Source: Methylopila capsulata
GTDB lineage: Bacteria > Pseudomonadota > Alphaproteobacteria > Rhizobiales > Methylopilaceae
Reading direction: 5' to 3'
NCBI RefSeq assembly: GCF_016907975.1
Contig: NZ_JAFBCY010000002.1
Span: 1 to 64,000, forward strand
DNA: 64,000 nucleotides
Under the pieces are notes generated by a model that ran no database searches, was not told where the DNA came from, and saw only the letters and a program-made list of their open reading frames with translations. Positions 1 to 64,000 of this stretch are shown piece after piece. The translations under genes and the position numbers were made by a program. Positions within the stretch are counted from its first letter, which is position 1; the number at the start of each line of letters is the position of its first letter.

Positions 1-21
1 CCCCGCAACCAAAACAACCAA

Positions 22-48
22 ACAGCCCCGCCCAAAAAGCGGGGCTGT
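22..48 (-). terminator. Rho-independent terminator, leftward
   Basis: ACAGCCCCGC and GCGGGGCTGT form a 10-bp stem around an A-rich loop. Read on the minus strand it is followed by a T-rich run over bases 1-21, so it would end leftward transcription, most simply that of the small gene at 190-597. Confidence 0.75.
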
Positions 49-189
49 CGTCGTTCAAAACTCAGAAATAACCAAAACAAACCACGACCCCGCGCGCGTT
101 CGCAAGCGGGGTGGAGCCTTCGTCCCTCGCCCCGCTGTCATCCGGCGCAGAGCTCGTCTCGCACGCCGTCTCAGCCGTCGTCGCGTCCG

Positions 190-597
190 TCACGCGACCC
201 GAAGGCGCATGCGGACAGGCTTCGGCGGCGGCGGATCGTCGTCGGGACTGCGATCCTGCGTCACGCGCAGGTTGGCTCGACGCCGCCTGAACCGAAACCG
301 CCTTGGGGCGGCCCGTCGGATCACCGCGCGCGGCGGCTCCGCCAAGTTGAGGGCGCAAAGCGCCGCGCGGATCGCGTCGAGCGGAACAATCGCGCCGCTC
401 TCGAGCTGCCGCAGGCCGGGCGCTTCCTCGATCGCGTACCGATCCGACGCCCAGGCGGCGAGAATCGCCCGCTTTTCGGCAGGCGGCAGGCGTGGATCGT
501 CCATCACCTCGTCGGGATGCGCGAAGAGTGAGTGGTCCGCCGTTCCTGGCCGGCGAACCAAGTTGTTCTGATCGTCTGAAACGCGTTTGAAGCTCAT
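190..597 (-). CDS. Conserved hypothetical protein, 135 aa
   Basis: I chose the ATG at 597 because a GGAG stretch lies just upstream and the protein then starts MSFKRVSDD. An upstream in-frame start at 894 would add about 100 low-complexity residues that look non-coding. The middle (about residues 20-75) reads FAHPDEVMDDPRLPPAEKRAIL then a WASD stretch, a pattern I associate with small uncharacterised alphaproteobacterial proteins. The C-terminal third is very basic (RFRFRRRR) and proline-rich. There is no signal peptide or membrane segment. A leftward terminator lies downstream at 22-48. Function unknown. Confidence 0.6.
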   Translation of the reverse strand: MSFKRVSDDQNNLVRRPGTADHSLFAHPDEVMDDPRLPPAEKRAILAAWASDRYAIEEAPGLRQLESGAIVPLDAIRAALCALNLAEPPRAVIRRAAPRRFRFRRRRANLRVTQDRSPDDDPPPPKPVRMRLRVA

Positions 598-905
598 CTC
601 CAAACTCCACCCTGTTCGGGCCAAAGCGGCGCGTCGCGGCGCCGCTGCGCCATCATCGCCGGCGCCTCCACGGCCGGCGGCAGAAAATGTAAGAGGCCGC
701 CATTCGGGATCAAGAACGATGAGGGGCGCCCGGCATTCGCCGTGCGTCGACGCGGATGCACGAACGCGCCGCTCGGCTATGAGCAAAACCGGCGGAAGCG
801 GTCGGTCCTCCGGGGCGGTGGGCGGTCCGCGGCCCGCCGCGGCGCCAAGAGGCGGAACGTTGCCTGTCGCAAGGGGTTGTTCAATGACAGACAACGGAGA
901 AAGAC
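598..905. other. Divergent intergenic region, no gene seen
   Basis: About 308 bases separate a leftward small gene and a rightward small gene, so promoters for both should lie here. I see no convincing ORF, repeat or operator. The reading frames that cross it are GC-driven shadows. Confidence 0.4.
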
Positions 906-1088
906 ATGACCGAAAGCGCAGTCAGCGGGACGCCTTACATGCTCTGGGTGGTCGGAATACTGCTGGCGGGGGCCGTGCTGGCCTATGCCGCGGTTCGACG
1001 GCGCGGCGCGAAGGCGCCGATGTCGACGTCCGACGACGCCACGGAGCGTCTCTACGCCGCGGAGGACAGAGACCCCGCGAACAAATAA
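906..1088 (+). CDS. Small single-pass membrane protein, 60 aa
   Basis: The ATG at 906 follows GGAG at a good distance. The protein has one strongly hydrophobic helix at about residues 12-30 (MLWVVGILLAGAVLAYAAV), then a positively charged RRRG stop-transfer stretch and an acidic, hydrophilic tail. Such small membrane proteins are common and rarely characterised. No family is recognised and no operon partner is evident: the next gene begins about 235 bases downstream. The helix plus ribosome-binding site argue that it is real, but a chance ORF cannot be excluded. Confidence 0.5.
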   Translation: MTESAVSGTPYMLWVVGILLAGAVLAYAAVRRRGAKAPMSTSDDATERLYAAEDRDPANK

Positions 1089-1324
1089 ATCGTCCTCAGC
1101 GGGAGGTCGCCCGCATCTGGATAAATTCGTTGCGGCGGCGCGAGCGAAGGCGCGGCGGCGGCGGGCGGGCGTCCCGCCCTCCTGAACCTCCGCGCGCCAC
1201 GAACGGTGGCTCCTCGCCAAGCGCGTCTATTGCGGCCTAAGGCGTCTCCGTTTACAGCCGCGCCAGACGTCCAGCCGACGCGGGTCCGGCGCGCCGCGCC
1301 GGCCCGAGGAGCATCCGACCCACC

Positions 1325-2326
1325 ATGGCGATCCTCGTCACCGGCGCCGCCGGGTTCATCGGCCACCATGTCGCCCGGGCGTTGCTGGCGCGCGGCGAAG
1401 AGGTCATCGGCCTCGACGACCTCAACCCGTATTATCCGCCGCAACTGAAACGCGACCGGCTCGCGGCGCTCGCGCAGGCGCCCGGCGCGGATCGTTTCCA
1501 TTTCGTCGAAGCGGACATCGCGGACCATGAAGCGGTGGACGCCGCCGTGGCGGGGCGCCCGGTCGACCGCATCATCCATCTCGCGGCCCAGGCCGGCGTC
1601 CGCTACTCCATCGAGAACCCACGGGCCTACGCCCGCTCCAATCTCGTCGGCCACCTCAATCTCCTCGAGCTCGCGCGCCGCCTCGAGGTCGGCCATCTCG
1701 TCTACGCCTCGTCGTCCTCGGTCTATGGCGGCAACGACGCCCTGCCCTTCTCTGTGGACGACGCGGTCGCGCGGCCGGTGTCGTTGTATGCGGCGACGAA
1801 GGGGGGGGGGGAGCTGATGAGCGAGTCCTACTCCCATCTCTACCGGTTGCCGATGACCGGCCTCCGCTTCTTCACGGTCTACGGGCCCTGGGGGCGGCCG
1901 GACATGGCGGTCTGGCTGTTCACCGACGCGATCCTCGCCGGCCGGCCGATCCGGGTGTTCAACGGCGGCGACATGCGGCGCGACTTCACCTATGTCGACG
2001 ACGTCGTGGCCGGCGTCCTCGCCGCGCTCGACCGCCCTCCCCCCGACGACGGCGCGCCGAAGCCCGGCGGCAGCCGCGCGCCGCACAGCCTCTACAACAT
2101 CGGCAACAGCCGGTCCGAACAACTCCTCACGCTGATCGCGCTGATCGAGGCCGCCTCCGGCCGCGAGGCCGTGCGCGTCTTCGAGCCGATGCAGCCCGGC
2201 GACGTGAAGGACACCTTCGCCGACATCACGGCGACCACGCGCGACCTCGGCTGGTCCCCGACCACGTCGCTCGAGCGCGGCGTCGCGACGTTCGTGCCCT
2301 GGTTCCGCGCGCGCCATGGCCTGTGA
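1325..2326 (+). CDS. NAD-dependent sugar-nucleotide epimerase (UDP-glucuronate 4-epimerase type)
   Basis: Extended short-chain dehydrogenase/reductase. The N-terminal Rossmann motif GAAGFIG binds NAD, SSSSVYG supplies the catalytic serine region, and YAATK is the YxxxK catalytic pair. GLDDLNPYY after the second strand and RFFTVYGPWGRPDMA are typical of the UDP-glucuronate 4-epimerase (LpsL/Cap1J) branch, which makes UDP-galacturonate for lipopolysaccharide or capsule. At 333 aa it is full length. An 11-base G run (1801-1811) encodes three glycines right after the catalytic Lys, where relatives usually have non-glycine residues. No polysaccharide genes are adjacent, so the pathway is inferred from the family only. 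Confidence 0.85.
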   Translation: MAILVTGAAGFIGHHVARALLARGEEVIGLDDLNPYYPPQLKRDRLAALAQAPGADRFHFVEADIADHEAVDAAVAGRPVDRIIHLAAQAGVRYSIENPRAYARSNLVGHLNLLELARRLEVGHLVYASSSSVYGGNDALPFSVDDAVARPVSLYAATKGGGELMSESYSHLYRLPMTGLRFFTVYGPWGRPDMAVWLFTDAILAGRPIRVFNGGDMRRDFTYVDDVVAGVLAALDRPPPDDGAPKPGGSRAPHSLYNIGNSRSEQLLTLIALIEAASGREAVRVFEPMQPGDVKDTFADITATTRDLGWSPTTSLERGVATFVPWFRARHGL

Positions 2327-2414
2327 CGGCCGCGACCGCTCAGACCTCTTTAATCGCTCTGTGATTATCATCCTCCTCAAACCGCGCACGGCGCGGACGA
2401 CGGTGTGACGGGAC

Positions 2415-3410
2415 ATGGCGGCCAAGGCCGATCTGGCGGACGTTCTCGAGGCGGTTCTTGAGCTGAAGGCGCAGATCGCCGCGCAGGCGCAGTTGATCCG
2501 CCAACAGGCCGCCGCCCTGGAGCACCGCCGCAAGACCTTCGAGCGCGCGTCGGAAGCGGCCAGCATCGGCGTCTGGGAGTGCGACCTCTCGACCGAGGAG
2601 CTGCGCTGGAGCGACGTGGTCTACGACCTGTTCGACCTGCCCCGCGGCTCCTTCATCGACCGCCGGATCACGCTCGCATTCTACGTCGATACGGCGCGCC
2701 GGGAAATGGAGGCCGCCCGCGCGGCGGCGATCGCCCGCCGCGACGGCTTTTCGCTGGACGTCCAGATCGTCACGGCGGCGGGGCGACGCCGCGTCATCCG
2801 CATCACCGCGACCGTCGAATGCGAGAACGGCGCGCCGGCGCGGATCTTCGGCATGAAGCAGGACATCACCGAGGAGACGGCGCTGAAGGAGCGGATGCGC
2901 CAGCTCGCGGAGTTCGACCCGATGACGGGTCTCGCCAACCGCAGCCAGTTCCAGGCGCGGCTCGACGCGATGGCCGCGTCGCAATCGCCCGAGCACGGGT
3001 TCGGCGCCCTGGTCCTCGTGGACCTCGACGGCTTCAAGCAGATCAACGACACGCTCGGCCACGCCCGCGGCGACGCCTGTCTGGCGGAGGCCGCGGACCG
3101 GCTCAAACGGGCGGCCCGGGAGGCGGCCCTCGTCGCGCGGATCGGAGGCGACGAGTTTGCCGTCCTCCTGTCGGCGGCCGACGCCGCCCTCGCGGAGGAG
3201 CTCGCCGGCCGGATCGTCCGGGACATCCGCACGGCGGTGGTCGCAGGCGGGATCGCCCTCGATCTCGGCGCTTCGGTGGGCGTCGCCCACGGCGACGGCA
3301 CGCCGGAGGAGCTGTTCGCGCGCGCCGACGCCGCGCTCTATGCGGCGAAGGCCGGCGGCAAGGGGGCGGTCCGCGTCTACGGCGCTGGCGTCACGCCGGT
3401 CGCCGCCTGA
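2415..3410 (+). CDS. PAS-GGDEF diguanylate cyclase
   Basis: Soluble 331-aa signalling protein. A coiled-coil-like start (residues 1-45) is followed by a PAS domain (about 45-155, ending MKQDITEETALKER, a typical PAC-to-GGDEF linker) and a GGDEF domain (about 165-325). The domain carries DPMTGLANR, DLDGFKQIND and an intact GGDEF at about residues 244-248, so it should make cyclic di-GMP from two GTP. The inhibitory I-site RxxD before GGDEF is not present, so product inhibition through that site is unlikely. No EAL domain follows. The signal sensed by the PAS domain is unknown, and the neighbours do not suggest one. Confidence 0.9.
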   Translation: MAAKADLADVLEAVLELKAQIAAQAQLIRQQAAALEHRRKTFERASEAASIGVWECDLSTEELRWSDVVYDLFDLPRGSFIDRRITLAFYVDTARREMEAARAAAIARRDGFSLDVQIVTAAGRRRVIRITATVECENGAPARIFGMKQDITEETALKERMRQLAEFDPMTGLANRSQFQARLDAMAASQSPEHGFGALVLVDLDGFKQINDTLGHARGDACLAEAADRLKRAAREAALVARIGGDEFAVLLSAADAALAEELAGRIVRDIRTAVVAGGIALDLGASVGVAHGDGTPEELFARADAALYAAKAGGKGAVRVYGAGVTPVAA

Positions 3411-3475
3411 TCCTCGCGGCGATCGCAAGCGCGCCCGCGCAGCGCCGCGGCGTCGTTTGCTCGTTCGACGGCATC

Positions 3476-3497
3476 GAGGGGGCCGCTTAGCCCCCTC
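3476..3497 (+). terminator. Terminator-like hairpin after the GGDEF gene
   Basis: GAGGGGGC and GCCCCCTC pair around a 6-base loop, 66 bases after the stop codon. There is no T tract, so it may only stabilise the 3' end. Confidence 0.35.
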
Positions 3498-3645
3498 CCC
3501 CCGCCGACTTGCAGTTTCCCGCGGGGCGCGATGCAATGGCGCAATCGTCGCCTCGACCGTCGGCGCCATCTTCCTCGCGACGTCGACGGCGTGCGGAGCG
3601 GTCGCGCGCGCCCCATGTCCGTTTCTCGATCAAAGGAATTATTCC

Positions 3646-4701
3646 ATGTTCGCTTGCATCGGCTACGCCACCGAGTCCGCAGACCAGCCGCTCGCGCCGT
3701 TCTCGTTCGAGCGCCGCGACGTCGGGCCCACTGACGTCCGCATCGCGATTTCCTATTGCGGCGTCTGTCATTCGGATCTCCACACCGCCCGCAACGAGTG
3801 GAAGAACACGGTCTACCCCTGCCTGCCCGGCCATGAGATCGTCGGCAAGGTCGTCGAGGTCGGCGGCGAGGTCGCGAAGTTCAAGGTCGGCGATCTCGCC
3901 GGCGTCGGCTGCATGGTGGAGTCCTGCCGCACCTGCCCGAGCTGCCAGGAGGGCCTGGAGCAGTACTGCGAGAACGGCTTCGTCGGCACCTACAACGGCG
4001 TCGAGAAGCAGACGGGCAAGGTGACCTTCGGCGGTTACTCGAAGGAAATCGTCGTCGACGAGGCCTTTGTGCTGCGCCTCCCGGAAAATCTCGAGCTTGC
4101 GGCGGTCGCGCCGCTGCTCTGCGCCGGCATCACCACCTACTCCCCGCTCAAGCACTGGAAGGTCGGCCCCGGCCAGAAGGTCGGTATCGTCGGGCTCGGC
4201 GGCCTCGGCCACATGGGCGTCAAGCTCGCCCACGCCATGGGCGCGCATGTCGTGCTGTTCACCACCTCGCCCAACAAGGTGGACGACGCCAAAAAGCTCG
4301 GCGCCGACGAGGTGGTGATCTCGAAGGACGCGGCCCAAATGGGCGCGCACGCCGGCAGCTTCGATTTCATCCTCGACTGCGTCGCGGCCCAGCACGACAT
4401 CAACGAATACCTCGGTCTGCTCAAGCGCGACGCCACGCTCTGCCAGGTCGGCGCGCCGGAGGATCCGCTCGCCGTCGCGGTGTTCAGCCTCATCTTCAAG
4501 CGCCGCAACTTTGCGGGCTCGCTGATCGGCGGCATCGCCGAGACGCAGGAGATGCTCGACTTCTGCGGCGAGCACGGCATCACGTCCGAGATCGAGATCA
4601 TCCCGATCGCCGAGATCGAGACCGCCTATGCGCGGATGCTGAAGAGCGACGTGAAGTACCGCTTCGTCATCGACATGGCCACGCTGAAGGCCGCGGCCTG
4701 A
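3646..4701 (+). CDS. Zinc-dependent NAD(P) alcohol dehydrogenase (YahK/CAD-like)
   Basis: Medium-chain dehydrogenase of 351 aa. Catalytic zinc ligands are seen in CGVCHSDLH and GHEIVG (residues about 38-70). The structural zinc loop carries four cysteines in CRTCPSCQEGLEQYC. The Rossmann motif GLGGLGHMG binds the cofactor. The sequence resembles the cinnamyl-alcohol dehydrogenase/YahK group, which reduces a broad range of aldehydes, usually with NADPH. I chose the ATG at 3646, after AAAGGAAT, because the protein then starts at the family's usual position; the longer frame would add unrelated residues. It stands alone between the cyclase and the leftward NUDIX gene. Confidence 0.9.
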   Translation: MFACIGYATESADQPLAPFSFERRDVGPTDVRIAISYCGVCHSDLHTARNEWKNTVYPCLPGHEIVGKVVEVGGEVAKFKVGDLAGVGCMVESCRTCPSCQEGLEQYCENGFVGTYNGVEKQTGKVTFGGYSKEIVVDEAFVLRLPENLELAAVAPLLCAGITTYSPLKHWKVGPGQKVGIVGLGGLGHMGVKLAHAMGAHVVLFTTSPNKVDDAKKLGADEVVISKDAAQMGAHAGSFDFILDCVAAQHDINEYLGLLKRDATLCQVGAPEDPLAVAVFSLIFKRRNFAGSLIGGIAETQEMLDFCGEHGITSEIEIIPIAEIETAYARMLKSDVKYRFVIDMATLKAAA

Positions 4702-4817
4702 GACCCTGATCGGCTCCGATTGATCACGCCGTCCAAGCGTCGGACGCGATCGCGCTCCACCGCCTGGTCGCAGCAGTTTGCGGCGTAAACCACCGTCGGA
4801 AGCGGGTGAACCTCGAC

Positions 4818-5537
4818 TCAAAGCCCGAGCAGGTGCGGCAGGACGAGGCGCACGTAGGGCGGCGACGTCTCCGTGAGCGCGTCGACGGAACGCACGAAGA
4901 CCACGCCGGCGAGCTCCGGCTCGGGGTCGGCGGCGAGGTGCGCCGCGATCCGCCGCTCCAGCTCGTCGGCGTCGAGGTCGGTTTCGTAGCGACGGACGTA
5001 GGCGGTGACCTTCGGCGCGGACACGGCGAAGGCCTCGGGACAAGGGCGCGCCAGCGGCGCCGCGAGCCCTGTCTCCTCCTGCAGCTCCCGCGCGATCGAC
5101 CGCTCGAGATCGACCCGGCCGTCGACGACGTCGGACAGATCCGGCGTGCCGCAGGGAAAATAGGACATGCCGGCGGCGGCGGTGTGCGCGCCCATGCGGC
5201 CGAGCAGAACGGCGCCGTCGGCCGTCACGACGGCGGCCGCGCCGAAGACGTTGCTGAGGCCGCGCGCTTCGCTGCGGAGCCGCCACCAGTGGAACGCCGA
5301 GAATCCGATCTCGACGTGCCGCGCGACGAGCCGGTCCGCCTCGATCCGCGTGTCCAGGGCGATGAGCACGCGGCCGTCGAACAGCTTCGGCTTCGCCGCG
5401 ACCTCGCTGGCCCAGTGAGCCGCGATCGCGGCCCGGTCCGCCGCGTCGAACGGCAGGTCCGCGGTCGTCAGGACGCCGTCGAAACCGGCGACCGGGATCA
5501 CGCGACCCGGCGCGCCCCCTCCCCCATCAGCCGCCAT
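4818..5537 (-). CDS. NUDIX hydrolase
   Basis: 239-aa protein with a NUDIX box near residues 137-160: a glycine followed by DLERSIARELQEETGL, matching REx2EExG with the catalytic glutamates intact. It should hydrolyse a nucleoside diphosphate linked to another moiety; the substrate cannot be deduced. The N-terminal 95 residues are a separate domain, as in larger NUDIX proteins. Its start overlaps the end of the EEP phosphodiesterase gene by 11 bases, so the two are probably co-transcribed and translationally coupled. Confidence 0.82.
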   Translation of the reverse strand: MAADGGGGAPGRVIPVAGFDGVLTTADLPFDAADRAAIAAHWASEVAAKPKLFDGRVLIALDTRIEADRLVARHVEIGFSAFHWWRLRSEARGLSNVFGAAAVVTADGAVLLGRMGAHTAAAGMSYFPCGTPDLSDVVDGRVDLERSIARELQEETGLAAPLARPCPEAFAVSAPKVTAYVRRYETDLDADELERRIAAHLAADPEPELAGVVFVRSVDALTETSPPYVRLVLPHLLGL

Positions 5538-6249
5538 GGCGCAGCAAAGCTCCGGGATGCGCCAGATCGACTTCCGCCGTAAGCGGCAGGTGGTCGGACG
5601 CCTTGCGGGCGAGCGGAGTGTCGTGGACGGCGAGGGCCTGCACCAGCCCGCGCGGCCAGCCGAGGATCCGGTCCAGCGGGAAGATCGGCCGCCGCGAGGG
5701 GAAGCTGGGCAGATGCGGATGTTCGCCGAACAACGGCTCGAAGGCGTTCAGCGACGAGCGCCGCCCGCGCCGCCACTCGTTGAGGTCGCCGAGCAGGATC
5801 GTCGGCATCGGCTTCAACCAGCCGAAGGCCGCGACCAGCGTGTCGGCCTGGCTGACGCGCGAGCGCCGCAGCAGGCCGAAATGCGCGGCGATGACCCGGA
5901 ACGGCCCTTCGCCGAGGTCGAGTTCGACAATGATCGCCCCGCGCGGCTCGACGCCGGGGAGCCGGATGCGCTGGCGGCGGTAGACCGAGGGCTCACGCCT
6001 CACCAGCAGCGCGTTGCCGTGCCAGCCATGGCCGCCGGGCGCGTCGGACTGGGCGAGCAGGTGCAGCCCGGCCTGCTGTTTCACGACCTCCGGGTCGAGC
6101 AGCCCCAGCCGCTTGCCGAAGCGATGGTCGACCTCCTGCAGCGCGACGAGGTCCGCGCCGATCTCGCCCAGCACGGCGGCGATGCGGCCCGGCTCGACCT
6201 TGCCGTCCGTGCCTCGGCACTTGTGGATGTTGTACGAAGCGACCTTCAC
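5527..6249 (-). CDS. Endonuclease/exonuclease/phosphatase (EEP) family hydrolase
   Basis: 240-aa protein starting at a GTG (6249), giving VKVASYNIHKCRG. SYNIH carries the metal-binding Asn, LVALQEVD the metal-binding Glu, LGDLNEWR the Asp-x-Asn pair, and ASDHLPL the terminal Asp-His, so the full catalytic set of the DNase I-like fold is visible. Family members cleave phosphodiester bonds in nucleic acids or lipids. Its position between a cardiolipin synthase-like gene and a NUDIX gene is compatible with a phospholipid-related role, but that is inference. No signal peptide is seen. A REP-like repeat lies directly upstream. Confidence 0.85.
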   Translation of the reverse strand: MKVASYNIHKCRGTDGKVEPGRIAAVLGEIGADLVALQEVDHRFGKRLGLLDPEVVKQQAGLHLLAQSDAPGGHGWHGNALLVRREPSVYRRQRIRLPGVEPRGAIIVELDLGEGPFRVIAAHFGLLRRSRVSQADTLVAAFGWLKPMPTILLGDLNEWRRGRRSSLNAFEPLFGEHPHLPSFPSRRPIFPLDRILGWPRGLVQALAVHDTPLARKASDHLPLTAEVDLAHPGALLRHGG

Positions 6250-6300
6250 GGGCGGCGGCGGCTCCCGGCGACTGTTTCGGTCTGGGGCGATGCGACGAAC

Positions 6301-6399
6301 CCCGCCGTCATTCCGGGCGAAGTCCCGGAATCCATATGCCCGCCGGCGAAGCCGATCTCGACCGGAGGGCTTATGGGCCCCGGGACACGCACGGGGCGA
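6301..6399 (-). repeat. 99-bp REP-like element, copy 1
   Basis: A GC-rich element that starts with GTCATTCCGGGCGAAGTCCC and ends near CCGGGACACGCACGGGGCGA. A second copy, in the opposite orientation, lies at 20659-20757. Comparing by eye, the two agree at most positions outside a central stretch of about 20 bases. It contains imperfect palindromes and occupies the gap between two genes, as REP/BIME repeats do. Confidence 0.75.
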
Positions 6400-6476
6400 C
6401 CGCGGAGCGCGAAACGCAGGTCGCGTTCGGCCACCGTGAAACCGCTGTGGAGACTGTCGGGGACCATGAACGGCTC

Positions 6477-7808
6477 CTACAGGTAGGGGGAAAGCAGGCG
6501 GGCGGTGGCGTCGCGCAGCTTCACGGCGAACATCCGTCCGTCGATGTCGGCGAGCGTGACGGGATCGCCGCGCTTGGCGTCGATCAGCGCCGACAGTCGC
6601 GCCGCGAGGGCGGCGTCGTACAACTCCACAGTCAGCTCGAAGTTCAACCGCAGGCTGCGGGCGTCCCAGTTGGCGCTGCCGATCAGGCACCATTCGTCGT
6701 CGACGGTCATCAGCTTGGAGTGGTCGAAAGGCGGAGGCGAGCGCCACAGGCGACAGCCCGCCTCGATCAAGGGGCGGATGTGGGCGGCGGACGCCCAGGC
6801 CACCATGCGGTGGTTGTTCTCCGCGGGCATCACGAGATCGACCTCCACCCCCCGCAGCGCCGCGAGCTGCAGGGCGGTGATGAGTTGCTCCTCGGGCAGG
6901 AAGTAGGGCGTCGCGATGCGGATGGTCTTGCGCGCGGCGGTGATTGCGGAGAGCAGCACCAGCGCCAGCTGATCGACGGCGTGGTCGGGCCCGGAGGCCA
7001 CCGCCCGCGCCGGCGCGCCGGGCGTCTCCCTGGCCGGCGGCCGCGTGCGCTCCGGCGTGTCCTCGCCGGTGGCGAAGGCCCAGTCGTCGTCGAAGCTGTC
7101 GGCGATCTGCTGGACGACGCCGCCGACCAGCCGGAAATGCGTGTCCCGGACGGGGTGTCGCGCAGGCTCGGCCAGCACGTTCTCGGCCGCGATGTTCAGG
7201 CCGCCGATGAAGGCGAGCTCGCCGTCCACGATCAGCGCCTTCTTATGCAGCCGCAGGTCGAGCAGCGGCATCTTCCACGGCCAGATCGAGTGCAGGAACC
7301 GCGCGGCCGGCACGCCTCTGGTCCGCAGCCGGCGGTAGGCGGGCGAGAGGAAGAAGCCGCCGCCCATGCCGTCGATCAGCACGCGCACCGCGACCCCGCG
7401 TCGATGCGCGCGCGCCAGCGCCTCGATGAAGCGCAGGCCCGGCCCGTCGGCGCGGAAGATGAAGGTGGAGAGCGAGACGCTGGTGGTCGCGGCGTCGATC
7501 GCCGCCAGCATCTGGGGGTAGGCCTCGTCGCCCGACTGGAGCACGGCCTCGACGGCGCCCTCCTCCAGGTCCACCCGGGTGATGGCGCCCACCGCGGTTT
7601 TCAGCCTCTCCATGGCGCGGTCGGCGCCTCGTCCACGCGCGCCGTAGAGCCGCGGGCTCTTGAGCCCGCGCAGGCGCTGCGCCTTGCGGTGCACGCGGTT
7701 GACGCCGAAGCCGAAGTAGAGGAGCGCGCCGAACAAAGGCGACAGCCAGACGACGCCGATCCAGCCGATCGCCGCCCGCACGTCGCGTTTCCGCAGCAGC
7801 GCGTGCAC
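6477..7808 (-). CDS. Cardiolipin synthase-like phospholipase D family protein
   Basis: Two HKD motifs are present: HKKALIVDGELAFIGGLN and DHSKLMTVDDEWCLIGSANWD (HxKx4D in both), the hallmark of the PLD superfamily. An N-terminal membrane helix (GWIGVVWLSPLFGALLYFGFG) and the overall 443-aa length fit ClsA-type cardiolipin synthases, which condense two phosphatidylglycerols at the inner membrane. The start is uncertain: the GTG at 7808 is the first usable codon, yet the hydrophobic reading frame continues upstream (AVTAAHVAAASAAT), where relatives have another membrane helix. A start codon for a longer form was not found, so the N-terminus may be misjudged or changed. Confidence 0.85.
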   Translation of the reverse strand: MHALLRKRDVRAAIGWIGVVWLSPLFGALLYFGFGVNRVHRKAQRLRGLKSPRLYGARGRGADRAMERLKTAVGAITRVDLEEGAVEAVLQSGDEAYPQMLAAIDAATTSVSLSTFIFRADGPGLRFIEALARAHRRGVAVRVLIDGMGGGFFLSPAYRRLRTRGVPAARFLHSIWPWKMPLLDLRLHKKALIVDGELAFIGGLNIAAENVLAEPARHPVRDTHFRLVGGVVQQIADSFDDDWAFATGEDTPERTRPPARETPGAPARAVASGPDHAVDQLALVLLSAITAARKTIRIATPYFLPEEQLITALQLAALRGVEVDLVMPAENNHRMVAWASAAHIRPLIEAGCRLWRSPPPFDHSKLMTVDDEWCLIGSANWDARSLRLNFELTVELYDAALAARLSALIDAKRGDPVTLADIDGRMFAVKLRDATARLLSPYL

Positions 7809-7964
7809 GGTCGCGGCGGACGCCGCCGCGACATGCGCGGCGGTGACGGCGATTTCAAACGGCTGGAGAGGTCCGGAGAAGATGGCGCGACGCTCCGCGA
7901 GAGATCCCGCAGAGCGTTATAGGCCATCGCCGCGGCTTGTCCCGGGGGGCGACGCCGAGCCCGG

Positions 7965-8963
7965 TCAGCCCTGGTCGATCGTCGCGGGGACCGGCTCGCC
8001 CTTGGTCTTCCAGAGCGAGACCAGCACGCCGCCGGCGATGAGCGCGAGGGTGACGCCGAGCGAGATCGCGGGGTCGACCTTGCCGAAGAAGTGCGCCCAG
8101 AAGATCTTGGCGCCGATGAACACCAGCACGAGCGCGAGCGCATACTTCAGGTAGGCGAAGCGGGCCGCCATCGCCGCGAGCGCGAAGTAGAGCGCGCGCA
8201 GGCCGAGCACCGCCATGATGTTCGCCGTGAACACGATGTAGGTGTCGGTGGTGATCGCGAAGATCGCCGGCACCGAGTCGACCGCGAACACGAGGTCGGC
8301 GACGTTGATCACGACCAGCGCCAGGAACAGCGGCGTCGTCCACAGCACGAGCTTGCCGGTCACCGGGTGCGGCTGGCGCACGAAGAAGCGCTCGCCGTGC
8401 AGCTCCGGCGTCACGCGCATGCGCTTCGACAGCCAGCGCACCGCCTTGTTCTCGGAGAGGTCGGCCTCCTCGTCGCCGGCGAACAGCATCTTCACGCCGG
8501 TGAAGGCGAGGAAGGCGCCGAACACCAGCATGATCCAGTCGTAGTCCTGCACCAGCGCCGCGCCGACGCCGATCATCAGGCCGCGCAGCACGAGCACGGC
8601 GAGGATGCCCCAGACGAGGGCGCGGTACTGGTAGCGCGCTGGGATCGCGAAGTAGCTGAAGATCAGCGAGATGACGAAGACGTTGTCGATCGAGAGCGCC
8701 TTCTCGATCGCGTAGCCGGTGTAGTAGTTCATGCCGGCTTCGGGGCCCATCGACCACCAGATCCAGCCGCCGAAGGCGACCGCGACGGCGATGTAGAACA
8801 CTGAGAGCCTGAGGCTTTCGGCGACGCCGAGCTCCTTGCCCTTGCGGTTCAGCACGCCGAGGTCGAAGGCGAGCAGCACCGCGACGAGGCCGAGGAACGC
8901 CAGCCAGAGCCAGGCCGGCTTGCCGACGATCTCGGCGAACAGAAACGACGGAAGAAGCTCCAT
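7965..8963 (-). CDS. TerC/Alx-family integral membrane protein
   Basis: 332-aa polytopic membrane protein with about eight hydrophobic segments. The family signatures are ALSIDNVFVISLIFSYF near residue 90 and VVINVADLVFAVDSVPAIFAITTD near residue 220; the acidic residues in these helices are conserved in TerC/Alx proteins and thought to take part in divalent metal (manganese) export. Family members have also been linked to metalation of secreted enzymes and to tellurite resistance. No tellurite genes are adjacent. I looked for the manganese riboswitch often found upstream of such genes and did not recognise one. Confidence 0.88.
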   Translation of the reverse strand: MELLPSFLFAEIVGKPAWLWLAFLGLVAVLLAFDLGVLNRKGKELGVAESLRLSVFYIAVAVAFGGWIWWSMGPEAGMNYYTGYAIEKALSIDNVFVISLIFSYFAIPARYQYRALVWGILAVLVLRGLMIGVGAALVQDYDWIMLVFGAFLAFTGVKMLFAGDEEADLSENKAVRWLSKRMRVTPELHGERFFVRQPHPVTGKLVLWTTPLFLALVVINVADLVFAVDSVPAIFAITTDTYIVFTANIMAVLGLRALYFALAAMAARFAYLKYALALVLVFIGAKIFWAHFFGKVDPAISLGVTLALIAGGVLVSLWKTKGEPVPATIDQG

Positions 8964-9166
8964 CAGGATGATCTCTCACGGTCTCAAGCGCGCGCGGACA
9001 GCCGCCGACGCTGCGCCTTGGTTGAAGCGCAGGTCCGACATCGCGACCGTGAAAGGATCGCCAGAGGGGCCCGGACCGTTCTGGTGAGCCGTGAGTTAGA
9101 TCGCCGGCGCCGCAGCGCAAGATGGCGCGACGAAAGCTCGCGAATCCGTGACCGGACGGCGCCCCG

Positions 9167-10024
9167 TCACCGCTCCTCCCGCAGCACCCGGAACAGCCGC
9201 GGCCCCTCGCCGCGGAGGATCTCGAACGCCCGCGCGGGCCTCCGGCGCGCGTCCTCGATCGCGATCTCGACGCGGAACGCCGGCCCGTAGAACGCCCCGA
9301 GCGGCGCCGCGCTCCCGCCGCCGAGCAGCTGCTGGACCGCCTGCATCGACGCCGCCCCGCGCCGCCGCAGGCCGAGGATCTGATCGAGCACCGGCCGGCT
9401 CAGGCCGGGCGTCGCGCGCAGCACCTCGGGCGGAGCCTCGAGCGCCGACACCCGGCCCCGCGGGTTCGCGACCGTCAGGAAAGGCTTCAGCGCGCGCGCC
9501 TCGGCGACGCCGACCCCGAGCACGTTGCGCACGTCGTCCACGGTCGCGAAGGCGTCGTCGGCGGGTCCGGGAAGGCCGGCGGCCTCGTAGTCCCGGCGCT
9601 CGGCGCCCGCCCGGCCGCGCTTGCCGTCGGGATCGCGCCAGTCGACCACGCGGTCGGCGAAGGTCTCGGCCGTCATCGCGGTCAGGCCGAGCGTCCGCCA
9701 GAGGCCCGCGAGCAGCTTGGGATCAGCGCCGTTGAGGTCGACCTTGCCCGCCTCCGCCACCGCCGACAGCGTCACGACGCCGGCGTCGAGCCGCAGCCGC
9801 TGGCCCGCCAGCTCCGACGGCGGCCGCCGCAGCGCGACGAGCTGATAGGCCGCTAACTCGAGGCCGGCGTGGATCAGCGCGTCCTCCGTCAGCCGGTCGC
9901 GCGCGAGCCGCGCCTCGGCGACCGAAGAGCGCACCAGCACGCAGGCGCCCACCACGACCGCAGCGAGCACCGCCAGCACCGCCAGCGCCGACACCAGAAC
10001 GAACCCGTCCCGCCCGCCCCGCAT
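9167..10024 (-). CDS. gspK: Type II secretion minor pseudopilin GspK
   Basis: 285-aa protein with a prepilin-like N-terminus (GGRDGFVLVSALAVLAVLAAVVVG: Gly-Phe cleavage site and hydrophobic helix). The helix-hairpin-helix-like region KVDLNGADPKLLAGLW is typical of GspK, the largest minor pseudopilin, which caps the pseudopilus tip with GspI and GspJ. It is the last gene of the leftward arm and its start abuts the gspJ stop. Unlike most pseudopilins it lacks the Glu at +5, as is usual for GspK. Confidence 0.9.
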   Translation of the reverse strand: MRGGRDGFVLVSALAVLAVLAAVVVGACVLVRSSVAEARLARDRLTEDALIHAGLELAAYQLVALRRPPSELAGQRLRLDAGVVTLSAVAEAGKVDLNGADPKLLAGLWRTLGLTAMTAETFADRVVDWRDPDGKRGRAGAERRDYEAAGLPGPADDAFATVDDVRNVLGVGVAEARALKPFLTVANPRGRVSALEAPPEVLRATPGLSRPVLDQILGLRRRGAASMQAVQQLLGGGSAAPLGAFYGPAFRVEIAIEDARRRPARAFEILRGEGPRLFRVLREER

Positions 10025-10770
10025 CAGTCCCGCTCCTGCTGCTGCGGCGGCGGTTGGTCGGACGGCGGGCCGCCGGGCGCCGGCTTCTTCTTGGTGCTGC
10101 AGAAGGCGAACTCGGGCGCGGCGCAGCCCGGCTCGGTCTCGGAGACGATCGCGACGCGGCGGGAAGCGACGAGACGCTTGCTCGCCGGATCGAGCCGGTC
10201 GATCCGGATCGCGGCCGGCAGCAGGTCGGAGCGCGACCAGGCGTCGGTGATGAGCTCGCCGCCGCTCTTCAGGCGCTCCACGAAGGCGAAGCGCAGCTCG
10301 GCGTTCCCGAACGGCATGCGGTGCGGACGCGACAGGGCGACGTCGTCCAGGCTCTGCGCGCCCACCGGCAGCTCGCCCTCCGCCCGGAGCGCAGCGCCCG
10401 GCCCGTCGGCCTGGTAGGCGACCACGACCGGTCGCGCCAGGCCGTCCTGCTGCGGCGCCTCGACGACGAAGACGAGCCGGTCGGTCTGGCCGTAGAAGGC
10501 GAAGCGCGGCTCCTGCGCGCCGGGAAACCGGCGGCGGGACAGCTGGGCGATGTCGCGCGCCATGGCCGCGACCGCCAGCCTCCCTGCTTCGTTCGCCTCG
10601 ACCCGCCCCGCGATGCGGTCGGCGACCCGCGACAGGCCTCCGCCCAGCGCCAGCAGCCCGGCCAGCACCAGCGCCGCGAGCGTCAGCGTCGCGAGCGCCT
10701 CCACCAGCAGGTACCCGGCCTCGCCGCCGACTTGGCTCCTCGCGTCGCGGCTTCGCCCGAGGCGCGTCAT
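10024..10770 (-). CDS. gspJ: Type II secretion minor pseudopilin GspJ
   Basis: 248-aa protein. The N-terminus GGEAGYLLVEALATLTLAAL gives a prepilin peptidase site (Gly, then an aromatic residue and Glu at mature position 5) followed by a membrane helix. The body is a larger beta-rich domain as expected for GspJ, and the proline- and glutamine-rich tail is likely disordered. It lies between gspI (4-base overlap) and gspK, the normal order for the pseudopilus tip genes. Confidence 0.85.
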   Translation of the reverse strand: MTRLGRSRDARSQVGGEAGYLLVEALATLTLAALVLAGLLALGGGLSRVADRIAGRVEANEAGRLAVAAMARDIAQLSRRRFPGAQEPRFAFYGQTDRLVFVVEAPQQDGLARPVVVAYQADGPGAALRAEGELPVGAQSLDDVALSRPHRMPFGNAELRFAFVERLKSGGELITDAWSRSDLLPAAIRIDRLDPASKRLVASRRVAIVSETEPGCAAPEFAFCSTKKKPAPGGPPSDQPPPQQQERD

Positions 10771-11345
10771 GGCGCGGGCGCCGCGTGCAGGGTCTCCACC
10801 ACCAGCGGCGGCCCGATGGCGGGATCGACCCGGATGGTCACGCGCAGCGGCGTGAACCGGCCGAGCTCCGCGTCCGCCGCCGCCTCGCCGCCCGGCCCTT
10901 CGCCGGCCTGCCGCGGCGCGCCGGCCGCGATCTGCACGGGCCCCTGCCCCGGCGCCGGACGCTGCCCCGGCTCGCGGCCCGGCGCCTGAGCGGGGCCTTC
11001 CGCCGGGTCCGGCGGGCCGGGCGGCGGCAGGGCAAGGTCCAGCGCCTCGCTCGTGACGGTGACGACGAGGCCGCGGTCGTCGCCGCGGAGGGTCCCGACG
11101 CCGGGCGCCAGCGCGTCAAGCCGGTTCTCCAGCACGTCGCGGGCGACGGCCTCCGCCTCCAGCAGCGCCTCGGCGCGCGCGAGCGCGAAGCGCGCGGAGA
11201 CCACGCCGCGCTGGAGCGCCACCCCGACGACCGCGACCACCGCGAGCGCCACCAGCGTCTCGACCAGCGTGAAACCCTCGCGCGGCCCGCCCCTGCCTGC
11301 GCGTCTGGCGGCGCGTCTCATGGCGCGTCTCATGGCGCGCGTCAT
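10767..11345 (-). CDS. gspI: Type II secretion minor pseudopilin GspI
   Basis: 192-aa protein. PREGFTLVETLVALAVVAVVG is a canonical type IV prepilin signal: cleavage before Phe, Glu at +5. The preceding leader is unusually arginine-rich (MTRAMRRAMRRAARRAGRGG). A proline-rich insert in the middle (PPPGPPDPAEGPAQAPG) makes it longer than typical GspI. GspI nucleates the pseudopilus tip with J and K. Overlaps of 4 bases on both sides show tight coupling with gspH and gspJ. Confidence 0.85.
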   Translation of the reverse strand: MTRAMRRAMRRAARRAGRGGPREGFTLVETLVALAVVAVVGVALQRGVVSARFALARAEALLEAEAVARDVLENRLDALAPGVGTLRGDDRGLVVTVTSEALDLALPPPGPPDPAEGPAQAPGREPGQRPAPGQGPVQIAAGAPRQAGEGPGGEAAADAELGRFTPLRVTIRVDPAIGPPLVVETLHAAPAP

Positions 11346-11812
11346 CGCTCGTCTGCGGTCTTCGGCCGGATCGAGACGCTCGACGTGATCTCGTCGATCT
11401 CGACGTCGATCCGCGCCGTGCGGGTGGCGAGCGCCAGCGCGCCGCCGGAGGAGCGGCCGTCGGGGTAGAACGCCACCCCGCCCTGCCGGAGGCCGGAGGC
11501 GCGCACCGCGAGCCCGCGCGAGAGGTCGACCACCGCCCCGGTCGCGCCCGAGCGCAGGTGCGGGCCGGGAAAATCGACGACCGCGACGACCGTGCGGCCC
11601 GAGCGCAGGGCCGCCGCGCGGTCGGCCCGAAGCAGCGCCGCGGCCTGATAGGCCTGCGCGCGCAGGCCGGCGTAGCTCTCCTCGATCCGCACGAACGGCA
11701 GCGCGAGGCCCGCCACGATCGCCATCACGGCGAGCGCCAGCATCAGCTCCACCAGCGTGAAGCCCGCGCGCGGGTCTCCGCGGTCAGTCGTTGGAGATGT
11801 CGGCGTTCTCAC
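11342..11812 (-). CDS. gspH: Type II secretion minor pseudopilin GspH
   Basis: 156-aa protein if started at the GTG at 11812; that start puts the prepilin signal PRAGFTLVELMLALAVMAIVAG about 15 residues in. The start overlaps the 3' end of gspG by 29 bases. A longer reading of this frame runs back through gspG and is a shadow. GspH sits near the tip of the pseudopilus. The mature domain contains GVAFYPDGRSSGG, a beta-turn motif usual in GspH-type proteins. Confidence 0.8.
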   Translation of the reverse strand: MRTPTSPTTDRGDPRAGFTLVELMLALAVMAIVAGLALPFVRIEESYAGLRAQAYQAAALLRADRAAALRSGRTVVAVVDFPGPHLRSGATGAVVDLSRGLAVRASGLRQGGVAFYPDGRSSGGALALATRTARIDVEIDEITSSVSIRPKTADER

Positions 11813-12230
11813 CTTCGCCCCCGCGCTGGCCGTCGGCGCCGAGCGAGGTGATGCCGTAGGGCATGCCGCGCCCGGGCGTGCGGTACTCGTAGGGCTTGCC
11901 CCAGGGGTCCGCCGGCACGGAGCCCTGCTGCAGGTAAGGCCCGGCCCAGCGGCTCTCGCCGGCCGGCGCGCGGGCCAGCGCCGCCAGCCCCTCGGAGCCG
12001 GAGGGGTAGCGGCCCATGTCAAAGAAATAGAGGTCGAGGGCGCTCGTGAAGGACTTGATCTGCAGCTTCGCCGCGCGCTCGCGCGAGCTGGAGAGGTAGC
12101 TCAGGACCCGAGGGCCGACGAGGCCCATCACGAGGCTGAGGATGACCAGCACGACGAGCAGCTCGACGAGCGTGAAGCCGCCCTCGGCGTCCCGGGCGCG
12201 GCGGTTTCGGCGGTGTGCGGCGAGGGTCAT
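11784..12230 (-). CDS. gspG: Type II secretion major pseudopilin GspG
   Basis: 148-aa protein with the classical signal GGFTLVELLVVLVILSLVMGLVGP and then the GspG hallmark segment: a Tyr/Phe-rich helix, DMGRYPSGSEGLAAL and DPWGKPYEYRTPG. These residues include the calcium-binding region that stabilises the pseudopilus fibre. This is the best conserved protein of the system and anchors the assignment of the whole locus as T2SS rather than type IV pilus. It lies directly after gspF. Confidence 0.95.
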   Translation of the reverse strand: MTLAAHRRNRRARDAEGGFTLVELLVVLVILSLVMGLVGPRVLSYLSSSRERAAKLQIKSFTSALDLYFFDMGRYPSGSEGLAALARAPAGESRWAGPYLQQGSVPADPWGKPYEYRTPGRGMPYGITSLGADGQRGGEGENADISND

Positions 12231-12237
12231 GACGCGT

Positions 12238-13449
12238 TCAAACCAAAAGGTCGTTGATGCTGATGAGCGCCGACATCACCGAGATGATGAGCCAGGCGAT
12301 GAGGCAGGCCACGACGATCATCATCGCCGGTCCGATGACGGCCGTCAGCCGGTTGAGCGAGGTTTCGAGCTTGGTTTCGTAGAACGTCGCGACGCGGGCG
12401 GCGCTGTCGGCGAGCTGCCCCGCCTCCTCGCCGACGCGCAGCATCTGCGTGACGTGCGCCGGAAGGAAGCCGTGGCGGGCAAGCGCGGCCGAGACCCGCT
12501 CGCCGTGGCGGACGTCCGCGGCCGCGAGATCGATCGCGGCGCGCGCGGCCGGCGGCCGCACCACGTCGCGCACCAGCCGGAGCGCGACGGTGATCGGCAC
12601 GCCGTTCGCGAGCAGGATGGAGAGCGTGCGGCAGAAAGCGACGGTGAGTTCGTAGGCGAGCACCGTCCGCGTCAGCGGCGCCCGCGCAAGCAGGCTGACG
12701 AGCATGGAGCCGTTCCGCCCGATGCGGCTGAGCACGAGCCCCAGCGCCAGCGCCAGCGCGGCGCCGCCGAAGACCAGGTCGACGTTGGCGCGGAACCAGC
12801 GGGAGAGGTCGAACACCATCCTGGAGGACGGCGACATGCGGCTCTGGAAGCCCTGCAGCGCGCCCTCGAACTGCGGCACCACGAACAGCAGCACGAAGCA
12901 CAGCACGCCCACCGCCGCGACCGCGAGGAAGGAGGGATAGGCGATCGCCGAGACGAACTTGCGCTTCAGCGTCTCGTTGCGCTGGCGCTCGGAGGCGAGG
13001 TCGCCCAGCGCCGCCTCCAGTCGTCCGGCGCTCTCGGCGACGGCGATGGTCTGGACGTAGACCGGCGGGAAGATCTTGGGGTGCATCGCGAGCACCGCTG
13101 AAAAGCTCTTGCCGCCCGAAAGCTCGCCATGGAGCTGGCGGATGAGCTTGGCGAGCCAGCGCCGCGACTCCATCTCGGCGAGTATCTGCAGCGCCTCGTC
13201 GAGCGTGACGCCGCCCTTCAGCATCATCGCGAGATCGAGCGTGAAGGCGGTGATGTGCTCGGGCGGCGGCTCCGGCGTCAGCATCTCGCGCCAGGTCCGC
13301 CGCGGACCGCCCTGGGTCTCGCGCGCGTCGATGGGGGTGACGTTCGAGCGTTCGAGATGGGCGAGCGCCTCGGCGCGGGAGGCCGCCTCCATCACGCCAG
13401 TGAGCATCTGGCCCGCCGCGCTGACCGCGCGGTATTCGAACGTGGCCAC
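12238..13449 (-). CDS. gspF: Type II secretion inner-membrane platform protein GspF
   Basis: 403-aa protein with a GTG start. It has two repeated T2SSF domains (about residues 70-190 and 270-395), each a helical cytoplasmic bundle followed by membrane helices, including FLAVAAVGVLCFVLLFVVPQFE and MMIVVACLIAWLIISVMSALI. The N-terminal FEYRAVSAAG opening is typical of GspF. It forms the platform that transmits GspE ATPase motion to the pseudopilus. Confidence 0.92.
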   Translation of the reverse strand: MATFEYRAVSAAGQMLTGVMEAASRAEALAHLERSNVTPIDARETQGGPRRTWREMLTPEPPPEHITAFTLDLAMMLKGGVTLDEALQILAEMESRRWLAKLIRQLHGELSGGKSFSAVLAMHPKIFPPVYVQTIAVAESAGRLEAALGDLASERQRNETLKRKFVSAIAYPSFLAVAAVGVLCFVLLFVVPQFEGALQGFQSRMSPSSRMVFDLSRWFRANVDLVFGGAALALALGLVLSRIGRNGSMLVSLLARAPLTRTVLAYELTVAFCRTLSILLANGVPITVALRLVRDVVRPPAARAAIDLAAADVRHGERVSAALARHGFLPAHVTQMLRVGEEAGQLADSAARVATFYETKLETSLNRLTAVIGPAMMIVVACLIAWLIISVMSALISINDLLV

Positions 13450-13490
13450 GGCTCAGCCCCCGCGCCCGGGGCGGATCGCGCGCGCCGGGA

Positions 13491-14045
13491 TCATCCGAGG
13501 AGGCCCGGCGCCGCGAAGCCGGCCGCCGCCCACACCACCCAGACCGCCGGCGCGAGCAGCGCGCCGAAGGGAAGGCGATCCTCGCGGCCGGCGCGGCGGA
13601 GGCCCGCGACGACGAGGCCGGCGAGGCTCGCCGCGAACAGCGCGACCGCGAAGCCCGCCGCGCCGGCTAGGCAGCCCGCCGCCGCCGCGAGCTTGACATC
13701 GCCGAGCCCAAGCCCGTCCCGGCCGCGCGCGCGGAAATAGACCTCCCGAACGCCCCAGAGGAGACCGCCCGTCAGGACGACGTCGACCGCCAGCGCGCCG
13801 AGGACGTCGGTCGTTCCCCCGCCCTCTGCGAAGCGGGCCGCGATCCCGAGCGCCGCGAGCGCCGCGGCGGCCTCGTTGGGAATGATGAAGCTCTGCGCGT
13901 CCCGCCACGCGATCCACGCCGTCACCAGCGCCGCCGCCGTCGGCAGCAGGAGCCAGGAACCGCCGAGCCCGCCCGCGGCAGCGGCGACGAGCGCCGCGGC
14001 GCCGAGGGCGGCGTCGGAGCGGGAGGCGACGGCCCCGGCGGTCAT
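13491..14045 (-). CDS. gspO: Prepilin peptidase (A24 family), short form without methylase domain
   Basis: 184-aa polytopic membrane protein. The first aspartate is in AWRDAQSFIIPNE and the second in GLGLGDVKLAAAAG, the GxGDxK motif of A24 aspartyl prepilin peptidases. It lacks the N-terminal cytoplasmic domain with paired cysteines that methylates mature pilins in PilD/GspO, so it resembles the CpaA/TadV-like short peptidases. Its place between gspD and gspF indicates that it processes the pseudopilins encoded here. Confidence 0.85.
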   Translation of the reverse strand: MTAGAVASRSDAALGAAALVAAAAGGLGGSWLLLPTAAALVTAWIAWRDAQSFIIPNEAAAALAALGIAARFAEGGGTTDVLGALAVDVVLTGGLLWGVREVYFRARGRDGLGLGDVKLAAAAGCLAGAAGFAVALFAASLAGLVVAGLRRAGREDRLPFGALLAPAVWVVWAAAGFAAPGLLG

Positions 14046-14055
14046 CGCCGCGGCG

Positions 14056-16353
14056 TCACTTCGTGTAGGACGCCGGGCGGGGGCCGCCCATCGACGTCAG
14101 CCGGGAGCGGAACTCCTCGGCCACCGACTGGGCGTCCTCGCCGTTGCGGATGACGACCGGGCGGATGAACACCACGAGCTCCGTGCGGTCCTTGGCGCTC
14201 GAGCGCTGGCTGAACAGGTTGCCGATGCCCTTGAGGTCGCCGAGGATCGGCAGCCCGTTCTTGCCGCGCTCGTTGCGCTTGCTGATCAGGCCCGCCAGCA
14301 GCACCGTCTGGCCGCTGACCACCGAGATGTTGCTCGCCACGCGGCGCTTGGAGATCGTGGGCGTCAGGGTGTCGGCGCCGCTCGCGACCGACGAGATCTC
14401 CTGCTCGATCTGCATCGTCACCGCGTCGTTCTGGCCGATGCGCGGGATGACGTTGAGGATGATGCCGGTGTTCTTGAACTCGACCTGGTTGACGAGCGGG
14501 GAGTCGACGTTCTCGACGCTCTGCGCCTGTCGGGTCACGATCGGGATCTCGTCGCCAACCTGGAAGTTCGCGACCTGGTTCTCGGCGACCACGAGCGATG
14601 GCGACGACAGCACCTCGACGTTCGTCACGCGGTCGAGCGCCGAGATCACCACGTCGGGGTTGGAATTGGTCCCGATCAGCAGGTTGAAGCCGGGCGTCTG
14701 CTTCGACAGCGCGTTTGCCGCTGTGCCGAACAGGCTAAACGAGCCGTTGTTGCGGCCGAGGCCCACGCCGCCGCTCTTCACGAAATACTCGACGCCGTTC
14801 TTCATGTCGTCGTTGAGCTGCACCTCGGCGATCGTGGCGCTGATCGCGACCTGCAGCGGCGCGGAGTCGAGCTGCCGGAGCGCGGTCAGGATCTTCTGGT
14901 AGGTGAAGCCGTCGGCGTAGGTCACGACGGCGTTGTTGGCGGGATCGGCGCTGATCAGCACCTTGCTGCCGCCGCGGTCGTCGTTCTGCCGGGAGAGGTC
15001 GATGGTCTCCCCCCCGCCGCCGCCGCCCGTTTCCGCCGCCGCGCTGGCGCCGTCGCCGAAGTAGGGGCTGTTGAACGCGGTCGAGCCCTGCTGCCCCGAC
15101 GCGTTCCCGGCGTTCGACCCGCGATCGGCGACGTTCGACACCGCGCCGTTTCCGGACGGGGAGGAGGACGAGGACGACGATCCCGAACGGTTGTCCGACA
15201 TCAGGTCCGACCCCTCGCCCAAGCCGCCCGTCGGGAAGCGCCCGCCGGTGGTCGCCGCCGCGCGGCCGCCGCCGTCGCCGCCGGCGCGGAACAGGCTCGT
15301 CATGATGCGGGCGAGCTCGCGCGCGTCGCGGTAGCGCGCCTTGTAGACGAAGACGTTGTCGCCCCCGGACGCGCTCTCGCGGTCGAGCCGCTTCACCCAG
15401 GTCTCGGCGCGGCGCATCAGCGCCTGGGTCTTCGCGATCACCATCACCGCGCGCAGCCGGCCGATGGCCTTGAACTGCACGGCGCCCGCGCCCACGCCCT
15501 TCTCCTCGGCGTCGAAGACGCGGCGGAGCTCGCCGACCACGACCTCCGGCGTCGCGCGCCGCACCTCGTAGATGCCGACCGCCTGGTCCTGCATCCAGTC
15601 GGCGTCGAACGACATGATCGCCTGCACCGCCTCCGCCCGCTTCGGGCCGGTGCCGCGCACGATCATGGCGTTGCGGGAGGCGTCGACCTTCAGCCCGTCG
15701 GCGTCCACCACGAAGCCGGACACGAGCTGCGCCATGGTGCTGGCCGAGACGTGGCGCAGCGGCACCACCGAGAGGCCGTAGCCCGGCGTGGTCCGGTCCG
15801 CAGCCTCTGCCGCGCCGCCGACGGACGAGGCCGCGGTGATCCGCATCGTGCCGCCGGTCTTGGTCATGGTGAAGCCGTTGCTCTGCAGCAGCGCCTCGAG
15901 CGCGCCCAGCAGCTCCTCGGCGGTCATCGCCCGCGGCGACGAGATCGTCACTTGGCCCGCGACGTCGGCGCCCATGACGTAGTTGATCTTCAGCGCCTCG
16001 CCGAGCACCGCCTGGACGACGTTGCGCAGGTCGGCGTTCTCGAAGTTGAGGCGGTAGAGCGCGCCCGACCGGCCCCCGCCTTCGCTGCGCTCGGTCACCA
16101 GCCGGAGCGGGGAGCCGCCGGCGGCCTCGGGTTCGGACGCGAACGACGCCGCGACCGCGCCGGTCGTCTCCACCGAGCCCGACGCCATGGCCTGCGCCTG
16201 CGTCCCGTCGGCGCGCGGCTGGCGCGCGGACAGATCTGTCGTCAGACCGGTCTGCACGATGCTGACGCCGCCGTCGTTGGCGGGATCGACCGTCGAACAC
16301 CCGGCGAGCGCGAAGACGCACGCCGCGACCACCAAACGCAGCGCCGCTATCAT
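14056..16353 (-). CDS. gspD: Type II secretion outer-membrane secretin GspD
   Basis: 765 aa if started at 16353 (MIAALRLVV). That start gives a signal peptide ending LAGC, a lipobox, so this secretin may be lipidated and self-piloting; GGGG lies at a suitable distance. In order there are N0/N1-N3 domains (residues about 90-400, with a Ser/Gly-rich linker QDDRSGSSSSSSS-like insert around 390-420) and the C-terminal secretin domain with EVLSSPSLVVAENQVANFQVGDEIPI and VLLAGLISKRNERGKNGLPILGD. It forms the outer-membrane channel. It starts the leftward arm, divergent from gspE. Confidence 0.93.
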   Translation of the reverse strand: MIAALRLVVAACVFALAGCSTVDPANDGGVSIVQTGLTTDLSARQPRADGTQAQAMASGSVETTGAVAASFASEPEAAGGSPLRLVTERSEGGGRSGALYRLNFENADLRNVVQAVLGEALKINYVMGADVAGQVTISSPRAMTAEELLGALEALLQSNGFTMTKTGGTMRITAASSVGGAAEAADRTTPGYGLSVVPLRHVSASTMAQLVSGFVVDADGLKVDASRNAMIVRGTGPKRAEAVQAIMSFDADWMQDQAVGIYEVRRATPEVVVGELRRVFDAEEKGVGAGAVQFKAIGRLRAVMVIAKTQALMRRAETWVKRLDRESASGGDNVFVYKARYRDARELARIMTSLFRAGGDGGGRAAATTGGRFPTGGLGEGSDLMSDNRSGSSSSSSSPSGNGAVSNVADRGSNAGNASGQQGSTAFNSPYFGDGASAAAETGGGGGGETIDLSRQNDDRGGSKVLISADPANNAVVTYADGFTYQKILTALRQLDSAPLQVAISATIAEVQLNDDMKNGVEYFVKSGGVGLGRNNGSFSLFGTAANALSKQTPGFNLLIGTNSNPDVVISALDRVTNVEVLSSPSLVVAENQVANFQVGDEIPIVTRQAQSVENVDSPLVNQVEFKNTGIILNVIPRIGQNDAVTMQIEQEISSVASGADTLTPTISKRRVASNISVVSGQTVLLAGLISKRNERGKNGLPILGDLKGIGNLFSQRSSAKDRTELVVFIRPVVIRNGEDAQSVAEEFRSRLTSMGGPRPASYTK

Positions 16354-16727
16354 GATGAAGACCCCAACTGCACGCACATTCCCCGACGACATGAAGCAAG
16401 AAGACAAAATGGAAGTCAAATTTTACAGTCGTCAACCGATACGTTACATGCCTTTCGAGCTTGACCTAAAGAATTCGGCGGCGACATTAACCACAAAATT
16501 CCGTAGTATCCTCGCGTGGGCGTAGTGTCCAAGAAAATGAACAGATTCGTGGGCGGAGCGCCGGTGGGGCCGAAGCGAAACGGTAGCGGCGGCGTGCGAC
16601 GGCGGCGCGACAGGAGCGTACGCCGCTGCGTTCGGGCGAGTCGCGGCATGCTACGAAGGACGACGCGCGCGGCCCGATCGACGGCGACCACGACGGGACC
16701 GGCGGCGATTCGATCGCGAGGCGGCGG
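16354..16727. promoter_or_regulatory. Divergent promoter region of the type II secretion system
   Basis: 374 bases between the leftward gspD arm and rightward gspE. It is locally AT-richer than its surroundings around 16390-16550 (for example AAGAAGACAAAATGG and TTAACCACAAAATTC), as expected for promoters serving both arms. No palindromic operator is obvious. Confidence 0.5.
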
Positions 16728-18395
<1,668 letters not shown>

Positions 18396-18449
18396 CCCGC
18401 GCGCCTGCGGCGCCGACGCGAGGGATGCCGCCGAGGGAGCCCGCCGTCG

Positions 18450-19448
18450 ATGGCGCTGAAGGAGACGCTCGCCCAGGCGACCGAGGCCATCGTCGACGTC
18501 GTTGCGCCGCTCGCCGCCCGCTTCGCCCGCGGGCCGCGCCGCGTGGCCGTGGCGGAGGACGGCGCGCTTGCGCTCTACGAGGCGCCCTTCGGCGCGCCGG
18601 CGAAACGTCTCGCCCCGAAGGACGGCGCCGCGCGCGGTCCGGTCCAGGGCGAACTCCGGCTTCCCGCCGGGGCGGTGTTGACGCGGACCCTGAGCTTTCC
18701 CGCGGCGACCCGCGACTACCTCGACGCCGTGATCGAAAACCGGCTCGAACGGCTGACCCCCTGGGCGCCCGAGCGGGTGCTCTATGGCTACCGCGCCTCC
18801 GACGCCGCCGACGGCTCGCTCGACGTGCGCTTCGTCGCCGCCTCCCGCGAGGTCGCCGACGACTGGATCGCAAAGGCTGCGGCGATCGGCTTCGCGCCGA
18901 CGGCGCTGGGCGGCGCGGGCGAGCCGCTCGACGCGCCGCTGTCCGTGGATCTCTGGCGCGGCGGGCGAGACCCGTTCCGCAGGCGGGTGCGGCGCGGCCT
19001 CGCGATCGCGGCCGTCGCCGTCGTGGGCGTGCTCATTCCGCTCGCCGCCGGCTCCTACTGGGCGCTGCACCGCGCGGAAGAGCGGCTGGCGGACCTCGAG
19101 CGACGGTCGCAGGCTGCGCGCCGAACGCTGATGCAGGCGAGCGGCGGCGGCGCGCGCGAGCGCGACCTGATCGCGGAGAAGCGGCCGGAGACGGCGGTCG
19201 TCACCCTGGTCGACAAGCTCGCCGCCGCCCTGCCCGACGGCACGGCGCTGCGCGACCTCGAGATCGATCCGGAACGCGTCCGGCTGGCCGGCGTCTCGAC
19301 CGCCGCGCCCGAGCTGATCGGGCTGCTCACAGCGTCCGGCGCGCTGCCGGAGGCCCGCTTCAGCGCGCCGGTGACCCGCAACGCCGACGGCCGCGACGGG
19401 TTCGAGATCGTCGGCCGGCGGCCGGCCGGCCCGAAGGCTCAGCCATGA
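18450..19448 (+). CDS. gspL: Type II secretion protein GspL/PilN-like
   Basis: 332-aa bitopic protein. A cytoplasmic actin-like N-terminal domain (about 1-180, containing YLDAVIENRLERLTPWAPE) is followed by one membrane helix (GLAIAAVAVVGVLIPLAAGSYWAL, about 187-210) and a periplasmic coiled coil and ferredoxin-like domain resembling PilN. GspL binds GspE on the cytoplasmic side and GspM in the periplasm. Position in the E-L-M-N order supports the call; sequence similarity in this family is low. Confidence 0.82.
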   Translation: MALKETLAQATEAIVDVVAPLAARFARGPRRVAVAEDGALALYEAPFGAPAKRLAPKDGAARGPVQGELRLPAGAVLTRTLSFPAATRDYLDAVIENRLERLTPWAPERVLYGYRASDAADGSLDVRFVAASREVADDWIAKAAAIGFAPTALGGAGEPLDAPLSVDLWRGGRDPFRRRVRRGLAIAAVAVVGVLIPLAAGSYWALHRAEERLADLERRSQAARRTLMQASGGGARERDLIAEKRPETAVVTLVDKLAAALPDGTALRDLEIDPERVRLAGVSTAAPELIGLLTASGALPEARFSAPVTRNADGRDGFEIVGRRPAGPKAQP

Positions 19449-19472
19449 GGCGGCAGGCATGAGGCGGCCGAT

Positions 19473-20063
19473 ATGAGCGTGGGAAGCCTCGGAGGCGCGA
19501 GCGCCTCCGCTTCGTCCCGCGGCGTCGCGTTCTGGGCGCTCGTGACCGCGGCCGTCCTGCTGCCGCTCGCCGCGATCGTGCTCTCGACCTTGAATGTCCT
19601 GCAGGCGGCCGAAGTCGATCGGCTGGCCTCCGGTCAGGAGGCGATCGTCGCGCAGCTCGAGCGACGGGTCGCGGCGGCCGGCGGCCCCGCCGCGGCGGCG
19701 ATCGACGCGTCCGCGATCTACGTGGCCGGCGCGACCCCCGCTCTCGCCAAGGCGGCTCTCCAGCGGCTGCTGACCGACGCCGTCGAGGCGACCGGCGGGC
19801 GCCTGATCGAGGCCCAGGACGTCGAAGCGCCCGGAGAGGCGCAGGACCTGATCGACGACCGCGTCCGGCTGCGCGTCACCTTTGACACCCGGAACGGCGC
19901 CCTGCTCGAACTGCTGCGCCGGATCGAGACGGGCCTCCCGCTGCTGACGGTCGAGCGCCTCGAAGTTCGGCGTCTCGACGCCGCGGCGGACGCCGATCCC
20001 GAGGATCCGACGCTGCGCGTCGGCGTCGTGATCAACGGTCCGGGGAGGTTCGTCGCGGGATGA
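19473..20063 (+). CDS. gspM: Type II secretion protein GspM (T2SSM_b-like)
   Basis: 196-aa protein with one N-terminal membrane helix (AFWALVTAAVLLPLAAIVLS) and a periplasmic alpha/beta domain containing FDTRNGALLELLRRIETGLPLL and LEVRRLD, typical of the GspM subtype found in alphaproteobacteria. It would pair with GspL. Its stop overlaps the start of the next gene by 4 bases. Confidence 0.82.
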   Translation: MSVGSLGGASASASSRGVAFWALVTAAVLLPLAAIVLSTLNVLQAAEVDRLASGQEAIVAQLERRVAAAGGPAAAAIDASAIYVAGATPALAKAALQRLLTDAVEATGGRLIEAQDVEAPGEAQDLIDDRVRLRVTFDTRNGALLELLRRIETGLPLLTVERLEVRRLDAAADADPEDPTLRVGVVINGPGRFVAG

Positions 20064-20578
20064 CGCCGATCCTTCGCGCCGCTCTGACGGCGCTGCTTGC
20101 GGCCGCGCTTCCGGTTCTCCCGATCGGCGCCGCCGCCCAGGAAACGGCCGAGGACAAGCCCGCGCCGCCCGCGGCCGAAGCTGCGCTCAACCCCCTCAAC
20201 GCGCTCGGCGCGGACAGCCTCTCCGCGTTCCGCGACCGGCCGCTGTTCACGCCGTCGCGCCGCGCGCCTCAGCCGCCCGCCGCCGTCCAGGCGGAGCCCG
20301 AACCCGAACCGGAGACCGCGACGGCGCCTCCGCCGGCCCCGCAACCGAACCTGCGCCTCGCCGGAGTGATCGAGGGACCGGACGAGACCGTCGCGGTCGT
20401 CGAGGACATGGGCTCGAACACGGTCAGCCAACTCCGGCTCGGCGACATGCTGGACGGCTGGCTGGTGACGGCGATCGACTCGGCCTCGCTCCGCCTCACG
20501 CTCGGCGAGCAGGAGGGCGAGTATCGCCTGTTCGACCCGAACCAGGCCGCCCGGCCGAAGCAGCATTCGGACGAGTAG
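20060..20578 (+). CDS. gspN: Type II secretion protein GspN/GspC-like
   Basis: 172-aa exported protein: signal peptide ending GAAAQ, a proline/glutamate-rich spacer (about 75-105), then a compact beta domain LRLAGVIEGPDETVAVVEDMGSN and LRLGDMLDGWLV. The latter resembles the homology region of GspC that contacts the secretin N0 domain, but the transmembrane anchor and PDZ domain of GspC are absent, so this is the short GspN-type form. It closes the rightward arm. Confidence 0.75.
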   Translation: MTPILRAALTALLAAALPVLPIGAAAQETAEDKPAPPAAEAALNPLNALGADSLSAFRDRPLFTPSRRAPQPPAAVQAEPEPEPETATAPPPAPQPNLRLAGVIEGPDETVAVVEDMGSNTVSQLRLGDMLDGWLVTAIDSASLRLTLGEQEGEYRLFDPNQAARPKQHSDE

Positions 20579-20658
20579 AGCGCTTTCGTTTTCGGAGAGG
20601 CGGGGAGCCAGAGCGGCCTCGCGTCAAGCGAGCGCCACGGCGGCCTCATGCTCCGCCG

Positions 20659-20757
20659 TCGCCCCGGGCCTGTCCCGGGGCCCATAAGCCCGCCGGTCGA
20701 GATCGTCTCCACCCGCGGGGTGATGGATTCCGGGACTTCGCCCGGAATGACGGCGGG
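20659..20757 (+). repeat. 99-bp REP-like element, copy 2 (inverted)
   Basis: The reverse complement of this stretch matches 6301-6399 closely: both share the GTCATTCCGGGCGAAGTCCC end and the GGGCTTATGGGCCCCGGGAC block, and differ mainly in about 20 central bases. It lies in the gap between the convergent gspN and phosphotransferase genes. Confidence 0.75.
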
Positions 20758-20797
20758 GATTCAGCGCAACAACGCAAAACCGACACAGCTCTCGCGG

Positions 20798-21739
20798 TCA
20801 GAGGCGGCGCAGCCAGGCGTTCCAATCGGGGTGGTGGAACAGGGTGCGGGCGCGCATGTGCTTCCAGGTCCCGTACTTGTAGAAGTCGAAGTCCAGCGTC
20901 GAGACCGCCTCCTGGATCATCGCCCAGGTCGACCACTTGAGATCGGCCAGCGCCTTCAGCACGGCGACGCGGGCTTCGACCTGGGGCGTGACGGCGCCGA
21001 AGTAGGCCTCCAGCATCTCGCGCTCCACCGCCTCGGGGAACGCCATCTCGTCGAACCAGCCGGCGATCTCGAACGCGCGCTCGTTGTTCGAGGCGTACTC
21101 GAAATCGACGATCAGCACGCTGTCGGCCGCGTCGATCATGAAATTGCCGGCGAGCGTGTCGTTCATGCAGGGGACGAGATCGAGACCGGAGGCGGTCAGC
21201 GCGGCCTTGGCCTCGGCGTAGCGGCGCATCAGGAAGGGCTGGTCAGGCGGCAGACGTCCGCCGACCTCCGCCACCTGCGCGACGTGCTCCTCGATCATGT
21301 CGAAGATGGTCTTGGTCAGGCCTAGCGGCTCGCTGTCGTTGAAGGCCTTGAGCGCCGCGACGGCGTTGCGGCGCACGGTCGGGCGCAGGAAGTCGAGGTT
21401 CGAGGAGGCGCGGTAGCCCTCGACGAAGGCGAAGATCTCGACGCCGAGATCGGGCAGGAAATCCACCACCTCGACGCCGAAGCCGCTGGCGTGGGCCTTG
21501 CGGCTGGCGTCGTTCGCGGCGAGACGGTCGATGAACATCTCGGTGCCGCGGCCGGGCACCTTGAGGAAGTAGTCCCCCGCCTCCCCGACCGCGATGCGCC
21601 AGTTGGCGTTGCTGATGCCGCCGGACACCGGGCGGTAGCGCAGCGGCTCGTCGCGCCAGCGCGGCACTTCGGCGAGGATCGCCTCCAGCGCGCGTTCGCC
21701 GGCGCTCTCGCCCTCGCCGGGTCGTTTCCAGGACAGCAT
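20798..21739 (-). CDS. Choline/ethanolamine kinase-like phosphotransferase (1)
   Basis: 313-aa protein of the aminoglycoside-phosphotransferase/choline kinase fold. VSGGISNANW is the N-lobe glycine-rich loop, CMNDTLAGNFMID is the catalytic loop (Asp then Asn, HxDxxxxN-like with His replaced by Met-Asn), and LIVDFEYASNNERAFEIAGWF is the metal-binding DFE motif shared with choline kinases. It should phosphorylate a small hydroxylated or amine compound; the substrate is not predictable. It follows a paralogue that shares the C-terminal FYKYGTW and WLRRL motifs, so the pair arose by tandem duplication. Confidence 0.78.
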   Translation of the reverse strand: MLSWKRPGEGESAGERALEAILAEVPRWRDEPLRYRPVSGGISNANWRIAVGEAGDYFLKVPGRGTEMFIDRLAANDASRKAHASGFGVEVVDFLPDLGVEIFAFVEGYRASSNLDFLRPTVRRNAVAALKAFNDSEPLGLTKTIFDMIEEHVAQVAEVGGRLPPDQPFLMRRYAEAKAALTASGLDLVPCMNDTLAGNFMIDAADSVLIVDFEYASNNERAFEIAGWFDEMAFPEAVEREMLEAYFGAVTPQVEARVAVLKALADLKWSTWAMIQEAVSTLDFDFYKYGTWKHMRARTLFHHPDWNAWLRRL

Positions 21740-21771
21740 GGCGGCCCGCTCCCTCCCTCGCCCGCGACGCC

Positions 21772-22728
21772 TCAGAGGCGCCGCAGCCAGACCTCGAATT
21801 CGCGGGCCGCAGCGGTCGTCCGCGCGTGCGACAGCCGCCACGTCCCGTATTTGTAGAACTCGACGCCTGTGCGGGGCGAGGTGACGGCGCGCACGACGCC
21901 CCAGAGCCCCCACATCACGTCGTCGACCGCGCCATAGAGCCGGCAGCGGTTCAGGACGCGTTCGTCGCAGGCGCCGGCGTAGGCCTCGAGCGCCGCGCGC
22001 TGGTCCGCCTCGAAGCGGCAGGCCTCGTTCATGAGCGCGCCGACGTCGAACCAGGGGTCGTTGTCGCCGGCGAGGTCGAAGTCGACGAGCCGGACCTCGC
22101 CGGTCTCCGGCTGGAGCATGACGTTGGAGGCGACGCCGTCGTTGCGGCAGAAGGCGAGATCGACGCCCGCGGCCGCGGTCGCCTCGCCGATCAGCGCGCA
22201 GGCCGCGACCAGCCGGTCCGTATCGTCCGGCAGCGGGGCGCCGGCGCTCATGGCGTCCGCGTAGAGCGCGGCGACGCGGGCGAAGGGGTCGAACCGCCGG
22301 CCGATCAGACCGTCGCCGTGCAGCCGCTTCGTCAGCGACAGGGCTTGGCTGAGAATGGCTGCGTCCTGAAGGTCGCCGACGCGGCCGTAGCGCCAGGGCG
22401 CGTCGAGGAAATCGAGCGCCAGCAGGCCCTCGGCCTCGTCCGCCACCGCCGGCCCGACGCCGAGCGCCGCGGCCTTGCGCGTGGCCTCCGCCGCCTGCGG
22501 CGCGACGTCGGCGGCGCAGTCCTCGTGGCGGATCTTCAGGAACACGGAGCGGCCGTCGTCGAGGTCGAGGCGCACGCCGTCCGACGCCACGCCACGATGC
22601 ACCGGCGAGGCGACGGCGGCCGCGGCGAGCCCGTAACGCGTCACCTTGCCCGCAAGCCGCGGCAGCCGGGCGACGGCGGCCTCCACCCGTTCGTCGAACG
22701 CGTTGGCGGCGGATCCGAACGGGGTCAT
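21772..22728 (-). CDS. Choline/ethanolamine kinase-like phosphotransferase (2)
   Basis: 318-aa paralogue of the next gene downstream. The catalytic loop is CRNDGVASNVMLQPE and the metal motif is LVDFDLAGDNDPWFDVGAL. The glycine-rich loop is less clear (SPVHRGVASDGVRLDLDDG). Both proteins end FEVWLRRL or AWLRRL and share the FYKYGTW segment. Its start overlaps the carbamoylase-like gene by 4 bases, so all three are probably one operon. The shared operon suggests successive steps on one substrate, but no known pathway fits clearly. Confidence 0.75.
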   Translation of the reverse strand: MTPFGSAANAFDERVEAAVARLPRLAGKVTRYGLAAAAVASPVHRGVASDGVRLDLDDGRSVFLKIRHEDCAADVAPQAAEATRKAAALGVGPAVADEAEGLLALDFLDAPWRYGRVGDLQDAAILSQALSLTKRLHGDGLIGRRFDPFARVAALYADAMSAGAPLPDDTDRLVAACALIGEATAAAGVDLAFCRNDGVASNVMLQPETGEVRLVDFDLAGDNDPWFDVGALMNEACRFEADQRAALEAYAGACDERVLNRCRLYGAVDDVMWGLWGVVRAVTSPRTGVEFYKYGTWRLSHARTTAAAREFEVWLRRL

Positions 22729-24023
22729 GCGGGACCTCCGGCAAGGGTCGCGCGTTCCGGCGAGCCGCCCGCCCGGCAGAGCCGCCACGCCGCCTCGAGG
22801 CAGAGGCGCAGGCCGTTCTCGAGGTCGGCCGGCGCAGTGAACTCGCCTTCGTTGTGGGCGACGCCGCCGACGCTCGGCACGAAGATCAGCCCCGTCGGGC
22901 AAAGCCCGAGCAGACTGATGGCGTCGTGGCCCGCGACCGTGTCGAGGTCGCGGTGGCTCAGACCGAGCGCCCCGGCGCAGGCGGCGACGAGGTCGCAGAC
23001 GTCCGTGGGAAGTTGCCGGATCGGGCGCTCCGAGCGGTCGGCCGTGACCGTGACGTTGGCGCGTTCCGCCGCTTCGGCGATGGCGCGGGCGCCGAGCGCG
23101 CCGGCCTCCGCCAGCACCGCGTCGTCGGCCGAGCGGATTTCCAGCGACAGCGCGACCTCCGACGGCACGACGTTGGCCGAGTTCGGCGCCACGAGGATGC
23201 GGCCGACGGAGGTGTGGACCACGCCCGGCCAGCGCTCCGCGATCGCGCGGGCCTCGGCGATGAGGTAGGCGGCGGCGAGCAATGCGTCGCGGCGGAGCGG
23301 CATCGGGCACGGGCCGGTGTGGGCCTGCTCGCCCTGGAACCGGACGTCGACCTTGATCGCCCCCCAGTTGCGTCGGACGACGCCGATGTCCGCGCCCGCG
23401 CTCTCGAGATGGAGGCCCTGCTCGATGTGGAGCTCGAGATAGCAGGCCGGCAGCGGCGGCGGCGCGTCCGCCCCGCGCTGGCCGATGGCGTCGAGCGCCT
23501 CGCCCAGCGTCACGCCGGCGTCGTCGGCGCGGGAGAGCGCGAAAGCCGCGTCGTGCTTGCCCGTGAAGAAGCCGCTGCCGAGCAGGCTCGGGCGGAAGCG
23601 GGCGCCTTCCTCGTTGGTCCAGTTCACCGCGCAGAAATCGGCGTCGAACCGCGCGCCGGCCCGTTTGGCCCGCATCAGCGCCGCGCCGACCGCCGCCGCC
23701 GCGACGACGCCGAGCGCGCCGTCGAAGCGGCCGCCGCGCGGCTGGCTGTCGAGGTGGGAGCCGAGCATCACGAGCGGAGCGTCGGGCCGGTCGGCAAGAG
23801 CGAACACGCCGTACTGGTTGCCGACCGCGTCGGTCCGCACCGTCGCGCCCGCCGCCTCGAGCGCCGCGGCGAACGTCCGCCGCGCCTCGCCGTCGGCGGC
23901 GCTGGCGCTCTGGCGCTCGACGCCGCCGCGCGCGGCGGCGCCGCAGGCGGCGACGGCGTCGAACAGGCGATGGAAGTCGTCGACCGCCGCGTCGTCGCGC
24001 GACGGCGTCGTGATGAGGGTCAT
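22725..24023 (-). CDS. M20-family Zn amidohydrolase (N-carbamoyl-amino-acid hydrolase / allantoate amidohydrolase type)
   Basis: 432-aa enzyme of the hydantoinase/carbamoylase subfamily of M20. Metal ligands are seen in LGSHLDSQPRGGRFDG (His, Asp), NWTNEEGARF (Glu), ELHIEQG (His) and VAGHDA (His). It would hydrolyse a ureido or amide C-N bond, releasing ammonia and CO2 from N-carbamoyl compounds or ureidoglycine-type substrates. It leads an operon with two choline-kinase-like genes. Its place beside the amidase and urease block fits nitrogen salvage. The exact substrate cannot be read from sequence. Confidence 0.82.
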   Translation of the reverse strand: MTLITTPSRDDAAVDDFHRLFDAVAACGAAARGGVERQSASAADGEARRTFAAALEAAGATVRTDAVGNQYGVFALADRPDAPLVMLGSHLDSQPRGGRFDGALGVVAAAAVGAALMRAKRAGARFDADFCAVNWTNEEGARFRPSLLGSGFFTGKHDAAFALSRADDAGVTLGEALDAIGQRGADAPPPLPACYLELHIEQGLHLESAGADIGVVRRNWGAIKVDVRFQGEQAHTGPCPMPLRRDALLAAAYLIAEARAIAERWPGVVHTSVGRILVAPNSANVVPSEVALSLEIRSADDAVLAEAGALGARAIAEAAERANVTVTADRSERPIRQLPTDVCDLVAACAGALGLSHRDLDTVAGHDAISLLGLCPTGLIFVPSVGGVAHNEGEFTAPADLENGLRLCLEAAWRLCRAGGSPERATLAGGPA

Positions 24024-24247
24024 GGGGTCCGCAACCGGGATTATGGGGGCGCGACGAGCCTGGTCCGGGGCCGCTGCGGCCTATTAGGGCGAAGCTCGGC
24101 GCTCCGCGCAATCGCGATCAGCGCTTAAGGCCCACGATTTTGGGCGCGACGCGTCAAAGCCGGCGGCGAGCGTGCTGCGCGGGCGAAAAATGGTCTATCC
24201 ATGCCTCCGGCCGCGGAGCGCGGGTCGGAGCGGGACTGTGTCGGAGC

Positions 24248-25411
24248 GTGACGGTGACGGGCGAGCCTTGGCGGATCGGCGTGTTGTTCTCGATGACGGG
24301 CGTCACCGCCAACGTCGAGCGCGCCCAGCTCAACGCCACGCTGCTGGCGATCGACGAGATCAACGCCGCCGGCGGCGTCATGGGCCGGGAGCTCCAGCCG
24401 GTCGTCTATGACGGCGCCTCGGACCCCAAGCGCTTCCGGGCGCTTGCCGAGCAGCTGATCGCGGCCGACGGCGTCCGGCTGATCTTCGGCTGCTACATGT
24501 CGAGCGTCCGCAAGGCGGTGCTGCAGGCGGTGGAGCCGTTCCGCGGGCTGCTGTTCTACCCCACGCTCTACGAGGGCTTCGAGTACTCGCTGCAGACCAT
24601 CTACACCGGCGCGGCGCCGAACCAGAACGCATTCCAGCTCGCCAAGTACCTGCTGGCCCGCCAGGGTCCGCGCTATCTCTTCGTCGGCTCGAACTACGTC
24701 TACCCCTACGAGACCAACCGGATCATGAGCGACTTCGTGGTCCAGTCGCGGGGCAAGATCCTCGACGAGATCTACATTCCGCTGGACGCCGCCGCGGACG
24801 ATCTGAAGGGCGTGATCAAGCGGATCCGGAAGCTCAGCCCCGACGTGATCTTCTCGACCATCGTCGGCCAGGCGACCCCGGCGTTCTACGAGGCCTACGC
24901 CGACGCCGGCTTCAAGCCGTCCGACATGCCGATCGCGAGCCTCACCACCTCCGAGGCCGACGTCGCCGAAATGAGGCCGGGCGTCGCCGAAGGCCACATC
25001 TCGGCCGCGACCTTCTTCTCGACGCTGGGCTCGCCCGCGGCCCGCAAGTTCGTCGCGGCCTATCGCCAGCGCTTCGGCGCCGACGCGCCGATCCCCTCCG
25101 CGGCGGAGGCCGCCTACTTCCAGGTCCATCTCGCGGCCGCGGCGCTGGCGCGGGCCGGCACGGACGACCCGCGGCGGGTGCTGGCCGAGATCATGGACGT
25201 CGAGATCGACGCGCCTCAGGGCCGCGTGCGCGTCGACGCCGAGAACCACCACACCTACCTCTGGCCGCGGGTGGCGCGGCTCGACGCCAAGGGCGCGTTC
25301 CAGATCGTCTGGAACCCCGGCGTGCGCGTGAAGCCCGATCCCTACTGCGTGACGCAACGGCTCGACGACTGGTCCGCGGACTTCGTCGAACCGTCGCCCG
25401 GCGCGCGCTGA
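24248..25411 (+). CDS. amiC: AmiC-type amide-sensing negative regulator
   Basis: 387 aa, with a GTG start at 24248 (a second GTG at 24254 is equally placed behind CGGAG). Type I periplasmic-binding-protein fold without a signal peptide, so cytoplasmic like Pseudomonas AmiC. Many AmiC positions are recognisable: IGVLFSMTGVTANVERAQ, LIFGCYMSSVRKAVL, PYETNRIMS, EEIYIPL-like DEIYIPL, FSTIVG, IASLTTSEA and the ending DPYCVTQRLDDWSA. AmiC sequesters the antiterminator AmiR until a short-chain amide binds. It is directly followed by amiR (11-base gap), and amiE lies beyond the leader. Confidence 0.92.
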   Translation: MTVTGEPWRIGVLFSMTGVTANVERAQLNATLLAIDEINAAGGVMGRELQPVVYDGASDPKRFRALAEQLIAADGVRLIFGCYMSSVRKAVLQAVEPFRGLLFYPTLYEGFEYSLQTIYTGAAPNQNAFQLAKYLLARQGPRYLFVGSNYVYPYETNRIMSDFVVQSRGKILDEIYIPLDAAADDLKGVIKRIRKLSPDVIFSTIVGQATPAFYEAYADAGFKPSDMPIASLTTSEADVAEMRPGVAEGHISAATFFSTLGSPAARKFVAAYRQRFGADAPIPSAAEAAYFQVHLAAAALARAGTDDPRRVLAEIMDVEIDAPQGRVRVDAENHHTYLWPRVARLDAKGAFQIVWNPGVRVKPDPYCVTQRLDDWSADFVEPSPGAR

Positions 25412-25422
25412 GGCCGCTGGCG

Positions 25423-26031
25423 ATGGCGATCCAGATCCTGCGCGACATCAAGGGCCTGCGCGTCCAGGCGATCCACCCGAACGATCCGGAGGGCAAGCAG
25501 CTCGTCGATCACCTCAAGCGCATCGGCTGCTTCGTGGAGACGACCTGGCCGATCCCGGAGGCCTACGCCGACAACGCCGACGTGGTGCTGCTGACGATCG
25601 AGCAGGAGGACCGCGACGGGCTGCTGAAGCTGATGAGGTCGCGCGCCGAGGCGCCGCCGACCGTGATCGCGATCGTCGGCTACGAGAACCCGTCGACCCT
25701 CGCGCTGCTGCTGGAGAGCGGCGCGCTCGCGGTGATCGAGCGGCCGATCAAGCCGTTCGGCCTGCTGACGCAGATCGCGCTCGCGCGCAGTCTCTGGCTT
25801 GAGCGCAAGGAGCAGGCGCGCCGGCTGCGCAAGCTCGAGCGCAAGCTGAACGGCATCCAGCAGATCCAGAAGGCCAAGACCATCCTGATGGCCAACCAGG
25901 GCATCTCCGAGGAGGAGGCGTTCCAGACCATCCGCCGCCAGGCCATGTCGAAGCGGGTGCCGATGGAGGAGATGGCGAGCGCGATCATCAACGCCAACGA
26001 GCTATTGAACTTCCGCGCGGATGGTGCTTAG
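25423..26031 (+). CDS. amiR: AmiR-type ANTAR antiterminator
   Basis: 202 aa: a pseudo-receiver domain (about 1-125; no phosphorylatable Asp in the usual place, VVLLTIEQEDRDG), a coiled-coil linker rich in Arg/Lys/Leu (130-160) and an ANTAR RNA-binding domain (about 150-195: QKAKTILMANQGISEEEAFQTIRRQAMSK is the typical three-helix start). In Pseudomonas, AmiR released from AmiC prevents termination in the amidase leader. The adjacent downstream region has a strong terminator in front of amiE, which matches that mechanism. Confidence 0.92.
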   Translation: MAIQILRDIKGLRVQAIHPNDPEGKQLVDHLKRIGCFVETTWPIPEAYADNADVVLLTIEQEDRDGLLKLMRSRAEAPPTVIAIVGYENPSTLALLLESGALAVIERPIKPFGLLTQIALARSLWLERKEQARRLRKLERKLNGIQQIQKAKTILMANQGISEEEAFQTIRRQAMSKRVPMEEMASAIINANELLNFRADGA

Positions 26032-26369
26032 CTCCGGGCGTTGCTTGACTGCGATGCAGCTGCCGAGCGACTTCGCCGGATCACAAGGTGGTCGATCCGG
26101 CTTGGCGATGTAGCCCGACAGATCCTCCCGAGAGGATTTGGCGGGCTTTTTTGTTTTTCGCGTCCGCGACAGCGCCGTCGTCGGTCGTTTGGCGCTGATT
26201 CCATTTGGCGACGCAGGCGCGGTTCGCGTCCTTGCTTCGCCAGACCAGACACTTCGACCCCGCGGGCTGTCCGACGCCGCGCTGGCGCATGCTGCGCCGG
26301 CGGCGACCGGAGGCGCGCGCCACGCCTGCGGCGCCAAACGAAGCGCCCGAAGGCCCAAGGAGATTGAGC
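26032..26369 (+). promoter_or_regulatory. amiE leader with predicted ANTAR-controlled attenuator
   Basis: 338 bases without a gene between amiR and amiE. Alternative pairings are visible: GCCGGATC (26080s) with GATCCGGC just downstream, competing with GATCAC/GTGGTC inside it. These are followed by an element containing GTAGCCCGACAGATC (26110-26124), whose last part forms the terminator at 26112-26153. The same 15 bases recur at 42617-42631. The layout fits antitermination by AmiR, but the two hexanucleotide-loop hairpins of the ANTAR consensus are not clearly matched by eye. Confidence 0.65.
26112..26153 (+). terminator. Rho-independent terminator in the amiE leader
   Basis: AGCCCG pairs with CGGGCT (outer stem), ATCCTC with GAGGAT (inner stem), and a run of six Ts follows. 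It lies 80 bases after the amiR stop and more than 200 bases before amiE, so transcripts must read through it to express amidase. Confidence 0.9.
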
Positions 26370-27407
26370 ATGATTCACGGTGACATCGGTTCGAGCAACG
26401 ACACCGTCGGCGTGGCGGTGGTGAACTACAAGATGCCCCGCCTGCACACCAAGGCCGAGGTGCTGCAGAACGCCAGGAAGATCGCCGACATGGTGGTCGG
26501 CATGAAAGCCGGTCTGCCGGGCATGGACCTCGTGATCTTCCCCGAGTACTCGACCCACGGGATCATGTACGACTCGAAGGAGATGTACGACACCGCCGCG
26601 GCGATCCCGGGCGAGGAGACCGAGATCTTCGCCGACGCCTGCCGCAGGGCGAAGTGCTGGGGCGTGTTCTCGCTTACCGGCGAGCGCCACGAGGAGCACC
26701 CGAACAAGGCGCCCTACAACACGCTGATCCTGATGAACGACCAGGGCGAGATCGTTCAGAAGTACCGCAAGATCATGCCGTGGGTGCCGATCGAGGGTTG
26801 GTACCCCGGCAACTGCACCTACGTCTCCGACGGTCCGAAGGGCCTGAAGATCAGCCTGATCATCTGCGACGACGGCAACTACCCCGAGATCTGGCGCGAC
26901 TGCGCCATGCGCGGCGCCGAGCTGATCGTCCGCTGCCAGGGCTACATGTATCCGGCGAAGGACCAGCAGGTGGTGATGGCGAAGGCCATGGCCTGGGCGA
27001 ACAACACCTACGTGGCGGTCGCCAACGCGACGGGCTTCGACGGCGTCTACTCCTACTTCGGCCACTCCGCGATCGTCGGCTTCGACGGCCGCACGCTCGG
27101 CGAGTGCGGCACCGAGGAGAACGGCATCAACTACGCCCAGCTCTCGGTCTCGCTGATCCGCGACTTCCGCAAGACCAGCCAGTCCAACAACCACCTCTTC
27201 AAGCTGGTCCACCGCGGCTACACCGGCATGATCAACTCCGGCGAAGGCGACAAGGGCGCCGCCGAGTGCCCCTACGACTTCTACAAGCGCTGGATCGCCG
27301 ATCCGGAGGGCACCCGCGAGATGGTCGAGTCCTTCACGCGCCCGACGGTCGGCGTCGACGAATGCCCGATCGAGGGGCTTCCGACCTCGAAGACCGTCCA
27401 CCGCTGA
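26370..27407 (+). CDS. amiE: Aliphatic amidase
   Basis: 345-aa nitrilase-superfamily amidase, one residue off the usual AmiE length. The catalytic triad is intact: Glu59 (FPEYST), Lys134 (KYRKIMPW) and Cys166 (IICDDGN). It hydrolyses short-chain aliphatic amides to the acid and ammonia. A formamidase preference (AmiF) cannot be excluded but the length and flanking amiCR favour AmiE. The ATG at 26370 follows AAGGAGA. It is downstream of the attenuator leader and upstream of an alpha/beta hydrolase and the urease genes, so the whole block may be amide-inducible. Confidence 0.95.
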
Positions 27408-27475
27408 ACGACGCCGTCCGAGGCGCGCCGGTCTTCCCGACGCGCCTCGGATCCCGCTCCAAGGAGGTTTTCGCG

Positions 27476-28495
27476 ATGACGGTCGACTACAAGATCTTTG
27501 AACTCGGCGATGTGTCCCTGCAACGCGGCGCGACGATCCGTGGGGCGAAGCTCGCCTACAAGACCTACGGGACGCTGAGCCCAGCCAAGGACAACGTGAT
27601 CGTCTACCCCACGTGGTATTCGGGACAGCACTACGAGAACGAGTGGCTGATCGGCCCCGGCCGGGCGCTCGACCCCGATAAGTACTTCATCATCGTGCCG
27701 AACATGCTGGGCAACGGCCTGTCCTCGTCGCCGAGCAATACGCCGGAGCCCTACAACGGCCCGCGGTTCCCGCAGATCACAGCCTACGACAACGTCATGG
27801 TCCAGCACCGGCTGGTGACGGAGCTGTTCGGGATCGAGCACGTGCGGCTGGTGACAGGCTGGTCGATGGGCGCGCTGCAGACCTTCCACTGGGGCGCGCT
27901 GTTCCCCGACATGATGGACCTGATCGCGCCGTTCTGCGGGTCCGCCAAGTGCTCGCGGCACAATTTCGTCTTCCTCGAGGGCGTGAAGGCCGCTCTGACC
28001 GCGGACGCCGCCTTCGCCGAGGGCTGGTACGTCGACAAGCCCGCGCGGGGCCTGCGGGCGATGGCGCGGGTCTACGCCGGGTGGGGCTTTTCTCAGGCGT
28101 TCTATCGCGAGAAGCTGGACATCGAAGCGCTGGGCTACTCCTCGCTCGAGGACTTCCTCGTGGCCTTCTGGGAGGGCTTCTTCCTGCCGAAGGACGCCAA
28201 CAATCTGCTGACGATGCTGTGGACCTGGCAGAACGGCGACATCAGCGACAATCCGCTCTACGGCGGCGACCTGAAGGCTGCGCTCGGCGCGATCAAGGCC
28301 AAGGCCTTCGTGATGCCGGGGCAGACCGACCTGTACTTCCCCCCCGAGGACAGCGAGTTCGAGGTCGCGCACATGCCGAACGCCACGCTCGTTCCGGTGC
28401 CCTCGATTTGGGGCCACTTCGCCGGCGGCCCCGGCACCAACCCGACCGATGTCGACTTCATCGACGCCAAGCTCAAGGACCTGCTCGCCTCCTGA
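27476..28495 (+). CDS. Alpha/beta hydrolase, homoserine O-acetyltransferase-like
   Basis: 339-aa protein of the MetX/alpha-beta hydrolase family. The nucleophile elbow is TGWSMGALQ (Ser in GxSxG), the N-terminal part reads KLAYKTYGTLSPAKDN and the C-terminal part holds TDLYFPPEDSE (Asp) and IWGHFAGGPG (His). MetX relatives transfer acyl groups to homoserine, but many in catabolic clusters are uncharacterised hydrolases. A strong AAGGAGG precedes the ATG. It sits between amiE and ureE, 68 bases after amiE. An amide- or ester-cleaving or acyl-transfer role linked to amide use is a guess from context. Confidence 0.8.
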   Translation: MTVDYKIFELGDVSLQRGATIRGAKLAYKTYGTLSPAKDNVIVYPTWYSGQHYENEWLIGPGRALDPDKYFIIVPNMLGNGLSSSPSNTPEPYNGPRFPQITAYDNVMVQHRLVTELFGIEHVRLVTGWSMGALQTFHWGALFPDMMDLIAPFCGSAKCSRHNFVFLEGVKAALTADAAFAEGWYVDKPARGLRAMARVYAGWGFSQAFYREKLDIEALGYSSLEDFLVAFWEGFFLPKDANNLLTMLWTWQNGDISDNPLYGGDLKAALGAIKAKAFVMPGQTDLYFPPEDSEFEVAHMPNATLVPVPSIWGHFAGGPGTNPTDVDFIDAKLKDLLAS

Positions 28496-28524
28496 CTACG
28501 CGCGCCACCACAGGACCCGCCTCA

Positions 28525-28989
28525 ATGCTGCACATCGACAGCGTCGTCGGAGACCGGGCCGAGCCCGGCCTCCACCGGCGCCTCCACCACCTCGAACACC
28601 ACGGGGCGGTGGAGACCGTGACCATCGCAAGCGCCGACATGGCGCGCCGTCGCCTGCGCCTCACGACGCCGAAGGGCGAAGAACTGGCGATCGCCCTGCC
28701 CCGCGAGCAGAAGCTGTTCGACGGCGCCGTGCTGCTGATCGACGACGACCGCGCGATCGTGGTGCGGGCGGAGGTGGAGCGCTGGCTTCGCCTGCAGCCC
28801 GCCTCGATCGCCGACGCGGTCGAGCTCGGCTACCACGCCGGCAACCTGCACTGGCGCGTGCGCTTCGAGGGCGAGTGCCTGCTGGTCGCGCTCGAAGGGC
28901 CGGCGGAGGCCTACTTCGCGCGGCTCGACGCGCTGTTCGCCGGCCGCTCGATCAAGAGCACCGTGGTGACGCAGGACCTCGCGGCGTGA
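28525..28989 (+). CDS. ureE: Urease accessory nickel chaperone UreE
   Basis: 154 aa. N-terminal peptide-binding domain (about 1-75) and C-terminal metal-binding domain with LGYHAGNLHWRVRFEGECLLV, where the first His is the conserved nickel ligand. The His-rich tail of some UreE proteins is absent, so nickel storage is unlikely. UreE delivers nickel to the UreG/UreF/UreD apo-urease complex. Its stop codon overlaps the GTG start of ureF. Confidence 0.9.
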   Translation: MLHIDSVVGDRAEPGLHRRLHHLEHHGAVETVTIASADMARRRLRLTTPKGEELAIALPREQKLFDGAVLLIDDDRAIVVRAEVERWLRLQPASIADAVELGYHAGNLHWRVRFEGECLLVALEGPAEAYFARLDALFAGRSIKSTVVTQDLAA

Positions 28990-29648
28990 TCGGCCCGCTG
29001 CTCGCGATGTGGCAGGCGGACGCCGCCTTTCCGAGCGGCGGCTTCGCCTTTTCGAACGGGCTCGAAGGCCTCGCGGCGTCCGAGCCCCTGGACGGCGAGG
29101 CGCTGGAGCGGATGATCGCCGGCGTTCTCCGCCGCCGCTGGGCGACCGCAGACCGGGTCGCCATGCTGCACGCGTTCGACCGCGCGAGCGATCTCGACGC
29201 CGTCGCCGAGATCGACGCCGAGGTGGAGGCGGCGACCCTATGCGAGCCGTTCCGCGCGGGCTCCCGCCGCAACGGCGCGGGGCTTCTCGCCGCCCACGTC
29301 CGCATCGCGACGCCGGGCGCGGCGGACTGGCAGGCGCGGGTGCGCGCCGGCCGCGCGCAGGGCCACCTCGCGCCGACGCAGGGGCTGGTCTGGCGCGGCG
29401 CGGGCCTCGACGCCGAGGGCGCGACGCTCGCCTCCGGCTACATGGTCCTCTCCGGCTTCACCACCGCCGCCGTCCGTCTCGGCGTCGTCGGCGCGGTCGC
29501 GGCGCAGGCCGTCGTCCGCCGCCTGCTGCCGCTCCTCGCCGAACTCGCCGCCGCCCCGGCTCCGGATCGGATCGCGAGCTTCGCGCCCCGCCTCGACATC
29601 GCCGCCGCCCGCCACGCCCGAGGCGAGCTTCGCCTCTTCTCGAACTGA
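28986..29648 (+). CDS. ureF: Urease accessory protein UreF
   Basis: 220 aa with a GTG start overlapping the ureE stop by 4 bases (GTGA). The opening [23 protein letters not shown] is the UreF signature, followed by an all-helical body. UreF acts in the UreDFG complex as the GTPase-activating or fidelity component during nickel insertion. The upstream extension of this frame lies inside ureE and is not coding. Confidence 0.92.
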
Positions 29649-29664
29649 CCCTTCGCGAGCGCCC

Positions 29665-30357
29665 ATGCTGCTGACCCCGACGGAACTCGAACGCCTGACG
29701 ATCTTCACCGCGGCGGAGCTCGCCCGAAAACGCCGGGCCAAGGGGCTGAAGCTCAACTACCCGGAGGCGGTGGCGCTGATCACCGACGAGATCCTGGAAG
29801 GCGCCCGCGAGGACCGCACCGTCGCCGACCTCATCGGCTTCGGCGCGACCGTGCTGACCAGCGACGACGTGCTCTCCGGCGTTCCCGCCATGCTCCACAT
29901 CCTGCAGGTCGAGTGCGTGTTCCCCGACGGCACCAAGCTCGTCACCGTGCATGAGCCGATCCGCCCGGCGGAGGGCTCCGACGCGGATCCGGTTCAGCCC
30001 GGCGAGACGCTGGCGCTCGAAGGCGAGATCGAGCTGAACGACGGCCGGCCGCGCGTGACGCTGGAGGCGACCAACAGTGGCGACCGGCCGGTGCAGATCG
30101 GCTCGCACTTCCACTTCTTCGAGGTCAACCGGGCGATGGAGTTCGACCGCGCCGCGGCCTTCGGCATGCGGCTCGACATTCCCGCCGGCACCGCCGTCCG
30201 CTTCGAGCCGGGCCAGACCAAGGAGGTGACGCTGACGACCTTCGGCGGGAGCCGCTTCGTCGGCGGCCTCAACGGCCTCGGCGGCGACACCACCAGCCAG
30301 GAGGCGAAGGACGTCGCGCTCGCCAAGGCCCGCGCGGCCGGCTTCCGCGGCGCCTGA
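29665..30357 (+). CDS. ureAB: Fused urease gamma-beta subunit
   Basis: 230 aa. Residues 1-100 are the gamma subunit ([35 protein letters not shown]); from about 105 the beta subunit follows ([54 protein letters not shown]). A fusion of UreA and UreB is known from Helicobacter and from several other bacteria. It lies 11 bases before ureC. The fused subunit and alpha form the structural trimer-of-heteromers. Confidence 0.93.
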
Positions 30358-30368
30358 GGAGACACGTC

Positions 30369-32081
30369 ATGGTCACGATCGCCCGCAAGGACTACGCCGC
30401 GCTCTATGGACCGACCGTCGGCGACGGCGTCCGGCTCGGCGACACCTCGCTCATCGCCGTGGTGGAAAAGGACTACGCGACCTATGGCGACGAGTGCCTG
30501 CACGGCGGCGGCAAGACGCTGCGCGACGGCATGGGACTCGCCGCCGGCATCACCAACGCCGAGGGCGCGCTCGACTTCCTGCTCTGCAACGTGCTGGTCA
30601 TCGACGCCGTGCTCGGGATCGTCAAAGGCGACCTCGGCATCAAGGACGGCAAGATCGTCGGCGTCGGCAAGGCCGGCAACCCCGCCGTCATGGAGGGCGT
30701 CGACCCGCGGCTGATCGTGGGCGCCGGCACCACCGTGCGCGACTGCGAGGGCCTGATCGCCACCGCCGGCGGCATCGACGTGCATGTGCACTTCGACTCC
30801 GCGGGCCTCGTCGACCACGCGCTGGCGAGCGGCCTGACGACCATGCTCGGCGGCTCGCTCGGCCCCATCACGGTCGGCATCGACTCCGGCGGGCCGTTCA
30901 ACACCGGCAAGATGATCCAGGCGTCCGAGGCCTGGCCGATGAACTTCGGTTTCCTCGGCCGCGGCAACAGCCACATTCCGGGCTGTCTCAAGGAGCAGCT
31001 GGAGACCGGCTGCGTCGGCCTCAAGATCCACGAGGACTGGGGCGCGATGCCGGCGACGATCGACGCCTGCCTGCGCTCGGCCGACGAGTTCGACTACCAG
31101 GTGCAGCTGCACACCGACACGCTGAACGAGAGCGGCTTCCTGGAGGACACCCTGGCCGCGATCGGCGGCCGGACGATCCACATGTACCACACCGAGGGCG
31201 CGGGCGGCGGCCACGCCCCGGACATCATCCGCGTGGCGGGCGAAGGCTACTGCCTGCCGTCGTCGACGAACCCGACCAACCCCTACACGGTCAACACGTT
31301 CGACGAACACCTCGACATGACCATGACCTGCCACCACCTCAATCCAGCGATCCCGGAGGACGTGGCCTTCGCGGAAAGCCGCATCCGCGCGCAGACCATC
31401 GCGGCCGAAGACATCCTGCACGACATCGGCGCGATCTCGATGCTGGGCTCCGACAGCCAGGGCATGGGCCGCATCCACGAGGTCATCTGCCGGACCTGGC
31501 AGCTCGCCTCCAAGATGAAGGACCAGCGCGGTCTTCTGCCGGAGGAGAAGCCCGGCTTCGGCGACAACGCGCGCATCAAGCGCTACGTCGCCAAGTACAC
31601 GATCAACGCCGCGCGCACCTTCGGCATCGCCCAGCACATCGGCTCGCTGGAGGACGGCAAGATGGCCGACATCGTGATCTGGCGGCCGGCGTTCTTCGGC
31701 ATCAAGCCGGAGCTCATCATCAAGGGCGGCTTCATCGCCTGGGGCGCGATGGGCGACAGCGCGGCCTCGCTGATGACCTGCGAGCCGATGATGCTGCGCC
31801 CGCAGTGGGGCGCCTATGGCAAGGCGGCGCCCGCCCTCTCAGCCTGCTTCGTGCACCCGCTCGCCATCGCCCGCGGTCTGCGGGAGGAGCTCGGCGTCTC
31901 CAAGATCCTGCTGCCGGCGAGCGGCACGCGGGGGCTGAAGAAATCCGACATGCTGCACAACGACGCCCTGCCCCACATCCGCGTCGACCCGCAGACCTTC
32001 GACGTCTTCGTCGACGGCGAACTCGCGACCTGCGAGCCCTCGACCGAACTGCCGCTCGCGCGGCGCTACATGCTGAGGTGA
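30369..32081 (+). CDS. ureC: Urease alpha (catalytic) subunit, divergent type
   Basis: 570 aa. Nickel and active-site residues are all present: His139 and His141 (DVHVHF), the carbamylated Lys219 with His221 (GLKIHEDW), His248 ([10 protein letters not shown]), His274 ([15 protein letters not shown]), flap Cys321-His322 (MTCHHLNP) and Asp362 (GSDSQGMGR). However the segment after HVHF differs from the common UreC sequence: where most ureases have a TTCTPGPW loop this one has [12 protein letters not shown]. It hydrolyses urea to ammonia and carbamate. The stop overlaps the ureG start (GTGA). Confidence 0.93.
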
Positions 32082-32734
32082 CCGTGCTCCACCCGTCTCC
32101 CCAGACCTTCGCCGGCGCGCCGAAGTCGACCGCCGCCCGCATCGGGATCGGCGGCCCGGTCGGCTCCGGCAAGACCGCGCTGATCGAGCGGCTGATCCCG
32201 GTGCTGCGCGCCCGCAACGTGAACCTCGCGGTCGTCACCAACGACCTCGTCACCAAGGAGGACGCCGAGCGGCTGCGGCGCTCCGGGCTGATCGAGCCGG
32301 AGCGCGTGCTCGCGGTCGAGGCCGGGGCCTGCCCGCACACCGTCATCCGCGAGGACCCGACGCTCAACATGGCGGCCGGCGACGAGCTGGAGGCGAGCTT
32401 TCCAGGCCTCGAGCTGATCGTGTTCGAATCCGGCGGCGACAACCTCGCCTCGACCTTCTCGCTCGACCTCGTGGACTGGTGGATCTTCGTGATCGACGTC
32501 GCCGGCGGCGACGACATCCCGCGCAAGAAGGGTCCGGGCGTGCTGAAGAGCGACCTGCTGGTCGTGAACAAGATCGATCTCGCCCCCCATGTGGGCGTGA
32601 ACCTCGAGCGCATGCTGGCGGAGGCGAGCGCGGTGCGGAACGGCCGTCCCGTCATCGCCACCAACGCCCGCGCCGGTGACGGGGTGGAGGCGCTGGCGGA
32701 CGCCATCTGCCGCGCCGTGCTGTTCCGCGAATGA
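32078..32734 (+). CDS. ureG: Urease accessory GTPase UreG
   Basis: 218 aa from the GTG at 32078, which overlaps the ureC stop; a second GTG at 32084 would shorten it by two residues. P-loop [11 protein letters not shown], nickel-site CPH motif in [18 protein letters not shown] and the GTPase specificity motif VVNKIDLAP are all there. UreG couples GTP hydrolysis to nickel insertion into urease. Stop and ureD start overlap by 4 bases. Confidence 0.95.
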
Positions 32735-33588
32735 AGCCCGCCGACTACGCCTCGGGCGAGGCCGCCGCGGGCCGCCACCGCCGCGCCGAACTGGTGTTCG
32801 CCCGCGGCGGCGGACGCTCGGCGCTGATCCGGCAGGTCAGCCCCTACCCCTTCCACACCACGCGGCCGTTCGCGCTCGACCGGGCGCGGCCCGATCTCGC
32901 GACGCTCTACCTGCAGTCGGCCTCGGGCGGAATCTACCGCGGCGATGTGCTCGACCTCGCCCTCACGGTGAAGGACGGGGCCGCGGCGCATGTGACGAGC
33001 CAGGCCGCGACCGTGGTGCACGACACCGGCGCGGCGCGCGCCCGGCAGACGACCGAGATGACGGTCGGCGCCGGCGCCTTCGGCGCGCTGACGCTGGATC
33101 CGCTCATCCTGTTTCCCGGAGCCGAGCTCGCGGCGAAGACCACCCTGCGCCTCGGCGAGGGCGCGCTGGCGATCCTCGCGGACGGCGTCGCGTGGCATGA
33201 TTTCGCCGGGCAGGATCGCCCGTTCCGCTCGCTGACCGCCAAGGTCGCGGTCCACGGTCCGGACGGGCGCCTGCTCGTGCTCGACCGCTCGACGGTCGAC
33301 GGCGCCGACCTCATCGGGCCTAGTTCGCTGCTCGGCGCCGGCATGGCGGCCTACGGCTCGGCGATGCTGCTCGGTCCGGCGGAGATGCTGCCTTCGGCGG
33401 ACGCGCTGGAGCAGGCGCTGGAATCCGTCGGCTGCCGGGCGGGCGCGAGCCCGCTGCCGAACGGCGCCGGGATCGGCGTGCGGATGCTCGCCGCCAACGG
33501 CGGACGCATCGCGACGGGGGTCGAGACAATCTTCAACCTCGGAGTGGAGGCCATGCTGGGCTTCGCCCCGGCGCGACGGCGGAAGTAG
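32731..33588 (+). CDS. ureD: Urease accessory protein UreD (UreH)
   Basis: 285 aa. [28 protein letters not shown] and LILFPGAEL are the conserved UreD segments. UreD is the scaffold that holds UreF and UreG on apo-urease. It is last in the operon, whereas in many proteobacteria it comes first (ureDABCEFG); the order here is E-F-AB-C-G-D. A palindromic repeat follows the stop. Confidence 0.92.
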
Positions 33589-33603
33589 CGCGGAGACGTG
33601 CTG

Positions 33604-33715
33604 CGTGCTTCGAGACGCCTCGCATGCGCGAGGCTCCTCAGCATGAGGAGGTTGGGATAAGCCGAGGTCTCCTCGTGCTGAGGAGCCCGCCCCTCGGCGG
33701 GCGTCTCGAAGCACG
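33604..33715. repeat. Palindromic REP-like repeat after the urease operon
   Basis: CGTGCTTCGAGACGCC at 33604-33619 is perfectly inverted at 33700-33715. Inside are further arms around GCTCCTCAGCATGAGGAG and CTCCTCGTGCTGAGGAG. The CTTCGAGACGCC...CTCAGCATGAGG type is a common intergenic repeat in Hyphomicrobiales genomes. Between two convergent operons it may also act as a bidirectional terminator. Confidence 0.8.
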
Positions 33716-33726
33716 CACGCCTTAGG

Positions 33727-36012
33727 TCACAGCCGCGCCAGCCGGAAATACAGCTCCGACAGCCGCGCCGGCAGGTCGTCCAGCCGGCGCGCGGGCATGG
33801 TGTTCGCCCGGCCGAACACGTCGGTCGCGGCGTGCGGCCCGAGCGTCACGCCGAACACGTCGACGCCGCGCCGCCTGAGCGAGAGCGCGGCGCGGCGGGC
33901 GTCCTCCACAAGGTCGAGTGGGTCCGTTACGTCGATGTCGGACGGCTCCCCGTCGGTCAGCGCGATGACGAGCTTGCGGTGCGAGCGCACGTCCTCGAGC
34001 TCCGCGCCCACATGCCGGAGCGCGGCGCCGAGGCGCGTCGACAGTCCGGGCTCGAGCCCCGCCAGCCGCGCCATGGCGGCCGCGTCCATGCGGCCGTCGA
34101 AATTCTTCACCTCCGTCAGCCGCACCTCGTCCCGCCCGCAGGAGGCGAAGGCGCGCACCGCGAAGACGTCCCCGGCCGCCTCCATGGCGTGGCCGAGCGC
34201 CGCCACCGCGAGCTTTTCGATCTCGAGCACCGTGCCGGCGCCGACGCGGTCGCGGGTGGATTCCGAGACGTCCACCAGCACGACGGTCGCCACGTCGCGG
34301 GCGCGGCGGCCGGAGGCGCGGTGGATGCGGTCGTCGGGAAGGTCGCCGGTCCGCAGCGCGATTGCCGCGTCGACCGCGGCGTCGAGGTCGAGGTCGAAGC
34401 CTTCCGGCTGGCGCTTCAGCCGCGCCGCCTTGCCCACGCGCGCGCCGCGCACGAGCCGCGCGATCCGCTCGCGAAAACCGCCGAGGCGGTCGAGCTTCTC
34501 CTCCAGCGCGCGGGCGTCGCCGACAGCCGCCGCGACAAGGCGCACCGTGGTCCAGTCCGGTCGCTCGACGCCGGCCGCCCGGTCCCACTCGGGATAGGTC
34601 GCGATCGCGACGCCGCGGTCGTCCGCCGGCGCCTCGCGGGCGCGGCCCGCCTCGGGTTTCGGCGGGTCGTCGCCCTCGCGGCCGTCGTCGGCCTCCTGCG
34701 GAGTCAGCCGCGCCGCGTCGACCGCCTGCTCGATCTCGTCGGCCTGCTGGTCGGGCTCGTCGTCGAAGGTCCAGAGGCCGAGGTTGTCGTCGCGGTAGAG
34801 CGGTTCGGGCACGTAGATCTTGGGATCGAACCGCAGCCGCATCTGGCCGAGGTCGTGGCCGAGCAGGCCGCCGATGGCCCGGGCGGCGGTCGGGTCGTCG
34901 AGCCGGCCGGAGGCCTCCGCGAACAGCCGCCTCCCCTTCTCGACGAAGCCGTCATCATCTTGATAATCCGCGTCAAACAGCGCCCGCGCCAGCCGCGCCA
35001 TCAGGAACGCGGCGGTCATGGCGTCGCCGGGCTGCGCGCTGTGCCATGGCGACCATAGCGCCTTGAGACCGGGATGCCGCTTGAGCGCGAGCGCCTCCAC
35101 CCGGGCGTCCTCGACCAGGCCGACCAGCGCGATCTGCAGCGGCTTCAGCTTTTCCGCCCGCTGGCGACGGCTGAACGCCTGGTGCGCCTGGGCGTGGGCG
35201 AGCGCCGCCCGGTAGAGCGGTTCGCCGAGCGATCGGGTTAACCCGCGGTACACTTGGGGTAAACGCACGAGATCGCCGACGATCGACGCGCGCTGCGGAA
35301 CGGCGGAGACGCCCGCGCCCTGCAGCGCGGCGAGGCGCGGGGCCTGGCCCCAGAGCGCGCGTCCGAACAGCTTCAGCCGGCGTTCGACGTCCTGGAAGGC
35401 GACAGCGCCCGCGGCCCGCTCCAACAGGGCGCGGGCTGCAGGGTCCTGCAGCGTGAAGAACGCGCGGCGCTTCTCCCGGTCCAAGCCGCAGGCCTTCAGG
35501 CCCGCCGCCACGAAACTCTCGAAGGCGGCGCCGTCGCCGTGGCCAAGCAGCGCGGACGCGCGCTCGCAGACGGGCGCGAGACAGTCCGGCGCCTCCTTTG
35601 CGAGACGCGCGAGGCCGGCCCACCACTTGGCGCGCTCAAGCCATGCCGGGAGCTTGAGCGCCGCCGCGGGCAGCGCGTCGAGCGCCGCGCGCCCGGCCTG
35701 CGAGCCGCCGCGGCGCGCCACGTCGGCGGCGCCTGCGGCGTCGCGGGCGAGAGCGGCGGCGTCCTGCGGGCCGGCCAGCGCGTCGGTCGCGCGGGCGAAG
35801 GCGTGGAGGCAGCGGGCGCCGGCGTTGGCGTGCAGCAGGGTAAGGACGCCGCCGCACCAGAGCTCGACCTCGGCCTCCGACCAGACGGCGTCGAGCCGGC
35901 GCAGCGTCTGGGCCAGCGCCGGGCCGACGTCCTCGCGGCCGAGCAGCAGGCGCGCGACGTCCCGGCGCGCCAACGCCTGCGGGCTGGCGTCGAGCACAGC
36001 GTCCACGCTCAC
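33727..36012 (-). CDS. CbbO/NorD-type VWA-domain protein
   Basis: 761 aa. The last 200 residues are a von Willebrand factor A domain with a complete MIDAS start [12 protein letters not shown] (DxSxS) and later [11 protein letters not shown]. The N-terminal two thirds are helical and typical of CbbO/NorD. With a CbbQ/NorQ ATPase such proteins form a mechanochemical chaperone that activates RuBisCO or nitric oxide reductase, or helps metal cofactor insertion. Neither RuBisCO nor NorBC genes are nearby, so the client is unknown. It overlaps the ATPase gene by 4 bases. Confidence 0.87.
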
Positions 36013-36848
36013 CGTGGGCGCGCGGCTGCGGGCAGCCCGGCCGCGATCGCGGCGCCGAGCGCGTCCCGAACATCCCGCTCGTCGGTGATCGGCAGCAGGA
36101 TCGCGGAGCGCACCGCGGCCTCGAGCGAGGCGCCGCCGCGGGCGAGCACCGCGGCGTGGATCAGCATGCGGGTCGAGGCGCCCTCGGCCAGGCCGTGGCC
36201 GCGCAGGTTGCGAGAGCGCAAGCCCACGTCGACCAGCGTTCCGGCGAGATCGACGGAGACGCCCGCCTCGCGGGCGACGATCTCGGCCTCGATCCCGGCC
36301 TCCGGGTAGTCGAACTCGATCGCCACGAAGCGCTGCTTGGTGGACTCCTTCAGGTCCTTCACCGCGCTCTGGTAGCCGGGGTTGTAGGAGATCGTGAGCT
36401 GGAAATCGGGGTGCGCCTGCACCAGCTCGCCCTTCTTCTCCAGCGGCAGCGCCCGCCGCGCATCGGTGAGCGGGTGGATGACGACGGTGGTGTCCTGCCG
36501 CGCCTCGACGATCTCGTCGAGGTAGCAGATCGCGCCTTCGCGCACCGCCATGGTCAGTGGGCCGTCGTGCCAGACCGTGCCTTCGGGCGCGAGCAGGAAG
36601 CGGCCGGCGAGGTCGGCGGCGGTCAGGTCCTCATGCGCCGCGACGGTGATCAGCGGCCGCTTCAGGCGCCACGCCATATGCTCGACGAAGCGGGTCTTGC
36701 CGCAGCCGGTCGGCCCCTTGAGCATCACGGGCAAGCGGCTGGCGTAGGCGGCGGCGAAGATGTCGATCTCGTCGCCGACCGGGCGATAGAACGGCTCGTC
36801 GTGAATCTCGTGGGCGGACAGGCGGCCCGACGCCGGCGTTGCGGCCAT
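36009..36848 (-). CDS. CbbQ/NirQ/NorQ-family AAA+ ATPase
   Basis: 279-aa MoxR-class AAA+ protein. Walker [12 protein letters not shown], Walker [13 protein letters not shown] and the sensor region [11 protein letters not shown] are intact; the [19 protein letters not shown] stretch is diagnostic for the CbbQ/NirQ/NorQ group. It forms a hexameric ring that works with the VWA partner encoded next. The clients in its vicinity are urease on one side and the iron enzyme dimethylformamidase further right; either link is speculation. Confidence 0.92.
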
Positions 36849-37163
36849 GGCGGTCTCCGGAATGTCTGGGAAAAGCGCGTGATGCGCGGCGGGTCGTTGA
36901 GACGCCTTCCGCCCGGCGCCTTTGCCGGAGACGCGCCGCGACCATCCTGTCGCGACGCCTTGAGCCGATTAACGCCCGAAACCGCGCGGGCTTCAAGCCT
37001 TTGCGGGAGCCAAAGCGCGCTTTCGAGAGGTCGCGACGCCGCCCGCTCCATCTTCCACGGCCGCCCAGTGCGCGTTCACCGAAGTGCCACTTGCATCGGG
37101 ACGGAGATCTGACCGTCCAAAATGGGCAGGTGATTAACTCCGTCGCGTGACTTTGGATGGACT
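36849..37163. other. Intergenic region, no gene seen
   Basis: 315 bases upstream of the CbbQ-like gene and downstream of the HEPN-like gene. The left part is GC-rich and should hold the CbbQO promoter; base composition drops near 37130, close to the end of the lower-GC gene. No operator or repeat is recognised. Confidence 0.35.
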
Positions 37164-37967
37164 CTAGGTGCGTAGGATGAAGGCACCCATCCGATTGACG
37201 GTTTGGAGAGCGAATTTCTCGGCAGCTAGCTGGTCAAACCGAAAGACAATCCCATCCAAAGTGTAGCTCGCCCTGCGCAGCCATTCGTCGGTGATCTGCA
37301 CCCGACCTGTTTCTGAGACGTCAAGTTGACTAGAAACTCGTTTTATCCGGGCCCTGAAAATATCGTTCACAACGCAATCGTTGTGGGCAATGAGATTGCG
37401 AACCTCCGAGGCCAGGACCGTCATCTCAAAAGATGCATCATTGTGGAAAAGATCGATCCCTGTTCGGCTTTGTATAAATTTCCTAAGCTCTCCGAGGGAT
37501 TTGTACGACAGATCATGAATTTTGCGCTCTGATATCCGCAAAATTAGTTCGTCATAGCTACCAGCCTCGATTACAGACGCTATATCGATGGAACCTTCGG
37601 ACTTTAGCATTTCAGGCCTAGCGAGGAAAATGTCTCGGAGCGTTGTAGTCAGGTACAGATCGAATGACTCAATTGCGCGGGACAGCATGATCTGGTTCAC
37701 AAACGGGCGGTGCTTAGAATAGTCATATCGCAACACTGCGAAGGCCTTCACATCGGCTTGGGTCCGGGCATCCTGCGGAACTAGCCCTCCCAAAGCGACA
37801 GATGTCTTCACGAAGTTGAAGAAGAATCCAACGAAATCTCGCAGCTCCATCACGCGTGCGATATATGTAAGGCACGGCTCCGTCACTCCGTCTGGCGGAT
37901 TGCAGAAACCCTCGGCAAGTGGATCATTAGGTTTTTCGGTCGAATCGTGCATGTCTAGACTATTCAT
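37164..37967 (-). CDS. HEPN-like domain protein, lower GC, unknown role
   Basis: 267 aa. Residues 93-118 (IMLSRAIESFDLYLTTTL) and the motif RNLIAHN at 190-196 (Arg-Asn-x3-His) are typical of helical HEPN-type domains, in which R-x4-H forms an RNase active site or is only structural. Codon use is far less GC-biased than in all neighbours (many AT-ending codons), which points to recent acquisition. An alternative ATG lies five codons in. There is no adjacent nucleotidyltransferase (MNT) antitoxin gene. Toxin, phage defence or solitary regulator are all possible. Confidence 0.72.
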   Translation of the reverse strand: MNSLDMHDSTEKPNDPLAEGFCNPPDGVTEPCLTYIARVMELRDFVGFFFNFVKTSVALGGLVPQDARTQADVKAFAVLRYDYSKHRPFVNQIMLSRAIESFDLYLTTTLRDIFLARPEMLKSEGSIDIASVIEAGSYDELILRISERKIHDLSYKSLGELRKFIQSRTGIDLFHNDASFEMTVLASEVRNLIAHNDCVVNDIFRARIKRVSSQLDVSETGRVQITDEWLRRASYTLDGIVFRFDQLAAEKFALQTVNRMGAFILRT

Positions 37968-38231
37968 ATTGCTGGTTCACATCATGAAACACGCGCGATG
38001 CCCGCGTCAATTTAGGTATATCGGTATTGCATTGGCGTCTGCCGCGTTCCGGCAGCCGACGTGACGTCCACTTGTTCTTCCGGAGTAACTGCGTCGGTGA
38101 ACGCTCCCGTCGCAAGGACCTGACCCCAGAGCTCGTCTGCGACGTGGAGTTCGGCGTTTGGAGATTGGTGGTCCGGTAGGCCGAACCACTACAAGCTTGC
38201 GCCTCGGCGGCAAGTCACCGCGACAGGCCCC
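37968..38231. other. Intergenic region next to the lower-GC gene
   Basis: 264 bases. The left end (37968-38040) is AT-richer (CAATTTAGGTATATCGGTATTG) and probably carries the promoter of the leftward HEPN-like gene; the rest returns to genome-like composition. No attachment site or direct repeat bounding the foreign gene was found by eye. Confidence 0.35.
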
Positions 38232-39506
38232 TCAAAGCCCCGTGAGCCCCCGCGAATTGGCCGGCGGCGCCGGGCGGACCGCCGTCCCTCGCCCGCTCAT
38301 CCAGGGGGGATAGACGAAGCGCTCGGTGTTGTAGGGCTCAGGCGCGATCATGGAGAGCGGCTTCCGGAAGTCCTGGATCTGGTAGAAAATGTGCGGCATC
38401 CCGAGCGACGGGTCGTGCGTGACCACGGGATAGGGCACCACGGCCTGCCAGTCGGGATGGTAGCGGATCGTGCCGTGGACGCTGCGGTAGATCATGCCCT
38501 TCAGCGCGAAGGCGACCTTGCGGTTCTGCTCGAAGTCGCCGGGCGGTCCGGAGCCGCCGGCCATGGCGGCCGCGACGGCGTAGTGGTGCATGTTGCTGTA
38601 GGACTGGCAGCCGATCGTCGCGGTCGAGCCCTCGCCGAAGCGGGCGTTGTAGCGCGCCTCGAAGCGCTTCCCCATGTCGTCGCGCAGCAGGCCGATGACG
38701 GAGGAGACGATGACGCCCACCGCCGCCTCCTGGGCGATGTCGGTGAAGGTGCGGTGCATCGCGCCGTATTGCAGGTAGACGATGCAGTCCATCGGCTTCT
38801 CGCTGAACTGGCGCTGAAAATGCGCGAGGTCGCCGGCGTAGAAGTGGGTGTTGGCGATCACGGCCGGGTTGGTCGCGCGCACCTCGTCCAGCACGTCGCG
38901 CCACTGGCTGGTCGGCGTCTGGACGATCTTCGGCCCGAAGCAGAGACGCCAGCCGAAGTCGGCGGCGGCCGCCGCCATCGCGTTGGCGATGACGATGCTG
39001 TAGGGCTTCGACCCCGAGATGATCGCGAGCCTGTCCGAGTTCGGCGTCCACTGGCCGGAGTCCCGGAGCCACGAGATGAACTTGATGAAGCCCGGTCCGT
39101 ACCAGTAGTCCGCCGGGTCCGCCATGAAGCAGCCGAAGTAGCGCTCCGGATCGCTCATCACCGTGTCGTGGTGCTGCAGCAGGGTGTTGGCGTGGACGTA
39201 GATGATGCCGGCGTCCGCGATCGGCTCGTATTCCGAATTCTGCGGCCCGATGTTGTAGCCGTTGACGATGGCGTGGACCTGGTGCTTCTCGATCAACCAG
39301 CGGGCGGCGCCGACGACCTCCTCGGCGGTCTGGCGGCAGGTGTCGGCGAAGATCGGCCGGATCGGCCGTCCCAGCAGCCCGCCGCGAGCGTTCAGCTCCT
39401 CGACCGCGAGGATCATGCCCTTGCGGAACTCCGCGCCGTCGGCGGCCGAAGGCCCCGTGAGCGGGATCATGCTGCCGATCGGCACGACGTCTTGGCTGGC
39501 GGCCAC
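38232..39506 (-). CDS. Amide/branched-chain-type binding protein, apparently cytoplasmic
   Basis: 424 aa with a GTG start, giving VAASQDVVPIGSMIPLTGPSAADG. This is the type I binding-protein fold of AmiC, UrtA and LivJ (Peripla_BP_5/6). No signal peptide precedes it and the gap to the upstream kinase gene is only 26 bases, so it is probably cytoplasmic like AmiC. It is the third gene of a response regulator-kinase-binding protein operon. The likely role is ligand sensing for the kinase rather than transport; the transporter has its own exported binding protein at 42904-44211. The ligand may be DMF or a related amide (inference). Confidence 0.8.
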   Translation of the reverse strand: MAASQDVVPIGSMIPLTGPSAADGAEFRKGMILAVEELNARGGLLGRPIRPIFADTCRQTAEEVVGAARWLIEKHQVHAIVNGYNIGPQNSEYEPIADAGIIYVHANTLLQHHDTVMSDPERYFGCFMADPADYWYGPGFIKFISWLRDSGQWTPNSDRLAIISGSKPYSIVIANAMAAAAADFGWRLCFGPKIVQTPTSQWRDVLDEVRATNPAVIANTHFYAGDLAHFQRQFSEKPMDCIVYLQYGAMHRTFTDIAQEAAVGVIVSSVIGLLRDDMGKRFEARYNARFGEGSTATIGCQSYSNMHHYAVAAAMAGGSGPPGDFEQNRKVAFALKGMIYRSVHGTIRYHPDWQAVVPYPVVTHDPSLGMPHIFYQIQDFRKPLSMIAPEPYNTERFVYPPWMSGRGTAVRPAPPANSRGLTGL

Positions 39507-39532
39507 GCTCTGCGTTCCCTGGGGCCGCGCGC

Positions 39533-41083
39533 TCAGCGGCCGGACAATTTCGTGAGACTAGGTTCAAAAAGCAGGTTGTGCATCAGAACCCGCAGCCGCG
39601 GCGGGCTGACCGGCTTCACAAGCACCGGAAGACCCGCGGCGCGGATGCCTTCGAGCACCCGCGGCTCCGCGTCCGCGGTGACGATCATCGCGGGCGTCGC
39701 GGCGCCGATCGCCTGCCGCACGCCTTCGACCACATCGACGCCCGTCCGGGTCTTCAGGTTGTAGTCCGCCACGATCAGCTGGGGCACGACGCCGCCTTCC
39801 ACCAGGCGGATGGCTTCGCTTTCGTCCGCCGCCGCATGCACGTCGATCCCCCAGCGGCGCAGGAGCTGCGTCATGGTCTCGCGCAGGATGTCGTCGTCCT
39901 CGACCAGGATGACCGGCGTGCCGACGAACTCCCCCGCGACCGCTTCGCTGATCTCCACCTCCCGGCCGGCCTCGCTGTGCCAGATGTTCCCGAGCGGGAC
40001 GGTGACCGAGAAGATCGATCCCCTGCCGACCTCCGAGCGCAGGCGGACGGGATGTTCGAGCAGCTCGGCCAGCCGCTTGACGATGTTGAGGCCGAGGCCG
40101 AGGCCGTTCTTCTGCATCCGCCGCTCTTCGGTCGCCCGGTAGAACTCGTCGAAGACCCGCTCGCGATCCTGGGGCCGGACGCCCCGGCCGGTGTCGACGA
40201 CCTCGATGCGGAGGCTCTTCCCCTCGCGGCGGCATCCGACCACGACGCCGCCGACCTCGGTGAAGCGGATCGCGTTGGCGACGAAGTTGCTCAGAATCCG
40301 CTCCAGCAGCGCGCGGTCGGTCGCAATCGTGCCGCGCGGGGCGACGAACTTCAGCCGCAACGCCTTCTCCTCCGCCTGGTGGCGGAACTGGATGTCGAGG
40401 CGTTCGAACAGCTGCGACAGCTGGAACGAGGTGATCCGCGGCTGAATGCGGCCGGCGTCGAGCTGACCGATCTGCAGCAGCGCGCCGAGCAGATCCTCCA
40501 TGATCGAGACCGCCACGCCCATGGCGTGCAGCATGTCGGAGCGATGCTCCTCGACCGGCTCGCGAATGCAGTTGTAGATCAGAATCTTGAGCGATGCGAG
40601 CGGCTGGCGGAGGTCGTGGTTCGCGGCCCGCAGGAAACGCGACTTCGCCTCGTCCGTCGCTTCGGCGGCCTCCTTGGCGAGTTGCAGCGCCGTCTCGTTG
40701 CGCTTGATCGCGGTCACGTCGGTGAAGGTCACCGTCATCCCGCCGACACGGGAGCCCGCGTGGGTCACCTGCATCACCGCGCCGGTCGCGAACAGGTAGT
40801 CGCGCTGCTTCTCGACGCCGAAGTCGGCGATCTCCTCGCGCTCCCACTCGTCCGGCTCGCACGGCAGGAAGCATTCGTGCGAGCGCGCCATGGCGGAGAC
40901 GAAGGCGTCGTAGGTCATCCCGACCGACGCCGGGAGATCGCAGGTCTTGCGGAAACGGTCGTTGACGTAGAGCAGCCGGCGGTCGTCGCCCCAGACCAGG
41001 ATGCCGTTGGGGGCAACGTCGAGACCGGCCCAGATGGCCGCCAGCCGATCGTCCGCGTCCGCGGCGCGGTCGGCCTCAGCCAC
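39533..41083 (-). CDS. Soluble hybrid histidine kinase (PAS-HisKA-HATPase-REC)
   Basis: 516 aa without membrane helices. PAS_7-type PAS domain (about 15-125, NGILVWGDDRRLLYVNDRF), a short coiled coil, HisKA with the phospho-acceptor His in RAANHDLRQPLASL, HATPase with N-box ILSNFVANAIRFT and G-boxes DTGRGV and GLGLNIV, then a receiver domain with Asp in LIVADYNL. The RAANHDLRQP box belongs to the orthodox PAS_7 hybrid kinase group that pairs with LuxR-type regulators. It overlaps the response regulator by 8 bases. Signal input may come from the co-transcribed binding protein. Confidence 0.92.
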   Translation of the reverse strand: MAEADRAADADDRLAAIWAGLDVAPNGILVWGDDRRLLYVNDRFRKTCDLPASVGMTYDAFVSAMARSHECFLPCEPDEWEREEIADFGVEKQRDYLFATGAVMQVTHAGSRVGGMTVTFTDVTAIKRNETALQLAKEAAEATDEAKSRFLRAANHDLRQPLASLKILIYNCIREPVEEHRSDMLHAMGVAVSIMEDLLGALLQIGQLDAGRIQPRITSFQLSQLFERLDIQFRHQAEEKALRLKFVAPRGTIATDRALLERILSNFVANAIRFTEVGGVVVGCRREGKSLRIEVVDTGRGVRPQDRERVFDEFYRATEERRMQKNGLGLGLNIVKRLAELLEHPVRLRSEVGRGSIFSVTVPLGNIWHSEAGREVEISEAVAGEFVGTPVILVEDDDILRETMTQLLRRWGIDVHAAADESEAIRLVEGGVVPQLIVADYNLKTRTGVDVVEGVRQAIGAATPAMIVTADAEPRVLEGIRAAGLPVLVKPVSPPRLRVLMHNLLFEPSLTKLSGR

Positions 41084-41780
41084 GTCCTGCGGTCGCCGCG
41101 GCGCCGAACCGGCTGATGGCGTAGTGCACCGCGGCCGAGCGGTCGCGGATGTTCAGCTTCCGCATGGCGTTGCCGAGATGGACGCGGACGGTCTGGCTGC
41201 TGAGCTCCAGCTCCTCGGCGATCCGCTTCACCGAATAGCCGCGCCCGAGCAGGCTGAGAACGCCCCGCTCGCGGGCGGTGAGCGCATCGAGATCGCGCTC
41301 GGGATCGATCGCGGCCGCCACGGCCGTCGTCGCCTCGGCCGAAGCCGGAGCCCGCGGCGGCGCCGGCGGCTGGGCGGAGGCGGAGCGCTCGATGATCCGG
41401 CGGGGGAAGCTGACCTCGCCCGCAAGCACCCGTTCGAGCGCGCGCTCGATCTCCGGCCCGCCGGACGACTTGGGAATGTAGCCGATCACGCCCTGTTCGA
41501 CCGACCGCAGAACGTGGTCCACGTCCTCGTGGACCGACACGACCACGACGGGGACGTCGGGGAAACTCGCGCGCAGCCGCCGCAGTCCGTCGAAGGCGTC
41601 GAAGCCGGGCATCACGAGGTCGACCAGCATCAGATCGATGTCGTCGTGCTCGACCAGCATGGCGGCCGCCTCGTCGAACGTCTCGGCCTCGTAGGTCTCG
41701 AGCGCCTGATGCAGGCGCCGCATGACCTGCTTCAGGGACTGTCGAACCACCCAGTGGTCGTCGGCGATGAGAACCTTCAT
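41076..41780 (-). CDS. NarL/LuxR-type response regulator
   Basis: 234 aa starting MKVLIADDHWVVRQ at the ATG 41780; a longer frame extends upstream but has no family homology. Receiver domain with phospho-Asp in LMLVDLVMPGFD, an Ala/Pro-rich linker (about 135-165), and a LuxR-type HTH (LTARERGVLSLLGRGYSVKRIAEELELSSQTVRVHL). It heads the leftward operon and is divergent from the DMF transport/degradation genes, which makes it the best candidate for binding the CTAG palindromes at 42108, 42816, 47846 and 53354. Confidence 0.92.
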   Translation of the reverse strand: MKVLIADDHWVVRQSLKQVMRRLHQALETYEAETFDEAAAMLVEHDDIDLMLVDLVMPGFDAFDGLRRLRASFPDVPVVVVSVHEDVDHVLRSVEQGVIGYIPKSSGGPEIERALERVLAGEVSFPRRIIERSASAQPPAPPRAPASAEATTAVAAAIDPERDLDALTARERGVLSLLGRGYSVKRIAEELELSSQTVRVHLGNAMRKLNIRDRSAAVHYAISRFGAAATAGRG

Positions 41781-42208
41781 GCCTTCACGCGATCGCTTCT
41801 CTCGGCGCTGCGTTGCGTCTAGCGCTGACGCTGCTTCGACGCGCGCGCCGCCCGCCCATCCAAACCTTCTGTCACGATTGCCGCACCTTTCCAAGAGGAC
41901 AGCAAAGGCGCTCCACCGCTGCTTTGGGCCAACCAACGGCGTGCGACGTCGCCGTCGGGCACGGCGACGGTCCCCGCACGGATGCCTTTCGCCTCCGTGA
42001 AACTCAACGGACTCCGGGGCTAGTCGCCCTGCGTCGGATTTCTGTGGTCGGAGCAAAGACGACAGCTTGACGACCGGATCGGCGCAGCCTTAGGCTCCAA
42101 TAAATGTCTAGATGATACATCTAGCTTTGGTCGCGTGTTGCGACAGTCGGCGAGCCGTCATAAGGAACGATCGATGGGCCTCGTCTCCAGATCCCTGGAC
42201 TGACCGGC
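41781..42208. promoter_or_regulatory. Divergent control region between regulator and DMF genes
   Basis: 428 bases between the leftward regulator operon and the rightward small gene at 42209. It holds a perfect CTAG palindrome at 42108-42124 and a single CGTCTAG half-site at 41816-41822, close to the regulator start, which would allow autoregulation. ORFs crossing it are shadows. Confidence 0.5.
42108..42124. promoter_or_regulatory. CTAG operator, site A (perfect 7-3-7 inverted repeat)
   Basis: CTAGATG-ATA-CATCTAG is a perfect inverted repeat with a 3-base centre, 85 bases before the start of the 121-aa gene and about 330 bases from the response regulator start. It is the cleanest copy of the motif seen again at 42816, 47846 and 53354. 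Confidence 0.75.
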
Positions 42209-42574
42209 ATGCTCCCGAAGCCCGCCGCTGGAGATCTCAGAACCCTCCCGGAGCGCCGACGCTACGGTCGAAAGCAGCGCGAATTTTTGCGGTCCCTCGC
42301 GACCAACGCCGTGATCGACGAGCACAGGCGCTCGCCGCAGCCCGGCCAACGCAGCGAAGCCCTCGAGCGGCTGATGGTCTATTTCCAGCGGGAGGCCGCG
42401 GCCGACGGCTACGCGGTGCTGGTGGTGAAGCCGTTCGAGGCCTACCGACTCGTTGAGAACGCAAGGGGCTTGGGCCTTGGACCCCGCGCCCTCGACGACC
42501 AGTTCTACGCGTCGCCGGAGGAGGCCGAACACGGCCTTTTCCTCCGCCGCATCCACGATCTCTTCGAAACATGA
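42209..42574 (+). CDS. Hypothetical protein, 121 aa, in the DMF cluster
   Basis: Unknown small soluble protein. The first 45 residues are basic (LPERRRYGRKQREFLRSL), the rest is mixed alpha/beta with AVLVVKPFEAYRLVEN and ALDDQFYASPEEAEHGLFLRRIHDLFE. No metal motif, signal peptide or HTH is apparent. It is the first rightward gene after the regulator, has the perfect CTAG operator 85 bases upstream, and is followed by the hairpin region before the ABC transporter genes. A role in DMF uptake or regulation is suggested by context only. Confidence 0.6.
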   Translation: MLPKPAAGDLRTLPERRRYGRKQREFLRSLATNAVIDEHRRSPQPGQRSEALERLMVYFQREAAADGYAVLVVKPFEAYRLVENARGLGLGPRALDDQFYASPEEAEHGLFLRRIHDLFET

Positions 42575-42581
42575 CGACGCC

Positions 42582-42663
42582 GGCGCGCGCAAACGCGCGC
42601 CCCGCCCTTGGCGCAAGTAGCCCGACAGATCAGGCGAGCCGCCTCCGCCGGCCGCCTCGCCGG
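42582..42663 (+). promoter_or_regulatory. Hairpin region sharing an element with the amiE leader
   Basis: GGCGCGCG and CGCGCGCC (42582-42601) form a strong hairpin right after the 121-aa gene. Then comes GTAGCCCGACAGATC (42617-42631), identical to 26110-26124, preceded in both places by CTTGGCG. As in the amiE leader, AGCCC can pair with a downstream GGGCT (with inner AGGCGAG/CTCGCC), but no T tract follows. It may be a terminator or attenuator controlled by AmiR. Confidence 0.55.
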
Positions 42664-42785
42664 GGCTCACGGCCGAATCCGCTCAATTTCGCGACGCCGT
42701 GCACAGCAAGGGAGCGGCCTTTGAGCACGAAAACGGCGCCGGGCTGCGTCGCACGGAGAAATTTCGATGCCTCTAAAGAAAGACC

Positions 42786-42832
42786 TTGACGACCTTTCGC
42801 ACCGCACCCTAGCATCTAGATGTAAAGTCTAG
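42786..42832 (+). promoter_or_regulatory. Probable promoter with CTAG operator, site B
   Basis: CTAGATG-TAA-AGTCTAG (42816-42832) matches site A at most positions; CATCTAGATG at 42813-42822 is itself a perfect palindrome. Just upstream, TTGACG (42786) and TAGCAT (42810) could be -35 and -10 boxes with an 18-base spacer, placing the operator at the start of transcription of the transporter operon. Confidence 0.6.
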
Positions 42833-42903
42833 TTGCAAGTGCTTGGGCCTTGCCGGACCGCCTTTTCTTTCGCCTTTACGCCTTTCACCTAGGGGCCGCC
42901 CAC

Positions 42904-44211
42904 ATGCAGTTCACCCGCCGTAATTTACTGAAGACGACGGCAGCGGCCTCCGCCGCTCTTGCTGCGCCGCATCTTTGGTTGCCGACCGCCAGCGAGGCCT
43001 GGGGCGCGACCCTGAAGAAGGGGGAGCCGATCAAGGTCGGCCTGCTGTTCTCCCTCACCGGCTCGCTCGCGGTTCCGGAGGAAGATTCGACCCTCGTGAT
43101 GCAGTACGCCATCGAGGAGATCAACAAGGCGGGCGGCGTCGCCGGCGTGCCGATCGAGCCCGTGATCGTCGACGCCAAGTCGGACTTCGCGGTCTACTCC
43201 GAGAAGGCCAAGGAGCTGATCCTGCGCGAGAAGGTCATCGCGCTGTTCGGCTGCTACACCTCGGCGAGCCGCAAGGCGATCCTGCCGACCGTCATGCAGC
43301 GCGACCACCTGCTGTACTACCCGACCTGCTACGAAGGCGCGGAGTGCACGCAGAACACCATCTGCACCGGCCCGCTCGCCAACCAGCATTCGCAGGACCT
43401 GATCCCCTTCATGGTTCAGCAGTTCGGCAAGCGCGTGTTCTTCGTCGGCTCGAACTACGTGTGGCCGAAGGAGTCGAACAAGAACGCAAAGGTGTGGTTG
43501 CAGAAGGCCGGCGGCGAGCTGCTCGGCGAAGAGTACATCCCGCTCGGCAGCTCCGAGTTCGGACCCGTGTTGAACAAGATCCGCGAAGCCAAGCCCGACT
43601 TCATCTTCTCGACCGTGGTCGGCGCGTCGGACATCGCGTTCCACAAGCAGTTCAAGCAGGAAGGCTTCAAGGCCGACAAGATGCCGATCGCCTCGCTCAC
43701 CACCGGTGAGATCGAGACGCGCGCCATGGGCGCCGAGTTCGGCGCCGGCCACTTCCTGTCGGCCCCGTACTTCCAGAGCCTCGACAACCCCACCAACAAC
43801 AAGTTCGTCGAGAACTTCCTGAAGTCGAAGTACGGCAAGAACGGCACGACCCACTACAACATGGAGGAGACCTACACCTCCGCCTACGTGTTCAAGGCCG
43901 GCTTCGAGAAGGCCGCGGCCGCGGTGGGCTTCGAGAACGTCACGCCGCGCGCGATCCGCGATCATTCGGGCGGCGTCCGCGTCGAGGACAACGTCTCGCC
44001 GGAAGGCCTGATCTGGATCGACGAGAACAACTTCAACTGCTGGCTGAAGCCGAAGATCGGCCAGTGCCAGGCCGACGGCACCTTCAAGATCGTGAAGGCC
44101 GCCGACAGCCACGTCGCGCCGGACCCCTACTCGATCTATCCCGACGCCGGCGTCTGCACCAAGGACGGCCTCAAGGCTCCCGACGGCAAGATCCGCAAGA
44201 GCGTCATCTGA
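42904..44211 (+). CDS. Urea/short-chain amide ABC transporter substrate-binding protein (UrtA/FmdD-like)
   Basis: 435 aa with a Tat-type signal (FTRRNLLKTTAAASAALAAPHLW; twin Arg then hydrophobic core), so it is exported folded. IKVGLLFSLTGSLAVPEEDSTLVMQYAIEEIN, FGCYTSASRKAILP, YPTCYEGAE and FVGSNYVWPKESN match the UrtA/AmiC/FmdD branch that binds urea and short amides. With the next four genes it forms a five-component UrtABCDE-type importer. Context with dimethylformamidase suggests DMF or formamide as ligand; the sequence alone cannot decide. It is separated from the permeases by a strong hairpin, as is usual where binding protein is made in excess. Confidence 0.88.
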   Translation: MQFTRRNLLKTTAAASAALAAPHLWLPTASEAWGATLKKGEPIKVGLLFSLTGSLAVPEEDSTLVMQYAIEEINKAGGVAGVPIEPVIVDAKSDFAVYSEKAKELILREKVIALFGCYTSASRKAILPTVMQRDHLLYYPTCYEGAECTQNTICTGPLANQHSQDLIPFMVQQFGKRVFFVGSNYVWPKESNKNAKVWLQKAGGELLGEEYIPLGSSEFGPVLNKIREAKPDFIFSTVVGASDIAFHKQFKQEGFKADKMPIASLTTGEIETRAMGAEFGAGHFLSAPYFQSLDNPTNNKFVENFLKSKYGKNGTTHYNMEETYTSAYVFKAGFEKAAAAVGFENVTPRAIRDHSGGVRVEDNVSPEGLIWIDENNFNCWLKPKIGQCQADGTFKIVKAADSHVAPDPYSIYPDAGVCTKDGLKAPDGKIRKSVI

Positions 44212-44221
44212 GCTCACGTCT

Positions 44222-44256
44222 GTGCCCCGCGGCGCCGAGGAGGCGCCGCGGGGCAC
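44222..44256 (+). terminator. Partial terminator/stabilising hairpin after the binding-protein gene
   Basis: GTGCCCCGCGGCGCC pairs perfectly with GGCGCCGCGGGGCAC around a 5-base loop and is followed by ATTTATT. It lies between the binding-protein and permease genes and probably reduces downstream expression and protects the upstream mRNA. Confidence 0.8.
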
Positions 44257-44344
44257 ATTTATTGCAACGCAGCATCAGCGCCGCGCCGGCGGCGGCGCGG
44301 CATACGCTGGGAATGGCCCCACGCGGGCGAATGGGTAAGGCGCC

Positions 44345-45220
44345 ATGGATCTCGGATCGCTTCTGAACGCGCTCATTCTGGGCGTCAGCATCGCCAGCAT
44401 CTGGCTGATCGCGGCGCTCGGGCTCACGATCATTTACGGCACGGCCGGGGTGATCAACATGGCGCACGGCGAGTTCATCATGCTCGGCGCCTACAGCTCC
44501 TACATGCTGCAGTTCTATCTCGGGCTGCCTTACCTGCTGTGCCTGCCGGCGTCCTTCGTGATCGTCGCGCTGGTCGGCCTGGCGCTCGAGCGCGGGCTGA
44601 TCCGCTATCTCTACAACCGCCCGCTCGACACATTGCTCGCGACCTACGGCGTCTCGCTCGTGCTGATGCAGGGCGTCCGCCTGATCTTCGGCAGCGACCC
44701 GAAGTACCTCGCGGTGCCGGAGATGTTCCAGAGCAACGTGATGCTCGGCTCCGCCTCGATCTCGGCGTTCCGTATCGTCGTCCTCGGCATCACCGCCTTC
44801 CTCGTGTTCGCGCTCTGGCTGCTGTTCTACAAGACGCGGTTCGGCGTGCAGGTCCGCGCGGTGATGCAGAACAAGGAGATGGCCGCCTCTTTCGGCATCA
44901 ACTCCGGCCGCATCTACATGATGACCTTCGCGCTCGGCGCGGGCCTCGCCGGCGTCGCCGGCGCGCTGTTCGGCGTGCTCGCCATCGTGCTTCCGACCAT
45001 GGGCGCGAGCTATGTGGTGCAGGCCTTCCTGATGGTGGTCGTGGGCGGCGGTTCGCTCGCCGGCAGCGTGGTGGCGAGCGGCGTGACCGGCGAAATGCAG
45101 TCCGTGTTCGCCTTCTTCACCAACGACACCTTCGCCCGCTTCATCATCTTCGTGCTGATCGTGGTGTTCCTGCGGTTCCGTCCGCAAGGCCTCTTCGCCC
45201 AGGCCGGCGCGCGCCGATGA
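44345..45220 (+). CDS. ABC transporter permease (UrtB/LivH-like)
   Basis: 291 aa, about eight hydrophobic helices. ALGLTIIYGTAGVINMAHGEFIMLGAY is the LivH/UrtB signature, and GSLAGSVVASG lies near the C-terminus. It forms half of the membrane channel with the LivM-like gene that follows after 45 bases. No TorF or regulatory domain is fused. Long UrtB proteins carry an extracytoplasmic N-terminal extension; this one does not, so it is nearer to the LivH/FmdE size. Confidence 0.9.
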   Translation: MDLGSLLNALILGVSIASIWLIAALGLTIIYGTAGVINMAHGEFIMLGAYSSYMLQFYLGLPYLLCLPASFVIVALVGLALERGLIRYLYNRPLDTLLATYGVSLVLMQGVRLIFGSDPKYLAVPEMFQSNVMLGSASISAFRIVVLGITAFLVFALWLLFYKTRFGVQVRAVMQNKEMAASFGINSGRIYMMTFALGAGLAGVAGALFGVLAIVLPTMGASYVVQAFLMVVVGGGSLAGSVVASGVTGEMQSVFAFFTNDTFARFIIFVLIVVFLRFRPQGLFAQAGARR

Positions 45221-45265
45221 GCGCGCCCTCCATCAGCAACGCCACCGCGGGATCGCTCTGAGACC

Positions 45266-46369
45266 ATGGGAAATCTCTATCACAACAAGACGGCGCAGTG
45301 GCTGACCTACGCCGTGTTCTTCGCGGGCTTCGCCGTCATCCCGATGACGGTCGACGACAGCTTTCTGCTGAACCAGCTCGCGACCTACGGCGTCTACGGG
45401 ATGCTAGCGCTGTCGATCAGCCTGTGCTGGGGCTTCGGCGGCATCCTGAACCTCGGCCAGGGCATCGCCTTCGGCCTCGGCGCCTACGGCATGGCGATGA
45501 CCATGCAGATGCAGACGCAGGATGAATCCAACCCGATCCCGCCCTTCATGCTGAACAACAGCCTGGACCACCTGCCGATGCTCTGGCAGCCGTTCCAGAA
45601 CACCTATGTCGGCATGATCCTCGCGGTCGCGGCGCCCACGCTGTTCTGCGCGGTGTTCGGCGGCATCATGTTCCGGGCGCGCGTCTCCGGCCCGTTCTTC
45701 GCGATCATGACGCTCGCGATGCTGTCCGCCTTCTACACCATCATCATCGACCGCCAGCCCTACACCGGCGGCGTCAACGGCCTCACCCCGCCCTCCTCCC
45801 TGCAGTTCGCAGGGTACGAGGTCGATCCCTACAGCCCGACCGCCTACTGGGTGGTGTTCGGCTTCCTGCTCGGCGCCACCGTGATCGCCAAGCTGATCAC
45901 GCAGAGCTCGTTCGGGCTCGTGACCCAGGCGATCCGCGACGACAGCGAGCGCGTCCGCTTCCTCGGCTACAGCGTCGCGGGCTACGAGACGGTGATCTAC
46001 ACCGTCTCCGGGCTGATCGCGGCGATCGCCGGCTGCTGCTGGGTCATGCTGGTGCAGTACGTCTCGCCGGCCCAGCTCGACGTCGGCTTCAGCCTCTCGA
46101 TGGTGATCTGGGCGGCGATCGGCGGGCGCTACTCGCTGCTGGGATCGATCCTCGGCGCCTTCATCATCCAGGGCGCCCAGAGCTACCTCGGCGACACCTT
46201 CCTCGCCACCTGGCTCCTGATCCTCGGCGGCTTCTTCATCATCGTCGTCCGGTTCCTGCCGAACGGTCTCGCGAGCCTGGTCGAATCCGGCCTCGGCCTG
46301 TTCGCGGCCAAGCGCGGGCCGGCCTCGGCCGAGCCGAACGGCGACGCCAAACCCATTCCCGCGGAGTAA
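45266..46369 (+). CDS. ABC transporter permease (UrtC/LivM-like)
   Basis: 367 aa, about nine to ten hydrophobic segments. LATYGVYGMLALSISLCWGFGGILNLGQGIAFGLGAYGMAM is the LivM/UrtC signature. RDDSERVRFLGYSVAGYETVIYTVS is the cytoplasmic coupling region. An insert after the first helices (QTQDESNPIPPFMLNNSLDHLPM) is also found in urea/amide-type members. It pairs with the LivH-like permease. Confidence 0.9.
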   Translation: MGNLYHNKTAQWLTYAVFFAGFAVIPMTVDDSFLLNQLATYGVYGMLALSISLCWGFGGILNLGQGIAFGLGAYGMAMTMQMQTQDESNPIPPFMLNNSLDHLPMLWQPFQNTYVGMILAVAAPTLFCAVFGGIMFRARVSGPFFAIMTLAMLSAFYTIIIDRQPYTGGVNGLTPPSSLQFAGYEVDPYSPTAYWVVFGFLLGATVIAKLITQSSFGLVTQAIRDDSERVRFLGYSVAGYETVIYTVSGLIAAIAGCCWVMLVQYVSPAQLDVGFSLSMVIWAAIGGRYSLLGSILGAFIIQGAQSYLGDTFLATWLLILGGFFIIVVRFLPNGLASLVESGLGLFAAKRGPASAEPNGDAKPIPAE

Positions 46370-46377
46370 GGACGGCG

Positions 46378-47124
46378 ATGCCAGGCCTTCTCGAAATCCA
46401 CAATCTGTCGAAGAGCTTCGACGCCACCAAAGTCATCAACGACTTCAGCATGGAGGTCACCGAGGGAACGCTGTGCTGCCTGGTCGGACCCAACGGCGCC
46501 GGCAAGACCACGACGATGGACCTCATCACGGGCCGCATCAAACCGACCTCGGGCAAGATCGTCTTCGCGAACGAAGACATCACCGCGAAGCACGAGCACA
46601 TCATCGCCCGCGCCGGCATCGGCCGGAAGTTCCAGGTGCCGGCGGTGCTGCGCGACATGACGGTGCGGCAGAACCTCGAGGTCGCCTACAGCCGGCAGAC
46701 CAACCCGTTCTGGAACCTGTTCAAGTTCCGCGTCACGGGGCTCAAGCAGAAGCTCGACGAGATCGCGACCCTCGCCGGCCTCACCGACCGCCTGAACGAC
46801 CGCGCCGGCATCCTCTCCCACGGCGAGACCCAGTGGCTCGAGATCGGCATGGTCTTGATGCAGGAGCCGCGGCTGCTGCTGATGGACGAGCCGATCGCCG
46901 GGATGACCGAGGGCGAGATCGAGAAGACCGCCCGCATCTTCAAGGACCTGCGCAAGACCGCGACGCTCGTCGTGGTCGAGCACGACATGGGCTTCGTGCG
47001 CGAGATCGCCGACGAGGTCGTTGTGATGCACATGGGATCGCTGCTCGCCCAGGGCACGATCCAGCAGATCGAGGCGAACCCGCGGGTGCGCGACGTCTAT
47101 CTCGGCGAGCAGGAGGCGGCATGA
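46378..47124 (+). CDS. ABC transporter ATPase (UrtD/LivG-like)
   Basis: 248 aa. Walker A GPNGAGKTTTMD, ABC signature LSHGETQWLEIGMVL (the ETQWLEI form, with H in place of the second signature residue, is typical of UrtD), Walker B LLLMDEPIAGMT and switch His in VEHDMGF. It supplies ATP hydrolysis to the importer as one half of a heterodimer. The ATG at 47121 of the partner gene overlaps its stop codon. Confidence 0.92.
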   Translation: MPGLLEIHNLSKSFDATKVINDFSMEVTEGTLCCLVGPNGAGKTTTMDLITGRIKPTSGKIVFANEDITAKHEHIIARAGIGRKFQVPAVLRDMTVRQNLEVAYSRQTNPFWNLFKFRVTGLKQKLDEIATLAGLTDRLNDRAGILSHGETQWLEIGMVLMQEPRLLLMDEPIAGMTEGEIEKTARIFKDLRKTATLVVVEHDMGFVREIADEVVVMHMGSLLAQGTIQQIEANPRVRDVYLGEQEAA

Positions 47125-47825
47125 GCACGCTGCTCAACTTCGAAAACGTCACGTCCTATTACGGCGCGACGCGCATCCTGAAGGACTTCTCTTTCGAGAT
47201 GGAGCAGGGCCAGTGCCTCTGCGTGCTCGGCCGCAACGGCGTCGGCAAGACCACGCTGATGCGCACCATCATGGGGCTGACCGACCGCTCCACCGGGGCG
47301 ATCCGCATCAACGGCGCGGAAATCTCCGCCAAGCCGCCGCACGTCCGCGCCACCTACGGCCTGGGCTACGTGCCCCAGGGTCGCGGCATTCTCTCGGACT
47401 TCACGGTGCGGGAGAACATCCTGCTCGGCACCTTCGCCCGCGCCGACAAGGCCTCCGAGATCCCGGACATCTGCCTGAGGATCTTCCCCTATCTCAAGGA
47501 GAACCTCGACAAGCGCGCCGGCCTGCTCTCGGGCGGGCAGAAGCAGCAGCTCGCGATCGCCCGCGCGCTCGCGGTCGGCCCGCAGATCCTTCTGCTCGAC
47601 GAGCCGACCGAGGGCATCCAGCCCAACATCGTCAACGAGATCGGCGAGATCCTGAAGATGCTCAACAAGGAGCTGGGCATCAGCCTGATCCTGACCGAGC
47701 AGCACATCAAGGTCGCCCGCAAGCTCGGCGACGCCTTCCTGATGGTCGACAACGGCCGCGTCGTCGCGCGCGGACCCATCGCGGAGATGACCGACGAGCT
47801 GGTCAACCGCCATATGACCATCTAG
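47121..47825 (+). CDS. ABC transporter ATPase (UrtE/LivF-like)
   Basis: 234 aa. Walker A GRNGVGKTTLMR, signature LSGGQKQQLAIARAL, Walker B LLLDEPTEGIQPN and TEQHIKVAR are typical of UrtE/LivF. The first CTAG half-site (CATCTAG at 47819) overlaps its stop codon. It is the last gene of the transporter operon; dmfA1 starts 186 bases further. Confidence 0.92.
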   Translation: MSTLLNFENVTSYYGATRILKDFSFEMEQGQCLCVLGRNGVGKTTLMRTIMGLTDRSTGAIRINGAEISAKPPHVRATYGLGYVPQGRGILSDFTVRENILLGTFARADKASEIPDICLRIFPYLKENLDKRAGLLSGGQKQQLAIARALAVGPQILLLDEPTEGIQPNIVNEIGEILKMLNKELGISLILTEQHIKVARKLGDAFLMVDNGRVVARGPIAEMTDELVNRHMTI

Positions 47826-47862
47826 ACGTCAGCGCAAATAAACATCTAGACGTATCGTCCAA
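47819..47862 (+). promoter_or_regulatory. CTAG operator region before dmfA1, sites D1 and D2
   Basis: CATCTAGACGT occurs twice as a direct repeat, at 47819-47829 and 47843-47853 (24 bases apart, so on about the same helix face). The second has a partial inverted partner: CTAGACG-TAT-CGTCCAA. These lie 150-190 bases before dmfA1 and are the only CTAG cluster in the vicinity. No clear -35/-10 pair was identified. Confidence 0.6.
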
Positions 47863-48011
47863 ATTGATTGCGCCTACGCTGGAATTGGTTTAGTTTCGGC
47901 AAGTCATCATCGGCGGGACGACGCCTTGCCCCCGCCCGGTATAGTGTCCTTCCGCAGCTTTTTATTGCGGCGGGCTCAGCTTCTTCATGACTACGCCTTG
48001 GGAGGACTGCA

Positions 48012-48452
48012 ATGATTCCGATCCCGAAGAAGGGCACGCCCGAACGCGAAGCCCTGATCAAGGAGCACAAGGACTGCGTCGACTCCATGAAGGGCGTCGC
48101 GGGCTTTTCGGTGCTGAAGTGCGAGACGCCCGGCGACACCACGGTGGTCACCGGCGGCGTCCATGAGGATCCGGTCCTGAAGCGCGTGCTGCTGCGCATG
48201 CGGGGCGAGTCGCCGAAGGGCAAGCTCATCGTGATCTGCACGAAGGTGGACGCCGAATGGCGCATCGGCCGCCTGTCCGGCATCCGCGGCGTGCCGCCGG
48301 AGTTCGTGAACGACAAAGTCTACACCGACGAGCAGGAAATCCAGCACGACATCTTCCTGATGCGCCTGGACGAGCTGCCCGAGACCGCCGGCATGCCGGA
48401 ACACTTCAACGAAGGCTGGAAGCGCCGGGACGACAACTGGCCGGTCACCTGA
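48012..48452 (+). CDS. dmfA1: N,N-dimethylformamidase small (alpha) subunit
   Basis: 146 aa; the published small subunits are about 130-150 aa. The protein (MIPIPKKGTPEREALIKEH, VTGGVHEDPVLKRVLLRMRG, NEGWKRRDDNWPV) is a small mixed fold with no known enzymatic motif. It binds the large subunit in the heterotetrameric or larger dimethylformamidase, which splits DMF into dimethylamine and formate. A GGGAGGA sequence precedes the ATG. Assignment rests on size, order before dmfA2 and recognisable sequence. Confidence 0.88.
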   Translation: MIPIPKKGTPEREALIKEHKDCVDSMKGVAGFSVLKCETPGDTTVVTGGVHEDPVLKRVLLRMRGESPKGKLIVICTKVDAEWRIGRLSGIRGVPPEFVNDKVYTDEQEIQHDIFLMRLDELPETAGMPEHFNEGWKRRDDNWPVT

Positions 48453-48520
48453 CCGCCCGACCTTTCCCGCGCTGAACCTCACACCGCTTCAGGCTCGCTT
48501 CACGCATGAGCGCCTTCCGC

Positions 48521-48540
48521 GCGGTCCCGACCGGGACCGC
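48521..48540 (+). other. Hairpin between dmfA1 and dmfA2
   Basis: GCGGTCCC-GACC-GGGACCGC is a perfect 8-bp stem with a 4-base loop in the 142-base gap. It may tune the ratio of the two subunits by stabilising the short upstream message. No T tract follows. Confidence 0.55.
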
Positions 48541-48594
48541 GAACGGCGGCGATTTGCCTGACGTCGGCCGCCATACCCTCGGAGACGACACCCC

Positions 48595-50991
48595 ATGTGC
48601 GCCATGCGGCTGACTGGTTACGCCGACAAGTTCGGCGTCCACCCCGGCGACACCGTCAAGTTCTACGTCAACTGCGACGGGCCGGCCGAATACGCCGCCG
48701 AGGTCGTCCAGATGATCAACGGCGACACCAATCCGCGCGGCCCGGGCTTCATCGAGAAGCCGATCGCGGCCGACGTCAACAAGACCTACGCGGGCCGCAA
48801 GCAGATCATCCACGGCGGCTCCTACGGCTTCGTCCCCGACGCCAAGCCGTTCCAGGTCGAGAGCTTCACGCTGCAGTGCTGGATCTGGCCGACGACGCCG
48901 AAGACCCATCCGCGCTACTGGAAGCACGGCGCGCAGGGCCTTGTGACCAAGTGGTCCAAGGACAAGGGCTACGGCCTCTTCATCAACGAGGACGGCTTCG
49001 TCGAGCTGCGCATCAACGAGCACAAGATCACGACCGGCGCGCCGATCCGCGACCACGCCTGGCACTTCATCGCCGCGACCTTCGACGCCGCCACCGGCGA
49101 CGTCACGCTCTACCATGAGCCGCAGGTGGTCTACGCGCTCGATCCCGTCATCGAGCCGGTGACCGCGACCATCGCGGCCAAGATCGAGCACTCGCCGATC
49201 CCGGTCGCCATCGCGGCCTACGTCGACACGCTCTCGGACGACCCGCTCGCGCAGTCCTCGCTGCCCGCCGGCGTCGTCTTCACGGGCAAGTACAACGGCA
49301 AGATCGACAGCCCGCGCATCTGCAAGAAGGCGCTGAGCCGGTTCGAGATCGAGCAGATGAAGGGCGGCGCCCAGCCCGGCCTCACCGAGCGCCGCAACTC
49401 CGGCCCGACCGGCGCGCTCTCGGAAGTCATCGTCGCCGCCTGGGACTTCTGGGACGGCATCGACACCATCGTCGCCAAGGATAACGGCCCCTACCGGTTC
49501 GACGCCCGGCTCGTGAACTGCCCGACGCGCGCGCTCACCGGCTACAACTGGGCCGGCCAGAACTTCGACTGGAAGCACGCGCCCAAGGAATACGGCGCGA
49601 TCCACTTCCACGACGACGACGTCGACGACGCCCGCTGGAGCGCCGACATCGAGTGGACGGTCCCGGCCGAGATCAAGAGCCGGTTCTACGCGCTCAAGCT
49701 CACCACGAGCGAGGGCGACGAGGACTACATCCCGTTCTGGATCGTGCCGAAGATCGGCGAAGAGCAGTCCAAGATCGCCGTGATGGTCCCGACCATCAGC
49801 TACATGGCCTACGCCAACGAACACGTGGCCTGCAACGCCGGCGGCGCCGAGCTGTTCATCTACCGCGTGCCGATCATGCAGCACCAGAACATGTTCCTGG
49901 CCGAGCACCGCGAATACGGCGGCTCGATCTACGACACCCACACCGACGGCTCGGGCATCTGTCTGTCGTCGCGGCTGCGTCCGATCCTGTCGATCCGCCC
50001 GAAGTACGACCACTTCCTGGCCCAGGCGCCATGGCAGTATCCGGCCGATCTCCACCTGATCTACTGGCTGGAGACGATGGGCTACGAGTACGACGTCATC
50101 ACCGACGAGGACGTCACCTACGACGGGATCGCCCGGCTCGAGAACTACAACGTCGTCATCACCGGCTCGCACCCCGAGCACAACTCGGGCACGCAGCTCG
50201 ACGCCCTGCACAACTACACGCAGCGCGGCGGCCGCCTGATGTATATGGGCGCGGACGCCTGGTACTGGGTGCACTCGTTCCACCCGGCCTATGACGACCT
50301 CGGCCGCGGCGTCGTCACCGAGATGCGCCGCTGCGAGAGCGGCATCCGCACCTGGCGCGCCGATCCCGGCGAGTATTACCACCAGGGCACCGGCGAACTC
50401 GGCGGCATGTGGCGCTACCGCGGCCGTTACCTGCACTCGGTGGCGGGCGTCGGCATGTCGTCGGAAGGCTTCGACATCTCGAGCTACTTCAGCCGCACCT
50501 CCGAGAGCCTCGATCCCCGCGTGTCCTGGGCGTTCGAGGGCATCGACTACGACGAGAAGCTCGGCAACTTCGGCCTCGTGGGCGGCGGCGCCGCTGGCCT
50601 CGAGCTCGACATCGTCGACACCATGCTGGGCTCGCCCCCGCACACGCTGGCGGTCGCGACGTCGGCCGGCCGCCACACCGAGGCCTACCTCCTCGTCATG
50701 GAGGACTTCGGCTTCAACCAGCAGGGCCTCGACGGCACGACGCATCCCCGCGTGCGCGGCGACATCGCCTACCACGAGACCCCGAACGGCGGCGCGGCCT
50801 TCTCGTTCTCGTCCATCGCGTTCTGCGGCTCGCTCCCCTGGAACGAGTGCAAGAACAACATCTCGACTCTGGTCGGCAACGTGCTGAACCGCTTCATGGC
50901 GGACGGCCCCCTGCCGCCCCCGCCGGCCGACGCGATCAAGCACCGCGGCCGCGCCGACTACGAGTCCCCCGCTCTGGCGTCGCGCGCGTAA
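48595..50991 (+). CDS. dmfA2: N,N-dimethylformamidase large (beta) subunit
   Basis: 798 aa. A concanavalin/LamG-like domain (about 80-190, SFTLQCWIWPTTP and GLVTKWSKDKGYGLFINEDG) precedes the catalytic domain (about 330-780) with HREYGGSIYDTHTDGSGICLSSR, DLHLIYWLETMGYEYDVITDEDV, TGSHPEHNSG and GGRLMYMGADAWYWV. Published dimethylformamidases use a mononuclear iron held by two tyrosines and a glutamate; GSHPEH is a good candidate for the Glu region and YEYD or YGG for the Tyr, but I cannot assign numbers. It cleaves the amide bond of DMF without redox chemistry. ATG choices are 48595 and 48604. Cytoplasmic: no signal peptide. Confidence 0.92.
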   Translation: MCAMRLTGYADKFGVHPGDTVKFYVNCDGPAEYAAEVVQMINGDTNPRGPGFIEKPIAADVNKTYAGRKQIIHGGSYGFVPDAKPFQVESFTLQCWIWPTTPKTHPRYWKHGAQGLVTKWSKDKGYGLFINEDGFVELRINEHKITTGAPIRDHAWHFIAATFDAATGDVTLYHEPQVVYALDPVIEPVTATIAAKIEHSPIPVAIAAYVDTLSDDPLAQSSLPAGVVFTGKYNGKIDSPRICKKALSRFEIEQMKGGAQPGLTERRNSGPTGALSEVIVAAWDFWDGIDTIVAKDNGPYRFDARLVNCPTRALTGYNWAGQNFDWKHAPKEYGAIHFHDDDVDDARWSADIEWTVPAEIKSRFYALKLTTSEGDEDYIPFWIVPKIGEEQSKIAVMVPTISYMAYANEHVACNAGGAELFIYRVPIMQHQNMFLAEHREYGGSIYDTHTDGSGICLSSRLRPILSIRPKYDHFLAQAPWQYPADLHLIYWLETMGYEYDVITDEDVTYDGIARLENYNVVITGSHPEHNSGTQLDALHNYTQRGGRLMYMGADAWYWVHSFHPAYDDLGRGVVTEMRRCESGIRTWRADPGEYYHQGTGELGGMWRYRGRYLHSVAGVGMSSEGFDISSYFSRTSESLDPRVSWAFEGIDYDEKLGNFGLVGGGAAGLELDIVDTMLGSPPHTLAVATSAGRHTEAYLLVMEDFGFNQQGLDGTTHPRVRGDIAYHETPNGGAAFSFSSIAFCGSLPWNECKNNISTLVGNVLNRFMADGPLPPPPADAIKHRGRADYESPALASRA

Positions 50992-51007
50992 GCGCGCGGG
51001 GCCAGCC

Positions 51008-51042
51008 GCCGGCGCCCGCACTCTTCCCCTGCGGGCGCCGGC
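51008..51042 (+). terminator. Strong hairpin after dmfA2
   Basis: GCCGGCGCCCGCA and TGCGGGCGCCGGC form a 13-bp stem with a 9-base loop, followed by TCTTCC. It probably ends or weakens dmfA transcription before the next gene, whose start is only 30 bases away. Confidence 0.7.
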
Positions 51043-51071
51043 TCTTCCATCGATCGATGAGGGATCGGACC

Positions 51072-52163
51072 ATGTCGCACAGACCCGACCTCGGCTATCA
51101 CGACGAGGGGCGCGACCTGGCGTCCTCCGCCTTCTATGCCGAGGCCCTCGGCGACGCGGCCCGCGTGCTCCCGCCGGCGGCGTTCCGGTCCCTGCCCTTC
51201 ACCCTGCTCGAAGACGAGGCGGTGTGGACGCGGGACTGGATCTGCGTCGGCGCGCATGAGGCGATCCCCCACGTCGGCGACCTGCTGCCCTTCACGATCG
51301 GAACCCATGGCGTCCACGTGCAGCGCACGGAGGGCGGCCTCGCCGCGCGCTTCAACAAGGCGCAGCACGGCGGCTGCCGCATGGTGCCGCTGCAGTGCCA
51401 GACCGGCGCCAAGACCAAGTGCTCCTTCACCTCCTGCGGCTACAGCCGCGACCGGCCCGCGATCCCTGCGCGCGACCTCGGCGAGGGCGCGCCGGAGATG
51501 CACCAGTATCTCGGGCTGCGTCCCGAGCGGCTGCTGACCGCCCAGGTCCGCAGCTGGGGGCCGCTGATCTTCGTCAACCTGGACGTCGCGCCCGCTTCGC
51601 CGGAGGCGAGCCTCGCCACGCTGAACCAGCTCGGCGGCTTCTTCGGCAACCACAAGAGCGCCCGCTCCGAGGAGATCTGGCTCGAGCATCCCGCCAACTG
51701 GAAGCTCGCCGGGCAGCATCTCGCCGGCGGCGAGCCGCTGTTCGACGACGGCGACCGCTGGCTCCTCGGCGTGACCACCTTGGCCGACGGTCGCGAAGCG
51801 CGGACGGCCTGGCTGTTTCCGAACCTCGTGCTGTTCGCGACCACCGACGAGACCTGCGTCGTCGTCCTGCAGCCGACCGCGATCGGACAGACGCTGTGCC
51901 GCGTCTCGGTCTATGGCGAGGGCTCGGCGACGAGCGCAGGCTTCTGGCGCGCAGAGATCGACCGCCGCGCCGGAGAGGCCGCGCAGGAGCATCTCGCGCT
52001 GTCGCGCTGGGGCACGCAGTTCCGGCCCGACACCATCGGCGCGCCGCCTCCCCGCCAGGCCGAACCGCACGGCCTCTGGATGCAGCGCGCGCTCGCGGAG
52101 CGGGTGGCCCGGGCGCCGCGCGAGGACCTTCCCCAGCCCCTGTTCCAGAATCCGAGAGGCTGA
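51072..52163 (+). CDS. Rieske-oxygenase-like protein lacking the metal ligands
   Basis: 363 aa from the ATG at 51072 behind GAGGGA (another ATG at 51057). The overall layout is that of a ring-hydroxylating oxygenase alpha subunit: N-terminal helix with VWTRDWICVG, a Rieske region (about 65-135), NWK at 209-211 and a C-terminal half with LWMQRAL. Yet the Rieske ligands are changed: CxHRG reads AQHGG (97-101) and CxYHGW reads CSFTSCGY (117-124), so one Cys and one His are lost. The E-x-YH-x4-H iron site after NWK is also absent. Four cysteines (102, 109, 117, 122) and His99 remain and might bind another metal. Probably a repurposed or structural protein of the DMF locus. Confidence 0.75.
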   Translation: MSHRPDLGYHDEGRDLASSAFYAEALGDAARVLPPAAFRSLPFTLLEDEAVWTRDWICVGAHEAIPHVGDLLPFTIGTHGVHVQRTEGGLAARFNKAQHGGCRMVPLQCQTGAKTKCSFTSCGYSRDRPAIPARDLGEGAPEMHQYLGLRPERLLTAQVRSWGPLIFVNLDVAPASPEASLATLNQLGGFFGNHKSARSEEIWLEHPANWKLAGQHLAGGEPLFDDGDRWLLGVTTLADGREARTAWLFPNLVLFATTDETCVVVLQPTAIGQTLCRVSVYGEGSATSAGFWRAEIDRRAGEAAQEHLALSRWGTQFRPDTIGAPPPRQAEPHGLWMQRALAERVARAPREDLPQPLFQNPRG

Positions 52164-52167
52164 CCCT

Positions 52168-52866
52168 ATGCTCTCCCTTCAGATCCCCGTCGACGACGCC
52201 ACGGTGATCGGCGCCGCGGTGTCCGCCTACAAGCGCGGCGACTTCGACGACGCCTTCGCGCAGTTCTCGAGCCTCGCCGACGCCGGCGACGCGGAGGCCA
52301 AGACCTGGCTCGGCGCGATGTACGCCCACGGCGAGGGCGTGCCGGCCTCGCTGCCGAAGGCGTTCGCCCTCTATCTCGAAGGTGCAGAGGCGGGCAATCC
52401 GCTGGCGCAGACCAACGTCGGCGCCATGCTGGCGATGGGACAGGGCGTCGCGACCGACGTCCCCGCCGGCGCCGCCTGGCTGAGGCGCGCCGCCGAACAG
52501 GGCGACGTTTTCGCGCAGTACAATCTCGCGACCCTCTGCTCGAAGGGACAGGGCGTCGGGCTCGATCCCGTGGAGGCGGCGCGCTGGTATCGCGCGGCGG
52601 CGGAGGCCGGCCATTACCCGTCGCAGGCGCGTCTTGGCTTCTTGTACGCCAACGGAATAGGCGTCGAGAAGAACCGGGCGCAGGCCTATGTCTGGCTGTC
52701 GCTGGCGGCCCAGCATGGGGTCGGCTCCGCGCTCAACGCGCTGGAGGCGATCGCCGGCCAGATGTCCGCCGACGAGAAGCGCGAGGGCGCCGCGGGCGTC
52801 GATCGCTGGCGCTCGCGCACGGCCGAGACCTCCCGGCACGCCCGCCTCAACCCGACCCCCGGCTGA
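52168..52866 (+). CDS. Sel1-repeat protein
   Basis: 232 aa. About five Sel1-like (SLR/TPR-type) repeats fill residues 35-205, visible as recurrent A-x2-LG-x-MYAHGEGV, TNVGAMLAMGQGV, YNLATLCSKGQGV and ARLGFLYANGIGV with WL/WY-RRAAE helices between. Such solenoids mediate protein-protein contacts. No signal peptide or membrane anchor is seen, so it is likely cytoplasmic. It starts 5 bases after the Rieske-like gene and is followed after 5 bases by a small gene, so the three form one operon. It may act as an assembly or scaffold factor for dimethylformamidase (inference). Confidence 0.88.
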   Translation: MLSLQIPVDDATVIGAAVSAYKRGDFDDAFAQFSSLADAGDAEAKTWLGAMYAHGEGVPASLPKAFALYLEGAEAGNPLAQTNVGAMLAMGQGVATDVPAGAAWLRRAAEQGDVFAQYNLATLCSKGQGVGLDPVEAARWYRAAAEAGHYPSQARLGFLYANGIGVEKNRAQAYVWLSLAAQHGVGSALNALEAIAGQMSADEKREGAAGVDRWRSRTAETSRHARLNPTPG

Positions 52867-52871
52867 CCGCG

Positions 52872-53168
52872 ATGGTGTTCAGCCCGCAGCAGGTCAAGTT
52901 CGAATTCCTGAGCTACATCAAGGAATTCGGCGGAAATCCAACGGAGTGGCGCGTCGGCTGCGCGGAGGATGCGACGGCGGCGCTGTTCCACGAGAACGCG
53001 GTGGATCAGGACCGCGACATCTGGCTCTGGAAGCCGACGTTGTCGGCCGCTGCCGCGCGCATCGTGTTCCGGTACCTGACCGAACAGCTGCACGTGCCCT
53101 GCGCCAGCAGCGCAACCCCCGGCTCGAGCATCTTTCTGTTCAAACGCGGCGAGCTGCCGCTTGTTTGA
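52872..53168 (+). CDS. Hypothetical protein, 98 aa, in the DMF cluster
   Basis: Small soluble protein MVFSPQQVKFEFLSYIKEFGG with a central acidic part and IVFRYLTEQLHVPCASS near the end. No family is recognised. The ATG follows 5 bases after the Sel1-repeat gene, so it is almost certainly translated in the same operon. Composition matches the chromosome. It ends 250 bases before the porin gene. Confidence 0.65.
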   Translation: MVFSPQQVKFEFLSYIKEFGGNPTEWRVGCAEDATAALFHENAVDQDRDIWLWKPTLSAAAARIVFRYLTEQLHVPCASSATPGSSIFLFKRGELPLV

Positions 53169-53353
53169 TCATTTCATCTAGCCGAAATGCCTTTTGCTGC
53201 GGCACCCTCGCATAGTTTTAACCTGATCACCGCGAGCAACATGCGGCGTCTTGTCCCGCATATGCATGTCTTTCCAATCTTTTAATCGCCAATCCGAAGT
53301 GCTGCATTCTCGCAACACTTGCTTCTCATCTTCGCCAGCGCAGCATTTTTGGC

Positions 53354-53384
53354 CTAGCTATGACATCTAGATGAAGCTTAGATG
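53354..53384 (+). promoter_or_regulatory. CTAG operator region before the porin gene, site C
   Basis: CTAGCTA-TGA-CATCTAG (53354-53370) has the 7-3-7 layout of site A, and the overlapping CATCTAGATG (53364-53373) is a perfect palindrome. A further CTTAGATG lies at 53377-53384, and a lone CATCTAG half-site at 53175-53181. The cluster is 35-65 bases upstream of the porin start. Confidence 0.65.
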
Positions 53385-53418
53385 GCTTATCAGAATTGTC
53401 TGACGGGGATCTTCGGGA

Positions 53419-54234
53419 ATGTCTTACGCTTTGAAACTTGCCTGCGCCGCGCTCGTCGGAGCCGCAGCTCTGCCGCTGAGCGACGCCGCCATGGCCGCGG
53501 ATCTCGCCGCCCCCGAAGCGTTCGTCGTCGAGACCATGTCTCCGATCGACGTCTCGTTCGGCGTGAAGTTCGCCACCGAGTACAACCTGCGCAGCGTCAG
53601 CCAGAGCAAGGGCGATCCGGCGGTCCAGGGCTACGTCGAAGTCTCGGCGTTCGATTGGGTCTACGCCGGCTTCTGGGCGTCGAACGTCAACTTCGGCGGC
53701 GCCGATCCCACGGCCGAGCTCGACTACTACGGCGGCGTGCGTCACACCTTCGACGCGCTGACCCTCGACGCCGGCTTCCTCTACATCGACTACGTCGGCC
53801 AGATCAACGGCACGCGTTCGCTCGACTTCTGGAAGATCTACGGCATCGCGAAGTACGCCGTGACCGCCGACTTCTCGGTCGGCGCCAACGTCTATTGGAC
53901 GAGCGATTTCGTCAACATCGGCGACGACAGCACCCACAGCTCGCTGTTCGCCAAGTACTCGATCCCGTCGTCGCTGATGCCGATCCCGGACGTGGGCGCC
54001 TACGTCTCGGCCGAAGTCGGCAAGTTCTGGATCAAGTCGCCCATCCTTCCGGACTACACCTTCTGGAACGCCGGCGTCGGCTTCACCTACAAGGCCATGA
54101 CCCTCGACCTCCGCTACACCGACAGCAACCTGTCGCGTCGCGAGTGCGCCACCTTCATCGGCCAGTTCAACTCGTGCGGCGATCGCTACATGGCGAGCCT
54201 GTCGTTCGACACGTCCTTCAGCAAGCTGAAGTAA
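53419..54234 (+). CDS. TorF-family outer-membrane porin
   Basis: 271 aa. A signal peptide (YALKLACAALVGAAALPLSDAAMA, cleavage likely after AMA) precedes a beta-barrel sequence with alternating aromatic strands (FATEYNLRSVSQSKGDPAVQGYVE, AGFWASNVNFGG, DYYGGVRHTF) and a C-terminal strand ending in TSFSKLK, a form close to the aromatic signature of barrel assembly. The family (TIGR02001/Gcw_chp) is mostly uncharacterised. Its CTAG operator and its place after the DMF genes suggest a role in outer-membrane passage of amides. A strong terminator follows. Confidence 0.82.
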   Translation: MSYALKLACAALVGAAALPLSDAAMAADLAAPEAFVVETMSPIDVSFGVKFATEYNLRSVSQSKGDPAVQGYVEVSAFDWVYAGFWASNVNFGGADPTAELDYYGGVRHTFDALTLDAGFLYIDYVGQINGTRSLDFWKIYGIAKYAVTADFSVGANVYWTSDFVNIGDDSTHSSLFAKYSIPSSLMPIPDVGAYVSAEVGKFWIKSPILPDYTFWNAGVGFTYKAMTLDLRYTDSNLSRRECATFIGQFNSCGDRYMASLSFDTSFSKLK

Positions 54235-54260
54235 CCGACCCCACTCCGGCTTTCAGCCGC

Positions 54261-54296
54261 GGCGTCGCGCCCCTGATCAGGCGCGACGCCTTTTCC
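54261..54296 (+). terminator. Rho-independent terminator after the porin gene
   Basis: GGCGTCGCGCC pairs with GGCGCGACGCC around an 8-base loop and is followed by TTTTCC. It closes the DMF-cluster transcription unit. Confidence 0.9.
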
Positions 54297-54349
54297 TGTT
54301 TGAACGACGCCCGCGTCCTGCGGCGTCGTCTTCGCCGGCGGAGATAACG

Positions 54350-56092
54350 GTGCCGATCTTCAAAGCAGCCGCGGTCCAGTTCGAACCCACCATGTTCGAA
54401 AAGGAGCGCAACATCGCGCGCCTGCTCACGCTCGCCCGCGAAGCGGCGGACAACGGCGCGAAGCTGATCGTGACGCCCGAGATGGGGACGACCGGGTACT
54501 GCTGGTTCGACCGGGACGAAGTCGCCTCCCAGGTCGAGACCATCCCGGGGCCGACGACCGATCGCTTCGCCGCGCTCGCCCGGGAGACGGGAACCTACAT
54601 CGTCATCGGGATGCCGGAGGTCGACCCGGCGACCAACCTCTACTTCAACTCCGCCGCCCTGATCGGCCCCGAGGGCCTCGTCGGCAAGCACCGGAAAAGC
54701 CACCCCTACATCTCGGAGCCGAAATGGGCGGCCCCGGGCGATCTCGGCCATCAGGTGTTCGAGACGCCGATCGGCCGCATCACGCTGCTCATCTGCATGG
54801 ACATCCACTTCGTGGAGACGGCGCGCCTGGTCGCGCTCGACGGCGCCGACGTCATCTGCCACGTCTCCAACTGGCTGTCGGAGCGCACCCCGGCGCCCTA
54901 CTGGATCAGCCGCGCGTTCGAGAACTCCTGCTACCTCATCGAGAGCAACCGCTGGGGGCTCGAGCGCACGGTGCAGTTCTCCGGCGGCAGCTGCGTGATC
55001 GAACCCGACGGCGCGATCGCGGCGGCGATCGACGGCGGCGACGGCGTGATCTACGCCGACATCGACCCCGACCGGGCGCGCGCGCGCACCGTACTGGGCG
55101 AGCCGACCTTCGCCCAGCGCCGCCCCGAGCTCTACGCCGAGCTCGCGACCGGCCAGTCCGGCTGGAACCCGCTCGACTTCCACGGCCTCTATGGCCACCA
55201 GCCGCTGCCTGCGGGCCGCGTCTCCAAGGTCGCCGCGGCGCAGTTCAGCCCGACCTCCGACGTCGACGCCAACCTCGCCCGCATCGCGGAGCTCGCCGCG
55301 GACGCCGCCGCGCGCGGCGCCAGCCTGGTCGTGTTTCCCGAGCTGTCGCTCACCGGCCTCGACGATCCGGCGAGCCGGGCGGAGCCGCTCTCGGGCGTCG
55401 CCGTGACGCGCCTCTACGCGATCGCGGCCAGGCTCGGCGTCCACATCGTGGCGGGCCTTGCGGAGGCCGAGGGCGACGCCGTCTACAACGCCGCCGTGCT
55501 TGTCGGCCCCGAGGGCGTCGCAGGCGGCTACCGCAAGACCCATCTCAGCGACCACGACCGGCCCTGGGCCACGGCGGGCGACCGCTGGCGCGTGTTCGAC
55601 CTGCCGCTGGGGCGCGTCGGCCTTCTGATCGGCCACGACGCGCTGTTCCCGGAGGCCGGCCGCGTGCTCGCGCTGAAGGGCTGCGACCTGATCGCCTGCC
55701 CCGCGGCGCAGGGCGGCGTGTTCTCCTACGGGCACGCGGGCACGACGGTGCGGCAGAGCTACCCCATCCCGACAGGCGCAGACCCCGTGCACTGGCACCA
55801 TTTCCGGGCGCGGGCGGGCGAGAACAACGTCGTCTTCGCCTTCGCCAACGTGGTCGACGCCGAGCGCGGCTATGCCGGCAAGAGCGGCGTGTTCGGGCCG
55901 GAGACCTTCACCTTTCCCCGGACCGAGTCCGTCGTGTTCGAAGGCGAAGGCGTCGCGGTCTCGACGCTCGACACGACGAACCTCGCGACCCCCTACCCCA
56001 CCAATCCGATCCGCCGGAAGGACCTCGTGACGATGCGCCAGCCGCACCACTACGTTCCGCTGGCGGTCGCGCGGGACAACGTCCGGGGTTGA
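54350..56092 (+). CDS. Tandem nitrilase-superfamily (carbon-nitrogen hydrolase) protein
   Basis: 580 aa with a GTG start behind GGAG. Two full carbon-nitrogen hydrolase domains: domain 1 (about 1-285) has an intact triad Glu44 (TPEMG), Lys116 (KHRKSH) and Cys149 (LICMDIH); domain 2 (about 292-575) has Glu331 (FPELS) and Lys396 (YRKTH) but Gly428 in GLLIGHDALFPE where the nucleophilic Cys is expected. So domain 1 is likely an active amidase or nitrilase and domain 2 a structural or regulatory one. Substrate unknown. It lies between the DMF cluster and the Nit1C regulator, with its own leftward-facing neighbour. Confidence 0.87.
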   Translation: MPIFKAAAVQFEPTMFEKERNIARLLTLAREAADNGAKLIVTPEMGTTGYCWFDRDEVASQVETIPGPTTDRFAALARETGTYIVIGMPEVDPATNLYFNSAALIGPEGLVGKHRKSHPYISEPKWAAPGDLGHQVFETPIGRITLLICMDIHFVETARLVALDGADVICHVSNWLSERTPAPYWISRAFENSCYLIESNRWGLERTVQFSGGSCVIEPDGAIAAAIDGGDGVIYADIDPDRARARTVLGEPTFAQRRPELYAELATGQSGWNPLDFHGLYGHQPLPAGRVSKVAAAQFSPTSDVDANLARIAELAADAAARGASLVVFPELSLTGLDDPASRAEPLSGVAVTRLYAIAARLGVHIVAGLAEAEGDAVYNAAVLVGPEGVAGGYRKTHLSDHDRPWATAGDRWRVFDLPLGRVGLLIGHDALFPEAGRVLALKGCDLIACPAAQGGVFSYGHAGTTVRQSYPIPTGADPVHWHHFRARAGENNVVFAFANVVDAERGYAGKSGVFGPETFTFPRTESVVFEGEGVAVSTLDTTNLATPYPTNPIRRKDLVTMRQPHHYVPLAVARDNVRG

Positions 56093-56126
56093 GGCGCGTC
56101 CCTGCCCCTTTGAGGGGAAGCGCGCG

Positions 56127-57503
56127 TCAGATGTAGGACGAGGCGAGCTCCGGCGGCTCGGCCAGCGCGTGGCCGATGAACTCGAGCGCGCGGCGGATCT
56201 CGTCGCGGGTCGACGGGCCGCCGATGCACACGCGCACGGCTTCGCTCGGAGGTCCGCCGGCGGCGAAGGCGTCGCTCGCCACCACGCCGATGCCGGTGTC
56301 GCGCAGGTGCCCGACGAAGGACGAGCGGTTCCAGGGGGCCGGCAGCGGGATCCAGAGGTTGAAGCTCAACGGGTCCGCCACGAAGGATCCCGCCGGCAGG
56401 ATCTCGGTCGCGAGCTTCTGGCGCGCCGCGGTCTCGGCCCGGATGAACCGCAGGATGGCGTCGGCGGTGCCGTCCTCGATCCAGGCGGTGGCGAGCGCGA
56501 CGGTGAGCGGCGACGCCATCACGTTCGCGGCCCGCAGCGCCGCCACGAAGGGCCACGAGGCCTTCGCGCTGGGCGCCACCACATAGGCCGCGCGCAGCCC
56601 CGCGCCGATGCATTTGGCGAGGCCTGCGACGTGCCAGGTGAGGTCGGGCGCGATCGCCGCGAAGGGCGAGATCTTGCGGGTCGGGATGAAGCCGTAGGCG
56701 TCGTCTTCGACGATCGGCAGATCGTGGAGCCTCGCGACGTCGGCGAGGGCCGCGCGCCGCTCCTCCGAGATCGTCAGGGTCGTCGGGTTCTGAAGCGTCG
56801 GGTTGAGGTAGAGCGCCTTGGGGCCAAGCCGCTCGCAGGCCTCGTCGAGGGCGGCCGGCGTGACGCCGTCCGCGTCCATCGCGAGGCCCACGAGCCGGAT
56901 GCCGAGCTGCGCCGCGATCGCCCGCACGCCGGGATAGGTGACGGCCTCGCACAGCACCACGTCGCCGGGCTTCGCCAGGATGCCGAGGATGCCGAGCAGG
57001 GCCGCGTGCGCGCCCGGCGTCACGAACAGCCGGTCCTGCGTCGGCACGAGCGCGCGGCGGCCGAGCCAGGCCGAGGCCGCGTCCTTGTCCGCCGGCGATC
57101 CGCCGAAGCCCTGGTAGCGCAGCCGGCCCACGAGGTCCCGGCCGACCTGCGCAAGGCCGCCCCGCATCATCTCGAGCAGCTCCGGTTCGGTCGGCTCGGG
57201 CGGCAGGTTCATGGTGAGGTCGGCGGAGAGCCGCGCGGAGGCCCGCAGCGCCGCGGTCTTGGGCGCGCCGAGAACGAAGGTGCCCTGCCCCACGCGGCTG
57301 TCGATCAGGCCGCGCTTGCGGGCCTCGGCATAGCCGCGCGCGACGGTGGTGAAATCCATGTCAAGGCGCTTCGCCAGCGTGCGCTGGGGCGGCAGGCGAT
57401 CGCCCACGGCAAGCCGGCCGGACGTCACGTCGGCCGCGATCACGTCAGCGATCGCGAGGTAGCGGGGCTTGTCGCTGAGCGTCAGGTCGGGGGTCCAGGG
57501 CAT
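56127..57503 (-). CDS. MocR/GntR-type PLP-dependent regulator
   Basis: 458 aa. A winged HTH of the GntR type (about 10-80, RYLAIADVIAADVTSGRLAVGDRLPPQRTLAKRL) is joined to a fold-type I aminotransferase domain (about 100-455) with the PLP lysine in GLAKCIGAGLR (Lys297), DDAYGF and LNPTLQNPTT. MocR proteins bind direct repeats near divergent promoters and respond to PLP adducts of amino compounds. It is divergent from the Nit1C cluster with 301 bases between, so that cluster and the regulator itself are the likely targets. Confidence 0.9.
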   Translation of the reverse strand: MPWTPDLTLSDKPRYLAIADVIAADVTSGRLAVGDRLPPQRTLAKRLDMDFTTVARGYAEARKRGLIDSRVGQGTFVLGAPKTAALRASARLSADLTMNLPPEPTEPELLEMMRGGLAQVGRDLVGRLRYQGFGGSPADKDAASAWLGRRALVPTQDRLFVTPGAHAALLGILGILAKPGDVVLCEAVTYPGVRAIAAQLGIRLVGLAMDADGVTPAALDEACERLGPKALYLNPTLQNPTTLTISEERRAALADVARLHDLPIVEDDAYGFIPTRKISPFAAIAPDLTWHVAGLAKCIGAGLRAAYVVAPSAKASWPFVAALRAANVMASPLTVALATAWIEDGTADAILRFIRAETAARQKLATEILPAGSFVADPLSFNLWIPLPAPWNRSSFVGHLRDTGIGVVASDAFAAGGPPSEAVRVCIGGPSTRDEIRRALEFIGHALAEPPELASSYI

Positions 57504-57804
57504 CGACTGTCGCGGCTTTCACAGAGGCGTCGCAGGCAATATTGACTGGATTGAAGCGTCCGTCCAGCGCCCAATCAATGCATTCAATTTCATGCCCAGC
57601 AGATGCGCATCCGGCGCCTCCATCCTGCGCATCTCCAAGGAACCAATCGTTTCAAGGTAGGCATCCGAGGCATAATTGAATGTATTATTGAATGTATATT
57701 GCGCCGTTTAATGACTGCATTCCTAAAGCGGCGACTGGCACGCGGATTGCTCCTCCGTTTGCGACCTGCGGCCCTCGCCGCGGAGCCCACACGAGGAGAG
57801 AGCG
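57504..57804. promoter_or_regulatory. Divergent MocR/Nit1C control region
   Basis: 301 bases, clearly AT-richer than its flanks. ATTGAATGTAT occurs as a tandem direct repeat at 57675-57685 and 57687-57697 (12-base period), and the inverted CATTCAAT is at 57581-57588. A sigma-54 promoter for the Nit1C operon lies at 57736. The repeats are the best candidates for MocR or activator binding. Confidence 0.6.
57736..57751 (+). promoter_or_regulatory. Sigma-54 promoter of the Nit1C operon
   Basis: TGGCACGCGGATTGCT matches the -24/-12 consensus TGGCAC-N5-TTGC(A/T) at every defined base, with the required 10 bases between the GG and GC dinucleotides. It starts 69 bases upstream of nitB. Such a promoter needs an enhancer-binding protein. 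Confidence 0.85.
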
Positions 57805-58287
57805 ATGCCCGCAGTGACGAAGCCCGCCAATCAGAAGGGCGATTTCCTGGTCGATTACGAAACCAAGGTGTTCGAGGACGTGAAGGCCGCGCCCGGCGAA
57901 AAGGCGCTCGTCACCTTCCACACCGTCGCCTTCGAGGGCTCGATCGGCCTCGTGAACCTGCTGCAGGCCTCGCGCCTGATCGCCAAGGGCTTCGAGACCT
58001 CCGTCCTGCTCTATGGCCCCGGCGTGACCCTCGGCGTGCAGCGCGGCTTCCCGAAGCTCGGCGACGAGGCCTTCCCGGGCCATCTCAACTTCAACAATCG
58101 GATCGAGAAGATCCTCGCCGACGGCGGAAAGGTCTACGCCTGCCGGTTCGCGCTCCAGGCGCTCTACGGCCACGGCGAAGGCGCCCTGATCCCCGGCGTG
58201 ACGCCGATCAGCCCGCTCGACGTGCTCGACATCGTGCTCCTGCACCGCAAGGAGAACGCCTTCATCCTCGACACCTGGACCCTCTGA
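57805..58287 (+). CDS. nitB: Nit1C protein NitB (MSMEG_0572 family)
   Basis: 160 aa. The recognisable family sequence is [48 protein letters not shown], with later [13 protein letters not shown] and [23 protein letters not shown]. The MSMEG_0572 family is uncharacterised, but it is a constant part of the Nit1C cluster, which in Pseudomonas supports growth on cyanide as nitrogen source. It is the first gene behind the sigma-54 promoter; GGAGAG precedes the ATG. Confidence 0.9.
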
Positions 58288-58328
58288 GAGGCGGTACAGC
58301 CGCCCTCCCGGACGGCGCGGGCCGATCC

Positions 58329-58410
58329 GGGATCGTCCTCAGGATATGGCGCCTCGCCGCGCCTTCCGCGGAGGACGATCCCGGCTCTCCGCTTCGCTTC
58401 GGCCGGGATG
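58329..58410. repeat. Palindromic REP-like repeat between nitB and nitC
   Basis: GGGATCGTCCTC at 58329-58340 is perfectly inverted at 58371-58382, followed by CCGGCTCTCCGCTTCGC and GGCCGGGATGACG. This sequence type is a frequent intergenic repeat in related genomes. It differs from the repeats at 6301 and 33604. Confidence 0.75.
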
Positions 58411-58432
58411 ACGACGACGGGAGGATGAGCCG

Positions 58433-59485
58433 ATGACAGAACAACGCATAGTCCGCGCCGCGGCCGTCCAGATCGCGCCCGACCTCGAGAACGGCGCAGG
58501 CACGCTGGACCGCGTGCTGAACGCGCTCGACGACGCGGCGGGCAAGGGCGCGGAGTTCGTGGTGTTCCCCGAGACCTTCCTGCCCTGGTACCCCTACTTC
58601 TCCTTCGTGCATCCGCCGGTCACGACCGGCGGAGAGCACCTGAGGCTCTACGAGCACGCCGTCGTCGTGCCCGGCCCCGTCACCGACGCGGTGTCGGCGG
58701 CGGCGCGGCGGCGGGGCCTCGTGGTCGTGCTGGGCGTGAACGAGCGCGACCACGGCTCGCTCTACAACGCCCAGCTGATCTTCGACGCCGACGGGACGCT
58801 CAAGCTCAAGCGCCGCAAGATCACGCCGACCTACCACGAGCGCATGATCTGGGGCCAAGGCGACGGCTCGGGCCTGCGCGCCGTCGACACCAAGGTCGGC
58901 CGCGTCGGCGCGCTGGCCTGCTGGGAGCATTACAACCCGCTCGCCCGCTACGCCCTCATGGCGGACCATGAGGAGATCCACGCCGCCCAGTTCCCGGGCT
59001 CCATGGTCGGACCGATCTTCGCCGACCAGATGGAGGTGACGATCCGTCACCACGCGCTGGAGAGCGGCTGCTTCGTCGTCAACGCCACGGGCTGGCTGAC
59101 CGACGCGCAGCGCGCCCGGATCTCGCCTGACGAAAAGCTCCGCAAGGCCCTCACCGGCGGCTGCATGACGGCGATCGTCTCGCCGGAGGGCGCGCATCTC
59201 GCCCCGCCGCTCACCGAGGGAGAGGGCATTCTGATCGCCGATCTCGACATGGCGCTGGTGACCAAGCGCAAGCGGATGATGGACTCGATCGGCCACTACG
59301 CCCGGCCCGAGCTCCTCAGCCTCGTCCTCGACGACCGGCCGCAGACGCCGCTGCGCCGGTCCGCCACCCTTCCTTCCTGGAGCGCATCCGATGACGCCGA
59401 TGCCGACCAAGCCGAAGCCGACGCTGCGAACCGAGGAGCTGATCAACGAGTTGCAGTCCTTCGGGGTCCGGCTCGTCGACCCTAG
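58433..59485 (+). CDS. nitC: Nitrilase of the Nit6803 / Nit1C type
   Basis: 350 aa. Intact triad: Glu47 ([14 protein letters not shown]), Lys129 ([11 protein letters not shown]) and Cys163 ([10 protein letters not shown]). These signatures match Nit6803-type nitrilases, which convert nitriles to acid and ammonia; in Nit1C, NitC is needed for cyanide assimilation. The last 30 residues or so ([18 protein letters not shown]) are low-complexity and overlap the radical SAM gene by 95 bases, so the true end may be shortened in evolution or a late frameshift may have occurred. Confidence 0.92.
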
Positions 59486-60539
59486 CGCCGGCGCCGCCAG
59501 CCGCCGCGGCGGCGCGGGGCCATCCGACCACAAGGCGATCACCATCGACGGCATGACCGTGATGGCGCCGGTGCACACCGCGCCGGCGTTCGACAGCCCC
59601 TATCTGGTGGAGAAGCCGGACGCCTTCGGCCGCAGCCGCATCACCCGCGACGGCGCGGTCGTGGCGGAGGCCTCGTTCCCGCTCGGCCCGAAGTTCTACG
59701 AGCTGACGACGGCCGAGGGCGTGCCCTACCGGCACATAGCGACGCTGCACGGCCGCGACGTGCTCGCGACCACGGTCCTGCAGACCTGCATCCGCTATCA
59801 GAGCCGCACCAAGACCTGCCAGTTCTGCGCGATCGGCCAGTCGCTCGCCGCCGGCCGCACCATCGCGCACAAGACGCCGGCCCAGCTCGGCGAAGTGGCG
59901 GAGGCGGCCGTCCGGCTCGACGGCGTCCGGCACATGGTGATGACGACCGGCACGCCGAAGGGCGCGGACCGCGGCGCCGCCGTGCTGGCGGACAGCTGCG
60001 TCGGCGTGAAGGCGCGGGTGAACCTGCCGATCCAGGTCCAGTGCGAGCCGCCGGACGACGACGCCTGGTTCGAACGCCTGCGGACCGCTGGCGCCGACGC
60101 GCTCGGCATGCATCTGGAGGCGGTGTCGGAGCCGGTGCGCCAGCGCATCATGCCCGGCAAGGCGACGGTCTCCTTGGAGCGCTATTTCGAGGCCTTCGCG
60201 GCGGCGGTTCCGGTGTTCGGCCGGGCCCAGGTCTCGACCTACATCCTCGCCGGCCTCGGCGACACGGCCGAGGAGATCCTCACCGTCTGCGAGCGGCTGA
60301 CGGCCCTCGGCGTCTATCCCTTCGTGGTGCCGTTCACGCCGATCTCCGGCACCCCGCTCGAAAGCCACCCGACGCCGCCGCCCGCCTTCATGGCCTCCAT
60401 CCTCGGCCCCCTTGCCCGCATGCTGATCGCAAGCGGCCTGCGCTCCGTGGACGTCAAGGCCGGCTGCGCGAAGTGCGGCGCCTGCTCGTCGCTTGCGGCC
60501 TACGAACGCGGAGAGAGCGCATGTTCTTCGAAGCGGTGA
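59391..60539 (+). CDS. nitD: Radical SAM protein of the Nit1C cluster (MSMEG_0568 family)
   Basis: 382 aa. The cluster motif is [18 protein letters not shown]: cysteines spaced C-x9-C-x2-C rather than the usual C-x3-C-x2-C. Near the C-terminus CAKCGAC may hold an auxiliary iron-sulfur cluster. TIM-barrel signatures include [20 protein letters not shown] and [14 protein letters not shown]. Function unknown; it is invariably found with the Nit1C nitrilase. Its 3' end overlaps the GNAT gene by 19 bases. The first candidate ATG at 59391 lies within nitC; a start a few codons later (59400) is possible. Confidence 0.9.
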
Positions 60540-61063
60540 CGCCCTTCGTGCCGGCCGGCTACCAGATCAAGTGGGCGGTCGGCGACTGGGAGCGGCGCGG
60601 CGCGGCCGCCCTGCGCCGGAAGGTGTTCTGCGAGGAGCAGAAGATCTTCGCGGGCGACGACCGCGACGCGATCGACGAGGTCGCGATCCCTCTGGTCGCC
60701 GCGTCGTCGCTCGCCGTCGCCTACGACGCCGTGGTCGGCACGGTCCGCATCCACGAGGAGACGCCCGGCGTCTGGTGGGGCTCGCGGCTCGCGGTCGACG
60801 CCGGCCACCGGCGCGTGGGCGCGCTGAGCGCGGCGCTGATCCGGCTCGCGGTGTCCTCGGCCCACGCGCGCGGCTGCAGGCGGTTCTTCGCCCATGTGCA
60901 GGAGCAGAACGGCCCGCTGTTCGAGCGGCTGCGCTGGCGTCCGCTGGAGACCGTCGAGCTTCACGGCCGGCCGCATCTCAGGATGGAGGCGGACCTCGCC
61001 TTCTATCCGCCCTTCGCCACGCCGGAGGCCGGCTTCCTGACGCTCGTCCGGAGAGCGGCATGA
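60521..61063 (+). CDS. nitE: GNAT-family acetyltransferase of the Nit1C cluster (MSMEG_0567 N-terminal type)
   Basis: 180 aa. [38 protein letters not shown] opens the protein, and LAVDAGHRRVGALSAALIRLA is the acetyl-CoA pyrophosphate loop region of the GNAT fold. It would acylate an amine produced in the pathway. In some organisms this domain is fused to the AIR-synthase-like protein; here they are separate with a 4-base overlap. GGAGAG precedes the ATG. Confidence 0.88.
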   Translation: MFFEAVTPFVPAGYQIKWAVGDWERRGAAALRRKVFCEEQKIFAGDDRDAIDEVAIPLVAASSLAVAYDAVVGTVRIHEETPGVWWGSRLAVDAGHRRVGALSAALIRLAVSSAHARGCRRFFAHVQEQNGPLFERLRWRPLETVELHGRPHLRMEADLAFYPPFATPEAGFLTLVRRAA

Positions 61064-62052
61064 GCCTCGCCCTGGACAGCACGGTCGATCTCGAGGCGCT
61101 GGCGGCGGGCTTGAGGACCGGCCGCGGGATGGAGGCCAAGGCCGACATCGCGGCCGCGGTCGCGCGCCTCGGCGTCTCGGGCGCCTCGGTGGTGCCGGTC
61201 GGCGACGACTGCGCCGCGATCCCCGAGGGCGACGGCTACCTGCTGTTTGCGATCGAGGGCTTCATGAACGCCTTCGTGGAGACGGACCCCTGGTTCGCCG
61301 GCTGGTGCGGCGTGATGGTGAACCTGTCCGACATCGCCGCCATGGGCGGACGGCCGATCGCGGTGGTCAACGCGGTCTGGGCGAACGGCGAGGCCGGCGC
61401 GGCGCCCGTGCTTGACGGCCTGCGCGAGGCCTCGGCCCGCTTCGGCACGCCGATCGTCGGCGGCCACAGCAATCTCGCCTGCGACCGCGGCCAGCTCTCG
61501 GTCGCCGTGCTCGGCCGCGCGCGGCGCCTTCTGACGAGCTTCGACGCGGCGCCCGGCGACCGCCTGATCGCCGCCATCGACCTGCGCGGCCGCTACCGCG
61601 AGCCCTTCGACAACTGGGAGGCCGCGACCGGCGCGCCGGCGAGCCGCCTGCGCGGCGACCTGGAGCTGCTGCCGGAGATCGCCGAGGCGGGCCTCAGCCG
61701 CGCGGCCAAGGACATCAGCCAGGCCGGCCTGGTCGGCACCGCCGCCATGCTCGCGGAATGCTCCGGCGTCGGCGTGCGAATCGATCTCGACGCCGTGCCC
61801 CGTCCCGAGGGCGTTCCGCTGGATCGCTGGCTGCGGAGCTTTCCGAGCTTCGGCTATCTTATCGCCGCGCCGGCGGATCAGGTCGACGCGATCCTCGGCC
61901 GGTTTCATGCGCGTGGGATCGCCGCCGCCGACATCGGCGGGATCACCCGGGGCGGCCGCGTCGAGATCGCGTCCCGCGGCCGCGTCGCGACGGTCTGGGA
62001 CCTGGAGGCGCGCCCGCTCATCGGCTGCGCGGCGCGGGGGACGACGGCATGA
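61060..62052 (+). CDS. nitF: AIR-synthase-like protein of the Nit1C cluster (sll0787 family)
   Basis: 330 aa of the PurM/AIR synthase fold. VGDDCAAIPEGDGYLLFAIEGF, MVNLSDIAAMGGRPIAVVNAVWA and GGHSNLA correspond to the ATP- and metal-binding segments of the superfamily (AIRS, ThiL, HypE, SelD). It may activate a small molecule with ATP; HypE, a relative, makes a nitrile, which fits the nitrile theme. The start overlaps nitE and the end overlaps the glycosyltransferase, each by 4 bases. Confidence 0.9.
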   Translation: MSLALDSTVDLEALAAGLRTGRGMEAKADIAAAVARLGVSGASVVPVGDDCAAIPEGDGYLLFAIEGFMNAFVETDPWFAGWCGVMVNLSDIAAMGGRPIAVVNAVWANGEAGAAPVLDGLREASARFGTPIVGGHSNLACDRGQLSVAVLGRARRLLTSFDAAPGDRLIAAIDLRGRYREPFDNWEAATGAPASRLRGDLELLPEIAEAGLSRAAKDISQAGLVGTAAMLAECSGVGVRIDLDAVPRPEGVPLDRWLRSFPSFGYLIAAPADQVDAILGRFHARGIAAADIGGITRGGRVEIASRGRVATVWDLEARPLIGCAARGTTA

Positions 62053-63206
62053 CCGAACCGCTCCGCGTCGCCCTGCTCTGTCATTCGGTCAACCCGCGCG
62101 GCGGCGTCGTCCACGCCATGGAGCTCGCGACCGCCCTGCACGACCTCGGCCACGCGCCCGTGGTTCATGCGCCGGATCCCGCGGCCCGCGGGTTCTTCCG
62201 CCCGACCGTGTTCGAGACCGTCTGCGTCGAGGCCGCGCCTGTCGACGGCGACACGCACGACATGGTGACGACGCGGGTCGCGGACTATCGCCGGCATTTC
62301 GCGAAGCCGGAGAACCGCCGCTTCGACGTGTTCCACGCCCAGGACGGCATCTCCGGCAACGCGCTCGCGACGCTCAAGGACGACGGGCTCGTCCGCGCCT
62401 TCGTACGGACGGTGCATCATCTCGACGCCTTCGCGGACGCCCGCGTCGCCGCGCTGCAGACGCGCTCCGTGACGACCTCCGACGCCCAGATCGTCGTCAG
62501 CGACCTCTGGCGCACCGTGCTCCGCGCCCGCTACGGGCTGGAGGCGACGCTCGCCGGCAACGGCGTCGACGCCCGGCGGTTCCGCCCCGATCCGGACGGC
62601 CGCGAGGCGACGCTGCGCGTCCGCCTCGGGCTCGGCTCCGGTCCGGTCATTCTCTCGGTCGGCGGCGTCGAGGAGCGCAAAAACGCGCGGCGGCTGCTGG
62701 AGGCCTTCGGGCAGGTCCGCCGGTTCCACGAGCGGGCCCAGCTGGTGATCGCCGGCGGCGCCTCGGTGCTCGACCACGGCGATTACCGCGCGGCCTTCGA
62801 GCGCGACGTCGCCGCGAGCGGACTTCCGCCGAGCGCGCTGATCCGCACCGGCCCGCTGCCCGACGCCGACATGCCGGCGCTCTACCGCATCGCCGACGTG
62901 CTCGCCTTCCCCTCCGTGCGGGAAGGCTTCGGCCTCGTGGCGCTCGAGGCGATGGCGAGCGGAACGCCGGTCGCCGCCTCCCGCATTGCGCCCTTCACCG
63001 AGTACCTCGGCGACGGGGACGTCGCCTGGTGCGACCCGCTGAACCCGGGATCGATCGCGAACGCGCTGATGCTGGCGCTTGCGGAACCCGTTCGCTCGCA
63101 GCTCGCGGAGCGCGGCCAGGCGGTCGCGCTCCGCCGCGACTGGCTCTCCGTCGCCCGCACCCATCTCGACGTCTACAGCCGTTTGACGGAGGCCGCCCAT
63201 GCCTGA
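62049..63206 (+). CDS. Glycosyltransferase family 4 protein in Nit1C (MSMEG_0565 family)
   Basis: 385 aa of the GT-B fold. NPRGGVVHAMELATAL lies near the N-terminus; in the C-terminal domain ILSVGGVEERKNARRLLEAF and the donor-site motif FPSVREGFGLVALEAMASGTPV (E-x7-E) are intact. It should transfer a sugar from a nucleotide sugar to an unknown acceptor. This gene is present in Nit1C clusters of mycobacteria and others but is not part of the seven-gene core, so it marks a variant. It overlaps both neighbours. Confidence 0.9.
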   Translation: MTEPLRVALLCHSVNPRGGVVHAMELATALHDLGHAPVVHAPDPAARGFFRPTVFETVCVEAAPVDGDTHDMVTTRVADYRRHFAKPENRRFDVFHAQDGISGNALATLKDDGLVRAFVRTVHHLDAFADARVAALQTRSVTTSDAQIVVSDLWRTVLRARYGLEATLAGNGVDARRFRPDPDGREATLRVRLGLGSGPVILSVGGVEERKNARRLLEAFGQVRRFHERAQLVIAGGASVLDHGDYRAAFERDVAASGLPPSALIRTGPLPDADMPALYRIADVLAFPSVREGFGLVALEAMASGTPVAASRIAPFTEYLGDGDVAWCDPLNPGSIANALMLALAEPVRSQLAERGQAVALRRDWLSVARTHLDVYSRLTEAAHA

Positions 63207-63480
63207 AATGCGCTTCACCATTCGCTGGCCCGACGGCGCGGAAGAGAGCTGCTACTCGCCCTCGCTCGTCATCTCCGAGTACATGACGGCGGGCGAAAGC
63301 TACACCGTCTCCGACTTCGCCGAGCGCTGCCGCACGGCCCTGAACATCGCGAGCGAACGGGTGCGGGCGAAGTACGGCTTCGCCTGCTCCAGCGCGCTCG
63401 ACCAGCTCGGGCGGATCGAGCAGGCCTCCGCGCGCTTCGCGCCGGACGCCCCCGTCACCGTCGTCTCCTTCGAAACCTGA
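63199..63480 (+). CDS. nitG: Nit1C small protein (MSMEG_0570 family)
   Basis: 93 aa. MPEMRFTIRWPDGAEESCYSPSLVI, YTVSDFAERCRTALNIASERV and KYGFACSSALDQL are the family's conserved parts, including two cysteines. The family is annotated as a nitrogen-starvation response protein without a known activity. The start overlaps the glycosyltransferase by 8 bases. Confidence 0.9.
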   Translation: MPEMRFTIRWPDGAEESCYSPSLVISEYMTAGESYTVSDFAERCRTALNIASERVRAKYGFACSSALDQLGRIEQASARFAPDAPVTVVSFET

Positions 63481-63497
63481 TCCTCCGGGAGGACAGC

Positions 63498-64000
63498 ATG
63501 AGCATGTCCGGAACTCCGCATCTCAGCGTCGTCGTCGTCGGAGGCGGCCAGGCGGGCCTCTCCACCAGCTACTGGCTGCAGCAGCGCCAGATCGACCATC
63601 TCGTGTTCGAGAAGCGCTCCGCCGCCCACACCTGGTCGACGCAGCGCTGGGACAGCTTCAGCTTGGTCACGCCGAACTGGCAGTGCGACCTGCCGGGCCA
63701 CCCCTACGACGGCCCCGACCCGGACGGCTTCATGAAGAAGGACGAGATCGTCGCCTATGTCCGCAGCTTCGTGGAGAAGGTGAATCCGCCGATCCGCGAG
63801 GGCGTGTCGGTGACGCGCGTGACGCGGCGGCCGGAGGGCGGCTTCGCGATCGCGACCTCCGAGGGCGACTTCACCGCCGACGAGATCGTCGTGGCGTCAG
63901 GCGGCTACCACACGCCGATCATCCCGCGCATGGCGGAGAAACTGCCGAAGTCGATCGCGCAGATCCACTCCGAGCAGTACCGCAACGCCGACCAGCTTCC
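63498..64000 (+). CDS. nitH: Flavin-dependent oxidoreductase of Nit1C (MSMEG_0569 family), 5' part
   Basis: Only the first 167 codons are in the window; the frame runs open to base 64000. VVVVGGGQAGLSTSYWLQQR is the FAD-binding GxGxxG motif with its following helix, and WDSFSLVTPNW with ASGGYHTPIIP resembles flavin-containing monooxygenase-type proteins. In Nit1C this enzyme is the flavoprotein partner of unknown reaction. GGAGGAC precedes the ATG 17 bases after nitG. Confidence 0.88.
   Translation, partial: MSMSGTPHLSVVVVGGGQAGLSTSYWLQQRQIDHLVFEKRSAAHTWSTQRWDSFSLVTPNWQCDLPGHPYDGPDPDGFMKKDEIVAYVRSFVEKVNPPIREGVSVTRVTRRPEGGFAIATSEGDFTADEIVVASGGYHTPIIPRMAEKLPKSIAQIHSEQYRNADQL

Follow-up and report, generated by a model that had tools for sequence, protein, structure and literature searches.

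DmfR of Paracoccus aminophilus pAMI2 is a LuxR-family activator of dmfA1A2 (PMC4543880); no other regulator is named for genes of this kind in the parts of the open-licence literature available to us. The stretch of DNA analyzed here (the window) comprises positions 1-64,000 of NZ_JAFBCY010000002.1 from Methylopila capsulata (GCF_016907975.1). It encodes a NarL/LuxR-type response regulator (RR; 41076..41780, minus strand) with the domains Response_reg (PF00072) and GerE (PF00196), both above the Pfam cut-off. Like DmfR, RR belongs to the LuxR family; DmfR controls genes of the dimethylformamidase (DMFase) family, and we propose that RR does so as well. In Aminobacter pcAMD1 a LuxR regulator, which has a GerE domain and no receiver domain, is encoded directly upstream of DMFase-like genes; it is 33% identical to RR over 58 residues of the GerE stretch. 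In the pAMI5 cluster of P. aminophilus, genes for a response regulator and a kinase accompany a DMFase-family pair that is 66-70% identical to the one in the window, but the regulator there is only 32% identical to RR. The 18-kb pAMI5 stretch contains no exact CTAG-N9-CTAG, the operator form described below.

NarL operators are inverted repeats of TACYYMT heptamers in a 7-2-7 arrangement. The best solved match of RR is NarL (1a04); RR has the receiver plus GerE architecture of the NarL/FixJ family, and its putative operator shares the head-to-head half-sites and the short spacer. The half-site, TCTAGAYG with a spacer of 3 (CTAG starts 13 bp apart), differs from the NarL heptamers. The best NCBIfam names for RR and for the neighboring kinase are ErdR and the NahK/ErcS-type hybrid kinases, whose target genes are different; with 125.4 of 390 bits and 331.3 of 400 bits, both proteins fall below the curated cut-offs. 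A further system, AmiC-AmiR from Pseudomonas aeruginosa, is devoted to amide sensing, and AmiR is an RNA antiterminator. There, too, an intracellular sensor with a binding-protein fold feeds a regulator, as we propose here, but the window system has a kinase and a predicted DNA-binding RR. Word searches of the open-licence literature gave no description of a CTAG-N9-CTAG operator; the available part of PMC3925955 describes none.

CTAG palindromes in the window and in the genome

The palindrome, with the consensus CTAGATGNNNCATCTAG, is real and lies far above chance level. With up to 3 mismatches to the 7-3-7 form, the window contains 4 matches against 0.81 expected, and none of 100 shuffles reached 4. 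The initial annotation rightly called CTAG rare: the window has 25 copies where about 70 are expected. The predicted operator has the form CTAG-N9-CTAG, and four candidate copies (O1 to O4, listed without strand) occur in the window. Three of them, each an exact pair, were confirmed where the initial annotation had placed them: O1 (42108..42124; a perfect CTAGATG-ATA-CATCTAG, 0 mismatches) upstream of a 121-aa gene, O2 (42816..42832; CTAGATG-TAA-AGTCTAG, 2 mismatches) before a transporter operon and O4 (53354..53370; CTAGCTA-TGA-CATCTAG, 2 mismatches) before a porin gene. The matrix that gives O4 24.4 bits includes sites of the near-identical genome L011; likewise, all bit scores of window sites, and that of the second-copy site below, come from matrices whose training set had L011 sites and none from the window.

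The two copies annotated before dmfA1, at 47819 and 47843, do form a direct repeat, with CATCTAGACG recurring after 24 bp, but not a 7-3-7 arrangement. Only the 47843 copy behaves like an operator, as O3 (47846..47862; CTAGACG-TAT-CGTCCAA, one arm degraded, 19.2 bits). The 47819 copy scores 4.8 bits and supplies, with its TAG, the stop codon of the ABC ATPase gene that precedes it; it may have a minor role. Two single half-sites from the same annotation, at 41816 and 53175, were abandoned at -17.6 and 4.0 bits. As to comparable clusters elsewhere, which it had denied, six CTAGs do cluster at 37164-37958, none at a 13-bp distance from another; one place there, 37952 in an AT-rich orphan gene, scores 16.7 bits.

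Unrelated loci do not carry the motif as often. In the whole genome (4.135 Mb) five places match with at most 2 mismatches and eight are exact CTAG-N9-CTAG pairs; O1, O2 and O4 account for three of each. One of the five other exact pairs lies near a second RR gene copy, three are in tRNA genes and one (C3:346131) is in neither. Allowing 3 mismatches gives no excess in the genome as a whole: 36 places match the motif and 128 the reversed pattern. A model trained outside the genus (R2), and hence free of L011 sites, recovered only three of the four candidate operators of the window in the 4.1-Mb genome at E<=10: 42108 and 42816 (E 0.011 each) and, as third place, 47846 (E 9.9); O4 was missed. 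C3:674727 and C3:740329 were rejected as further regulon members, the former being within a tRNA-His gene and the latter having no CTAG-N9-CTAG.

Genes at the sites

The gene behind O1 (42209..42574, plus strand) encodes a DMFase small-subunit homologue (6lvb_B, E 2.4e-6, residues 22-118) and has no gene for a matching type of large subunit next to it. The protein is 46% identical to the small subunit of a second DMFase-like cluster in the genome, and pN/pS is 0.11-0.14. O2 precedes an ABC transporter operon (42904..47825, plus strand) for a UrtA-like binding protein, two permeases and two ATPases, the second permease and second ATPase being assigned from order and translation only. O4 precedes a gene for a TorF-type putative porin (53419..54234, plus strand).

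The genes labeled dmfA1 dmfA2 (48012..50991, plus strand) encode DMFase-family small and large subunits. The large subunit carries DMFA2_C and matches 6lvb_A with E 1.4e-151; in this alignment, read by eye, the positions of the DMFase iron ligands Y399, Y440 and E521 (PMC7686228) are Y, Y and E. The small subunit (48012-48452) matches 6lvb_B weakly (E 0.12); over 77 residues it shares 39% identity with its counterpart in the second cluster. Compared with the pAMI5 copy, which according to PMC4543880 has not been linked to DMF utilization, the window enzyme shows 70% identity, and the solved Paracoccus DMFase scores higher against the second DMFase-like protein (612 bits) than against the window enzyme (510). 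Judged from these comparisons, 'DMF' is a family-level label only, and the earlier view that all sites flank genes for DMF use is not supported as far as DMF itself is concerned.

On the minus strand, RR is accompanied by a hybrid histidine kinase (39533..41083; PAS-HisKA-HATPase-REC) in which hydropathy shows no clear membrane segment. Next downstream of the kinase gene lies one for a Peripla_BP_6 protein (38232..39506, minus strand) with no obvious signal peptide; it keeps this position in 23 loci, at 75-100% identity. This protein, newly drawn into the system here, is plausibly a cytosolic amide sensor.

Co-occurrence of the palindrome with the regulator gene

We compared 80 loci, 20 with RR and 57 without; three were set aside (L012 and L016 from the non-RR group, and L076, which has no dmfA1 match). 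Relatives, too, keep the motif in front of their dmf genes: 15 of the 20 RR loci have exact pairs there, against none of the 57 loci whose retrieved stretch is without RR (Fisher 4e-12, a statistic that ignores kinship). In a motif-free dyad scan, CTAG-N9-CTAG was the most frequent palindromic dyad upstream in RR loci. With a leave-one-clade-out matrix and 100 shuffles per region, 39 of the 45 upstream regions reached p<=0.02, and 0 of 99 regions of other loci exceeded 10 bits. This scoring omitted the transporter region of L032 (gene incomplete) and of L028, L030, L033 and L034, which lies near the locus edge and has no CTAG in 125 bp.

The out-of-genus model gave matches in seven of eight congeneric genomes with RR (M. 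capsulata included) and in none of five without. The 22 matches, many on both strands, represent 14 distinct places, all at most about 11 kb from an RR gene; their E-values are modest (0.01-1.7), which we count against RR. Among distinct RR homologues, an exact pair lies within 600 bp upstream in 16 of 20 with at least 64% identity, in 0 of 5 with 45-54% and in 0 of 8 with at most 37% (the duplicates L095/L131, L096/L134 and L103/L147 were counted once, and L141 has 316 bp upstream only). A 26.6-bit match in L141 is within a long open frame, read as a kinase gene, and was taken as chance. Several absences speak against RR. The best sites of L098 and L145 (52-54% RR with nearly the same recognition helix) reach 2.8 and 7.7 bits and that of L144 (64% RR, similar helix) 3.0 bits; the transporter promoter of Methylobacterium has no site despite RR, and dmfA1 of Hyphomicrobium/Methyloligella has none. 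The degraded arm of O3 and the failure of the out-of-genus model to reach O4 also weigh against RR.

The paired CTAGs look like landing sites of RR because in relatives they usually occur with the RR gene nearby, and none was found at loci lacking it. Computation shows the motif, its near-confinement to these genes, its reliance on a linked RR gene and its positions. We infer that CTAG-N9-CTAG is very probably the operator of RR in a sensor-kinase-RR circuit that would coordinate amide uptake and hydrolysis. A dimer of the GerE domain would recognize two TCTAGAY half-sites with CTAG starts 13 bp apart; the cytosolic sensor and the hybrid PAS kinase would report a small amide and set RR phosphorylation. 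RR may in this way coordinate uptake (transporter and porin) with hydrolysis (the enzyme of the DMFase family plus the additional small subunit). This gives a sharply defined predicted operator for a regulon around dimethylformamidase-family enzymes in methylotrophic bacteria. It predicts which such clusters are under two-component control, and would place the orphan small subunit, the porin and the second enzyme cluster under this control as well.

Position of the sites relative to candidate promoters

The candidate promoter of the transporter operon (42786..42815, plus strand; TTGACG-18-TAGCAT) is the sole sigma-70-type match in 41700-43000, where 0.1 is expected, and O2, located at its -10/+1, starts at the base directly following the -10. 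Of 13 orthologous transporter promoters with CTAG, nine have one abutting the -10, and in six of these it begins an exact pair; in L016 the promoter is present without CTAG. A candidate promoter before the 121-aa gene (TTGACG at 42067, TAGGCT ending at 42096) would place O1 downstream of the -10. In relatives, the exact pairs of the porin gene lie at -61 to -76 from the start.

The picture at dmfA1 is different. Its candidate promoter (47868..47896, plus strand; TTGCGC-17-TAGTTT) was missed by the promoter scan; since its -35 was hand-picked from the register of the relatives (TTGACG-18-TAGNTT), the distance of 22 bp from the CTAG of O3 to this -35 is no independent evidence. In 13 of 17 relatives a CTAG stands 22 bp ahead of the -35, one of them, L011 (TTGCGC), being hand-placed; L018, L019, L022 and L024, with no site before dmfA1, were not in this alignment. 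This is the most constant dmfA1 half-site. A site upstream of the -35 is the usual activator position.

The contrast between this location and an operator at or below the -10 suggests split roles. Our tentative proposal, which falls a little short of an even call, is that RR activates at dmfA1 and occludes, or negatively gates, the promoters of the transporter and the 121-aa gene. Alternatively, RR might only repress, blocking every one of these promoters until an amide signal relieves it. The CTAG abutting the transporter -10 would fit this, as would a CTAR at +12 from the dmfA1 -35 start in 11 of 17 relatives; ErdR, whose name RR receives far below the cut-off, represses most tested targets (PMC9927353). 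We consider pure repression rather unlikely, given the activator-typical position of the most constant dmfA1 half-site. A more elaborate version of the split roles, which seems quite doubtful, is that the three-gene cytosolic amide system (sensor, PAS hybrid kinase and NarL-type RR) reads CTAG-N9-CTAG in opposite ways: the hydrolase would be switched on from a site phased 22 bp ahead of the -35, and the promoters of the transporter, the porin and the orphan small subunit would be switched off from sites at or below the -10. The two paralogous DMFase-type clusters would cross-talk because they share the operator code and the sensor, which is 76% conserved, and the orphan small subunit would be swapped into one enzyme.

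Sites away from the dmf cluster and other explanations

Co-occurrence is correlative, and the genes for RR, kinase and binding protein travel together. Because of this linkage, the palindromes might serve as operators for some other transcription factor, one that is linked to or co-inherited with the dmf cluster, with RR as a bystander. This is very unlikely, since a site stands beside RR even away from the dmfA2 orthologue, and no site is found at RR-less dmf clusters, including the four Methylobacterium/Methylorubrum loci L040, L041, L042 and L045. In M. capsulata itself, an exact pair lies about 300 bp upstream of the second RR gene copy, beside the second DMFase-like cluster; its weak score (13.7 bits) counts against RR. 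In Chelatococcus, the RR copy away from the dmfA2 orthologue has a pair upstream, but the dmfA cluster has no site although RR is elsewhere in the genome, which also counts against RR. Hansschlegelia plantiphila had sites and no RR in the first stretch; as predicted, RR was then found about 4 kb further out. The opposite prediction was borne out in Bosea sp. 117, where dmfA2 is 90% identical, a site is absent and no RR exceeds 38%. The genome-wide RR search covered the M. capsulata genome and eight other dmf genomes.

It is highly improbable that the palindromes are RNA hairpins or terminators in leaders and no DNA operators. Two copies were flagged as terminator-like on the minus strand and the transporter copy would sit at the 5' end of the transcript, but the arms lack covariation: pairing at the three inner positions is as frequent as expected if the halves vary independently (p 0.45, 0.80 and 0.25), the full 7-bp stem is present in only 8 of 35 sites, and the dmfA1 site lies upstream of the candidate promoter. 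Chance clustering or a compositional artefact, which the short motif, the AT-richer intergenic DNA, the pairs in tRNA genes and the lack of excess at 3 mismatches might suggest, is practically negligible in view of the shuffle tests, the out-of-clade training, the 57 loci with no pair before their dmf genes and the phased sites conserved across clades.

Conservation of the proposed operator in relatives

We scanned genome contigs for DmfA2, the large subunit of the DMFase family, and mapped the window genes by tblastn onto 80 loci, the best 80 of 107 relatives. Twenty of these (RR loci) carry the NarL-type response regulator (RR; 41076-41780, minus strand), the proposed binder, at >55% identity inside the fetched stretch. 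Every tetramer-gap-tetramer dyad in the regions preceding dmfA1, the transporter and the porin gene was counted without reference to a motif. Among these best 80 of 107 relatives the commonest palindromic dyad was CTAG-N9-CTAG, found in 15/20 RR loci vs 0/57 others. The spacing between CTAGs peaked at 13 bp (24 pairs), with 24 bp as the runner-up (6 pairs). Across the entire loci, exact pairs occurred in 16/20 RR loci and 4/60 others, namely Hansschlegelia plantiphila and loci L070, L075 and L085, the last three outside the scanned upstream regions.

Symmetrised over 35 distinct sites, the matrix corresponds approximately to TCTAGAY(G/A)-WWW-(C/T)RTCTAGA, with the inner A/T beside each CTAG at 0.81. 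Leave-one-clade-out matrices found a site at p≤0.02 in 39/45 RR-locus upstream regions (100 shuffles each; H. plantiphila included); the six misses were dmfA1 of L018, L019, L022 and L024 and the transporter of L031 and L080. The operator is therefore conserved before dmf genes in relatives, as the regulon proposed in the initial annotation implied. Among 99 regions from other loci none exceeded 10 bits, the top being 9.9 vs 9.7 for the weakest accepted RR-locus site. The palindromes could be read instead as RNA stems, but their arms lack the covariation expected of such stems.

The site follows the regulator

In H. plantiphila (L012) the sites are present and the RR (82%) lies in its genome about 4 kb beyond the fetched stretch. 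Bosea sp. 117 has a 90% identical dmfA2 without the site, and the best RR match in its genome is 38%. In Chelatococcus reniformis the RR (75%) is on another contig than dmfA2; a pair occurs about 330-340 bp upstream of the RR and none at the dmfA2 locus.

A model built from 16 sites, all from outside the genus, was run on 13 whole genus genomes including our own. At E≤5 it gave matches in 7/8 genomes with the RR and 0/5 without it; the five RR-negative genomes were taken regardless of their dmf gene content, so the comparison chiefly shows specificity. An RR gene is found no more than about 11 kb from each of the 22 matches, which fall at 14 distinct places (E 0.0097-1.7). In the RR genome that the model missed (G201), an exact pair precedes the RR by 358 bp. 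Searched with the same model at E≤10, our own genome yielded 42108, 42816 and 47846 but not 53354.

RR homologues were found at E≤1e-40 in 16/397 sampled genomes of the order. Within 600 bp upstream, an exact pair was present for 16/20 distinct homologues of at least 64% tblastn identity (our own two included), for 0/5 at 45-54% and for 0/8 at ≤37%. Three of the four exceptions have places scoring 25.4 (L129), 16.2 (L132) and 17.3 bits (L139); the fourth, L144, has no such scoring place. This comparative evidence strongly supports the prediction of a new operator, CTAG-N9-CTAG, and a new regulon under a regulator of a known kind. No description of this operator was found in the open-licence papers searched.

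Sites in the window and the genome

The annotated 7-3-7 palindrome, CTAGATG-N3-CATCTAG, is exact at 42108, before the 121-aa gene, and has two mismatches each at 42816, before the transporter, and 53354, before the porin gene. At ≤3 mismatches the window holds four matches vs 0.81 expected, a number reached in 0/100 shuffles. CTAG is indeed rare (25 in the window vs about 70 expected). At ≤2 mismatches our own genome (4.135 Mb, 8 contigs) has five places, three of them the window sites; at 3 mismatches there is no genome-wide excess (36 places vs 128 for the backwards-read pattern). Exact CTAG-N9-CTAG occurs eight times in this genome: at 42108, 42816 and 53354, at C1:455047, which precedes a second RR gene copy by about 300 bp, within tRNA genes (Pro, His, Lys) at C1:326572, C3:674727 and C4:436148, and at one further place scoring -2.2 bits. 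These counts, with the three places that the out-of-genus model finds in this genome, speak against an equal frequency of the motif at unrelated loci. The half-sites annotated at 41816 and 53175 found no support (-17.6 and 4.0 bits).

The direct repeat described before dmfA1 is present, with CATCTAGACG at 47819 and 47843, 24 bp apart; the 47843 copy is half of a degraded 7-3-7, CTAGACG-TAT-CGTCCAA. This scores 19.2 bits and, by the out-of-genus model, ranks third in our own genome (E 9.9). In the 47819 copy, TAG serves as stop codon of the ABC ATPase gene, whose protein ends HMTI. At 47819-47828 this stop sits within CATCTAG, and by eye the corresponding gene end shows CTAG in several RR-bearing relatives.

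An AT-rich gene at 37164-37967 (minus strand), with no Pfam match, contains six CTAGs and an operator-like match of 16.7 bits at 37952.

Candidate promoters and possible direction of control

The transporter operon (42904-47825) has a candidate sigma-70-type promoter, TTGACG-18-TAGCAT, whose last base immediately precedes the operator. CTAG abuts the -10 in 9/13 orthologous CTAG-bearing transporter promoters and starts an exact pair in six of these nine, the others being L012, L020 and L023. The promoter of a second DMFase-like cluster in our own genome is alike (TTGACA-18-TAGCCT, then CTAG); in H. plantiphila the second-cluster operator is 10 bp further down. Bosea keeps the transporter promoter without CTAG. 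With the transporter operator predicted to span roughly -6 to +11, occlusion is the favoured mode of action. The operator of the 121-aa gene is also downstream of a candidate -10.

At dmfA1 the CTAG start precedes the -35 by exactly 22 bp in 13/17 relatives scored and by 23 bp in one more, the exceptions being L014, L015 and L083. L011, one of the 13, and the window dmfA1 were placed by picking TTGCGC as the -35, and these two are not independent. In 11/17 relatives, CTAR occupies position +12 counted from the -35 start. Together these positions suggest a candidate activator site, with a negative site in some clades. For the porin gene (53419-54234) no promoter could be assigned.

Putative sensory proteins and known systems

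The RR has receiver and GerE domains, by which it is of the NarL/FixJ type. The hybrid kinase (39533-41083, minus strand) has the architecture PAS_7-HisKA-HATPase-REC and no segment that reaches the hydrophobicity of the permease control (1.56 v 2.59). The RR fails the ErdR model cut-off and the kinase the NahK/ErcS cut-off. Third in this operon, downstream of the kinase, is a gene for a Peripla_BP_6 protein (38232-39506, minus strand; Pfam). Its fold starts almost at the first residue, nothing signal-like was seen at the N-terminus by eye and hydropathy, and the solved structure nearest to it is 3h5l. Downstream of the kinase it recurs at 75-100% identity in 23 loci, which are all 20 RR loci (L011 cut at the locus edge) and the other long RR stretches L121, L124 and L125. 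We infer that it is a putative cytosolic amide sensor.

DmfR is reported as the activator of the pAMI2 DMFase genes (PMC4543880). On an Aminobacter plasmid, a LuxR regulator encoded upstream of DMFase-like genes has no receiver domain, unlike the RR. The pAMI5 cluster has an RR only 32% identical to ours and no CTAG-N9-CTAG.

Enzyme subunits and the second cluster

The 121-aa gene (42209-42574, plus strand) encodes a DMFase small-subunit homologue (6lvb_B of the solved Paracoccus enzyme, E 2.4e-6), which is 46% identical to the second-cluster small subunit. By tblastn the window contains no large subunit other than dmfA2, and the gene is without one of its own. Its pN/pS of 0.11-0.14 against three close relatives indicates purifying selection.

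The second cluster (L121 7275-18774; contig C1, about 447-459 kb) has its own copies of the ABC transporter, RR, kinase and putative sensor. The window DmfA2 (dmfA1/dmfA2, 48012-50991) keeps the iron ligands. It shares 70% identity with the P. aminophilus pAMI5 protein, for which, as reported, no link to DMF use has been found (PMC4543880). In the second cluster, the large subunit comes closer than the window's to the solved DMFase (612 v 510 bits). DMF is accordingly a candidate substrate only.

The gene after dmfA2 (about 51054-52163, plus strand) has a sub-threshold Ring_hydroxyl_A match. In the pAMI5 cluster, dmfA2 is followed by a gene annotated as biphenyl 2,3-dioxygenase.
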